Virus record (IMG/VR): IMGVR_UViG_3300044617_000270
Location: 1 to 37,773 of that record
From: a virus
Length of the DNA stretch: 37,773 bases
Reading direction: 5' to 3' (one strand)
Shown: in pieces, positions 1 to 37,773 of the stretch
Position numbering within the stretch: position 1 is the first letter of the stretch
Layout: the number at the start of each line of letters is the position of its first letter
Notes under the pieces: model-generated
The model's input: only the letters and a program-made list of their open reading frames with translations
What the model was told of the DNA's origin: nothing
Database searches by the model: none
Program-made: the position numbers and the translations under genes

Positions 1-64
1 ACTTCTTAGGTTGGTTGTACCCAGTAAACCCTAGCTTCTTATATCTCTCAGGAAAGTCAGACAT
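1..64 (-). CDS. late phage protein, 5' part only (runs off left edge)
   Basis: Only the first 21 codons are in the window; they read MSDFPERYKKLGFTGYNQPK and continue off the left edge. The ATG (62-64) overlaps the end of the upstream leftward gene by 8 nt, which suggests translational coupling. A short segment of the type GYNQPK near the N-terminus recalls small late proteins of T7-like aquatic phages, but this family match is from memory and the function is unknown. It shows that the leftward operon starting near 308 continues beyond the window, consistent with it joining the leftward late genes at the other end in a circular or permuted genome. Confidence 0.6.
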   Translation of the reverse strand, partial: MSDFPERYKKLGFTGYNQPKK

Positions 65-308
65 TCTTGTTACCCTTATATCGATGATCGCTCTTAAGTA
101 TCCTACCCTCAGACCATCCTTCTGCCTTCATTGCTGTCTCTACCTGTTGCAATGGAAATCTTATACCTGTGCGTTTCTCTAAAGCTGCACGTACAAAGAA
201 GACATCACTGTGGGGTATATGAAGCTGATCTAACTTATCACGATAGACTGCATTAATAAAGTCATTAAATACATGACCTTCTCTTAGGTATATTTTCTTT
301 TTATTCAT
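57..308 (-). CDS. hypothetical protein, first gene of leftward operon
   Basis: An 83-residue, mildly basic protein with no signal peptide or membrane segment. I do not recognise the family. The N-terminal half looks helical, and the C-terminal half has a segment, TAMKAEGWSEGRILKSDHRY, like the recognition part of a small helix-turn-helix, but this is weak. The ATG at 306-308 follows a long leader with only a GAGG-like sequence about 15 nt upstream, so the start is reasonable but not strongly marked. It is the first leftward gene next to the divergent control region, and its stop overlaps the start of the next leftward gene by 8 nt. Being first in the operon, it may be expressed early or have a regulatory role; this is inference only. 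Confidence 0.6.
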   Translation of the reverse strand: MNKKKIYLREGHVFNDFINAVYRDKLDQLHIPHSDVFFVRAALEKRTGIRFPLQQVETAMKAEGWSEGRILKSDHRYKGNKNV

Positions 309-419
309 ACGTCAAGTGATAGTCCTCGCTCCCTTATTCGCTACGCTCATTGCAGTCGCTGCGGAAGGGTACAGATAAGAGGCTACTGAAAATCGAGCAC
401 AGATAATATTGTAGTTTAT

Positions 420-649
420 TGTCTCAGACCCGAAGTTTCATGCTCATTTATAGTGAGCACTTAAGTATCTTATTTGAGTGTCTAATGTACTTAAGTATTC
501 ATTAAAAGTATATTATACACTAATATATCTTAATTGTATTTTATAAGTGATGTAAGTGTAACACTTATATGTATCACTTTCAGTGAGGGTTGTTACCCTA
601 TGGTATATGTGTTTGGTTGTAGTTGTCAAGTTATTTGTGTCTCAGACCC
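420..649. repeat. direct repeats TGTCTCAGACCC and ACTTAAGTAT
   Basis: TGTCTCAGACCC occurs at 420-431 and again at 638-649; its core GTCTCAGAC is a 4-1-4 palindrome. ACTTAAGTAT occurs at 459-468 and 489-498, exactly 30 bp apart and so on the same DNA face. A third symmetric element has TGCTCA (441-446) and TGAGCA (454-459) arms. Such paired symmetric sequences upstream of a leftward operon are typical of protein-binding sites, but no binding protein can be named. Confidence 0.45.
512..540 (-). promoter_or_regulatory. possible leftward sigma70-type promoter
   Basis: On the minus strand a perfect TATAAT lies at 517-512, with AATACA (3 of 6 matches to TTGACA) 17 nt upstream at 540-535. It would give a leader of about 200 nt before the leftward gene starting at 308, passing through the ACTTAAGTAT and TGCTCA/TGAGCA elements. 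The -35 match is weak and the region is AT-rich, so chance occurrence is possible. Confidence 0.3.
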
Positions 650-799
650 AACATCCTTACACTTTTGTAACAACTACACCCCTTCATTATCGATAATTCC
701 ACTTACTCCTAGCATCTTAATCGAAACTAGCCATTACTGTACATTCATCCAGTATTCACTCTCTTAACCCCATATACCTGTATGCATATACAGTACATA

Positions 800-841
800 C
801 AGCATAATATGCTTATTTATTGTGTACTAGCAGCATAATAT
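800..841. repeat. direct repeat CAGCATAATAT (two copies)
   Basis: CAGCATAATAT occurs at 800-810 and 831-841, 31 bp apart. Each copy contains CATAAT, a five-of-six match to a -10 hexamer, but I found no good -35 sequence at the right distance. It may be a pair of regulatory sites or overlapping promoters just upstream of the Fur-like palindrome. Confidence 0.3.
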
Positions 842-854
842 ACTGCATGAGATT

Positions 855-877
855 TAAATGAGAGTGATTCTCATTTA
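855..877. promoter_or_regulatory. Fur-box-like perfect inverted repeat
   Basis: TAAATGAGA (855-863) and TCTCATTTA (869-877) form a perfect 9-bp inverted repeat around a 5-nt centre. The central 15-mer TGAGAGTGATTCTCA matches 11 of 15 positions of the Fur 7-1-7 consensus TGATAATCATTATCA. A second inverted repeat, GTTAGT/ACTAAC with a 4-nt centre, follows at 890-905. The site could bind host Fur or a phage repressor; symmetry is seen directly, the binding protein is inferred. Confidence 0.4.
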
Positions 878-965
878 GAGTGTGTGTAAGTTAGTGTGTA
901 CTAACATAAGTAATTGATTTAGAGTGAAAATACCTGATCTGTGTAAGAAGCCATATACAGTAGCG

Positions 966-996
966 CCCCACCCCACCCTGGCCCACGCCCACCCCC
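966..996 (-). other. candidate G-quadruplex (minus strand)
   Basis: The plus strand carries six runs of three to five C (966-969, 971-974, 976-978, 982-984, 988-990, 992-996), separated by loops of 1, 1, 3, 3 and 1 nt. The minus strand therefore has six consecutive G-runs, more than the four needed for an intramolecular G-quadruplex, and the plus strand could form an i-motif. It stands out as an isolated GC-rich island in an AT-rich intergenic region between divergent operons. Confidence 0.55.
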
Positions 997-1221
997 GCTC
1001 GTGATCACCCGTGTGTATGCGCCTACGATCACGTGCGATGTAATGTCATCATGCATGGGCTATGACATACACGTTCTATAAAGCATTTAAAATCAAGTAC
1101 TTAGATGTATCATTAAACTGTTACGATGTCAGTTAGTCACAAAAAAGTGCATATGGAAAGTGATGATTTTTAGAGCAGTTCAAGGGTAACCGAGGCGGTG
1201 CATCATTTTCAATGATTCCAC

Positions 1222-1237
1222 TGTCGAACATTCGACA
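1222..1237. promoter_or_regulatory. operator-like palindrome, copy 1
   Basis: TGTCGAACATTCGACA is an inverted repeat with 7-bp arms (TGTCGAA/TTCGACA) and a 2-nt centre. The same 16-mer recurs at 2066-2081 and 2525-2540, and its reverse complement at 3321-3336. Copies 1 and 3 share further flanks (CCAC before, CTAAC after). It lies upstream of the iterons of the first rightward gene. This looks like a binding site for one regulator controlling several early units. Confidence 0.55.
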
Positions 1238-1270
1238 CTAACCATATCCCCCATTGCCAATGTCCAAAAC

Positions 1271-1327
1271 CTACCGTTCGTCAGGTCAAACCTACCGTTC
1301 GTCGGCTCAAATCGACCGTTCGTCGAA
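1271..1327. repeat. iteron cluster A (three copies, 21-bp period)
   Basis: CTACCGTTCGTCAGG (1271), CTACCGTTCGTCGGC (1292) and CGACCGTTCGTCGAA (1313) start exactly 21 bp apart, two turns of the DNA helix, so a protein would meet them on one face. Related pairs with the same 21-bp spacing occur at 2421/2442 and 3729/3750. Spacing and position upstream of a gene suggest a replication-origin iteron set or cooperative operator sites. Confidence 0.6.
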
Positions 1328-1360
1328 GTTGGCATGGCAATTGCAGTAGGGCAAAGTCGG

Positions 1361-1389
1361 CTGACACTCTTACTATTAAGTTTATAGAT
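1361..1389 (+). promoter_or_regulatory. possible rightward promoter of first early gene
   Basis: CTGACA (1361-1366, five of six to TTGACA) is followed after 16 nt by TATAGA (1383-1388, four of six to TATAAT). It lies between the iterons and the first rightward ATG at 1470. The -10 falls in the left arm of the long hairpin, so a transcript starting near 1395 would carry only the inner part of that stem. Confidence 0.35.
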
Positions 1390-1457
1390 AAATATTTATC
1401 CCCTCACTGAAAGTGAAGGGGAAATAAATATTTATCTTGTTTATAAACTTAATAGTA
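1371..1457. repeat. 87-nt near-perfect inverted repeat before first early gene
   Basis: The left arm from TACTATTAAG (1371) pairs with the right arm ending CTTAATAGTA (1457). The arms include TTTATA/TATAAA, the self-complementary ATAAATATTTAT on both sides, CCCC/GGGG and TCACT/AGTGA around a GAA loop, with only small bulges (A, AA and about 3 nt) on the right side. It ends 13 nt before the ATG at 1470. It could act as an RNase III processing site, as known in T7 early leaders, as an attenuator, or as an origin hairpin next to the iterons. Confidence 0.6.
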
Positions 1458-1469
1458 AGGAGTAGGAAA

Positions 1470-2243
1470 ATGGCACAATCGAACCTAGCAGTGATCAGCG
1501 AAAACGGAGTTTTCAACGTCAAATCGGCAGTCAAGAACGCTACATTGCCGAAGGCAAAGCAACCCATCAACGATGCAGTCATGTACAATGCCGAAGGCAT
1601 CCTGCTTACAACGACAACGTATCAAGGCAATAGCCTTGGGGAAGCAATTGATGCTCAGGCTAAAGCCTACAAGTCGATCAAGAAACAACAGAAAGCAGCT
1701 TTGGAAAAGCTGAAGGGTATCGGTGATGTCCTTAACTACGTTAGGTCACTATTCAAATCCGATTTGCTATTCGGTCAGTTTTTGATGAAAACTGAATTGT
1801 CCATTATGTCAAGACAAGACAGATCCGATGCCATGTGGTTGGCAGACAATTGGACTGAAGTCCAAGTGCAAATGAAAAAACTAGACATTTCGTCTAGCTC
1901 TGCTAGTTACCTTCGCCAAGCAATCAGAAAGGCTACTGCTACTGTGCAACGGAGCGAAGCTCCTGATGTGGTAGCAGTTGCTACTGTCGAACCCCAAGCC
2001 AAGCCTACTGCTACTGTGCAGGAAAGCAAAGCTTCACCTGTGGTAGAAAAGCCAGTTGCTGCTACTGTCGAACATTCGACACTGAAGCCTACTGTGCAGG
2101 AAAGCAAAGCTTCACCTGTGGTAGATAGCCTTGAGATTATCGTAGATAATGCTGAAGCTTTCGCTGATTCGATTATCATGCTTGCCAAGTCTGAGAATCT
2201 AGACTTGAATGCAGTTATCGAAGCTTTGCTTAAGCGTATTTGA
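1470..2243 (+). CDS. hypothetical early protein with Ala/Val/Thr-rich repeat region
   Basis: A 257-residue protein of unknown family and the first rightward gene. The ATG at 1470 is chosen because AAGGAG lies about 7 nt upstream. Residues 1-155 look globular and helical, without membrane segments. Residues 155-220 are low complexity with repeated units (TATVQ, and QESKASPVV twice), which look like a flexible linker, and the last 35 residues form a predicted acidic-to-basic helix. The operator-like 16-mer palindrome recurs inside the repeat region (2066-2081), with a half site TGTCGAA near 1985, so the linker may have grown from duplicated regulatory DNA. It stands alone between the long hairpin and a terminator-like hairpin at 2255. 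An early DNA-binding or host-takeover role is possible from position; nothing in the sequence proves it. Confidence 0.75.
   Translation: MAQSNLAVISENGVFNVKSAVKNATLPKAKQPINDAVMYNAEGILLTTTTYQGNSLGEAIDAQAKAYKSIKKQQKAALEKLKGIGDVLNYVRSLFKSDLLFGQFLMKTELSIMSRQDRSDAMWLADNWTEVQVQMKKLDISSSSASYLRQAIRKATATVQRSEAPDVVAVATVEPQAKPTATVQESKASPVVEKPVAATVEHSTLKPTVQESKASPVVDSLEIIVDNAEAFADSIIMLAKSENLDLNAVIEALLKRI
2066..2081. promoter_or_regulatory. operator-like palindrome, copy 2 (inside a gene)
   Basis: This is an exact copy of TGTCGAACATTCGACA lying within the repeat-rich coding part of the first early gene, where it encodes part of TVEHST. Its location inside a reading frame makes it either a roadblock or autoregulatory site, or a copied fragment without function. 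Confidence 0.4.
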
Positions 2244-2254
2244 TAGCCTTATAA

Positions 2255-2270
2255 GGGGGTTAAAACCCCC
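2255..2270 (+). terminator. GC-rich hairpin after first early gene
   Basis: GGGGGTTAAAACCCCC forms a stem of five GC pairs plus A-T pairs 12 nt after the stop of the gene ending at 2243. The following TGTAATCGATTTTC is only moderately T-rich, so it may be an inefficient terminator or a 3'-end stabiliser. Confidence 0.45.
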
Positions 2271-2306
2271 TGTAATCGATTTTCTTTCATAACCTAGGGG
2301 TAACCT

Positions 2307-2402
2307 ATGCAGCATGACAATGATTTTCTCGTTATGGCAGGCATGATCGTAATCCTACAAGCCTTAATTGCGCTTATGTTTTTTGGAGTCATCACGTTGT
2401 AA
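2307..2402 (+). CDS. 31-residue single-membrane-span peptide
   Basis: A short reading frame, MQHDNDFLVMAGMIVILQAL and onward to FFGVITL, with an acidic/polar N-terminus followed by one hydrophobic span of about 22 residues. A good ribosome binding site (TAGGGG) lies 6 nt before the ATG. It sits between the hairpin at 2255 and iteron cluster B. Phages often encode such tiny membrane peptides early, for example as inhibitors of host functions or superinfection, but no function can be assigned. Coding status rests on the RBS and the clean hydrophobic span. Confidence 0.45.
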   Translation: MQHDNDFLVMAGMIVILQALIALMFFGVITL

Positions 2403-2420
2403 TGACGATGCACAGGGAAT

Positions 2421-2456
2421 CTGCCGTTCATCTGGCACTGTCTACCGTCTGTCGGT
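2421..2456. repeat. iteron cluster B (two copies, 21-bp period)
   Basis: CTGCCGTTCATCTGG (2421) and CTACCGTCTGTCGGT (2442) are exactly 21 bp apart and match the iterons at 1271-1327. They are followed by ACTTAACTTT (2461) and GACCGTTA (2481). A similar run (iteron, ACTTAACTTT, GACCGTTA) is found at 3750-3797, so this is a reused control block upstream of the gene at 2576. Confidence 0.55.
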
Positions 2457-2524
2457 TTTTACTTAACTTTTCGTTTTCTTGACCGTTAACCTGATTGCAA
2501 GCTGATTGTTCAGCGAGCTTCCAC

Positions 2525-2540
2525 TGTCGAACATTCGACA
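2525..2540. promoter_or_regulatory. operator-like palindrome, copy 3
   Basis: An exact copy of TGTCGAACATTCGACA, 35 nt upstream of the ATG at 2576 and downstream of iteron cluster B. Its flanks (CCAC before, CTAAC after) are identical to copy 1. The position fits an operator controlling the following gene. Confidence 0.55.
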
Positions 2541-2575
2541 CTAACTTTTCAACCCAACGTAAGGATACACACACC

Positions 2576-3280
2576 ATGGAACTACTCTCACTTGATACCA
2601 ATAGCAAGCTTGCCAAGACTAATGCCAAGCAGGATGCCTACATATTTGTAGGCTTATCAATGATGCCCAACTACACACTGTGCGGAGGATCTAAGGCTGC
2701 CGGATGTATGGATGTATGCCTGAAGTCTGCAGGTATGGGTAAGTTTTCCAATGTGGCACAAGCAAGGCAAGCCAAGTCTGACTTTTTCATGACTAATCGT
2801 GAAGCTTTCATGGCTCAATTGGTCAAGGAAATGAAGTCTAGGGTACGTACTGCCACTAAAAAGGGTAAGACATTGGCAGTAAGACTTAACGTCTTATCCG
2901 ATGTGCAGTGGGAGGATATACCTGTAACCCTTGATGGGGTAAATTACGACAATATCATGGAAGCCTTTCCCATGGTGCAGTTCTACGACTACACCAAGCT
3001 TGCAGCAAGGTTTCGTAAAGTATTGCCTAGCAATTATGACCTGACTTTTTCATACTCGGCAGCACCTAAGTACAAAAATCAGGTTACATCTGCACTTGCC
3101 CATAGGGGTACGAAGATGGCCGTGGTATTTGCAGGTGAGTTCCCCCTAACTTTCATGGGTCGCAAGGTTATCGATGGGGATGCTCAAGATGCCCGTTTCC
3201 TAGATGCTCAAGGTGTAATCGTAGGCTTGAAGGCTAAGGGCAAGGCTAAGACTGTGCAAAACGATTTCATTGTGCATTAA
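2576..3280 (+). CDS. GP88-like phage protein
   Basis: A 234-residue soluble protein resembling the phage gene-product-88 family, whose function is not established. The recognised feature is the N-terminal pattern of a conserved asparagine/serine-rich start followed by a cysteine cluster: NYTLCGGSKAAGCMDVCLK gives C36, C44 and C48, as in the C-x(n)-C-x3-C(Y) cluster of that family, then an RQAKSDFF segment. Residues 70-200 form an alternating alpha/beta region that includes RLNVLSDVQWEDIP and TFSYSAAPKY. The ATG at 2576 has AAGGA 11 nt upstream. It stands as a separate unit: palindrome copy 3 and iterons lie upstream and a GC hairpin (3296-3311) downstream. The cysteines might bind metal or a cluster; that is inference. 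Confidence 0.7.
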   Translation: MELLSLDTNSKLAKTNAKQDAYIFVGLSMMPNYTLCGGSKAAGCMDVCLKSAGMGKFSNVAQARQAKSDFFMTNREAFMAQLVKEMKSRVRTATKKGKTLAVRLNVLSDVQWEDIPVTLDGVNYDNIMEAFPMVQFYDYTKLAARFRKVLPSNYDLTFSYSAAPKYKNQVTSALAHRGTKMAVVFAGEFPLTFMGRKVIDGDAQDARFLDAQGVIVGLKAKGKAKTVQNDFIVH

Positions 3281-3295
3281 TCATAGGTACACATT

Positions 3296-3311
3296 GGGGG
3301 GCTTTGCCCCC
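3296..3311 (+). terminator. GC-rich hairpin after GP88-like gene
   Basis: GGGGGC and GCCCCC pair around a TTT loop about 15 nt after the stop at 3280. No T-run follows, so this resembles the hairpin at 2255 more than a classical Rho-independent terminator. It separates the GP88-like gene from the next palindrome and repeat block. Confidence 0.4.
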
Positions 3312-3320
3312 TAACTCTAC

Positions 3321-3336
3321 TGTCGAATGTTCGACA
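3321..3336. promoter_or_regulatory. operator-like palindrome, copy 4
   Basis: TGTCGAATGTTCGACA is the reverse complement of copies 1-3, with the same 7-bp arms and centre TG instead of CA. It is followed by CTAA as in copies 1 and 3, and it directly precedes the 12-bp tandem repeats. Confidence 0.5.
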
Positions 3337-3340
3337 CTAA

Positions 3341-3388
3341 ATCTCGCAATTAATCTCGCAATTAATCTCGCAATTAATCTCGCAATTA
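3341..3388. repeat. four perfect 12-bp tandem repeats
   Basis: The unit ATCTCGCAATTA is repeated four times without change at 3341, 3353, 3365 and 3377. Perfect identity implies recent expansion by slippage or active maintenance. The unit length is a multiple of three, so the frame of the following open segment is kept. It lies between palindrome copy 4 and a coding-like fragment. Confidence 0.85.
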
Positions 3389-3389
3389 A

Positions 3390-3526
3390 TACAGTACACA
3401 CTTGACAATGAGGAGAGCCATTATGAGGAGGTACTAGATGCCTTTGGGCCTGACTCAGAACAGGTGAAATCACATGCCTATACATTGGCGTGGGACATTG
3501 CCACTGAGTTGGAAATAACCCTTTAA
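3390..3526 (+). pseudogene. possible gene remnant without start codon
   Basis: An open frame ending at the TAA 3524-3526 reads from QYTLDNEESHYEEVLDAFG to ATELEITL, acidic and protein-like in composition. There is no ATG, GTG or TTG in frame before residue 20; upstream the frame runs through the 12-bp repeats to a TAA. It looks like the C-terminal part of a small protein whose beginning was replaced by the repeat expansion. A non-standard start cannot be excluded. Confidence 0.3.
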
Positions 3527-3542
3527 TCTGGAGTCCATTACC

Positions 3543-3728
3543 ATGAAATTAGTTAAAGATCTCAAGCAAGGTGAGTATTTCAAGCGTAATGCTGCATCGA
3601 AAACTGTCTACTGTCGTGGTCAGTACATGCGTGAGTCAAAGAGGTATGCAGCACAGAGGTTCGATGATATATGCATGTTCATATACCTGAAGCCTGATAC
3701 CCCTGTATATGTTGACTTTGAGTTCTAG
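3543..3728 (+). CDS. small hypothetical protein
   Basis: A 61-residue basic protein starting MKLVKDLKQGEYFKRNAASK. The pattern LKxGEYFKR...TVYCRGxY resembles small phage proteins with one beta-rich domain, where a hydrophilic loop is followed by YLKPDTPVYVDFEF, but I know no function. The ATG has TGGAG about 8 nt upstream. It is followed by iteron cluster C, so it may be a single-gene unit like its neighbours. Confidence 0.6.
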   Translation: MKLVKDLKQGEYFKRNAASKTVYCRGQYMRESKRYAAQRFDDICMFIYLKPDTPVYVDFEF

Positions 3729-3764
3729 TTACCGCTTATCGGCTAGAACCTGCCACTCGTCGGA
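3729..3764. repeat. iteron cluster C (two copies, 21-bp period)
   Basis: TTACCGCTTATCGGC (3729) and CTGCCACTCGTCGGA (3750) are 21 bp apart and align with clusters A and B. ACTTAACTTT (3769-3778) and CGACCGTTAG (3789-3798) follow, the same order as in cluster B. The block lies upstream of the gene at 3846. A palindrome half site, ATTCGACAC, occurs at about 3817. Confidence 0.5.
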
Positions 3765-3845
3765 AATGACTTAACTTTCCACTGCCATCGACCGTTAGTT
3801 TATATACGCAAGACAATTCGACACACTTTCACTGGAGCACTGAAC

Positions 3846-4079
3846 ATGGAAATCCACTTCACCCTAAAGCAAACCTACGGAAAGGCACGTGCAGTACCCT
3901 TGTGCCCAAATGCCCTGACCTTTGCAGACATTGCAGGTACAAGCACACTGACCTTGCGTACATTGCAGAATGTGGAAGCACTAGGGTACAGGCTTATATA
4001 TTGTATTAATATTAATCATGTACCTGCACCCAGAGTGCAAACGACTTCCGATCAACTCAAAGAGGCAGGGGTAGAGTAA
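3846..4079 (+). CDS. small hypothetical protein, start of early operon
   Basis: A 77-residue protein beginning MEIHFTLKQTYGKARAVPL, with predicted mixed alpha/beta content and no membrane segment. Family not recognised. TGGAGC upstream of the ATG serves as the ribosome binding site. Its stop overlaps the next ATG (TAATG), which indicates translational coupling. It opens a run of closely packed genes that continues to 6.8 kb, just downstream of iteron cluster C. Confidence 0.6.
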   Translation: MEIHFTLKQTYGKARAVPLCPNALTFADIAGTSTLTLRTLQNVEALGYRLIYCININHVPAPRVQTTSDQLKEAGVE

Positions 4080-4270
4080 TGTTAGATGCACAGATTGTAG
4101 GTTACTTGCTGTCCTACCGTGTCAATGGGTCAGGCAATGTATGGATGCTCAGATTCGACACTGAAGCACAGGCACAGGCCCACATCAAGCGAGTAGGGTT
4201 GGATACACCCATGTATCAATGCGTAGTAAATCCGATTGTCGAGATGTCCACTGTAACCGAGGAGGCATGA
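4079..4270 (+). CDS. small hypothetical protein
   Basis: A 63-residue protein (MLDAQIVGYLLSYRVNGSGN at the start) coupled to the gene before it by a TAATG overlap. The alternating hydrophobic pattern and the segment WMLRFDTEAQAQAHIKRVG suggest a small beta-beta-alpha fold. Function unknown. A palindrome half site, ATTCGACACT, lies inside the coding sequence at 4152. Confidence 0.55.
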   Translation: MLDAQIVGYLLSYRVNGSGNVWMLRFDTEAQAQAHIKRVGLDTPMYQCVVNPIVEMSTVTEEA

Positions 4271-4274
4271 CACC

Positions 4275-4694
4275 ATGCGAGTATTTGTGTACTACAACCT
4301 GCATAAACACATGTGGTCAGTAAAGGCACTGGAAGGTGTAAACAAGGGCAGAGTCATTGCCCACAGAGAATGGGTTATCTTGCAAAACTGTCGTTTCAAA
4401 GTGTCACAGGCAGGTAGGCAGAGGGTATTACGTGAGAAGCGTAAGAATGTACATGCAGGTATCACAGGCAGGATGCTAGGCAACGTGGCAGACATGGAGT
4501 TGCACAATACACTACACAGGGAAGAGGTTACCTACAATCCGTATAAATACGATTCGTTTGTATGCAAGGGGGATACGAACAAGAAGGTAGTAGCTGCTGA
4601 ATATGCAATATTGAATGAGGACAGGACAGTGGAGGCGTATACACCCACTGTTTTTGTGACAACGCTAGGTAATTTCCAAATCACCAAGGAGTAG
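4275..4694 (+). CDS. conserved phage hypothetical protein (YNLHK family)
   Basis: A 139-residue basic protein. The block FVYYNLHKHMWSVKALEG followed by KGRVIAH, and the block QAGRQRVLREKRKNVHAG near residues 54-71, are strongly conserved in hypothetical proteins of many tailed phages and prophages, as far as I recall. No function is established; the arginine/lysine-rich central motif is compatible with nucleic-acid binding, which is inference. It starts 4 nt after the preceding gene and sits in the same early operon. Confidence 0.7.
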   Translation: MRVFVYYNLHKHMWSVKALEGVNKGRVIAHREWVILQNCRFKVSQAGRQRVLREKRKNVHAGITGRMLGNVADMELHNTLHREEVTYNPYKYDSFVCKGDTNKKVVAAEYAILNEDRTVEAYTPTVFVTTLGNFQITKE

Positions 4695-4699
4695 ACATC

Positions 4700-5149
4700 A
4701 TGGGTTTAGACATGTACTTGAAGGCAAAGAAGTTCTATTACGATGAAGCTGAAGGTAACGCAATCATCAAGCTAGCTATGCCTGATAATCATTCATTCAA
4801 GAATCTACGCTCAGTAGATGTATGCATTGAGATTGGATACTGGCGTAAGGCTAACGAGATTCATAGCTGGTTTGTGAATAACGTACAGGACGGGGAAGAC
4901 GATTGTAGGGAGTACTACGTAGACCCCAAGCATATCGAGGAATTGCTTGCAACTGTACGTGAGGTACTGGATAACCCCAAGCTAGCTGAGAACATGCTAC
5001 CTACACAAGGTGGATTCTTCTTTGGTTCCACTGAGTATGATGAGTACTACTTCAGTGAGCTAAGGCATACAGAGGAGATGCTAGCCAATGTGCTTAGCTT
5101 TGTGAAGGATAACCCAGGCTATAATTTGTACTATCAATCATCATGGTAA
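4700..5149 (+). CDS. conserved phage hypothetical protein (MGLDMYL family)
   Basis: A 149-residue acidic protein. The N-terminal MGLDMYL, the central IGYWRKANEIHSWFVNNVQ and the segment TQGGFFFGSTEYDEYYF are hallmarks of a small protein family widespread in phages and phage-derived islands; its function is unknown to me. It has clustered aromatic residues and a DDC/EYYVD segment near residue 75. It follows the previous gene after 5 nt, and its stop overlaps the ATG of the next frame (ATGGTAA). Cytosolic; no membrane segments. Confidence 0.75.
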   Translation: MGLDMYLKAKKFYYDEAEGNAIIKLAMPDNHSFKNLRSVDVCIEIGYWRKANEIHSWFVNNVQDGEDDCREYYVDPKHIEELLATVREVLDNPKLAENMLPTQGGFFFGSTEYDEYYFSELRHTEEMLANVLSFVKDNPGYNLYYQSSW

Positions 5150-5370
5150 GGCGTATGTTTTCCAGATACCTTGACGCTGTAAATTTCTGTAGGTACAATT
5201 CAGTCAGTCCTGCACACATCCAACGTACAGGGCATGGACTGAACCGCAAATGGCACATCAACATGGAGCAATCGCAATGGGATACTATGAAAAGCGCACT
5301 AAGTTCCTCGGTTTACCCATCATTATCCGTAAGAGAGCGAAGAAGAGCAGAGGATTTTCTGTTCTCATAG
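5143..5370 (+). CDS. small hypothetical protein overlapping next gene
   Basis: A 75-residue basic protein whose ATG overlaps the stop of the preceding gene (ATGGTAA). Residues 1-50, including AVNFCRYNSVSPAHIQRTGH, look like a genuine folded N-terminal part. The last 25 residues are Ser/Arg-rich and overlap another frame at 5277-5480. Either the two genes overlap by about 95 nt, or a frameshift near 5280 has split one longer gene. Function unknown. Confidence 0.5.
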   Translation: MVRRMFSRYLDAVNFCRYNSVSPAHIQRTGHGLNRKWHINMEQSQWDTMKSALSSSVYPSLSVRERRRAEDFLFS

Positions 5371-5480
5371 CTGACCCTACGTCAGACTTCAACGCTATCC
5401 ACATGGGTAAGCTTTCATTGTACTGGCACAGATTCACACCCGTTAAAGGAGTCTATCGCACTTGGTCACCGAAATCATAA
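5277..5480 (+). CDS. small hypothetical protein
   Basis: A 67-residue basic protein starting MGYYEKRTKFLGLPIIIRKR. The ATG at 5277 is preferred over one at 5250 because GGAG lies 8 nt before it. It overlaps the 3' end of the upstream gene in another frame and overlaps the next gene's TTG start by 19 nt. Composition (aromatic, Lys/Arg-rich, ending YRTWSPKS) looks protein-like. It could be the downstream half of a frameshifted gene with 5143-5370. Confidence 0.45.
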   Translation: MGYYEKRTKFLGLPIIIRKRAKKSRGFSVLIADPTSDFNAIHMGKLSLYWHRFTPVKGVYRTWSPKS

Positions 5481-5911
5481 TTGACAATCATCCCCATACC
5501 CGTAGCTACACTAAGTATGGGGGTGCTTGTGACATCAAGGAACACAATTGGGTACATAGCAATGTTGTATTTCAGGCTAGCCCAATCACCTATCAACCCA
5601 TCATGGAGGCATTCAAAACCAGTGAGCCATTCAAACTACTAGCTTGGAACCCAGTGATCGATTGCCCTACCAAGACAATCACTCGCTGGTACATGCAAGA
5701 ATCACCTGTACCACTACATGAAGGTGAGGCACTGTGGCTATCGTTTGAGTCCATTAACAAACCACCGTTTGATTTCCTGCAATACCTATGTGACAAGTAC
5801 CACATACCGATTGAAGTAAACAGCATTTATCCGTACCAGATTTACCAAAAACGCATCCATTTACAACCATTCGTAAACTCACAACCGTTCGTAAACTCAG
5901 TAAGGAACTAG
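5462..5911 (+). CDS. hypothetical protein, TTG start
   Basis: A 149-residue soluble protein that probably starts at TTG 5462, with AGGAG about 9 nt upstream and no better in-frame ATG near the beginning. It is rich in aromatic residues (WNPVIDCPTKTITRWYMQE, then WLSFESINKPPFDFLQYL). Family not recognised. The extreme C-terminus contains a perfect hexapeptide duplication, QPFVNSQPFVNS, encoded by two 18-bp repeats whose core ACCGTTCGT matches the upstream iterons. It ends 1 nt before the DUF932 gene. Confidence 0.6.
   Translation: MVTEIIIDNHPHTRSYTKYGGACDIKEHNWVHSNVVFQASPITYQPIMEAFKTSEPFKLLAWNPVIDCPTKTITRWYMQESPVPLHEGEALWLSFESINKPPFDFLQYLCDKYHIPIEVNSIYPYQIYQKRIHLQPFVNSQPFVNSVRN
5863..5898. 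repeat. two 18-bp repeats with iteron-like core
   Basis: ACAACCATTCGTAAACTC (5863-5880) and ACAACCGTTCGTAAACTC (5881-5898) are tandem and differ by one base. The second contains ACCGTTCGT, the core of the 21-bp iterons. They lie at the end of a coding sequence, 15 nt before the DUF932 start, so they could combine coding with a regulatory role. Confidence 0.45.
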
Positions 5912-5912
5912 C

Positions 5913-6782
5913 ATGAACACATCACTCGACACCGTACTTCCCGCACTTCCCCAGATCCTTGACTTCGATCCAGTGCGTGAGCCTCAGATCCGTAATGGTG
6001 TAGCTATCCGTAACCAGTACTGGGTAGTCAATCCTAACACAGACACCGTGATCGGGAATGGTAAGTCCATTCACAATCCCCAGAACTTTAGCAAGGTATG
6101 GGATAGTTTCCGTGAGGGGTTACTGCACTCAGGTCTGGATACGTCCGAGGCTGAGGTCAAATTCAATGTCATCAAGGAAGGTGCTGCCATGGAAGCACAG
6201 ATCGTACTCAAGCGTTACCAGTACGAACAAGTGCTTGGTGAACCTGCCAAGATGACCATGTCCTTCCGTGACTCACATGACCAGTCAATCCGTAGGCAGA
6301 TCAGGGCTATGATCTATCGCCTAGCTTGCCTGAACGGTATGATTGCACCACGTGAGGCAGTTGGTATTGTACAGAAGCATACCACCTACAGTGATCCAGA
6401 TACCGTAGGTAAGATTGCTTCCAAGTTTCCTGATCAATTGCTGAAAGATGCACAGGTCATGCGCTTGATGCAGGGTGTCAAGGTTCAACGTGCAGATGCC
6501 ATTGATTTCCTTGAGCGTAACGTAGCTACCTATCCAACCAAGACGGGTACGAAAGTTAACAAGAAGTGGTTAGATCGTATCGTAGGTATTCACGATAGCT
6601 ACAATATCCTAGGTGAGAATAGTTATCATTTGTACAATACTCTCACTCACATAAGTACCCACGTGGAATCACGTACTGCTGATGTAGCTACCAAGCGTAT
6701 CCGTATTGAGCAGGACATCGAGTCTGTGATTCGTGGTGAAGAGTTCCAAACTAGGTTCATGCCTGAATTATTAGCTGCATAG
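5913..6782 (+). CDS. DUF932 (phage/plasmid-like) protein
   Basis: A 289-residue protein of the DUF932 type, common in phages, plasmids and integrative elements; the biochemical role is unknown. Features seen are the N-terminal YWVVNPNTDTVIG region, in which the protein refers to its own usual layout of a beta-rich first half, the central FRDSHDQSIRRQIRAM and YRLACLNGMIAPRE (residues about 120-148; the family has a typical SxDgs...R...RxVCxNg block), and a helical C-terminal half. The length fits the family range. AAGGA lies 8-9 nt before the ATG. It follows the previous gene by 1 nt and is preceded by iteron-like repeats. Confidence 0.75.
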   Translation: MNTSLDTVLPALPQILDFDPVREPQIRNGVAIRNQYWVVNPNTDTVIGNGKSIHNPQNFSKVWDSFREGLLHSGLDTSEAEVKFNVIKEGAAMEAQIVLKRYQYEQVLGEPAKMTMSFRDSHDQSIRRQIRAMIYRLACLNGMIAPREAVGIVQKHTTYSDPDTVGKIASKFPDQLLKDAQVMRLMQGVKVQRADAIDFLERNVATYPTKTGTKVNKKWLDRIVGIHDSYNILGENSYHLYNTLTHISTHVESRTADVATKRIRIEQDIESVIRGEEFQTRFMPELLAA

Positions 6783-6792
6783 GAGAGTAGAC

Positions 6793-6933
6793 ATGAAGAC
6801 GGGACATAGGCGTAGCCGTAACCCAGTAGCAAAGGACTTACGTACACCCAAGTACCGTCTTCGTGTACTCAAGGATAAGCGTAAGCAGTTGCAAGAAAAG
6901 CTTATTAAAAAGGAGATCGAAGATGTTAAGTAA
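6793..6933 (+). CDS. small basic phage protein (RNPVAK motif)
   Basis: A 46-residue, very basic protein, MKTGHRRSRNPVAKDLRTPK followed by a Lys/Arg-rich tail. The RNPVAKxLRTPKYR pattern is one I associate with tiny conserved proteins of tailed phages; no function is known. AGGAG lies about 7 nt before the ATG. It is likely co-transcribed with the DUF932 gene, and its end overlaps the ATG of the next gene by 11 nt. The positive charge could favour nucleic-acid binding, but this is inference. Confidence 0.65.
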   Translation: MKTGHRRSRNPVAKDLRTPKYRLRVLKDKRKQLQEKLIKKEIEDVK

Positions 6934-7180
6934 GATGTTTGAACATATACTTGTACTGTCCCAGATTCTAGTGGGTATTGCCTGTATTTGTCTGATTGGT
7001 TTTTATATCATTGAGTCAGACAACAGGAACATAGCCGAGCGTGTAGCACGTAATCTATGTAAGCCTACAGAGGGACACTTGGTACGTGAACTAAATGATC
7101 GTGGTGATTACTTTTGTTACTCACGAAACAAGGACGGTAAGACATTCAGTAGGGTCGTATTAAATACAGGAGAAAATTAA
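6923..7180 (+). CDS. small membrane protein
   Basis: An 85-residue protein with one strong transmembrane helix at about residues 8-28 (LVLSQILVGIACICLIGFYI) and a polar C-terminal domain containing two cysteines. The ATG at 6923 is preferred because GGAG lies 8 nt upstream; an upstream in-frame extension lacks an RBS. It overlaps the previous gene by 11 nt and shares one base with the next start (TAATG). Likely anchored in the inner membrane with the C-terminal domain outside or inside undetermined. Function unknown. Confidence 0.65.
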   Translation: MLSKMFEHILVLSQILVGIACICLIGFYIIESDNRNIAERVARNLCKPTEGHLVRELNDRGDYFCYSRNKDGKTFSRVVLNTGEN

Positions 7181-7569
7181 TGGCTGATGTAACGAGTATC
7201 GTGGAGCACGAAGATGGCAGTGCTACCCTGACCTTGAACATGACAAGTGAGGAAACATCTACCTTACTTTCATGGGCATTGAAGGAAGCAATTAACAATG
7301 CAATTAAGATGGACAGGGAGTACCAATGGACTGCTACAGAGAAGGATAGCAAAAGCATTGTGAGATACAGGCAAGGGTCAGCACAATGGGAAGATGACGA
7401 TCACATATCTGTGTATGCATTAGATCATCCCAAGTATGGTGAAGGTATCACAAGAACTTCCACCGTACTACGTGTTAGAGCTACCTCATTTGGTGGTATT
7501 TACGAAACAAGGAATTCTATCTATGTCCCAGACCAATACACTCCAAAACAAATCAACACCGAAGATTAA
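7180..7569 (+). CDS. hypothetical protein
   Basis: A 129-residue acidic soluble protein. Residues 1-55 (DVTSIVEHEDGSATLTLNMT, then a helix LLSWALKEAINNAI) form a beta-plus-helix module seen in small phage proteins as far as I recall. Residues 60-129 are less typical. The ATG is coupled to the preceding stop. Its 3' end overlaps the next gene by 47 nt in another frame, which is long for this genome and may mean that the true C-terminus is shorter in relatives. Function unknown. Confidence 0.6.
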   Translation: MADVTSIVEHEDGSATLTLNMTSEETSTLLSWALKEAINNAIKMDREYQWTATEKDSKSIVRYRQGSAQWEDDDHISVYALDHPKYGEGITRTSTVLRVRATSFGGIYETRNSIYVPDQYTPKQINTED

Positions 7570-8035
7570 GAATAATTACCTTACGATTGCGTACCGATTC
7601 GGACAGACTAACAATCACTGGTACGTAGTCTACATGGGTGATGATCAAGACAAAGCTATGGCATTAGCGGAAGATGAGGTAGCTGAACGTGGTGGTAAGT
7701 ATGGGGTAGCTACATTCAAGGTGTCTGATACACAAGCACCTGAGCTATCCTACCGTACCATGCTCTGCTACTACGCTTCTTCACTCAATGAGACACTGCC
7801 CCATCATAACTATCGATACGATGAATTGATGGACATGGGCATGATCCTAGAGGACTACATACAAGGGCATGTGTACAGGGTTGAAGAGACTAACCCACAG
7901 ACACCTGCATTTGTGGAGAAGGTAAGCATTGAAGCCAATGACATCATAGTCAAGGAAGCTAACCGTAGGAAAGAGAAGTATTCCAAACTAAAACAGATGC
8001 AACAAGAAAGGCTAGAGGTATATCGTGAAGGTTAA
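7523..8035 (+). CDS. hypothetical protein
   Basis: A 170-residue protein. I choose ATG 7523 because AAGGA is about 9 nt upstream; a longer in-frame version would overlap the previous gene even more. It has a mixed alpha/beta N-terminal half (YRFGQTNNHWYVVYMGDDQD) and a long charged C-terminal helix (EANRRKEKYSKLKQMQQERL), probably a coiled coil. The stop overlaps the GTG start of thyX by 11 nt, so it is probably translated together with thyX. Family not recognised. Confidence 0.65.
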   Translation: MSQTNTLQNKSTPKIKNNYLTIAYRFGQTNNHWYVVYMGDDQDKAMALAEDEVAERGGKYGVATFKVSDTQAPELSYRTMLCYYASSLNETLPHHNYRYDELMDMGMILEDYIQGHVYRVEETNPQTPAFVEKVSIEANDIIVKEANRRKEKYSKLKQMQQERLEVYREG

Positions 8036-8696
8036 ATTAATTTCATATACATACGTAAACACTGGAGCATTTGTAGATGACGATGGCGTTTATACAGGAC
8101 ATCCCCAAACGATTAAAGAACTGGTTGCGTACTGCGCTCGTGTCTCGAATCCATCCAATCAGTTCAACAGCAAAACCGCAGACAAACTACTGGAGTACCT
8201 CATTGAACATAAGCACTGGTCGCCTTTCGAGATGGTCAACCTCTGCCTTGAAATCACTACCACCAGAGACATTGCAAGACAGATCCTCAGACATAGATCC
8301 TTTAGCTTCCAAGAGTTTAGCCAACGATATGCTGACCCAACTAAAGAACTCGCATTTGTACTTAGAGAAGCAAGGCTCCAAGACAAATCTAACCGACAGA
8401 ATTCTATTGAAACTAATGACAAGAGATTGCAAGAAGTCTGGGAGTACCACCAACTCGCAGTGAAACATGCAGCACTAGATGCCTACAACTGGGCTATCAA
8501 GCATGGGTTAGCTAAGGAAGTTGCAAGGTCTGTGTTGCCTGAAGGTATGATGGAATCTAGGATGTACATGAATGGGACATTGCGTAGTTGGTTGCATTAC
8601 CTAGACCTACGTACTAAGAATGGTACACAGAAGGAGCATGTAGAGGTAGCACTGGCATGTGCAGAGGCTATTGCTAGTGTCTTTCACTTAGAGTGA
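8025..8696 (+). CDS. thyX: flavin-dependent thymidylate synthase ThyX
   Basis: A 223-residue enzyme that makes dTMP from dUMP using methylene-tetrahydrofolate and FAD/NADPH in the cytosol. The signature RHRxxSxQxxSxR is complete at residues 89-101 (RHRSFSFQEFSQR), and length is in the normal range. C-terminal residues about 150-180 (VLPEGMMESRMYMNGTLRSW) match the ThyX substrate-binding part with the conserved Arg. It begins with GTG and overlaps the preceding gene by 11 nt. Together with the nrdA/nrdB genes at 19.3-24.2 kb it gives the phage its own route to dNTPs. Phage ThyX is common in aquatic lytic phages. Confidence 0.95.
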   Translation: MKVKLISYTYVNTGAFVDDDGVYTGHPQTIKELVAYCARVSNPSNQFNSKTADKLLEYLIEHKHWSPFEMVNLCLEITTTRDIARQILRHRSFSFQEFSQRYADPTKELAFVLREARLQDKSNRQNSIETNDKRLQEVWEYHQLAVKHAALDAYNWAIKHGLAKEVARSVLPEGMMESRMYMNGTLRSWLHYLDLRTKNGTQKEHVEVALACAEAIASVFHLE

Positions 8697-8705
8697 GGAG
8701 TTAAC

Positions 8706-8897
8706 ATGTACGCAGATGACTTTAATCGTATTGCAAAGTACACCCGTGTGGGGTCTATCTATGGTGATAAATCCCTCATGGATTTTGCTGAGGCAGTTGC
8801 CTATGAATCCAGTGAACGACAGCTAACTCACTGCATCAATCTGTTGGAGAAGTATGGCATGAAGGAAGCTGCAGATATATTAAGGGGTGAAGGATGA
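8706..8897 (+). CDS. small hypothetical protein
   Basis: A 63-residue, all-helical looking soluble protein (MYADDFNRIAKYTRVGSIYG at the start, then EKYGMKEAADILRG). Family not recognised. GAGGAG lies about 6 nt upstream. It is tightly packed between thyX and the next small gene, overlapping the latter by 4 nt (ATGA), so it is probably part of the same transcript. Confidence 0.65.
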   Translation: MYADDFNRIAKYTRVGSIYGDKSLMDFAEAVAYESSERQLTHCINLLEKYGMKEAADILRGEG

Positions 8898-9199
8898 ACC
8901 ACACTGAAATCATACAAGCTGTAACTGCCACACCATTAACTGCTATCGATCTACAAAAGAAGTTTAAAGTACCACATGCCCGTGTAGTAGCTGTATTACA
9001 GTACATGCGTAAGCAAAACATGGTCATTGCAGTTAAGGTAGGTACTAAGTGGGCATGGACAGTGCCAGGATATGTACCCGAAGAAGTTGTCGTTACACAA
9101 CCTGAGTCTAAGAAAGAACGTATGAAGTTCCTATCAACCGTATTCAACAATTGGGGTAGGCAATCACATGAGGCAAGCCAAACGAACACGGATAGCTGA
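8894..9199 (+). CDS. winged-helix-like small protein
   Basis: A 101-residue protein whose residues 1-55 fit a winged helix-turn-helix pattern: helix EIIQAVTATPLTAIDLQKKF, then HARVVAVLQYMRKQNMVIAVK with a wing-like ending TKWAWTVPG. The C-terminus is polar. It starts by ATGA overlap with the previous gene and runs 32 nt into the recombinase gene. Its position just before a tyrosine recombinase makes a regulator or directionality-type role conceivable. The fold call is from pattern only; no direct family match. Confidence 0.6.
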   Translation: MNHTEIIQAVTATPLTAIDLQKKFKVPHARVVAVLQYMRKQNMVIAVKVGTKWAWTVPGYVPEEVVVTQPESKKERMKFLSTVFNNWGRQSHEASQTNTDS

Positions 9200-10088
9200 T
9201 GCAGTAGAGCAGTACTACAAGTCACTTGAGTACCGATCACTCTCTCCCCAAGCACAGAAAGATTATCGGTATTGTCTTAACACTTTCTTACAGACACCTC
9301 TCATGGGCAGGAAGGTAGAGGTTATGTACCTACAAACCCTTACTACACCCTTAGCCCAACGTGCATACAATGCGTGGGCTGAGAGGGGTGTACCTTTTGC
9401 TAATCACACCATGTCTGCTGCCTCTGTAGTCTATAACTTCTCCATACGGGTAGGATACTGTGAGATAAATCCCTTCAGCAAGGTACTTAGGAGGCCACAC
9501 AAGCCACGCAAAGTAGTCTGGACTAGGGAGGATATCACCCGCTTCCTAAACGTGGCTTATAGCTCGTTTAATACCCGTTCTGTGGGGTTGATAGTTCAGA
9601 TGGCATACGAGTGGTGTCAGAGGCTAGGTGATATGTCCAATCTGAAGTGGGCTAACTATAACTTTGATACTAAAGTACTATCATTGGAGCAGTCAAAGCG
9701 TAGGGCTAGGGTAGAGTTACCTACAACGGAGGAGTTACATGAGATGCTAGTGCAGCAGAAGCAGGAAGTAGGCACAGACTATGTAGCTCCTCAGTGCCAC
9801 AGCAATAGGATCTTTAACAAGCCTTACGATAAGTTTCAATTGGCAATCGTGGCAAGGAAAGTGATACGTAAGGCAGGGTTACCTGAAGAGCTACAGATTA
9901 TGGACATGAGAAGGACAGGCACGATGGAGATGGTCGATGCAGGTGTTTCATTACCACAAATCATGTCAGTGACTGGACATGTAAGTCCGGGTTCAGTAAC
10001 CCCTTACATGAAGAACACTTTGACAAGTGCTAAAAATGCTGCTAAGCTTCGCTTCACCAACACGGACAGTGTACATTTAAATGATTAA
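9168..10088 (+). CDS. int: tyrosine recombinase (phage integrase family)
   Basis: A 306-residue site-specific recombinase. Residues 1-105 form the SAM-like core-binding domain, and residues 115-300 the catalytic domain. Catalytic residues seen are R152 (in WCQRLGD), likely K177, R248 (DMRRT), H271 (in VTGH) and nucleophile Y280 (TPYMK). The usual first histidine of the HxxR box is methionine (M245), which may reduce activity or be tolerated. It overlaps the preceding gene by 32 nt and the primase by 8 nt, so it is part of the replication transcript rather than a separate lysogeny module. No clear repressor or attachment site is visible. It could integrate the phage or act in dimer resolution. 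Confidence 0.85.
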   Translation: MRQAKRTRIADAVEQYYKSLEYRSLSPQAQKDYRYCLNTFLQTPLMGRKVEVMYLQTLTTPLAQRAYNAWAERGVPFANHTMSAASVVYNFSIRVGYCEINPFSKVLRRPHKPRKVVWTREDITRFLNVAYSSFNTRSVGLIVQMAYEWCQRLGDMSNLKWANYNFDTKVLSLEQSKRRARVELPTTEELHEMLVQQKQEVGTDYVAPQCHSNRIFNKPYDKFQLAIVARKVIRKAGLPEELQIMDMRRTGTMEMVDAGVSLPQIMSVTGHVSPGSVTPYMKNTLTSAKNAAKLRFTNTDSVHLND

Positions 10089-10890
10089 TATAAAAGACTA
10101 TGTATCTAATTTAGATTTATACATAGGTCAAACATATAGAAGTACATGTCCAGTGTGCAGTAGAAAGAATACATTTACAGTTACTAATGATAACGGTACA
10201 CTTGTATGGAATTGCTATGCTAATAGCTGTACATTGAGAGGTAAGTTAGGTGTAGGTTTACGTGTAGAAGATATACGTAAACTTATGCATGGCAGTAAAG
10301 ATAAAGAAGATGTACCCTTTGTGCTACCTGAATGGATCGTTAAAGACCATGAACACATTCAAACATTTCGTAGGCAGAATTCCATCCATGACACCGTGGA
10401 ACTACGCTTCGATGTCAGAGACAGTCGAATTGTATTTACAGTCATGGACAAGGGTAAGATGGTTGATGCTGTTGGAAGGATCTTTAATTCATCATCTGTT
10501 CACCGTACCCCGAAGTGGAAAAGGTATGGCAATTCTCGCAGAGCGTACTCTTGTGGGGAGGGTTCAACAATTATCCTTGTCGAGGACTGTATCTCAGCTA
10601 CCCAAGCGTTACACTTTCAGTGCACAGGATTCGCTATCATGGGGACAGCACTACTCAGAGAACACATCGAGCAATTACAAGATTACTCACGTGTCTTAGT
10701 AGCACTTGACCCTGATGCAATGGCTAAGACCGTTGCATACACCAGAGAACTCAAGGCACATGGCATTGACGCATATGCATTGAAGCTGTATGATGACTTA
10801 AAATATCGCCAACCACAGGACATGCAACGTGTCCGCTCATTGATTGAGAGTAAAGATGGAACATGCCTTACTGAAGAGCCTACTCGATAA
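10081..10890 (+). CDS. DNA primase, zinc ribbon plus TOPRIM
   Basis: A 269-residue primase of the T7-like type without a fused helicase. An N-terminal zinc-binding ribbon uses C23, C26, C45 and C50 (CPVC and CYANSC). The TOPRIM domain has the catalytic glutamate E168 (LVEDCISA) and the DxD motif at D210/D212 (VALDPDA). It synthesises RNA primers for lagging-strand DNA and would work with the helicase encoded next. The start overlaps the recombinase end by 8 nt. The 3' end overlaps the helicase gene by 35 nt. In T7 both functions are on one polypeptide (gp4); here they are split. Confidence 0.88.
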   Translation: MINIKDYVSNLDLYIGQTYRSTCPVCSRKNTFTVTNDNGTLVWNCYANSCTLRGKLGVGLRVEDIRKLMHGSKDKEDVPFVLPEWIVKDHEHIQTFRRQNSIHDTVELRFDVRDSRIVFTVMDKGKMVDAVGRIFNSSSVHRTPKWKRYGNSRRAYSCGEGSTIILVEDCISATQALHFQCTGFAIMGTALLREHIEQLQDYSRVLVALDPDAMAKTVAYTRELKAHGIDAYALKLYDDLKYRQPQDMQRVRSLIESKDGTCLTEEPTR

Positions 10891-12082
10891 AGATTTCTAT
10901 GATGAAACACGAGGGGCTAAGTGTCCCGACAAGATCTTTAGCAAGGATCTACGCAAGATAAAACAACTCATTGACAAAGCCATGGAAGAGTACCAACGGG
11001 ACATAACCCCAGAGGAACTAGAGGCTTTGTACTTCACCGAGAATCCCACACTTACAACGGCACAGAAACATGCCATGCATCTTGAGTTTAAAAAGATACA
11101 TGGAAGTTCTGTCATGGGTTCAGATGTAGCACAGAAAATAATCAGTAACCTGTTCAGGCAACTAGTAGGTGAGGAGGTAGCCAACCTAGGATTCCAGTAT
11201 GTGAATGGTGAACAGAGCACCATGGAACCACTGAGGCAGATCCTTGATAACTATCAGGATGACTTCACCCCACAGATACGAGTTAATTATGTAGACAACA
11301 GCATTGATAACCTGCTAAGCAAGGCAGCTAGCAATACCAAGTGGAGATTCAACATACCTTCATTGTTTAATTCAGTGCAAGGCTTAGACAACGGTATGCT
11401 GTTTGTGATCGGTGCTAGATCTAACGTAGGTAAGTCAAGCTTTCACAGTACCTTATGTGCTTCACCTCATGGATGGGCAGCACAGGGAGCACGTATCCTA
11501 GTATTGTGTAATGAGGAGAAACCAGAGCGAGTGGCTAGCAGGTACATGACAGCAGCTACAGGTATGACCATGACACAGATAGCTGCTGACAAGGCACAGG
11601 CACACAGGCTTTATGATCCCATAAAAGACAATATAAAGTTTGTAGATGCTACAGGTAAGACCATGAGATGGGCAGAGTCAGTGATCAAGACACACAAGCC
11701 TGACATTGTAGTGCTTGACATTGGATCTAAGTTTGCTGAAGATGGGGCATCTACTCAAGATCCTGCAGTACTTAAAGCCAATGCAGTGTATGCAAGAAAC
11801 ATTGGGAAGATGTATGGTTGTCTTGTAGTTTATTGCACACAGTTATCTGCTGAGGCTGAAGGTAAGATCGTTCTATCTCAAGCCATGATTGAAGGCAGTA
11901 AGACAGGACTTGCAGGAGAGAGTGACCTAATGATTTTAATTGCACGTAATCCTCCATTGCAGGACTCTACAGATGGTGATGATGGACAGAGACACTTGAA
12001 CATTGTAAAGAATAAGATCAATGGTATACACCGAATCATCCATGCAGAGTTTGATTATTCCACTGGAGTGTACTTCTCATGA
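10856..12082 (+). CDS. replicative DNA helicase (DnaB/RecA-fold)
   Basis: A 408-residue helicase of the DnaB/gp4 superfamily. The N-terminal 150 residues are helical (DnaB-like N-domain or primase-contact region). The RecA-like core has Walker A GARSNVGKS at about residues 186-194 and Walker B IVVLDIG at about 284-290; a basic-region arginine motif follows, and the C-terminus is VKNKINGIHR-like, typical of DnaB-type phage helicases. It unwinds the duplex 5' to 3' for the phage polymerase and recruits the primase. ATG 10856 is preferred to TTG 10844. The start lies inside the primase gene, which couples their synthesis. Confidence 0.88.
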   Translation: MEHALLKSLLDKDFYDETRGAKCPDKIFSKDLRKIKQLIDKAMEEYQRDITPEELEALYFTENPTLTTAQKHAMHLEFKKIHGSSVMGSDVAQKIISNLFRQLVGEEVANLGFQYVNGEQSTMEPLRQILDNYQDDFTPQIRVNYVDNSIDNLLSKAASNTKWRFNIPSLFNSVQGLDNGMLFVIGARSNVGKSSFHSTLCASPHGWAAQGARILVLCNEEKPERVASRYMTAATGMTMTQIAADKAQAHRLYDPIKDNIKFVDATGKTMRWAESVIKTHKPDIVVLDIGSKFAEDGASTQDPAVLKANAVYARNIGKMYGCLVVYCTQLSAEAEGKIVLSQAMIEGSKTGLAGESDLMILIARNPPLQDSTDGDDGQRHLNIVKNKINGIHRIIHAEFDYSTGVYFS

Positions 12083-12303
12083 ATAAAAGTATTGAAAATC
12101 AGGCAAGGTGGTACGCAATCAAGGTATTGCTAGGGTATCTAGTGCCTATTGTATTGTTTGGTATCTTTGCCTACATAGATGCAAAGCTACTTTTGATAGC
12201 CCTAACTGCAGTGTTTGTAGGATTTATATGTGCAGGTATTTATCGTGATTACTACAATGAGAAGTTAGAGGAGTTGAAGAATGAACAGGTTAGAAATTCT
12301 TAA
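12079..12303 (+). CDS. small two-helix membrane protein
   Basis: A 74-residue protein with two predicted transmembrane helices (about residues 14-32, VLLGYLVPIVLFGIFAYID, and 36-54, LLLIALTAVFVGFICAGIY) and a charged C-terminal tail ending in an acidic-basic helix. It starts by ATGA overlap with the helicase and overlaps the next gene by 23 nt. This hairpin topology occurs in phage holin-like or host-membrane-modifying proteins, but its place in the replication operon argues against a lysis role. Function unknown. Confidence 0.65.
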   Translation: MNKSIENQARWYAIKVLLGYLVPIVLFGIFAYIDAKLLLIALTAVFVGFICAGIYRDYYNEKLEELKNEQVRNS

Positions 12304-12517
12304 AGAAGTATATGGTGAGTGTGAATGGTCTGAATCGGCATTAACACATCTTATAAAAGTTATGGAACTTACCGCTAAAGAATGCATAGATAAGATTGAA
12401 ACCTATCGTATTCCTGTAGGTAACAGTCGATCCGGTGAGCTTGCATGTGAGTGGACTTACAATGCACTGAAAGAAATTAGAGATGACATCAAGGAAACTT
12501 TCGGAGTTAAAGAATGA
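12281..12517 (+). CDS. small hypothetical protein
   Basis: A 78-residue acidic soluble protein, predicted largely helical (KEVYGECEWSESALTHLIKV, then KEIRDDIKETFGVKE). Family not recognised. It overlaps the preceding gene by 23 nt and the next by 4 nt (ATGA), with GAGG at about 10 nt upstream, so it is translated as part of the run from the helicase. Confidence 0.6.
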   Translation: MNRLEILKEVYGECEWSESALTHLIKVMELTAKECIDKIETYRIPVGNSRSGELACEWTYNALKEIRDDIKETFGVKE

Positions 12518-12720
12518 CTGTAGATACTTACACACGAAAAGCCAAGTTTGCTGAACTTAAACCATACGACCAATTTGCTGATGCGGATGACTTTATGGAA
12601 GTCTGTGAGTGGCATAATGGTGAAGGGTTTGATGTCACCATAAACAATCGTGTTGTTTCATTCACTTTGGGACAGTGGGAATGCCTACAAGTATTGGTGA
12701 ATTACAAGGAGTCAGTTTAA
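12514..12720 (+). CDS. small hypothetical protein
   Basis: A 68-residue acidic protein (MTVDTYTRKAKFAELKPYDQ at the start) with a beta-rich C-terminal half (DVTINNRVVSFTLGQWECLQ). Family not recognised. The start overlaps the previous stop by ATGA. The gene ends 2 nt before the first gene of the GC-richer accessory block, so it marks the left border of that block. Confidence 0.6.
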   Translation: MTVDTYTRKAKFAELKPYDQFADADDFMEVCEWHNGEGFDVTINNRVVSFTLGQWECLQVLVNYKESV

Positions 12721-12722
12721 TT

Positions 12723-13163
12723 ATGAGTGGTGATCACAATATGTACCAAAAAACTAAGTCATACCTTGATGATTTTGAGTGTCCACGCTGTGGTCATTGC
12801 TGTCAAGCACTGGAAGAAAAACGAGAGCCGTTGTATTGGAGCGTTGCTGATGGATGGGTTTACGACGACGACACATCGCAAAAACGTGTCGATGAAAAGG
12901 CAAAACGTGAACAAGAGCCGGTGGCGTGGATTACCAATGGGGGCAAGGGGGAACTTTGGTGGCATCGCTCATCAAAGTTCGATGAAGAAGGCAACCTGAT
13001 CGGCCCCAATCCAGATGACATACCACTCTACACCGCACCACCAAAGCGTGAATGGGTTGGGCTGACGGGTGAGGAGATCAGCGCAGTGGATTGGAAACCT
13101 AACGAGACTTTGCATGACTATGCAAGGCATATAGAACTTAAATTAAGAGGTAAAAACACATGA
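12723..13163 (+). CDS. accessory phage protein with PVAW and WVGLTxEE motifs (copy 1)
   Basis: A 146-residue protein. I choose ATG 12723, with AGGAG about 11 nt upstream. The N-terminus has a cysteine cluster CPRCGHCC, zinc-ribbon like. The C-terminal 90 residues carry the modular pattern EPVAWI, then PLYTAPP, then REWVGLTGEEI and a final helix ending KLRGKNT. I recall this modular pattern from small accessory genes in Burkholderia- and Pseudomonas-type phages; its function is unknown. Two related copies follow at 13546 and 13958. Codon use is GC-richer than in flanking replication genes, which suggests transfer. It ends in the coupling sequence GAGGTAAAAACACATGA. Confidence 0.7.
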   Translation: MSGDHNMYQKTKSYLDDFECPRCGHCCQALEEKREPLYWSVADGWVYDDDTSQKRVDEKAKREQEPVAWITNGGKGELWWHRSSKFDEEGNLIGPNPDDIPLYTAPPKREWVGLTGEEISAVDWKPNETLHDYARHIELKLRGKNT

Positions 13164-13549
13164 GCCAGCAGGATTCTTTATGTCCAAAGTGTGGGCTAAT
13201 CTCGTGGAGCGGTCATCGCTGTGCGGCAATTCTTGAAGGAGAAGAACACATGAACCCACAACCCAAAGCCTTAGTGCTGGCTGATGCGCTAGAAGAACTT
13301 GACGTGCAATTCAGCCACACGGGTCTATGCGGAGAAGCCGCCGACGAACTGCGCCGATTGCATGTATGGGAAAAGGCTTACGAAGCCGTATGCGATGAGC
13401 GAGATGCGATCATAAGGGATTCAGATAAAGCCCATGCGCTTCTGCGATGGGTTGAGAAAGAGATGCGCTACGCCGGGTTGGACATACGCTTAAACGACCA
13501 GCACGGACGCACGGATGTGTACGAGGCCATCAAGGAGTTCTTAGCATGA
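13160..13549 (+). CDS. accessory phage protein, possible two starts
   Basis: A 129-residue protein from ATG 13160, or 99 residues from ATG 13250. The longer form adds an N-terminal CPKCGL...GHRC zinc-knuckle-like segment. The internal start is preceded by GGAGAAGAACACATGA (13238-13253), the same sequence that forms stop, RBS and start in the neighbouring genes. The sequence MNPQPKALVLADALEELDVQ after it looks like a natural phage-protein start. The C-terminal part is charged and helical (DAIIRDSDKAHALLRWVEKE). It may be a fusion of a short zinc-knuckle gene with an older gene. Function unknown. Confidence 0.65.
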   Translation: MSQQDSLCPKCGLISWSGHRCAAILEGEEHMNPQPKALVLADALEELDVQFSHTGLCGEAADELRRLHVWEKAYEAVCDERDAIIRDSDKAHALLRWVEKEMRYAGLDIRLNDQHGRTDVYEAIKEFLA

Positions 13550-13776
13550 GCGAAAACAAAAACGCAAAGACACCAGCAGACGGACCTGTGGCATGGAGTT
13601 GCCAGTGTGGCAGGCCTTATACGGTTACCTGTATTTCAAGCAAACCACAAAAGAAGGAATGGGTTGGGCTGACGGATGAGGAAGTATGGGAGGCGATTGA
13701 TGATGTGCTTGAGGGTGGTGGATGGCTTGATGTAGCGAGAGCTCTTGAACAAGCTTTTAAGGAGAAGAACACATGA
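13546..13776 (+). CDS. accessory phage protein with PVAW and WVGLTDEE motifs (copy 2)
   Basis: A 76-residue shortened relative of the gene at 12723. It has GPVAWSCQCG near residue 14, then KKEWVGLTDEEVWEAIDDVL and a helix ending AFKEKNT. The PLYTAPP stretch is missing, replaced by a cysteine-containing segment. The start is ATGA-coupled to the preceding gene. The end GGAGAAGAACACATGA (13761-13776) encodes the EKNT tail and simultaneously provides RBS and overlapping start for the next gene. Function unknown. Confidence 0.65.
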   Translation: MSENKNAKTPADGPVAWSCQCGRPYTVTCISSKPQKKEWVGLTDEEVWEAIDDVLEGGGWLDVARALEQAFKEKNT

Positions 13777-13961
13777 GCAAAGATACAGGCGGCCCAGCGT
13801 TTCCGCTGTTTGCGGCAACAGGCCATAGCGGTATGACTTTGCGTGATTACTTTGCAGCTAAGGCTATGCAAGCAATAGCGCAGAAATACAGCCATGAAGG
13901 GGATGTTTCACGCAACGCATACAAAATTGCAGATGCTATGTTGAAAGCGAGGGAGCAATGA
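13773..13961 (+). CDS. small conserved phage protein (DTGGPAFP family)
   Basis: A 62-residue protein beginning MSKDTGGPAFPLFAATGHSG, then MTLRDYFAAKAMQAI and a C-terminal helix ending MLKAREQ. The GGPAFP...GMTLRDYFAAKAM pattern is a widely seen small protein of proteobacterial phages and prophages; function unknown. It starts at the ATGA overlap with copy 2 of the repeated accessory gene and ends with an ATGA overlap with copy 3, so the whole block is translated as a chain. Confidence 0.75.
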   Translation: MSKDTGGPAFPLFAATGHSGMTLRDYFAAKAMQAIAQKYSHEGDVSRNAYKIADAMLKAREQ

Positions 13962-14221
13962 ACAAGGAAGATCCAGTGGCGTGGCGATCTACATCACCTG
14001 ACGGAAAACTATCAAACAAATTTGCTTGTAAACCAACGGAAGGTAATTGGGTTGAACCACTTTACGCCACACCACCAAAGCAATGGGTTGGGCTGACTGA
14101 TGAGGAGATACAAGATTTAGGTTATCTGTCCGAAAAGTTTGATGCAAGTAATTCAGAGTGGTTTGATCGATGGGGATTTGCCCGAGCCATTGAAGCCAAG
14201 CTGCGGGAAAAGAACACATGA
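13958..14221 (+). CDS. accessory phage protein with PVAW and WVGLTDEE motifs (copy 3)
   Basis: An 87-residue relative of the genes at 12723 and 13546. It has DPVAWRSTSPDG at the N-terminus, PLYATPP, then KQWVGLTDEEIQDLG and a final helix ARAIEAKLREKNT. It starts by ATGA overlap with the preceding gene. The end GGGAAAAGAACACATGA again contains the coupling sequence, but here the overlapping ATG opens only a 13-codon peptide before the polymerase gene starts at 14237. This suggests that a further gene of the cascade was lost at the right border of the block. Function unknown. Confidence 0.68.
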   Translation: MNKEDPVAWRSTSPDGKLSNKFACKPTEGNWVEPLYATPPKQWVGLTDEEIQDLGYLSEKFDASNSEWFDRWGFARAIEAKLREKNT

Positions 14222-14236
14222 AGGGGTTCTGTAAAG

Positions 14237-16297
14237 ATGATTACGACACTGGACGTTGAGAACACAATCACAGTACGAGATGGAAAGAAACACTTAGATC
14301 CATTCGAGAAAGGTAATACTTTAGTTATGGTAGGTGTCAAGTACCTTGACCAAGAACCACAAGTTTATACCTTCGATCATTCGGAAATGTCGGTAAATGT
14401 TGATAAGTACCGACATTATGTACAGGAAGCTCTCAATAAAACTACCCTGCTTGTAGGGCACAACATATCTCACGATCTACTGTGGCTCTGGGAGTGTGGG
14501 TTTAAGTACACAGGTAAAGTATTCGACACAATGTTAGGTGAATACATCTTACTGCGTGGTATAACTAACCCCCTTGACTTGGGATCAGTGGCAATGAGGC
14601 ACAATTCCCCTGTCCAGAAACAAGATGTCATAAAAGATTATCTCAAACGTGGTATCTCAGTACGAGATATTCCCCATGCAACACTCTCAGAATACTTATG
14701 CCATGATTTAGGTGCTACTGAATGGGTCTACAAATCCATCCAGAACAAGCTACAGCAGCCTGAATATGCAGGGCTAGTGGGTACTATGGATCTCACTAAC
14801 GAAGTTACTGTAGTGCTTGCTAGGATGTATCAGGCAGGGTTCAAGGTAGATAGGGAAGCACTGGAACAAGTAAGACACCAGTTCATTACCGAGAAGTCTG
14901 ACATTGAGAAGTATTTAAATGATCAGGTGCATAAGCTTATGGGTGACACACCGATCAATCTCAATAGCCCTGAGCAATTGTCATGGGTTATTTATAGTAG
15001 GAAACCATTAGATAAGACTAGGTGGGTATCGGCTATCACACCTTACATGTCTGATGCAGATTTTAAAGTGGCAGTGAAACAGAACTTCGCTACCTTGTAT
15101 AAAACAAAAGCTATACAGTGTAGTGATTGCTCTGGTGTAGGATCTATCTATAAAGTTAAAAAAGATGGTTCAGCATTCAAGAGGGCTACGAAATGCAATG
15201 CATGTAATGGCTCAGGCTTTATCTATGAGCAGACGAAAGATGTCGCAGGACTCAAGTTCACAGCCCCCAATTCAAAGTGGGCATCAGCCAATGGTTTCGG
15301 TACATCAAAAGACAACCTTGAAATACTTGAAAGGGTAGCTATATCAAAGCAAATGCATGAGGCATCTGAGTTTTTAAGTAAGCTTAGAAGACTGTCAGCC
15401 CTGGACAGTTACCTCAGCAATTTCGTAGATGGCATTGCAGCTTTCATAAAAGATGATGGCATGTTGCATGTGAGATTGAATCAGCACATCACTGCAACAG
15501 GCAGATTCAGTGGTTCCAATCCCAACATGCAGAACATGCCAAGAGGAAATACATTTCCTGTGAAGCGTGTATTTGTTTCACGTTGGGAAGGTGGGAAGAT
15601 TATGGAAGCTGACTTTGCTCAGCTAGAATTCAGGGTTGCAGCTTTCTTATCTCAAGATGAAACAGCAATCAAAGAAGTCAAAGAAGGATTTGATGTTCAC
15701 TCGTACACAGCAAAGGTTATTACGGAGGCAGGCCAAACAACGTCTAGACAAACAGCTAAGACTCATACATTTGCACCCTTATACGGAGCCACAGGATATG
15801 GAAGAACACCTGCAGAGTCGGCTTACTACGGACACTTCATGGAGAAATATCAAGGAGTAGCCCAATGGCATAAGCAACTTGCAAGGCAGGTAGTTAGTTA
15901 CGGGTACATTAAACTACCAAGTGGCAGGGAGTTTGTATTCCCTAACACACAGCGTAAGAGGGATGGCACTGTAACAAACTTTACACAGATAAAGAATTAT
16001 CCTGTGCAATCTTTTGCTACTGCAGATATAGTCCCACTAGCATTGGTAGAAATACATAAACGACTTGTGCATTATGAAAGTTGTGTGGTAAATTCTGTGC
16101 ATGATTCGATTGTCATTGATGTACACCCAGATGAAATTGAGTATGTAGTACAAGTTATCGACGCAGTTCAAGCCAATCTTATCAATCTCATTAACAAGAG
16201 ATGGTCGATAGATTTCAATGTGCCACTTGCATTGGAAGCAAAGATAGGAAATAATTGGCTTGAACAAAAAGAAGTTCCACAATCAACTTTAAATTAA
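14237..16297 (+). CDS. family A DNA polymerase with 3'-5' exonuclease and DnaJ-like zinc ribbon insert
   Basis: A 686-residue replicative polymerase. The exonuclease domain has Exo I D6/E8 (LDVENT), Exo II N76/D80 (GHNISHD) and Exo III Y153/D157 (YLCHD). The polymerase domain has motif A D459 (ADFAQLEFR), motif B R504/K508/F512/Y516 (RQTAKTHTFAPLYG) and motif C H622/D623/S624 (VHDSIVI), where Ser replaces the usual Glu. F512 is at the position of E. coli Phe762. An insert at residues about 295-330 has two CxxCxGxG units (C295, C298, C320, C323), as in the DnaJ zinc domain; phage HMO-2011 polymerase was described with a partial DnaJ domain. No 5' nuclease domain. Acts with the helicase, primase and SSB of this operon. 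Confidence 0.95.
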   Translation: MITTLDVENTITVRDGKKHLDPFEKGNTLVMVGVKYLDQEPQVYTFDHSEMSVNVDKYRHYVQEALNKTTLLVGHNISHDLLWLWECGFKYTGKVFDTMLGEYILLRGITNPLDLGSVAMRHNSPVQKQDVIKDYLKRGISVRDIPHATLSEYLCHDLGATEWVYKSIQNKLQQPEYAGLVGTMDLTNEVTVVLARMYQAGFKVDREALEQVRHQFITEKSDIEKYLNDQVHKLMGDTPINLNSPEQLSWVIYSRKPLDKTRWVSAITPYMSDADFKVAVKQNFATLYKTKAIQCSDCSGVGSIYKVKKDGSAFKRATKCNACNGSGFIYEQTKDVAGLKFTAPNSKWASANGFGTSKDNLEILERVAISKQMHEASEFLSKLRRLSALDSYLSNFVDGIAAFIKDDGMLHVRLNQHITATGRFSGSNPNMQNMPRGNTFPVKRVFVSRWEGGKIMEADFAQLEFRVAAFLSQDETAIKEVKEGFDVHSYTAKVITEAGQTTSRQTAKTHTFAPLYGATGYGRTPAESAYYGHFMEKYQGVAQWHKQLARQVVSYGYIKLPSGREFVFPNTQRKRDGTVTNFTQIKNYPVQSFATADIVPLALVEIHKRLVHYESCVVNSVHDSIVIDVHPDEIEYVVQVIDAVQANLINLINKRWSIDFNVPLALEAKIGNNWLEQKEVPQSTLN

Positions 16298-16306
16298 GGA
16301 AATTAA

Positions 16307-17197
16307 ATGAGCACTAGCTTATCACTTGTAAACAGCGGTAACTTCGCTGCAATGGCAGAGGCTATGGGCATGTCAGTAGACATGAAGTCCCCTAAGCAAT
16401 CAAGCAATCTGGCTCGCTTGAAGATTAGTCATAAGGCAGTTATGGGTGAAGAAGAGATCAAAGGTAAGATCAAGAAGGTAGAAGTTCTTGAAGCAGGTAT
16501 GTATGTTCTTAACTACAACGAGACAGATTACTACCTACAGAATCCCGCCATCCGATTGTTCAACCAACGCTTCATGTACAAACGATTCATTAAAGGTGCA
16601 GCAGGTGAACAAAACATGTATGTCAAAACAGTAATGGATAAGGATCTCAATGCAGACCTTCGTGACAACATGGGTGGATTCAATTGTGGTAAACCATCTG
16701 GGTGGATTAAAGACTATAGTGCTCTTCCACAAGAAGTAAAGAACCTCATGAAGTCTATTAAACGTGTTCGTGTTTTATTCGGTGAGATACAAGCTGATAA
16801 TGCATATGCAGCAGATGGATCATCGATTATGTTGGATAACAATATCCCATTCATTTGGGAAATTGATAACAAGGACGCATTCAAATCTGCAGGTGCTGTT
16901 GTAGCATTGTTCGCTAAACAGAATCGTTTACTCCCTCAGCATTGGGTTAAGTTGGGCACAGATGCAAATGATCTTCCTAACGGTGAACAGTTTTATACAC
17001 CATCTTTCAATACTGACTTTGGTGTCATGATTCCATTGGAAGATAAGGATCAGATTACCTTTGCTAACTTCAATGATTGGATCAGTAACTATAACGACTA
17101 CATCATTAAGAAGTTTAATGAAGGGTCAGCTAAGAAAGAACAGGAGCGTGATGACATGCTTGTCGAAGAGTTTGTAGATGTGGACGTAGCTGCCTAA
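16307..17197 (+). CDS. putative single-stranded DNA-binding protein
   Basis: A 296-residue protein that likely coats ssDNA at the fork, corresponding to T7 gp2.5 by position and design. It follows the polymerase by 9 nt and is followed by the exonuclease. Residues about 40-250 are beta-rich with many aromatic and basic residues (YVLNYNETDYYLQNPAIRLF, then RFMYKRFIKG), fitting an OB-fold. The C-terminus is acidic (DDMLVEEFVDVDVAA), the typical SSB tail that contacts replication partners. Sequence similarity to T7 gp2.5 is not obvious by eye, so the call rests on context, composition and the tail. The final TAATGA overlaps the next start. Confidence 0.7.
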   Translation: MSTSLSLVNSGNFAAMAEAMGMSVDMKSPKQSSNLARLKISHKAVMGEEEIKGKIKKVEVLEAGMYVLNYNETDYYLQNPAIRLFNQRFMYKRFIKGAAGEQNMYVKTVMDKDLNADLRDNMGGFNCGKPSGWIKDYSALPQEVKNLMKSIKRVRVLFGEIQADNAYAADGSSIMLDNNIPFIWEIDNKDAFKSAGAVVALFAKQNRLLPQHWVKLGTDANDLPNGEQFYTPSFNTDFGVMIPLEDKDQITFANFNDWISNYNDYIIKKFNEGSAKKEQERDDMLVEEFVDVDVAA

Positions 17198-18069
17198 TGA
17201 ACCATCCTGCTGAGCTTAAGGTACACCAGTACCTCTCCAATCTACGGTTTGGTGATAGTACGTTATCACCAGAAGTGATTGAACAGATTGTAGAGGATAT
17301 ACGTGCTGCCTTAACTCGGCAGTTTGTAGACAAGTTAGACAATGGATTTTCATTACGTATGTCTAACGTAGGCAGGGCATATTGCCAATTGTGGTTCGAT
17401 AAGAATGAGCCACATAAGGCAATACCTCACAGTACTAACTTCGTCATGAACATGATGATAGGCGATATCATTGAAGCTATATTCAAGGGATTGCTTAAGC
17501 AGACAGGAGTAGCATACTCAGATGGAGAGAGGGTTACCCTTGATCTAGGTGAGTACAAGATCCATGGCACACCTGATATTGTCATGGACGGTAAGGTAGA
17601 TGATGTTAAGTCTGCCTCACCGTGGTCCTATGAGAATAAGTTTAAGTCTTTCCAATCCCTTGCTGCTGGTGATTCCTTTGGATATCTAGCACAGCTAGCT
17701 GGTTACGCTAAAGCTATGGGTATAGAGGCAGGTGGATGGTGGGTAGTTAATAAAGCTACAGGACAGTTTAAGTACGTACCTGCAGAGGGTTTGAATGTTG
17801 ATGTACATGCGGAGAATATCAAAGCAATTGCCGCAGAACTTGAAGAGAATATATTTCGCAGGTGCTATGAGGCAGAGGAAGAAACATATTACAACAAGCC
17901 AACGGGTAACAAAGTCCTTGGCAAGGAGTGTCAGTGGTGCAGTTACAGGTACGCATGTTGGGAAGGTCTTGAAGAAAGACCATCACTTGTCTCAAGGGCA
18001 GAAAATCCCCCAACTGTCTCGTATGTCTTTATCAAGAAGAAAGAAAATGAAAGTAAAGACAATACATGA
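17197..18069 (+). CDS. Cas4/RecB-like PD-(D/E)XK exonuclease
   Basis: A 290-residue nuclease. The PD-(D/E)xK core is GTPDIVMDGKVDDVKSA with D127, D136 and K138, followed by a Q166-LAGY-type QxxxY motif (AQLAGYA). Four cysteines, C63 (GRAYCQLWF) and C245, C248, C254 (CQWCSYRYAC), match the 4Fe-4S cluster ligands of Cas4/AddB-type nucleases. It likely degrades DNA from ends, taking the place of T7 gene 6 exonuclease in host DNA breakdown and recombination. It starts at an overlapping TAATGA with SSB, and its end overlaps endonuclease I by 23 nt. Cytosolic. Not part of a CRISPR system: no array or other cas gene is present. Confidence 0.85.
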   Translation: MNHPAELKVHQYLSNLRFGDSTLSPEVIEQIVEDIRAALTRQFVDKLDNGFSLRMSNVGRAYCQLWFDKNEPHKAIPHSTNFVMNMMIGDIIEAIFKGLLKQTGVAYSDGERVTLDLGEYKIHGTPDIVMDGKVDDVKSASPWSYENKFKSFQSLAAGDSFGYLAQLAGYAKAMGIEAGGWWVVNKATGQFKYVPAEGLNVDVHAENIKAIAAELEENIFRRCYEAEEETYYNKPTGNKVLGKECQWCSYRYACWEGLEERPSLVSRAENPPTVSYVFIKKKENESKDNT

Positions 18070-18523
18070 CACCCGTAAAGCCTGGGCTGTAGGCAAGAAG
18101 TATGGCTACAGAAGTGGGTTAGAAGTAAAAGTACAAGAGCATTTAAAAGAGAATGGTATACATGCTAAGTACGAACACATTAAGATCGAATGGGAAGATC
18201 TTATGTATAGGAAATATACACCTGACTTCTTACTTCCCAATGGTATTATAGTAGAGACTAAGGGTTTATTTACTTCACAAGATAGACGCAAGCATTTACT
18301 TATCAAGCAGCAACACCCTATGCTTGATGTAAGGTTTGTGTTTGAAAGGGCAGATAGGAAGCTAAGTAAAGTATCTAAGAGTACATATGCGTCATGGTGC
18401 GAGAAGAATGGTTTTCAGTATGCAGTTAAGTATGTCCCACTAGAGTGGGCAGAAGAATCACCCAAGAGTTATTTCCCAGAGAAACTAATTGTCTTTAAGG
18501 ATAAAAAGCAAAATGAATCCTGA
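18047..18523 (+). CDS. endonuclease I (T7 gp3-like Holliday junction resolvase)
   Basis: A 158-residue nuclease of the T7 endonuclease I family. Active-site residues are E26 (RSGLEVKV), D60 (YTPDFLL), and E70/K72 (IVETKG), the family PD-(D/E)xK pattern; T7 endo I is 149 residues. It cleaves branched DNA, resolving Holliday junctions and replication intermediates before packaging, and helps break down host DNA. ATG 18047 is chosen because the protein then begins right before the conserved N-terminal segment; upstream in-frame sequence overlaps the exonuclease gene. It overlaps the next gene by 11 nt. Confidence 0.92.
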   Translation: MKVKTIHDTRKAWAVGKKYGYRSGLEVKVQEHLKENGIHAKYEHIKIEWEDLMYRKYTPDFLLPNGIIVETKGLFTSQDRRKHLLIKQQHPMLDVRFVFERADRKLSKVSKSTYASWCEKNGFQYAVKYVPLEWAEESPKSYFPEKLIVFKDKKQNES

Positions 18524-18872
18524 TAATGTATTTAATGATGATGATGTGGCACTTGTCCTAAGTCCTAACTTTGAGAAGGACGGTACATGGACAGGAACAC
18601 TAGATCTTAATATTGCTATCATGCCTGTAGATAAAGGCTCAGAAGAATCAATAGGTGCTATTGAAGAACTCACCAACATGATGATCACATGCTTTCGTTT
18701 GATCACTGAAGACGAAGAGTTCCATCATCAAGTGATGAAGGCAATGATTGAATACGTAGATCGTGGGGAGCTACTGGATCAAGATAAGTTAGATGAAGTA
18801 GAACAAATGATAGGATCATCAGACAATGTGTATAAGCTTAGTGCTTGGACTAAGACTAGGGGGAATGCATAA
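18513..18872 (+). CDS. hypothetical protein
   Basis: A 119-residue acidic soluble protein (MNPDNVFNDDDVALVLSPNF at the start, then DGTWTGTLDLNIAIMP). The N-terminal half looks beta-stranded, the C-terminal half helical (MMITCFRLITEDEEFHHQVM). I recall similar short proteins next to endonuclease I in aquatic podoviruses but know no function. ATG 18513 overlaps the end of endonuclease I by 11 nt and its stop overlaps the next ATG (TAATG). Confidence 0.65.
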   Translation: MNPDNVFNDDDVALVLSPNFEKDGTWTGTLDLNIAIMPVDKGSEESIGAIEELTNMMITCFRLITEDEEFHHQVMKAMIEYVDRGELLDQDKLDEVEQMIGSSDNVYKLSAWTKTRGNA

Positions 18873-19099
18873 TGTCGGACATGGTTAATCACCCTGCCCA
18901 TTACAACATGGGTCAGTATGAGACAATTGATATTATTGTGGATACACTAGGGACTGATGGTGCTATTGCATACTGCCGTGGTAATGTACTAAAGTACACC
19001 ATTCGTATGATGCACAAGAATAGACCTTTAGAAGATGCTAGAAAAGCACAATGGTATCTGAATAAAACAATTGAATTGATGGGGGCATTGAAGCAATGA
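18872..19099 (+). CDS. DUF3310 family small protein
   Basis: A 75-residue protein of the DUF3310 family, sometimes labelled a nucleotide kinase in phage annotations without proof. The family pattern VNHPAHYNxGxYETIDII is present near the N-terminus, followed by GNVLKYTIRMxHK and DARKAQWYLNKTIEL. Length is typical. It is coupled to its neighbours by TAATG and ATGA overlaps and lies just before the nrdA operon, which supports a link to nucleotide metabolism, but only by context. Confidence 0.85.
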   Translation: MSDMVNHPAHYNMGQYETIDIIVDTLGTDGAIAYCRGNVLKYTIRMMHKNRPLEDARKAQWYLNKTIELMGALKQ

Positions 19100-19320
19100 A
19101 ACAACTCAAGTTATTTGATGATATCGAAGATGTGCAAGATAGTACTGTTTATGCAGATGTAAGCTTTGTAGTTTCTTTTGATAAGAAAGAAATGCCCACT
19201 GTATATACAGACATACTGTATCTGGAAGATGAAATAAAGGATGCCATCATCAATGCTATGCATGACATAGGTGCAACAAAGACTGACGATATCATCATTA
19301 ACATTGAGGGCTTAGAATGA
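19096..19320 (+). CDS. small hypothetical protein
   Basis: A 74-residue, strongly acidic protein (KLFDDIEDVQDSTVYADVSF near the start). Predicted beta-alpha fold without membrane segments. Family not recognised. It is linked by ATGA overlaps to both the DUF3310 gene and nrdA, so it is made in the same translational chain. Confidence 0.6.
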   Translation: MKQLKLFDDIEDVQDSTVYADVSFVVSFDKKEMPTVYTDILYLEDEIKDAIINAMHDIGATKTDDIIINIEGLE

Positions 19321-21077
19321 AAGAATCATTGATGGACTATCACGGTATACAGATTGATATCTCACGTGATAAGCTACTATCTGAACAGGCTATGCAGCTA
19401 TTACAAGACTACTATATGCTCCCAGGTGAGAGTAGTCCACAAGAGGCATATGCTCGTGCTGCACTAGCTTACTGTAACCATAACAAACCTTTCGCACAAC
19501 GTATCTATGACTATGCATCTAAGGGTTGGTTCATGTTTGCTAGTCCTGTACTTAGCAATGCACCACGGGTAGGTGAATACTTTAAGGCTTTACCTATCTC
19601 ATGTTTCCTTACATACATAGGTGACAACCTAACATCCCTTGTAGACCACAATGCAGAAGTTGCATGGCTATCAGTGAAAGGTGGTGGTGTAGGTGGGCAT
19701 TGGTCAGATGTTCGTGGGGTCAGCGATAAAGCACCCGGACCTATACCTTTTATGAAAGTTGTAGACAGTCAGATGACTGCATACAAACAAGGCAAGACAA
19801 GGAAAGGTAGTTATGCTGCGTACCTGGATGTTAGTCACCCTGACATTGTTGAGTTTATTAACTTTAAAGTCCCCACTGGCGGTGACATCAATCGAAAATG
19901 CTTCAATCTATTTAACGCAGTCAATGTCACTGACAAGTTTATGGAAGCAGTAGAGAAGGATCTTGAGTGGCACTTGATCGATCCTGCCAATAAAGATGTA
20001 CGTGGGACAATAAAAGCTAGGGATCTGTGGCAACGTATCCTTGAAGCTAGATTCCGTACAGGCAGTCCTTATATCAACTTCATTGATGAAGCTAACAGGC
20101 AACTGAATCCTAAGCAACGTGAGATGGGATTAAAAGTACACGGCAGTAATCTATGTAATGAGATTCACTTAGCTACAAGTGAAGATCGTACTGCAGTATG
20201 TTGCCTGTCTTCTGTGAACTTAGAAAAGTTTGATGACTGGGTAGATACAGATATGGTCTACGATCTTACAATCTTCTTAGACAATGTACTGCAAGCATTT
20301 ATTGATAATGCACCTAGAGAAATACAGAAAGCTATCCGTAGTGCAGAAGCAGAAAGATCGTTAGGCTTAGGTGCTATGGGTTTCCATGGTTACCTACAAA
20401 GCAAGGATATTCCATTTGAAGGACTGTCAGCCAAGATTGCAAACATTAGAATGTTTAGATACATCAAAGCACAGGCAACTAAAGCTACGCAGACTATGGC
20501 ACGTACAAGAGGGGAACCTGATGATCTCATTGGTACAGGCACTCGTAATGCACACCTTATTGCTGTTGCTCCAAACGCTAACAGTAGTATTATTTGTGGT
20601 TGCTCTGCTTCCATTGAGCCTATTAAGTCTAACGCATATGTGCACAGAACACGTGCAGGCTCACATCTGGTCAAGAACGTCTATCTACAACGCATCCTCA
20701 AGGGTATGGAGAAAGATACGCCGGAGGTATGGCAATCGATCATCATGAATGAAGGATCAGTGCAGCATCTGGACTTCTTAAATAGTACAGTTAAAGATAT
20801 CTATAAGACTGCATTTGAATTGGATCAGATGTGGATCGTTGAACATGCAGCAGATAGACAGCAGTACATATGTCAGGGTCAGTCACTGAATTTATTCTTC
20901 CCTGCAGGTAGCCCCAAGTCTTATGTTAATGCAGTACACTTACGAGCTTGGAAATCTAAACTCAAAGGTTTGTATTATCTGCGTACTAGTGCAGGTGTAC
21001 AAGCCGATAAGATCGGTTTAAAGATCGAAAGGAATGCGTTACAAGATGCTGAAGAATGTCTTAGCTGCCACGGGTAA
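19317..21077 (+). CDS. nrdA: ribonucleotide reductase class I, large subunit
   Basis: A 586-residue catalytic subunit that reduces ribonucleotides to deoxyribonucleotides. Seen: redox cysteine C96 (PISCFL), active-site C280 with N278 and E282 (NLCNEI), second redox cysteine at 295/296 (CCLSSVNL), the radical-transfer tyrosine pair (LYYLRT), and the C-terminal swinging-arm CxxC pair C581/C584 (CLSCHG). It starts directly at the catalytic region, so the N-terminal ATP-cone that feeds back on dATP in E. coli NrdA is missing; the enzyme may escape dATP inhibition. It starts by ATGA overlap. The radical subunit nrdB lies about 2.2 kb downstream, separated by small genes and an HNH endonuclease. 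Confidence 0.95.
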   Translation: MKESLMDYHGIQIDISRDKLLSEQAMQLLQDYYMLPGESSPQEAYARAALAYCNHNKPFAQRIYDYASKGWFMFASPVLSNAPRVGEYFKALPISCFLTYIGDNLTSLVDHNAEVAWLSVKGGGVGGHWSDVRGVSDKAPGPIPFMKVVDSQMTAYKQGKTRKGSYAAYLDVSHPDIVEFINFKVPTGGDINRKCFNLFNAVNVTDKFMEAVEKDLEWHLIDPANKDVRGTIKARDLWQRILEARFRTGSPYINFIDEANRQLNPKQREMGLKVHGSNLCNEIHLATSEDRTAVCCLSSVNLEKFDDWVDTDMVYDLTIFLDNVLQAFIDNAPREIQKAIRSAEAERSLGLGAMGFHGYLQSKDIPFEGLSAKIANIRMFRYIKAQATKATQTMARTRGEPDDLIGTGTRNAHLIAVAPNANSSIICGCSASIEPIKSNAYVHRTRAGSHLVKNVYLQRILKGMEKDTPEVWQSIIMNEGSVQHLDFLNSTVKDIYKTAFELDQMWIVEHAADRQQYICQGQSLNLFFPAGSPKSYVNAVHLRAWKSKLKGLYYLRTSAGVQADKIGLKIERNALQDAEECLSCHG

Positions 21078-21088
21078 GAGTGATAGCG

Positions 21089-21526
21089 ATGAGTAAGAAG
21101 AAACGCTTTGATAAAAAGCTATTCACAGAGAATGACTCACCAGCTAGAATTGCTGGAGTTAGGTACTGGGGTGCATTGGGATATATAGCAGCACCTAACT
21201 ATGATCAGTATGGTCCAGACTTAATAGTGATTACAGACAGTGAAAGATTCTATAGTGAAGTTGAGATTAAAAGGGTATGGTCAGGAGAGGCTTTTCAGTA
21301 CGATACCCTACAAATACCTGAAAGGAAGCGTAAGTTTGTCGGACTTGATTTCCCGTGTACTTTCATGGTATTTAATAACGAACAGACCTATGCATTTCTC
21401 TGTGAGGGTGATACACTTATTACTTCCCCCTTAGTGGAAGTCCCTAATAAGTATGTACATGCAGGTGAGATGTTCTATCAAGTTCCTGTTAGTAAGCTTA
21501 AGTTAGTGAGGGTTCCTGTACAATGA
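21089..21526 (+). CDS. putative PD-(D/E)XK-like nuclease
   Basis: A 145-residue protein. A compact set of candidate catalytic residues is visible: YGPDLIVI (Asp about residue 44) followed by FYSEVEIKR (Glu and Lys about residues 57-61), the spacing of a minimal PD-(D/E)xK fold, with RYWGALGYIAAPN in front. A restriction- or repair-type nuclease, or a fold-only relative, are both possible. ATG 21089 is preferred to GTG 21080; AAGAG lies about 8 nt upstream. It lies between nrdA and small genes and overlaps the next gene by 4 nt. Confidence 0.55.
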   Translation: MSKKKRFDKKLFTENDSPARIAGVRYWGALGYIAAPNYDQYGPDLIVITDSERFYSEVEIKRVWSGEAFQYDTLQIPERKRKFVGLDFPCTFMVFNNEQTYAFLCEGDTLITSPLVEVPNKYVHAGEMFYQVPVSKLKLVRVPVQ

Positions 21527-21894
21527 ATAAAGACGATATCATTAATCAACTTGAGAGGATCTATGCTAATCTAGTAGCATTGGGTACATACTATTTCCAC
21601 GAGCATTGTGAGTACAATAACAAGTACAGTGCTACTGATAATATAGATACAGTAGAGTTTGGCTTGTGGGATGCGGAGTTAAGGATTAAAGAGATTATTA
21701 AACTACTGGAGGAATCCAATGAGTTCAGAAATGCCAGAGATTTTAATGACAAAGAATCTTGGGAAACATCCGAGTGGTCTTACGATGCAGGAATGGCTAT
21801 GGCCTTTCAAGACTGCGGAACAGAGAAAGCTAGTAGCAAAGTACCACAAGAAGATGGAGAAGCAGCAGCGCAAGAAGCAGTTAGACGATATTGA
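21523..21894 (+). CDS. hypothetical protein
   Basis: A 123-residue acidic protein starting MNKDDIINQLERIYANLVAL. Residues 1-70 are regular amphipathic helix with strong coding character. The remaining 50 residues overlap, in another frame, a gene at 21719-21910 that has a very good ribosome binding site. The tail (Ala/Glu/Gln-rich, ending EAVRRY) looks less convincing, so the ancestral protein may have been shorter. Function unknown. Confidence 0.5.
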   Translation: MNKDDIINQLERIYANLVALGTYYFHEHCEYNNKYSATDNIDTVEFGLWDAELRIKEIIKLLEESNEFRNARDFNDKESWETSEWSYDAGMAMAFQDCGTEKASSKVPQEDGEAAAQEAVRRY

Positions 21895-21910
21895 ACTTGC
21901 ACCCTTTTAA
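21719..21910 (+). CDS. small basic protein, nested overlap
   Basis: A 63-residue protein (MSSEMPEILMTKNLGKHPSG, then a Lys/Arg/Gln-rich helix YHKKMEKQQRKKQLDD). GGAGG lies 6-7 nt before the ATG, the best ribosome binding site nearby. It overlaps the gene at 21523 by 176 nt in another frame and ends 17 nt before the next gene. The segment PSGLTMQEWLWPFKTAEQR looks like a natural folded core. Function unknown. Confidence 0.55.
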   Translation: MSSEMPEILMTKNLGKHPSGLTMQEWLWPFKTAEQRKLVAKYHKKMEKQQRKKQLDDIELAPF

Positions 21911-21927
21911 CTTAATAGGAGAAAACT

Positions 21928-22239
21928 ATGACTTACATTAAAGTAGACGATGAGATGGCAGATAAAATCATCCGTAATGGATTAGTTGAAAGCTACTTCA
22001 CAACGGAAGAGATGATTGAGACTGCTGAAGCAAAGGAAGAAGCAGGTGAAAAACTTAAACCTTATCAGAAAGAAGACCTTGAGTACAATAGAAAATACCT
22101 TAAGGCACTCAAAAGAGTTATCGAACACTTTACAGTCGGAGGAAACTTTAATGTCGAGGCTGAAAGACTTGACTACTATGAAAGAAGTTTTGACCAACCA
22201 ACCCACACCTATGTCGAAGAAGACGAAGATGGAATCTGA
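21928..22239 (+). CDS. hypothetical protein
   Basis: A 103-residue, highly charged, acidic protein with long helices (EEMIETAEAKEEAGEKLKPY, then KEDLEYNRKYLKALKRVIEH), perhaps coiled coil. TAGGAG lies 8 nt before the ATG. It overlaps the next gene by 29 nt in another frame. Family not recognised. Confidence 0.6.
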   Translation: MTYIKVDDEMADKIIRNGLVESYFTTEEMIETAEAKEEAGEKLKPYQKEDLEYNRKYLKALKRVIEHFTVGGNFNVEAERLDYYERSFDQPTHTYVEEDEDGI

Positions 22240-22684
22240 TATATTCAAAGGCCCAGATAGATTTGACTTAGAGCAATCTATCCTAACTGTGTGGGGTTTA
22301 GAGGATGATTTAGATGCCCTCTATGGCTACCTATATGAAATGGATGCAGATGCAGACACTGTAGCTAATGCTGTACTTGGAGCAAAGGTATTGCACACAG
22401 CACGATGCACTAAGCTGTGGAATATTTTTACTAAGCTTGTAGGGACTGAGCAGTTTACTACGGATGAACGTGTCGCTGATTTAAAGGAACACATCGAAGA
22501 GTTAAGGGAAGACAATGCAAAACTGTTAGCTGCCTTACATGAGAGCTATGAGAATTGTGAAAGCATTGTGAAGTATGAAGGTCTAGGGCCAGGACAATCA
22601 CAGCAAGGTATGAGCATTCGTGAGCAACTTGCAAGTGCTATTAGACTAAAGGCTAAGGAAGTAAGTGAGGAGTACTTAAAGTAA
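22211..22684 (+). CDS. hypothetical protein
   Basis: A 157-residue acidic protein. Two starts are possible: ATG 22211 (MSKKTKMESDIF) and ATG 22229 (MESDIFKG), the latter with a GAAGA sequence upstream. The core is helical, with a strongly charged middle (ERVADLKEHIEELREDNAKL) that suggests a coiled coil, and a C-terminal helix GMSIREQLASAIRLKAKEV. It is the last gene before the terminator at 22727, so it closes the operon that includes nrdA. Family not recognised. Confidence 0.6.
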   Translation: MSKKTKMESDIFKGPDRFDLEQSILTVWGLEDDLDALYGYLYEMDADADTVANAVLGAKVLHTARCTKLWNIFTKLVGTEQFTTDERVADLKEHIEELREDNAKLLAALHESYENCESIVKYEGLGPGQSQQGMSIREQLASAIRLKAKEVSEEYLK

Positions 22685-22726
22685 TTGACATAGACAATTA
22701 GCTACATATAACTTTACTTCCCACCT

Positions 22727-22752
22727 GGGCACTTTCATAGTGCCCTTTATTT
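22727..22752 (+). terminator. Rho-independent terminator
   Basis: GGGCACT (22727-22733) pairs with AGTGCCC (22739-22745) around a TTCAT loop, followed by TTTATTTT. This is the clearest intrinsic terminator in the window. It lies 43 nt after the stop at 22684 and upstream of the HNH gene, so transcription of the HNH and nrdB genes may need readthrough or another promoter. Confidence 0.75.
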
Positions 22753-22775
22753 TCCCTTTTAACTTTGGAGTATTC

Positions 22776-23258
22776 ATGTCTGCGCCTAAAACAAGAAAAG
22801 AAGCTTTGCAATTGGGAGAAAAAATATACGATACAGGTGTTGTATGCAAAAACAACCACGGATCAATAAGATATAGTAGCAACGGATATTGTTGTGTATG
22901 CAGTAATATTAAGCTTGCTGAATGGAGAGCTGTAAACAAAGAAAAAGAATTACTGTATAAAAAACAATACAGAAATACTTGCAGAGGAAAAGCACTAAGA
23001 ACTAAGAATCAACAAGATAGGGAATCCCGAAAAATAAATGCAAGTATTTATGAGGGAGAAGAATTTAATGATTTTTGTCTAGAAGAAGCTTATGCACTAT
23101 CAGAATTACGCACCCAGATGACGGGCATAAGATATCATGTGGATCATGTAATTCCATTAAGGGGTAAATTTGTGTGTGGGTTTCATAGTTGGAACAACGT
23201 ACAGGTGATACCTGCTGTAGAAAATATTAAAAAATCAAATAGTATGAAAGGCCTATAA
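22776..23258 (+). CDS. HNH homing endonuclease
   Basis: A 160-residue free-standing HNH endonuclease. N-terminal zinc-type cysteines C24, C39, C40, C42 (CKNNHGSIRYSSNGYCCVC) and a basic linker precede the HNH core H121-x-D123-H124 (YHVDHVIPLRGK) with VCGFHSWNNVQVIP and N150 (VENIKKSN). TTTGGAG lies 5 nt before the ATG. It is more A-rich than its neighbours, follows its own terminator region and is inserted between nrdA-linked genes and nrdB. Such enzymes commonly sit next to nrd genes in phages, cutting the homologous allele of relatives to spread. The TAATGA junction with nrdB shows a precise, functional insertion. Confidence 0.88.
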   Translation: MSAPKTRKEALQLGEKIYDTGVVCKNNHGSIRYSSNGYCCVCSNIKLAEWRAVNKEKELLYKKQYRNTCRGKALRTKNQQDRESRKINASIYEGEEFNDFCLEEAYALSELRTQMTGIRYHVDHVIPLRGKFVCGFHSWNNVQVIPAVENIKKSNSMKGL

Positions 23259-24244
23259 TGAGTTTAACAACATGTAGTACTAGTTACAAACCTTTTCTGT
23301 ACCCATGGGCTGTTGAGTATTCTGTTGAATCTGAGAAGGTTCATTGGATTGAGGCAGAGGCTAAGTTACAGGATGATGTAGCACAATGGCAAAACGGCAA
23401 GCTATCCGTACAAGAAAAAAACCACATTACTCAGATTCTTAGATTGTTTACACAGAGCGATGTGGCAGTTGGGTCTAATTACCTAGATCACTATGTACAT
23501 AAATTTAAAAACAATGAAATTAGAGCAATGTTAACAAGTTTTGCTGCAAGAGAGTTTATCCACCAACGTGCATATGCCCTACTAAACGATACACTTGGGC
23601 TGCCAGAGGAAGAGTACTCAGCCTTCCTAGAATACAAGCAGATGCGTGATAAGATCGATTTCATGACAAGGATAGATACCCATAGCCATGAAGGATTAGC
23701 GAAGGCTGTAGCCCGTTCTGTGATGAATGAGGGCATGTCTTTGTTTAGTGCCTTTGCCATGCTCTTAAACTACCAGAGATATGGCAAGATGAAAGGTATG
23801 TGTGAGATTGTTGAATGGTCTATCCGTGATGAGTCCATGCACTGTGAAGGCATGGTTAAACTATTCAGGGAGTTCTGTAAAGAGCATCCTAGGATTGTCA
23901 CAGATGACTTTAAGAAAGATATCTATCAGATGTTCAGGGATAGTGTAGCACTTGAGGATGCAGTCATTGATGGTGCATTTGAAATGGGACACATACAGGG
24001 CTTGACAGCAGAGGATGTAAAGAGTTATATTCGCTACATAGCAGATAGACGTTTAATTCAACTAGGACTTAAGGGTAACTGGGGAGTTAAAAAGAATCCG
24101 CTAGAGTGGCTTGATTGGATTGTTGCAGGTGATACACTGAAGAACTTCTTTGAGGGTGTGGTTACCGACTACAATGCAGCAGGTATGGTAGGTGATTGGG
24201 GATGGAACTACAATGAATCAGAGCAACACAAACTTGCAGCGTAA
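23258..24244 (+). CDS. nrdB: ribonucleotide reductase class I, small (radical) subunit
   Basis: A 328-residue radical-generating subunit of class I ribonucleotide reductase. Iron ligands seen are D68 (TQSDVAVG), E99 and H102 (REFIHQRAY), E158 (MNEGMS), and E192 and H195 (RDESMHCE). The tyrosyl radical position is Y106, seven residues after E99 as in E. coli Y122. So a standard diiron-tyrosyl type is expected. It overlaps the HNH gene by 1 nt (TAATG) and runs 32 nt into the next small gene. It pairs with NrdA to supply dNTPs during replication. Confidence 0.95.
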   Translation: MSLTTCSTSYKPFLYPWAVEYSVESEKVHWIEAEAKLQDDVAQWQNGKLSVQEKNHITQILRLFTQSDVAVGSNYLDHYVHKFKNNEIRAMLTSFAAREFIHQRAYALLNDTLGLPEEEYSAFLEYKQMRDKIDFMTRIDTHSHEGLAKAVARSVMNEGMSLFSAFAMLLNYQRYGKMKGMCEIVEWSIRDESMHCEGMVKLFREFCKEHPRIVTDDFKKDIYQMFRDSVALEDAVIDGAFEMGHIQGLTAEDVKSYIRYIADRRLIQLGLKGNWGVKKNPLEWLDWIVAGDTLKNFFEGVVTDYNAAGMVGDWGWNYNESEQHKLAA

Positions 24245-24446
24245 TAGCAACACTGAACATCTTAAGAAAGATCGTGTACCTCCTTTGTCAATTCAATTTG
24301 ATAAAGGCAGGTATGCTTTTGTCAGGGGATGGATTGCCAATCCCTACTCTGAAGATGACCCAAAAGGGAAAGAGTGGCAGCGAGGATTTAATGCTGCCTA
24401 TTTCGATAACCTAGATAAAGTGAAAGTTAAATATGCAAAACGATAA
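24213..24446 (+). CDS. small protein, ribosome-modulation-factor-like pattern
   Basis: A 77-residue basic protein. The N-terminal 28 residues are polar. Residues 30-70 (YAFVRGWIANPYSEDDPKGK then EWQRGFNAAYFDNL) have a GW...NP...W.RGFN pattern that recalls ribosome-modulation-factor-like small proteins of phages; I cannot verify this. ATG 24213 is used; it lies inside the nrdB 3' end. It overlaps the next gene by 14 nt. Confidence 0.55.
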   Translation: MNQSNTNLQRNSNTEHLKKDRVPPLSIQFDKGRYAFVRGWIANPYSEDDPKGKEWQRGFNAAYFDNLDKVKVKYAKR

Positions 24447-24621
24447 TGTTAGCATTCAGGTAACCCTACAAGAAATAGAGATCATTCTTAATTTGATTAA
24501 GAAGACCCCTATTGAAACTGGGCTATACCCTATGTTCGTTAAGCTAGTAAATCAGTACAATGCTATAAGGCAAGAGTTAGCAGCTAAAGAGAATGCAGCT
24601 ATCGCAGACCCTCTAGCCTAG
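24433..24621 (+). CDS. small hypothetical protein, last rightward gene
   Basis: A 62-residue, mostly helical protein (SIQVTLQEIEIILNLIKKTP near the start). It is the last gene of the rightward block; its 3' end overlaps tail to tail by 23 nt with the last leftward gene (stop at 24599). No intrinsic terminator is visible at this junction, so opposing transcripts may run into each other. Family not recognised. Confidence 0.6.
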   Translation: MQNDNVSIQVTLQEIEIILNLIKKTPIETGLYPMFVKLVNQYNAIRQELAAKENAAIADPLA

Positions 24622-27600
24622 CTGCATACTCATACACTGAGGCGTAATCTTTGGCATCTTCAAGGGTTACGCCTTTGTCACGTTTGTACATATCATTGAT
24701 AGCCAAGCGTCTTTGTTGAGATAGCCTGTTGTATGCCATCTTATCTACACGCTCTTTATCTTTAGCTGTCATGTCACCCTGCACAATCGAACGTGCAGCA
24801 CTTAAAGCAGTTGACATGTTATTAGTTATAGCAACTTTCTTTTCTCTATCTGACATTGCATTGTATTCACGTGAGTCAATGCGTGGTATCACAACTTGTT
24901 TAATCCATTTACCTGCTTCTTTAATGACTGCACGATCATAGATCTTATCGCCAGTAGATCCAAACATTTGATAGGGATCTAAGTTGAGTCTTTCAACTTC
25001 TTGCTCAAGCTTGTTGCCACGTGGTACGACACGAACACCTGCTAGTGTGCTAAAGAATTCACCCGCACGTATGGGAGTTTCCTCACGTAAATAGGGCAAG
25101 TATTCAGGTAAGTCTGCCTTACCTCTTCCAACCACAGGCAGTGGTGTCTCAAGTGCGGGTACTTTAGATTTAAGTACGTTACCTGCTGATACAGCAATAA
25201 TATCTTTCCATCCCTCTGCCTCAACAACATTAGGATCACGAACAATTCCTGATTCCCTGTCTATTAAATCAAAGTAAGAAAAGACAGGTTGTCCTGGCTG
25301 CATAAATCTACCTACAAAGTTACCCATCACTTTGCCTATAGCTTTAAGTGCCCTGTCAGAGTCTTTGCCCTCAGTGCCAGACAGCAACTCAGGCAGTGCT
25401 TCAAAGATTGTGCCCTGAGTTCCAGCAGGTAGTTTTAAACCTGCCATGGTTTCAATACCCTCACTTACTTTAATCTCTTCTTCTTTCTTTAGTTTAGATT
25501 TAGCTAAAGTGTCACCTATCCAGAATGCAGGACCGGCAGGGAAGAGGGAGCGTATGTCTACGGTACTACCATCTTCGGCTTGTATATTGTTCCACTTGGT
25601 GTCTTGATTCTCTAATCTGTATTTATAGGCTGCATATATCATTGCAGTGCCAACAACACCTTGAGAAAACTTTCTCGTGCCATCACGGAATAGCCTATCT
25701 ATTTCAATAGCCTCGTCAGTAACTTTACCTTGTGCTGTCTTTTTTATGGCTGCAGGGTTAGTTAAAAACTTATCTGTGGCTTGCAAGATATCAGATAGAC
25801 CTGATGCCGCACCGAAAGGGCTATACTTATATTGGAAGGCTATAGCGTTAGCCATAAATCTAGGGAATGGCACAGCCAAACTACTGCCAGGGAACTTTTC
25901 TATGCCACGGATAATATAGTTAGCTGCTGTCTCTGTCATATTCTCGATAGATGTGGCAGCTTTAGTCTTTGGCATATAGGAAAAGGTAGCCTTTAATGCA
26001 TCATCAGCAGCATTGTTTAAGATACTAGTAGGTATCTTTTTATCATTGGCTAGTATTTCCATCATATCCATGCCAACCCTGCGTAAGCTTCTCTCCACAC
26101 TGGCAGTGAATACGGCCCTACGGAACAGAGCATCCTGTGCTACGTTAAGTGAGTTCACAAAACGTGCACCTTTACTTAACTCCTGGTCCCCTGATTCTTG
26201 CAGTGAGTTAAGCATAAGGCTTCTTAACTTTGGATTATCTGCTAGAATAAGATCCATAGTTTCTGCTGTCATTCCTGCATCATTTAGTTTGATAAGCGTA
26301 CTAAAAGAGTCATTAACAATGTTGCTCATGCTTTGGGAAAAGTCGCCCCTTTTAAATGATCCCGTGACTGCTGATTTAACAAGCTTTCCTGTCTCATATA
26401 TCGTACCTTCAAGAAGTCTGGATGCCGCATCTAAAGTAAGAGCACCCATAGTACCGTATACGTTTCTTATGGTAGTACCTAAACCAGACACCATGTAAGC
26501 TTTAGACTCTCTTTCAAGTCGGGACACAGCATTAATAGTTGCAGCACCTGAACTGACTATTTCATTGTCTCTTCCGTACAAACCATCTATAAGTCTTTGT
26601 GACTCTGGGTCTAGTTTCCCTACACTATTGAGTGCTCTCGACAGACTACTAAGACCTGCCAAACCTCTGCCCATTTCACTGGCAGTAGTTAATGAAGCTT
26701 GACCAAATTCACTTAAAGTTATATTGGCCTTTTTAAGTGCATCGTTAAATATTTCATCTGGTATTGTCACAGATCCTTCAGGTAAGTTTTTACTACGCTC
26801 ACCCAAAATCATAAACACATCTCTAACTGCTTCCATCATTTGCTGCCCCTTCTTTGGTTTAAAAGCAGGGTCAGCATCCATGATGTATTTAACTACATCA
26901 AGAGATCTTTTATAAATATCGTTCTTTATTTTGCCATCTGTTACAGACGTTGGTGGTGTTATTTCATCCAGTACCCGTGTTCTACCTTGCTGTATGTCAA
27001 ACTGCTTAAGAACATCTTCCATCTCACGATCAAAGGCTTCTATAAAATTAGTTGTTTGCGGATTAGATGTTGGCTTTCTTTTTCCTGCTAGCTTTTCTTC
27101 TAAATCTTTCTTATATGTAGCAGGTTTACGTGCCACACTTGCAGCCTCAAAACCACTCATCGCTGAGCCTAATACGCCTGCAAAAGCAGCTTCACCTAAA
27201 TCAACTGGACCTTCTGTAGCCCCACTCTCAATTCTAATACGCTGCTGTACAATATTAGATCCAGCAGATATAGGTGCTTCTACGACAGCAGCAGTGACAC
27301 CTGTACGCAATGGTGTACTGAATGCTTTTTTAAGTAGCTGCCGTGCAGCAGCATACGTAGCAAATTTCCCAACGCCCAATCCTGTGTAGGTAAGAGGATC
27401 ACTGGCAATGGACATAACAGTCTCTGCGTAAGGTCTTATGCCTTCCTGCCCACCTTTAAGTATCGCAATAGGCACACGATCCCATAGATCGATAGCCTTA
27501 CCTGCCTTCTCTGCATCTGCAGGTTTGGCATTAGCAATCCAGTTTAGCTCAGGTACTGCATTGAGTATCGTGTTGAGTTCAATCTTACGCATCTCAGTAG

Positions 27601-27982
27601 CAAACCGTTTAGCGTAATCTTCATTAGATTCATCTTTCTTCTGCTCGCCAACCTTACCAAATCTAGCTGTCATATAGTCTTTAATGACATTAAAGTTCTC
27701 TGGCTTTTGGTACAAGTCAACAAAGTCTACTTTATTCTCACGTTCATACCGTTCTATCTCAGCACGATCTTCCCGCTGCTTAGCCATAATACCTTTAGTG
27801 ATCTGTGTCACTTTAGCTGCAGGTTTACCGTACTCTTTAAACATGCTAGTACGTTTATAATCTTTTAAGTCATCGGCAGTGCCACTGACTTCTATCTTTG
27901 GTGTGCTATCCCATTTAATACCTTCATCTTTCTGTGGTACTACAGAAGGTATAGGATCCCATTTGATATTTTCATCTGCCAT
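24599..27982 (-). CDS. large internal virion / ejection-type protein
   Basis: A 1127-residue protein, the last gene of the leftward late operon. By position and size it corresponds to the internal core proteins (gp15/gp16-like) that T7-like phages eject into the host envelope; no sequence match was visible. N-terminus: two IKWD-containing segments. Residues about 190-290 are Ala/Gly-rich and amphipathic (VTAAVVEAPISAGS), perhaps membrane-active. The rest is mostly helical, ending in YASVYEYAARLEGLR. No lytic transglycosylase motif was found. Its start shares one nucleotide with the stop of the preceding gene. Its 3' end overlaps the last rightward gene by 23 nt. Confidence 0.6.
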   Translation of the reverse strand: MADENIKWDPIPSVVPQKDEGIKWDSTPKIEVSGTADDLKDYKRTSMFKEYGKPAAKVTQITKGIMAKQREDRAEIERYERENKVDFVDLYQKPENFNVIKDYMTARFGKVGEQKKDESNEDYAKRFATEMRKIELNTILNAVPELNWIANAKPADAEKAGKAIDLWDRVPIAILKGGQEGIRPYAETVMSIASDPLTYTGLGVGKFATYAAARQLLKKAFSTPLRTGVTAAVVEAPISAGSNIVQQRIRIESGATEGPVDLGEAAFAGVLGSAMSGFEAASVARKPATYKKDLEEKLAGKRKPTSNPQTTNFIEAFDREMEDVLKQFDIQQGRTRVLDEITPPTSVTDGKIKNDIYKRSLDVVKYIMDADPAFKPKKGQQMMEAVRDVFMILGERSKNLPEGSVTIPDEIFNDALKKANITLSEFGQASLTTASEMGRGLAGLSSLSRALNSVGKLDPESQRLIDGLYGRDNEIVSSGAATINAVSRLERESKAYMVSGLGTTIRNVYGTMGALTLDAASRLLEGTIYETGKLVKSAVTGSFKRGDFSQSMSNIVNDSFSTLIKLNDAGMTAETMDLILADNPKLRSLMLNSLQESGDQELSKGARFVNSLNVAQDALFRRAVFTASVERSLRRVGMDMMEILANDKKIPTSILNNAADDALKATFSYMPKTKAATSIENMTETAANYIIRGIEKFPGSSLAVPFPRFMANAIAFQYKYSPFGAASGLSDILQATDKFLTNPAAIKKTAQGKVTDEAIEIDRLFRDGTRKFSQGVVGTAMIYAAYKYRLENQDTKWNNIQAEDGSTVDIRSLFPAGPAFWIGDTLAKSKLKKEEEIKVSEGIETMAGLKLPAGTQGTIFEALPELLSGTEGKDSDRALKAIGKVMGNFVGRFMQPGQPVFSYFDLIDRESGIVRDPNVVEAEGWKDIIAVSAGNVLKSKVPALETPLPVVGRGKADLPEYLPYLREETPIRAGEFFSTLAGVRVVPRGNKLEQEVERLNLDPYQMFGSTGDKIYDRAVIKEAGKWIKQVVIPRIDSREYNAMSDREKKVAITNNMSTALSAARSIVQGDMTAKDKERVDKMAYNRLSQQRRLAINDMYKRDKGVTLEDAKDYASVYEYAARLEGLR

Positions 27983-29382
27983 TATTGGATCTCACGAGTT
28001 CCATCAGAGTATTCAATGACTTTCCTGCCTTTGTCTGGACCTGACTGCACTGTTCCTGTACGTACAATAGTTCTAGTAGAAGATGCACGTGCAGCAGCTA
28101 CACCTGAAGGCTTAGATGCCTGTGGTGCAATAGTTGACTGTGCAGCAGAGGTAGCCTCCCCTAGATCTAGGAACACTGGCTTATTGTTTTCTACCTTTGC
28201 TCCAGGTATTGTGGGAATAGCGTCGAGTACCCACTTAGGATATGCACCCGTAGTGGGATCTTTATATCTATCTACAATTAACTTAACCTGGGAATGACCT
28301 AATGCAGTGCCATATCTCTCAGCCTCTGGGTTTGTTGGTGTAAATACTCTGTCTACACCACCCTGTTGATTAGGTACATTAGTGAAGTGAGCATTGCCAA
28401 TCTTTGTAGCAGCCTGTGATGCACCTGCGTGAAAGGCACGACTTAATACAGTACTACCTGTCACTGAAGGTGCTTTGTCTGTATCTCCAGCTTTTTCCTT
28501 TTCTGGCAACCTAGCTGCATCAAGAAGCTGTCTACCTTGTGCTATTAAATTATCTCGTTCTTTTTTATCCTTGGAGTCAGCAGCTTGATTAAAGTAGCTG
28601 TAAGCTCTCTCTTCATACTTTTGTCTCTCTGTCTTATCTTTCTCTGGCTTACCAAAGTCAGCACTGTTTATTTTATTCTCACGTGTTAATCTCTCTTTCA
28701 GTGCTTGAGTAGATGGGTGATCGGGACCATATGCTGGATCATTCTCAAGATCAGATACCTGCATTCTCAGTGCGTCAATCCTGCTTGCCATATTAGCTTG
28801 CTTCTCAGACATCAGCGTAGTTAAATCTATCTTAGATGCTATAGTAGGCATATCCCCAAGCTTAGTCTTGTAGATATCCTCCATGCTTACACCTGTCTGT
28901 GCAGAGGCAGACTTAAGACCCTGTTCAAATGCACGAGTACGTAATCCAAATGCACCACGCATTTGATCTTCACTAGGCGCAGATACAGCCCCAGGTTTTA
29001 ATTCAGTAGTCTGCTCACGGAACTTAGCAAGTGTAGGTACTTCTTGATCTTCACCCACTTGAATAAGCTTCTTAGCCTGTTCAGAGGTAAGTTTAGTTTT
29101 AATACTGGAAAGACTTTCTACAATCTCTTTAGCATTACCACTGGCAATGGCAGCTACAATCTGCTGCTCAGTAAGTAAACCCTGCCCTAATGAACTCAGT
29201 TGCCTAGCGTAAGTATCTACTTCCTCTTTACGTTTCTCTGCACGTAAAGTAGCTTTCTCCCTCTCTTTAAGCAAAGAGTTCCAACGCATAGTAGCTTCAT
29301 CACGAAGCTCCTTATCACGTTCTTCAATATCTTTAGTGGCTTGTGTAGCGAAGCCAGTTACAAAGGAAGCTAAGAAGGACAT
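27982..29382 (-). CDS. virion-associated coiled-coil protein
   Basis: A 466-residue protein, predicted structural. It begins MSFLASFVTGFATQATKDIE, a short hydrophobic stretch, followed by a long charged coiled coil (residues about 18-60, including RDKELRDEATMRWNSLLKER). The middle is Lys/Glu-rich, the C-terminal third Ser/Ala-rich (ATSAAQSTIAPQASKP). I recall proteins with this start from aquatic podoviruses, next to the giant late proteins. The stop shares one nucleotide with the next start. Probably an internal core or ejection protein working with the 1127-residue protein. Confidence 0.6.
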   Translation of the reverse strand: MSFLASFVTGFATQATKDIEERDKELRDEATMRWNSLLKEREKATLRAEKRKEEVDTYARQLSSLGQGLLTEQQIVAAIASGNAKEIVESLSSIKTKLTSEQAKKLIQVGEDQEVPTLAKFREQTTELKPGAVSAPSEDQMRGAFGLRTRAFEQGLKSASAQTGVSMEDIYKTKLGDMPTIASKIDLTTLMSEKQANMASRIDALRMQVSDLENDPAYGPDHPSTQALKERLTRENKINSADFGKPEKDKTERQKYEERAYSYFNQAADSKDKKERDNLIAQGRQLLDAARLPEKEKAGDTDKAPSVTGSTVLSRAFHAGASQAATKIGNAHFTNVPNQQGGVDRVFTPTNPEAERYGTALGHSQVKLIVDRYKDPTTGAYPKWVLDAIPTIPGAKVENNKPVFLDLGEATSAAQSTIAPQASKPSGVAAARASSTRTIVRTGTVQSGPDKGRKVIEYSDGTREIQ

Positions 29383-29384
29383 AC

Positions 29385-29918
29385 TTACCTCACAGGTGCT
29401 TGTGGTGCATTTACCGGGGCCATTAAGCCACGATATTCAGGGGGCATTTCTTGACCTACATCAGTGGGCATAGGTGTAGCAGGCTCTGGCATGGATGTTT
29501 GCTGTTCCTCCATAGCCTGTCTTACAATCTGCCTTGCCACGGATCTAGGAATACGCTTACTCTTTTCTTGTTGCTTGTACGACTCCACATACTCTGTGTC
29601 TGTACTATCAGCTACAAGCATGATGAGTTCCCGTACAACTGGATTGATAAGGACACCCACATCCAATGAATGAATACCATTCATAACAGATGAAGTAATA
29701 AGATGATCAGCTATAGTCTCAATATCAAGCTTATTATCTAATACATCTAGGATATTATCTTCCATCTCAGGATCTAATAGCTTGTCTGTGTAGTAGGCAA
29801 TAGTATCCTCTACAGTAGCAAGCATAGGGGGATTCTCCCAAGGTACATTACGTGGAGCACCTGTCAATGACATGCCCGGAATAGGACCAGACATAAACAT
29901 TTGGTCATCTTTATTCAT
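29385..29918 (-). CDS. conserved late phage protein (PWENPP motif)
   Basis: A 177-residue acidic protein. The segment GMSLTGAPRNVPWENPPMLA followed by TVEDTIAYYTDKL is a distinctive signature that I associate with late proteins of marine podo- and myoviruses. The C-terminal 40 residues are Pro/Met-rich (MPEPATPMPTDVGQEMPPEY), as in flexible virion tails. The function is unknown; a virion component or assembly factor is likely from its place between two giant virion proteins. The start overlaps the preceding gene by 8 nt. Confidence 0.65.
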   Translation of the reverse strand: MNKDDQMFMSGPIPGMSLTGAPRNVPWENPPMLATVEDTIAYYTDKLLDPEMEDNILDVLDNKLDIETIADHLITSSVMNGIHSLDVGVLINPVVRELIMLVADSTDTEYVESYKQQEKSKRIPRSVARQIVRQAMEEQQTSMPEPATPMPTDVGQEMPPEYRGLMAPVNAPQAPVR

Positions 29919-30114
29919 CTCGCTTATACTCCATTCTCTTCATACGAATGTCAGCAATAAAGTTAGCAATCAGATTCATGACATCATCTTTCTTAGCTTC
30001 TTCATCTTTAAGCTTGTTTTGCTTAGGTGCTAGTAAGCCTTTACCTTTAGGTTTAGTTGCATTGTTAAGCTTTTCTTCTACAAGCTTGTTTACTTTTTGA
30101 ATATATTTATCCAT
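29911..30114 (-). CDS. small basic late protein
   Basis: A 67-residue, lysine-rich protein with a helical N-terminal part (YIQKVNKLVEEKLNNATKPK), a KGKGLLAPKQNK linker and a C-terminal amphipathic helix (DDVMNLIANFIADIRMKRME). It starts 3 nt after the stop of the 1180-residue gene and overlaps the next gene by 8 nt. Not recognised; probably a minor virion or assembly protein. Confidence 0.6.
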   Translation of the reverse strand: MDKYIQKVNKLVEEKLNNATKPKGKGLLAPKQNKLKDEEAKKDDVMNLIANFIADIRMKRMEYKRDE

Positions 30115-30117
30115 TGA

Positions 30118-33100
30118 TTAACCTCCAGGAGCTATACTGAATTCAAAATCAGATAAGCCCTCTACCAATTTACCAAACGTAGCATCATCTACCCCTAATG
30201 TTTCAGCACTTAAACCTATGTCATTAAATTTACTAATGTCAAAACCAGCGAATGGATTTGCTGCAGTGCCGCTTGCCATGCCTTTAAATATATTTGTCAC
30301 TGTATCCACAGCAGCCTGACCTAATGTAGTTTTACCTAGTAAGCTAGCAGTTAAACTACCCATGGCATTAACGGCGGCAGCAGTACGAGAAGCTTCTGCA
30401 GCTTTAATCGTGGCATTCTCTTGTATCTTGGCAATAGCCAATCTATTCTCACGATCTAGATCATTCTCACCTGCTTGATAGGCATACTGCATACTATCCC
30501 TATAACCCTGCCACATGTTGTTATACTGGGTTGTAGTCACAGATAAAGCAGCTTGAGCATTCACTTCATTAGCACGGTTAGTAGCTGCCGTATCAGCAGT
30601 GGCAATATTCCTTCTCCACTCTGCATTAGATTGATCAATGACTAATTTCTGCTGTGCATTAAACTGTTCACGATTAGCTGTTAGCTGAGCATTGAATTGC
30701 TCTACACTATTTTCCTGTCCAGTATTAAACTGTTCCATGGCATTTGTCTGTGCTGCATTGAACTGACTAACCTGTGTCTTAAGTGAAGCAAAGAACTGAT
30801 CTGTCTGCATTTCAGATGTAGCATTAAACTGCTTAGATGCGTTATCAGCAGCAGCATCATTAAAGATACTTTGTGTTATAGCCTGTGCCTTAAACATATC
30901 AGCTTGCTGCTGATTACTAAGGTTAGTAAGATCCATTTGCAAGAAGGCTTTAGCATTCTCTACAGCAGCCTGTTGCCTGTTGTTGAGATTAGCCATATCC
31001 ATAGATGCATAAGTAGCTGCATTTTGTAATACAGCAGCTTGCTCAGCATTTAAATTAGCTAAGCCAATAGTCTTCATTAATTCTGAATTATGAAGTGCAG
31101 CAGTCTGCTGTGCAGTAAATGTAATATTATTAGCTTCTGCATAACGTGAAGCATTGATAACTGCAGTCTGTTGCTTATTGTCTAAATTCTTTAGTTCAAG
31201 TGCAGCTTGCAACTGAGCATTAGCTACAGCAGCTTGTTGCTTTGTACTTAAGTTTGCTAGATCTGTCTGTAAGTTTTGAGCACTAGATTGTAAAGAAGCC
31301 TGTTGTTGATTATTTAAATTGATGTTTAGTACATCAGACTCTTTTGCTGCATTCATAAGTGCAGCTTGCATTTGATTGCTTAGATTCTGACCTTGGAATG
31401 CAGCACGAATCTGAGCATTAGCAAGCATAGTCTGCTGCATGTTACTAAGATTCTGAGATTGCAGACTAAAAGCATTTGCCGAGTTTTGTAGGGCTACTTG
31501 CTGCTCTGCATTAAATTTAGCTAACTCAACATTTTGCTGTGCTGCTGCATTAGCAAGTGCTACTTGTTGCCTATTGTTCAGATTCTGCAAATTCATTGCT
31601 GCAAAAGTCTCGGCATCTTGTGCAGCAATAGGTAAGGCAGACTCCATAGCAGCTTGGAAGATAGCTGCACCTGCCATAGAACTGTTACCTAAGCCTCTAG
31701 ATGCCATAACCGCATTAGCTGCACGAATAGCACCAGCAGCCCATGCAGGAGTCTTACCATCATCAAAAGACTTCATCAACTCGGTAAGCTGTCCCTGTAC
31801 CGTAGCTTTTGCAGGTACATCACCTTCAATAAAGGCAGCTAGTGTACCTGCATCAACAGTAAACTTTTCTAATTTAGCAGCTACAGCTGTAGCATCTGTA
31901 GATAAACCATCAGCAGTGATAGCCTCTGCCTGTACCATATCCTTTTCTTGGATAGTGACAGGAGTTACTTTCTCACGTTCAGTTATTTCACGTGTCATTG
32001 CTGCTACTTCAGCAGGCTTATTAGCTTCTGCAGCAGTAATAACAGGAGCAGAAGTTTGTGTCTCTGCAGAAATAAGCTCTGTTGGATCTACCTTACGTGT
32101 AGCATCAGTAGCAAGTAACTGTTTATTTTTATCATCAAATGTAGCTGCTGTAGCTAATGCTTCAGTAGATAAAGTACCCTGTTCAGCAGCTACCTTAGCC
32201 TGCTCAGATACAGTGCCAGTTTTTCCTGTCACTGTTGAAAGTGCTTTAGTTATGTCTGCTTCAGTTGAGGTAGCTTCATATGTCTGTGCAGTAAGTGAAG
32301 TTGGCTCTGCTACAGTTTGAGTAGTACCTACTGTTTTAGCTGTAGCACCTGTAACTGCACCTGCACCACCTTGCCCACTAATAACTTGATCAGCGGATTC
32401 CTGTATTTTAACTGGGGCTACTTTAGGTACAGCACCAATAATAGGCTGTCCTGTCGTAGGATCAGTCCTTACTGTAGGGTCAGATACGGTATAGCCAAGC
32501 CCTGCCATTTGATCGATAGTAGCTTGATCTACACCTGCCCTCCTTAATATGTCAGGTGTAATGTTGTTTGTATTATAAAAAGCTACTTTCTCTGAGGCAT
32601 TTAAGCTATCCCAGTTATCAGGTAGTTTGACATTTGTACCAGCTACAGTTTTACCTGCATTAGTGGCTGCGCCTTGTCTAGCAGTGTTTTGATTAACTGC
32701 AGTTGTAGCTGCAGTATTATTAGTAGCTGCAGTTGTAGCTGCAGTATTATTAGTAGCTGCAGTTGTAGCTGCAGTATTATTAGTAGCTGCAGTTGTAGCT
32801 GCAGTATTATTAGTAGCTGCAGTATTATTAGTAGCTGCAGTATTGGCCCCCATGTTGCGTTGAGCTAAAGACTCTTGGTTGCTTTGCTCCTGGAACTGTT
32901 GGGCATAGGGCTGAATTGCTTGTTGAAGAGCAGAAGCTGCCCCCTGAATGTCCTGCAAGCTAAAAGGACTTTTTCCTTGTCCAAAAGCATCTTGTAGCTG
33001 ACCGAACTGCTGACTCAACCCCATGTAGTTTTTATAGGTTGGATCAGCCTTAAAAAGCTGTGCAAAATCGGGAAGTTTCGTAGCAACTGCAGTATTGGTG

Positions 33101-33660
33101 GTAGTAGTAGCTGTGTTATTGACAGTAGAATTACCTGCAGCTACATTAGCAGATGCATTAGTGGCAGCAGCAGGGTTAGTAACTGAGTAACCCATATTCT
33201 GTGTCATGTGATCAATCGTAGCTTGATCTACACCAGATGCAGCAAGCATAGCTGGTGTGACACCTTGTTGATTATAAAACTCTACTTTCTTATCCCCACC
33301 CAGTGAATCCCAATTAGAAGGGAGGGCAATATTAGTACCTGCTATAGTCTTACCTGCATTAGTAGCAGCACCTTGTTGTGCAGTAGTATTGGTAGCACTT
33401 TTCTGAGTAACGTCAGCTTCTACAGAAGTGGGATCATCTTCAATACGCTTGTCACCTACACCACCAACAGCGTACTTCTTACGCTTAGTCTTCTTAGCCA
33501 GACCGCCACGTGCCATATATTTATCCGCAACTAATCCATACCTTTGTGCCATTGAAGGATCAGATTTAAGAAACTCATCGAACATAGACATAGGACCATC
33601 GTAGCCCAATCTACGTGCTACAATCTCTTTTTGCTTTGTAGTAAATTCTTTGCTTGGCAT
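30118..33660 (-). CDS. giant repeat-rich virion protein
   Basis: A 1180-residue late protein, largest in the window. Residues 45-67 have a Gly/Lys motif (MARGGLAKKTKRKKYAVGG) typical of aquatic phage structural proteins. A segment at residues about 96-163 is duplicated at about 329-396 (both QGAATNAGKT...AGTN...NWDSL...GVDQATID...GY). Between them, residues about 274-320 are a tandem NNTAATTAAT low-complexity tract from 30-bp DNA repeats. Residues about 690-925 contain around ten 22-residue repeats with consensus L-N-N-x-Q-Q-x-A-x-x-N-A, a two-by-eleven pattern that predicts a coiled-coil rod. The C-terminus is globular. No enzymatic motif. Likely an internal or tail-associated rod protein. 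Confidence 0.7.
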   Translation of the reverse strand: MPSKEFTTKQKEIVARRLGYDGPMSMFDEFLKSDPSMAQRYGLVADKYMARGGLAKKTKRKKYAVGGVGDKRIEDDPTSVEADVTQKSATNTTAQQGAATNAGKTIAGTNIALPSNWDSLGGDKKVEFYNQQGVTPAMLAASGVDQATIDHMTQNMGYSVTNPAAATNASANVAAGNSTVNNTATTTTNTAVATKLPDFAQLFKADPTYKNYMGLSQQFGQLQDAFGQGKSPFSLQDIQGAASALQQAIQPYAQQFQEQSNQESLAQRNMGANTAATNNTAATNNTAATTAATNNTAATTAATNNTAATTAATNNTAATTAVNQNTARQGAATNAGKTVAGTNVKLPDNWDSLNASEKVAFYNTNNITPDILRRAGVDQATIDQMAGLGYTVSDPTVRTDPTTGQPIIGAVPKVAPVKIQESADQVISGQGGAGAVTGATAKTVGTTQTVAEPTSLTAQTYEATSTEADITKALSTVTGKTGTVSEQAKVAAEQGTLSTEALATAATFDDKNKQLLATDATRKVDPTELISAETQTSAPVITAAEANKPAEVAAMTREITEREKVTPVTIQEKDMVQAEAITADGLSTDATAVAAKLEKFTVDAGTLAAFIEGDVPAKATVQGQLTELMKSFDDGKTPAWAAGAIRAANAVMASRGLGNSSMAGAAIFQAAMESALPIAAQDAETFAAMNLQNLNNRQQVALANAAAQQNVELAKFNAEQQVALQNSANAFSLQSQNLSNMQQTMLANAQIRAAFQGQNLSNQMQAALMNAAKESDVLNINLNNQQQASLQSSAQNLQTDLANLSTKQQAAVANAQLQAALELKNLDNKQQTAVINASRYAEANNITFTAQQTAALHNSELMKTIGLANLNAEQAAVLQNAATYASMDMANLNNRQQAAVENAKAFLQMDLTNLSNQQQADMFKAQAITQSIFNDAAADNASKQFNATSEMQTDQFFASLKTQVSQFNAAQTNAMEQFNTGQENSVEQFNAQLTANREQFNAQQKLVIDQSNAEWRRNIATADTAATNRANEVNAQAALSVTTTQYNNMWQGYRDSMQYAYQAGENDLDRENRLAIAKIQENATIKAAEASRTAAAVNAMGSLTASLLGKTTLGQAAVDTVTNIFKGMASGTAANPFAGFDISKFNDIGLSAETLGVDDATFGKLVEGLSDFEFSIAPGG
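32701..32838. repeat. tandem 30-bp repeats in the giant virion gene
   Basis: The 30-bp unit that begins AGTTGTAGCTGCAGTATTAT is repeated exactly four times (32701, 32731, 32761, 32791), followed by an 18-bp partial unit (32821-32838). It encodes the NNTAATTAAT low-complexity tract on the minus strand. Perfect identity points to recent expansion, and unit lengths of 30 and 18 keep the frame. Confidence 0.9.
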
Positions 33661-33664
33661 ATCT

Positions 33665-34138
33665 TTATCCTAACATAACGGCTTCTGCATTTCTTCGTAT
33701 GGTTAAGCCTCTTAGTACCCTACCTGCAGCTTTATTCCACTTCCTACATTCTTCTTGTGCACCTGCCCAATCTTTGGCATCAATGCGTTTTTTAAATGTG
33801 GATATCCGATAGTTACCTAACCCACAATTATACACCCAAGATAATATAGCTGCAATACGCTTTGGGTTTTCTTGTGCGACCCCAGGTGATAATTTTAATA
33901 ATCCATTAAGAAAGTATAGTAGGTGTTCATCTAAAGCATGTTCACATTGTTCCATAGTCCACACAGTATCTTCAGTAATATCTGGACCTGTAGAACCGTA
34001 GCCTATAGTCCAAGGCTTGCCACCTGTCCCTGGATCTGGATAAGCTTTTACTAATTTGTTTGGTAGTATTGTTGCACAGCCTTCAAAGGGCTTTATTAAT
34101 GTTTCTTTTGATATTTTAATAGCCTCTTTAAGACTCAC
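33665..34138 (-). CDS. endolysin, GH24 (T4-type) lysozyme
   Basis: A 157-residue muramidase that cuts the glycan strands of peptidoglycan to release phage. Catalytic residues of the GH24 family are visible: E19 (PFEGC), D35 (AYPDPGTGG) and T44 (PWTIGYGST). The C-terminal half has the usual helical lobe (LSWVYNCGLGNYRISTFKKR, then EECRKWNKAAGRVLRGLTIR). There is no signal peptide or signal-anchor, so it needs a holin, which fits the neighbouring membrane proteins. It starts with GTG, and the GTGA overlap with the cyclase stop shows translational coupling to that gene. Confidence 0.93.
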   Translation of the reverse strand: MSLKEAIKISKETLIKPFEGCATILPNKLVKAYPDPGTGGKPWTIGYGSTGPDITEDTVWTMEQCEHALDEHLLYFLNGLLKLSPGVAQENPKRIAAILSWVYNCGLGNYRISTFKKRIDAKDWAGAQEECRKWNKAAGRVLRGLTIRRNAEAVMLG

Positions 34139-35367
34139 TGCCTCATCCTATTTTCATCTAAAAACTTTATTTCATCTACTAAAGCATCTGCATCTGTTTT
34201 AAAGTTATTAAAATCACTCTTGCTTAAAGTCTTATTAAGTGCATCTAATAACTCTTGTGCTTCTTTATTGTGCTGAGCACGTGCTGCATACAACCATCTA
34301 AATGCATTTTTATTATCATTGATACTTTTATAGTACATACCTAGGTTTAACATAGCTTGTACTTTACGTTTCATTGCATATTCTTTTAAATCGCTAATAG
34401 CTTCTTCTATTTCTTTATCACTACTATTAGGGCTATTAAAAATCATAAGAGCTAAACGGTAATTAGCTTCTTCATTTACACTAGCAGCACCACGTAGAAA
34501 CTGTAAAGCTAAACTAGGACTATCTTTCTCTATAAGGTCTGCTATCTGCATAGCAGTTTCACTATCTACTTTAGTGCAGTATTCTTTAAATATAGCAAAT
34601 ACATAAGGCTTAAGATCATTAGGGACAATATTTTTCTGTAGCATATTGACTAATTCACTTACAGCTTTATTATCTTGCTTACTAATTCTCCACATTAATA
34701 CACGAGTAGCAGGACCATACTTATTATCATGCTTAAGATTAATAGCATCTTGTATACTATGATTACGTGCAGCTTGATCGTTGATAACTGCAGCTATTAA
34801 TTCTTTATGACTTTTATTATTTGTTACTTTTGTAGGCTTAGTACCTTTATTTAAATACGGGTTAGGTTCACATCCATCGATTATAACGCTATATATTTCT
34901 ATAGGGTTTACATTTTTAAATTCTTGTACACCCCTACTTATAATTTTATAATCATTTAGTTTACCTGATACTAACTTATACACAGTGTCTGTCATAGTGA
35001 CACCACCGTAGTCAGCTAGGGATTCCGTTCTTGCTGCAAGATTAACTGCTTCACCCATAAGATCAGTGCCATATACCCACACTTCTCCCATATGAATACC
35101 AACTCTCCACCGTAAACCACTGTTTAATTTACGTAAAGCTGCTTGCATTTCAACACCAAAATTAACTGCATCGACAGCACTTGCAAACTCAATTAATACA
35201 GAATCCCCACCTGTGTTAAATAACCTGCCACGTTTTAAACTGATTAATGGGTCTATAACACTTCTACATGCATCTAACATCTTTAATGTTAAAGATTCAT
35301 TCTCTTGCATCTTTGCACTATAGCCAATGACATCAGAGCATACAATAGTAGCAAGTTTAGTTTGCAT
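34135..35367 (-). CDS. class III adenylate/guanylate-type nucleotidyl cyclase with Sel1/TPR-like C-domain
   Basis: A 410-residue protein. Residues 1-175 are a class III cyclase catalytic domain: metal-binding D12 (VCSDVIGYS) and D55 (FNTGGDSVLIEF), and D102, N109 and R113 in TDLMGEAVNLAAR, matching the purine-selecting Asp and transition-state Asn/Arg. The lysine that usually selects adenine is N51 here, so the base is uncertain (cAMP most likely, others possible). Residues about 190-400 are helical with Sel1/TPR-like repeats (LNLGMYYKSINDNKNAFRWL). No membrane segment. It sits inside the lysis cassette, 2 nt after the 3TM holin gene, with its stop overlapping the endolysin start (GTGA). A second-messenger enzyme made at the time of lysis is unusual for a phage. 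Confidence 0.85.
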   Translation of the reverse strand: MQTKLATIVCSDVIGYSAKMQENESLTLKMLDACRSVIDPLISLKRGRLFNTGGDSVLIEFASAVDAVNFGVEMQAALRKLNSGLRWRVGIHMGEVWVYGTDLMGEAVNLAARTESLADYGGVTMTDTVYKLVSGKLNDYKIISRGVQEFKNVNPIEIYSVIIDGCEPNPYLNKGTKPTKVTNNKSHKELIAAVINDQAARNHSIQDAINLKHDNKYGPATRVLMWRISKQDNKAVSELVNMLQKNIVPNDLKPYVFAIFKEYCTKVDSETAMQIADLIEKDSPSLALQFLRGAASVNEEANYRLALMIFNSPNSSDKEIEEAISDLKEYAMKRKVQAMLNLGMYYKSINDNKNAFRWLYAARAQHNKEAQELLDALNKTLSKSDFNNFKTDADALVDEIKFLDENRMRQ

Positions 35368-35369
35368 AA

Positions 35370-35852
35370 TTACTTGTTATACTTCTCTATACTTCTTCCG
35401 ACAAACCAGAATGAAATACACATAGTGAATATACCAAAGTCATCTGCATCCCATGTCTGTTGAATAACTTCATACCAAGGTGCATTAGTTAAGAATGCCA
35501 TATAAATTGCAGCTACTTTAACTGCTGCATACATGAAGAACAATGCCCATGTAATCCCAGGTCTTACTAATGCAGATATAGCTGATACAAACCAACCTGC
35601 ATTCTTAGCCGTTTCTGACTGTTCTCTGAATGCTTCTTTAATAGTATCCAGTTGTGCTACAGAATGTTCTACGTATTTCTCTTCCATACGAAACTGACCC
35701 CTCATCTTTTCTAGGTCAGTCTGTAATTGGAACATATTTAATTCATGAGATCTTTCATTCTTCTTATCAAGGAACTTAAGTATTTCAGGTGCAAGACGAA
35801 ATAGCCCACCAAAAACACTACCTAAAAGCCCACCACTGAGGAGTTCAAACAT
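35370..35852 (-). CDS. holin, 3TM (gene-transfer-release type)
   Basis: A 160-residue membrane protein resembling the three-TM holin family known from gene transfer agents. N-terminal hydrophobic segment (LLSGGLLGSVFGGLFRLAPE), a charged helical middle of about 60 residues (KNERSHELNMFQLQTDLEKM), and two strong membrane helices (about residues 90-125, with WFVSAISALVRPGITWALFF, and about 143-155). It would open the inner membrane for the endolysin. The stop is followed after 2 nt by the cyclase ATG. It starts 6 nt after the preceding small membrane gene. Confidence 0.75.
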   Translation of the reverse strand: MFELLSGGLLGSVFGGLFRLAPEILKFLDKKNERSHELNMFQLQTDLEKMRGQFRMEEKYVEHSVAQLDTIKEAFREQSETAKNAGWFVSAISALVRPGITWALFFMYAAVKVAAIYMAFLTNAPWYEVIQQTWDADDFGIFTMCISFWFVGRSIEKYNK

Positions 35853-35858
35853 TGCAGA

Positions 35859-36059
35859 TTAATCCTCTTTATCTTTCTGTACAGTCTTTTTATTAAAAAT
35901 ACATTGCACTGTATCTGTTTCCCATATACGAATAGCAGTCCATACAATAGTCAGTATGGCAGCTATGGCAGGTAATAACTCAGCTAATGTACCTACAACC
36001 GTAATGATTGATATGGCATCACCTAACTGCTTAACTTGTTCATCAGCTTGCAATGCCAT
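35859..36059 (-). CDS. small membrane protein, putative holin/lysis protein
   Basis: A 66-residue protein with one long hydrophobic stretch or a tight helical pair at residues about 17-45 (ISIITVVGTLAELLPAIAAI, then LTIVWTAIRIW) and a charged lysine-rich tail (NKKTVQKDKED). The pattern AIAAILTIVWTxIRIxETDTV is one I recall from small membrane proteins near the lysis genes of aquatic podoviruses. A role as holin or antiholin is inferred from topology and position 6 nt before the 3TM holin. Confidence 0.6.
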   Translation of the reverse strand: MALQADEQVKQLGDAISIITVVGTLAELLPAIAAILTIVWTAIRIWETDTVQCIFNKKTVQKDKED

Positions 36060-36060
36060 A

Positions 36061-36228
36061 CTATTTACCTTTCAATTCATTAACATGTTTCCAAAGCTCA
36101 GTGATTTGTTTATCATAGCCCTTCTCTAGATAATCGACACGAACTTTAATAGTTACAGCATACGCTGCAATAGCTACTACAGCAGCACCTAGATACCAGA
36201 GTTTACCCAGTGTTTCTAGAGCGTCCAT
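36061..36228 (-). CDS. short membrane-anchored protein, spanin-like topology
   Basis: A 55-residue protein (MDALETLGKLWYLGAAVVAI at the start). One N-terminal transmembrane helix (about residues 10-27, WYLGAAVVAIAAYAVTIK) is followed by a charged amphipathic helix (DYLEKGYDKQITELWKHVNE). ATG at 36226-36228 and stop TAG at 36061-36063, 1 nt before the next gene. The small size and the anchor-plus-helix topology resemble i-spanin-like or holin-accessory proteins, and it is located with other lysis genes. No o-spanin lipobox was found nearby. Confidence 0.55.
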   Translation of the reverse strand: MDALETLGKLWYLGAAVVAIAAYAVTIKVRVDYLEKGYDKQITELWKHVNELKGK

Positions 36229-36237
36229 GGTTTATGC

Positions 36238-36741
36238 TCATGGTCTAGTAGGCCACACTACATTATGAGGGAATCCCTCTTGAGCAGTTATATCTCGTAG
36301 TGCTTGACGGTATGTTGCCCATGCAGCTTTATCTACAGGTGCATCAGCTACCTGTGTCCAATCAGATTCAGTAAGCTTTTGATTACGCTGCTGACGTATG
36401 GCTTGAGCTTGTTCTGCATCTTTCATTGCCATCCATGCAGAACGCTGTTCCTCTACTGTAACTTCCCCACCTTCACTATTTGTGTAGGGATAAAACAGTG
36501 GACCTAATACGTACTTGGTATACCATTTACCGTCAGCTTTTAGTTCTACACCCTGGCGTTGACTATACTCATACACATTAGTAGGTGTAGCCTGTGGACC
36601 TTCAAACACTGGATCTACGCCTAGCTCTGCCATAATTTCAGGTGTCAGTGTTTCATAGCTAGGTCCGTTATTGTCTTTCAGATACTGCCTGAATTCACTT
36701 TCGTACATCACTTGACCTGTTGATCTAATTCTAATTTCCAT
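36238..36741 (-). CDS. phage tail assembly chaperone-like protein
   Basis: A 167-residue protein. The C-terminal block RNQKLTESDWTQVADAPVDK, then WATYRQALRDITAQEGFPHNVVWP (residues about 122-165), is the classical Phage_tail_APC signature of proteins encoded next to tail fibres. The N-terminal 60 residues (MEIRIRSTGQVMYESEFRQY) form a separate domain common in such proteins. It likely helps fold or assemble the tail protein encoded immediately upstream (9 nt away). Cytosolic, not expected in the virion. Confidence 0.88.
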   Translation of the reverse strand: MEIRIRSTGQVMYESEFRQYLKDNNGPSYETLTPEIMAELGVDPVFEGPQATPTNVYEYSQRQGVELKADGKWYTKYVLGPLFYPYTNSEGGEVTVEEQRSAWMAMKDAEQAQAIRQQRNQKLTESDWTQVADAPVDKAAWATYRQALRDITAQEGFPHNVVWPTRP

Positions 36742-36750
36742 AGATAGCCC

Positions 36751-37773
36751 TTAAGCAATTGCTAAGAATATAAATGTTCCACCACTTGCATTGATTGCTG
36801 CTGGTGCTGTGCTGCTGATCTCAAACCCTGCTGAGTAGGTGTCAATATAGTCAGTGCTGGTGACTTCAGCGGCAGTGCTATTCAAGAGCAGGTAAGGATC
36901 GTTGCCGCTGACAATACCTCTAGCTGTATCCCACACATACCAATCACCCGTGCTGTCGGTACGCTTAATCAGTACGAACCTAGCACCGCCAGTGAAGCCA
37001 CAATCAATCTGCTTAGTGGTGCCAGAGCCTGTGTAGCTACCGACTTTGGATACACCAGCGCAGGTAGCGAAGAGATAGGCAACGTAGGTGGCTGCACTTT
37101 TATTAACTATGTCATTGGTTCCTATATATACTTGCGTTGCTGTTGGAAGAACTGGAGTCCCGCTGCTATCAGCAAACTTCCCGTTAAGACCGCCGCCTGC
37201 TGCATTAAGGTCTAAATATAAAAATCTACGATCAGGGCTAGAACTTGCGGCAGTACACATAACAGCCCAATTTTCTCCAGTAGCCCCCGCTCTCCATTTA
37301 ACAATTACAAGTTCAGGCGCAACACCTAAATTGTGATTGAACGTAGTCGCAGAACCCGTCCCCGTGTAGCACACCACATCAAAGAAGCCGGGGGCACGTC
37401 GGAAGTTTAGGTAAATATTAGCTGAGCCAGCAAAAGCATCGCTAGGGGTGAATGTAGTGTTTGTAAAAGAGTCACCACTGCTATATAAGTCTTCGGCGTT
37501 TACTGAAGAAGTGTGTAGTGCGACAGCGCCAGAATCGGTTGAAGTAGACGACAATCCTCTTAATCTGTCTGTTATTGTATTTTTTACAGCGGCGTTACCT
37601 GAAGTTCCAGCAAGGTAATCTGCAAATTGCATATCAACAGGAAATCCTGTTGTAAGAACTGTACTTGTACCCCCGCTTGATGCAATAGGACTAAACACAC
37701 TCGTCCCACTTGTCGGTACTTTCATCGGGCCACGGCGAATGGCTATGTAGATAAACGTTTTGGCCACTACCCA
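36751..37773 (-). CDS. tail fibre/tail protein with DUF7483-like domain, 5' end missing
   Basis: At least 341 residues; the reading frame stays open to the right window edge. A GTG at 37765-37767 is in frame, but the sequence around it (VAKTFIYIAIRRGPMKVPTS) is, as I recall, an internal repeat-joint segment of DUF7483-type tail proteins, so the true start probably lies outside. The visible part is Thr/Ser/Gly-rich and beta-structured, with FDVVCYTGTGSATTFNHNLG and VGSYTGSGTTKQIDCGFTGG as two related beta modules and a closing ASGGTFIFLAIA. It is probably host-recognition or tail-spike material, followed by its chaperone gene. Different tail genes evolve fast, so a specific receptor cannot be inferred. 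Confidence 0.75.
   Translation of the reverse strand, partial: WVVAKTFIYIAIRRGPMKVPTSGTSVFSPIASSGGTSTVLTTGFPVDMQFADYLAGTSGNAAVKNTITDRLRGLSSTSTDSGAVALHTSSVNAEDLYSSGDSFTNTTFTPSDAFAGSANIYLNFRRAPGFFDVVCYTGTGSATTFNHNLGVAPELVIVKWRAGATGENWAVMCTAASSSPDRRFLYLDLNAAGGGLNGKFADSSGTPVLPTATQVYIGTNDIVNKSAATYVAYLFATCAGVSKVGSYTGSGTTKQIDCGFTGGARFVLIKRTDSTGDWYVWDTARGIVSGNDPYLLLNSTAAEVTSTDYIDTYSAGFEISSTAPAAINASGGTFIFLAIA

Follow-up and report, generated by a model that had tools for sequence, protein, structure and literature searches.

The stretch of viral DNA analyzed here (hereafter the window; an IMG/VR record of 37,773 bases that may be incomplete and whose genes were scanned selectively) encodes a protein that, judging from its sequence and predicted fold, is a genuine phage-borne class III nucleotidyl cyclase, complete at the metal-binding and transition-state residues. 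We consider it rather probable that this is a host-derived, long-kept signaling gene, coding for an active cyclase whose cyclic nucleotide would be read by receptors of the host and would shift host physiology in favor of the phage. Most likely the protein is active and makes cAMP (probably) or cGMP (possibly), acting through host receptors. We infer enzymatic activity, product, use of host receptors and benefit to the phage, and the analysis suggests that phages carrying the cyclase rewire the internal signaling of their hosts during infection.

The cyclase locus and its protein

The DNA polymerase of the window shares 61% identity with its counterpart in Puniceispirillum phage HMO-2011 and about 60% with the one in Roseobacter phage CRP-1; an integrase, a Cas4-type exonuclease, a ribonucleotide reductase and a helicase are encoded as well. 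The cyclase gene sits in a block of minus-strand genes together with tail fiber and lysis genes and large genes without assigned function (Table 1). Two very large proteins encoded on the minus strand (1127 aa, positions 24599–27982, and 1180 aa, positions 30118–33660) gave no Pfam or PHROGs matches; the latter is rich in Thr, Asn and Ala and contains repeats resembling Asn-Leu-(Asn/Ser)-x-x-Gln-Gln.

Table 1. Features of the cyclase locus, with positions in the window.
Feature	Position	Strand	Evidence
Class III nucleotidyl cyclase with Sel1/TPR-like C-terminal domain, 410 aa (P0001)	34135..35367	-	ORF; PF00211; AlphaFold2 model and fold search; relatives in 56 further viral contigs
Cyclase catalytic domain, residues 1-163; metal binding D12, D55; transition state N109, R113; base-selecting N51, D102	34879..35367	-	Alignments
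All-helical Sel1/TPR-like domain, residues 186-408	34144..34812	-	Profile search, AlphaFold2, Foldseek
Endolysin (phage lysozyme), 157 aa, GTG start	33665..34138	-	PF00959 (Phage_lysozyme), E 1.1e-27; phrog_7; start overlaps cyclase stop (GTGA)
Probable holin, 160 aa	35370..35852	-	phrog_6637, E 3.6e-26 (unknown function); phrog_3427 (holin), E 1.6e-4
Small hydrophobic lysis-cassette protein, 66 aa	35859..36059	-	ORF; kept beside the 55-aa gene in relatives
55-aa "cluster 1" protein, hydrophobic stretch followed by charged helix-like tail	36061..36228	-	Clustering, alignment, distribution

The open reading frame of the cyclase starts with ATG, and residues 6–159 of the protein match PF00211 (Guanylate_cyc) in Pfam with an E-value of 2.2e-9 (37.6 bits, cut-off 21.9). 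The solved structures nearest by sequence are 3mr7 (E 4.9e-20) and Rv1900c/LipJ (E 9.7e-11). An AlphaFold2 model of the whole protein, built on 34 relatives, reached a mean pLDDT of 89 and a pTM of 0.50; both domains are therefore well predicted, while their placement relative to each other is not. Using Foldseek, the N-terminal domain of the model matched class III cyclases, with Rv1900c as the best hit (TM-score on the target 0.85–0.90, probability 1.00). A previous reading of the locus, made from the sequence only, had proposed a complete class III cyclase domain with D12, D55, D102, N109 and R113; the PF00211 match, the Rv1900c-like fold and the presence of these residues at the given positions confirm it. 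The Sel1/TPR-like helical C-terminus proposed at the same time is likewise supported by profile matches of the C-terminal part to 6deh (E 1.3e-8) and to the SEL-1 protein 8sxq (E 4.7e-7), by a model of this part alone with a pLDDT of 93 and, weakly, by the fold search (best hit 6deh, E 7e-4); the Pfam scan gave no match of the Sel1 model on the cyclase protein.

Active site, selection and the putative product

The metal-binding Asp pair, on whose conservation in homologs the sequence-only reading had made its case depend, is kept, D12 and D55 being invariant in phage and cellular rows of the alignment alike. The transition-state residues N109 and R113 are invariant in the alignment, too, and all four residues as well as N51 are identical across 44 distinct phage sequences. 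At position 102, Asn is found in 39 of these 44 proteins and Asp in five, the window protein belonging to the minority. Purifying selection acts on both the cyclase and the C-terminal domain: for most pairs of phage cyclases dN/dS of the whole gene is about 0.03–0.16, and the values for the catalytic and C-terminal parts are similar. An invariant active site combined with low dN/dS is the pattern expected of an active and useful enzyme.

The Lys/Asp pair with which canonical adenylyl cyclases select their base is absent, the window protein having Asn51 and Asp102, so that we infer, rather than read off, that the phage cyclase is "adenylyl". From the replacement of Lys by Asn51 a non-standard product had been argued before. 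This argument did not hold, as Asn51 is present in 46 of 65 bacterial relatives (a biased sample, drawn by similarity) and the experimentally studied Rv1900c also aligns Asn at the lysine position; the Asn-Asn pair occurs in 29 of the 65. We regard a product other than cAMP, be it cGMP, cCMP, cUMP or a mixture, as rather unlikely. Asn51 and Asn102 (Asp102 in the window) do stand in place of the Lys and Asp that read adenine; however, Asn51 is widespread in bacterial relatives without any sign of pyrimidine specificity, position 51 does not carry the Glu of guanylyl cyclases, and similarity to PycC is weak, as PycC profiles matched the window protein with E-values of 0.002–0.014 (best 0.0023), well short of the match to cyclases in general. 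The residues thus seem to leave the product between cAMP and cGMP, pyrimidine nucleotides being less likely.

Distribution among phages

Relatives of the cyclase were found in 56 further IMG/VR contigs of up to 400 kb (41–100% identity, full-length or partial; the count includes some near-duplicates), and the window gene is therefore not a chance occurrence. Identity is 45–100% in 52 of these contigs, where the relatives are mostly full-length, and 41–46% in the other four, all full-length. In INPHARED, no relative was detected among 50,697 sequenced phage records at an E-value of 1e-5, and relaxed cut-offs gave only two matches to the cyclase, both distant and partial.

Clustering of the neighboring genes revealed at least six phage backbones or settings that carry the cyclase. 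In the podovirus-like group of the window (setting A) the gene lies between holin-like and lysozyme genes. In setting B it directly follows the gene of a 58-aa small protein, with PhoH-like and ribonucleotide-reductase-like genes (both recognized by eye) nearby, and in setting C, which has a DNA-polymerase-like gene nearby, it is located on the opposite strand, facing the small-protein operon. Large phages (setting D) have the cyclase between the genes of a HemF coproporphyrinogen oxidase and a DnaB-like helicase; in the contigs of setting E the gene of the terminase large subunit follows 0.5 kb downstream of the cyclase. A T4-like contig with a DUF6267 gene makes up setting F, and L303/L315 represent a further setting. 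Within setting D, contigs L015 and L331 keep a similar local gene order even though the cyclases of L331 and the window share only 46% identity, which indicates a long and stable residence of the gene in this setting.

Several other genes were observed on the cyclase contigs. The HemF gene (PF01218, E 1.6e-123 in L015, positions 8355–9236) lies near the cyclase in the large phages L015, L016, L017, L018, L030, and L043, and is apparently another host-derived metabolic gene. Genes for PstS-like phosphate-binding proteins are present on L034 (positions 2979–3986), L053, L020, and L042. Phage PstS was also tried for host assignment: the best matches of the L034 protein (72–76%) came from two genomes of the phylum-wide sample, compared to at most 68% in the family sample, and no host was indicated. 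In two phage groups, large proteins with signal-peptide-like N-termini are conserved near the cyclase (L045, positions 3636–5099, and L034, positions 11250–13688; clusters 5 and 6). One of them is rich in Asn/Ser/Thr repeats, and neither has a Pfam match.

Origin and cellular relatives

In the phylogenetic tree, 36 phage two-domain proteins form one clade (support 98/82), which nests with L091 (95/80) and then with L094/L096 (99/97), all full-length homologs from Burkholderiaceae, while alphaproteobacterial cyclases stand apart. This topology agrees with a single ancient transfer of the gene from a cell into phages and later exchange among phages. The possibility that the window cyclase is a recent, isolated capture from a host and missing from related phages, named in the sequence-only reading as the finding that would speak against it, is rejected by the single phage clade and the dN/dS values.

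A first set of search patterns retrieved no homolog from cellular genomes; a second alignment recovered L054. The nearest cellular two-domain proteins are found in few Burkholderiaceae genomes, namely L054 (from a MAG) and three more species of its genus, in which the two-domain gene is rare (4 of 186 species). Other cellular matches in the phylum-wide sample span the cyclase domain only. The L054 cyclase gene is located between rpoN and the gene of a cNMP-binding protein (PF00027, E 1.2e-19), 188 bp from the latter, and motA-, motB-, and flhB-like genes were recognized nearby by eye. In the other cellular branch the cyclase adjoins a GAF-PAS-cyclase gene, close to a class I phosphodiesterase (E 1.3e-9). 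By analogy, these neighborhoods give a hint that motility or general cNMP control might be the host process affected by the phages.

Possible function in the infected cell

According to the mechanism we propose, the protein would act as a homodimeric class III cyclase that converts, inside infected cells, an NTP (most probably ATP, perhaps GTP too) into a 3',5'-cyclic nucleotide, and its Sel1/TPR-like domain would serve as a docking or gating module by binding a partner that localizes or gates the cyclase. Cyclic-nucleotide-binding proteins of the host itself would read the signal, and host physiology would shift to the benefit of the phage. The cNMP-binding domain PF00027 was not found in 30 phage records, with positive controls, although a distant receptor could be missed on these partial contigs, and in the window no gene of a cNMP-binding effector lies beside the cyclase. 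Since the phages have no recognizable receptor, the signal would be read by host proteins. A search of the phages with PF00233 (PDEase_I) gave no matches, but the controls gave none either.

A more far-reaching version, which we consider doubtful, is that a second-messenger synthase is an infection tool common to unrelated aquatic phages: the host would be flooded with a cyclic nucleotide, which may be other than cAMP, so that either cNMP-based immunity is disarmed or a pathway of the host is switched, and the Sel1 domain would dock the enzyme to a conserved protein of the host. It is improbable that counter-defense is the function of the cyclase, the product competing with or desensitizing cNMP-based host immunity such as Pycsar, or providing a harmless ligand as a substitute. 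The distribution over unrelated phages and the selection on the gene are as for a counter-defense gene, and the non-canonical base-selecting pair would agree with it as well; nevertheless, the PycC profile matches are weak, the nearest cellular relatives adjoin ordinary cNMP signaling genes and not defense effectors, and many other bacterial relatives have the Asn-Asn pair, too. Membership in Pycsar, suggested by the kinship drawn in the sequence-only reading, was rejected on the weak PycC profiles and the lack of a cyclic-nucleotide-binding (PF00027) effector in the 30 records.

The holin-endolysin junction

In the window the cyclase gene is tightly packed between its neighbors: 2 nt separate the stop of the holin-like gene from the ATG of the cyclase, and GTGA is shared by the cyclase stop and the lysozyme start. 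The placement described before, 2 nt after a holin gene and overlapping an endolysin gene, is thus correct for the spacing, the overlap and a clear endolysin. The 160-aa upstream protein is only a probable holin, as its strongest match is to a family of unknown function (phrog_6637) and the match to the holin family phrog_3427 is weak. Close relatives have the cyclase at the same holin-like/endolysin site. When loci were collected through the 160-aa holin-like protein, nine out of 80 relatives had the cyclase at this site; in most of the remaining loci the holin-like gene runs straight into the lysozyme gene. ORFs resembling HNH endonucleases (pattern read by eye, no profile) were seen at this junction in L138 (positions 6491–6958), L193 (1957–2436), and L203 (2953–3411). 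Together with the optional cyclase they mark the junction as an insertion-prone site. In the window phage the cyclase has been inserted into this junction, and late synthesis is therefore probable; other phages have it at a different position and probably express it at a different time.

Neighbor clustering placed the small protein of 55–58 aa beside the cyclase in 38 locus sets and in most of the backbones. Since it often accompanies holin-like and lysozyme genes at loci lacking the cyclase as well, it probably belongs to the lysis cassette and is not a dedicated partner. An obligate partnership was rejected: when the count was confined to sets leaving 1.5 kb of room to either side, the small protein occurred without the cyclase in 31 and with it in 23.

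These data also bear on the idea that the cyclase times lysis together with holin and endolysin, e.g., through the adjoining small membrane protein, which has a low probability in our view. The location of the cyclase between the holin-like and endolysin genes in the clade of the window and the recurrent neighborhood of the 55-aa family are in line with such a control, but the same cassette mostly lacks the cyclase, the small protein occurs without it, the cyclase of setting C lies on the strand opposite to the small-protein gene, that of the large phages lies between the HemF and DnaB-like genes, and the junction shared with HNH-like ORFs may be a mere insertion site. Lysis timing, raised as one option in the sequence-only reading, is not supported as a general function, given the nine out of 80 relatives and the location of the cyclase elsewhere near PhoH, replication genes or terminase, or on the opposite strand. 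The linkage to lysis is a property of the clade of the window phage only, and not of the cyclase family. That the cyclase is cargo useless to the phage and moves with mobile insertions at permissive sites, as the HNH-like ORFs at the junction in L138, L193, and L203 and its optional presence in the group of the window could suggest, is highly improbable in view of the low dN/dS, an active site invariant over proteins down to 41% identity and the gene order shared by L015 and L331.

Comparison with known systems

Phages destroy immune cyclic-nucleotide signals by means of anti-CBASS and anti-Pycsar nucleases (PMC9117128); the opposite, synthesis of such a signal by a phage, has hardly been described. 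In a literature search by title and abstract opening, a phage-encoded class III cyclase was not found beyond the curli-linked case of marine pelagiphages, which is the precedent found (PMC9599517). The distinct family described here occurs widely in uncultured phages, is under purifying selection and is all but missing from the 50,697 sequenced phage records; it raises a testable question: does infection by the cyclase phages raise the cNMP of the host, and via which receptor?

Among cellular proteins, the cyclase domains of Rv1900c (LipJ) and of the Silicibacter pomeroyi protein 3mr7 are closest to the phage cyclase among solved folds and sequences. Both are cellular, LipJ is fused to a lipase/hydrolase instead of a Sel1 domain, and the residue of Rv1900c that corresponds to Asn109 of the phage protein is His (PMC4886424). 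The cyclase-Sel1 proteins of Burkholderiaceae (L054/L091 of genome G030; L094–L096) share the same two domains over the full length and a complete active site, L054 with 34% identity. In contrast to the phage genes, theirs are chromosomal and lie beside cNMP-binding, sigma-54 and flagellar-like genes, or beside phosphodiesterase/GAF-cyclase genes. PycC of Pycsar has the class III cyclase fold in common with the phage protein, which differs in its Sel1-like C-terminal domain, in the absence of a cNMP-gated effector from the phage records and in the weak profile scores.

The adenylate cyclase of viral curli (T8SS) operons in pelagiphages is of bacterial origin and has passed between myo- and podoviruses (PMC9599517). 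It resembles the present family in being phage-encoded, taken from bacteria and exchanged between phages. The pelagiphage enzyme comes from Alphaproteobacteria, and its gene is linked to those of CsgG, CsgF, and FecR (PMC9599517), whereas the present family groups with Burkholderiaceae proteins; for the pelagiphage cyclase this comparison uses the published description. A curli linkage like that of the pelagiphages was rejected, as CsgG (PF03783) was not found in 30 phage records of the cyclase family, with positive controls. One phage-contig cyclase (L287, positions 5977–6645) is of alphaproteobacterial type, has a hydrophobic segment and branches apart from the present family in the tree; it may be kin of the curli-linked pelagiphage cyclase. 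Phage-borne cyclases as such thus have a precedent, and the present family is, as far as sequence and domain composition indicate, distinct from the pelagiphage curli cyclase in both origin and architecture.
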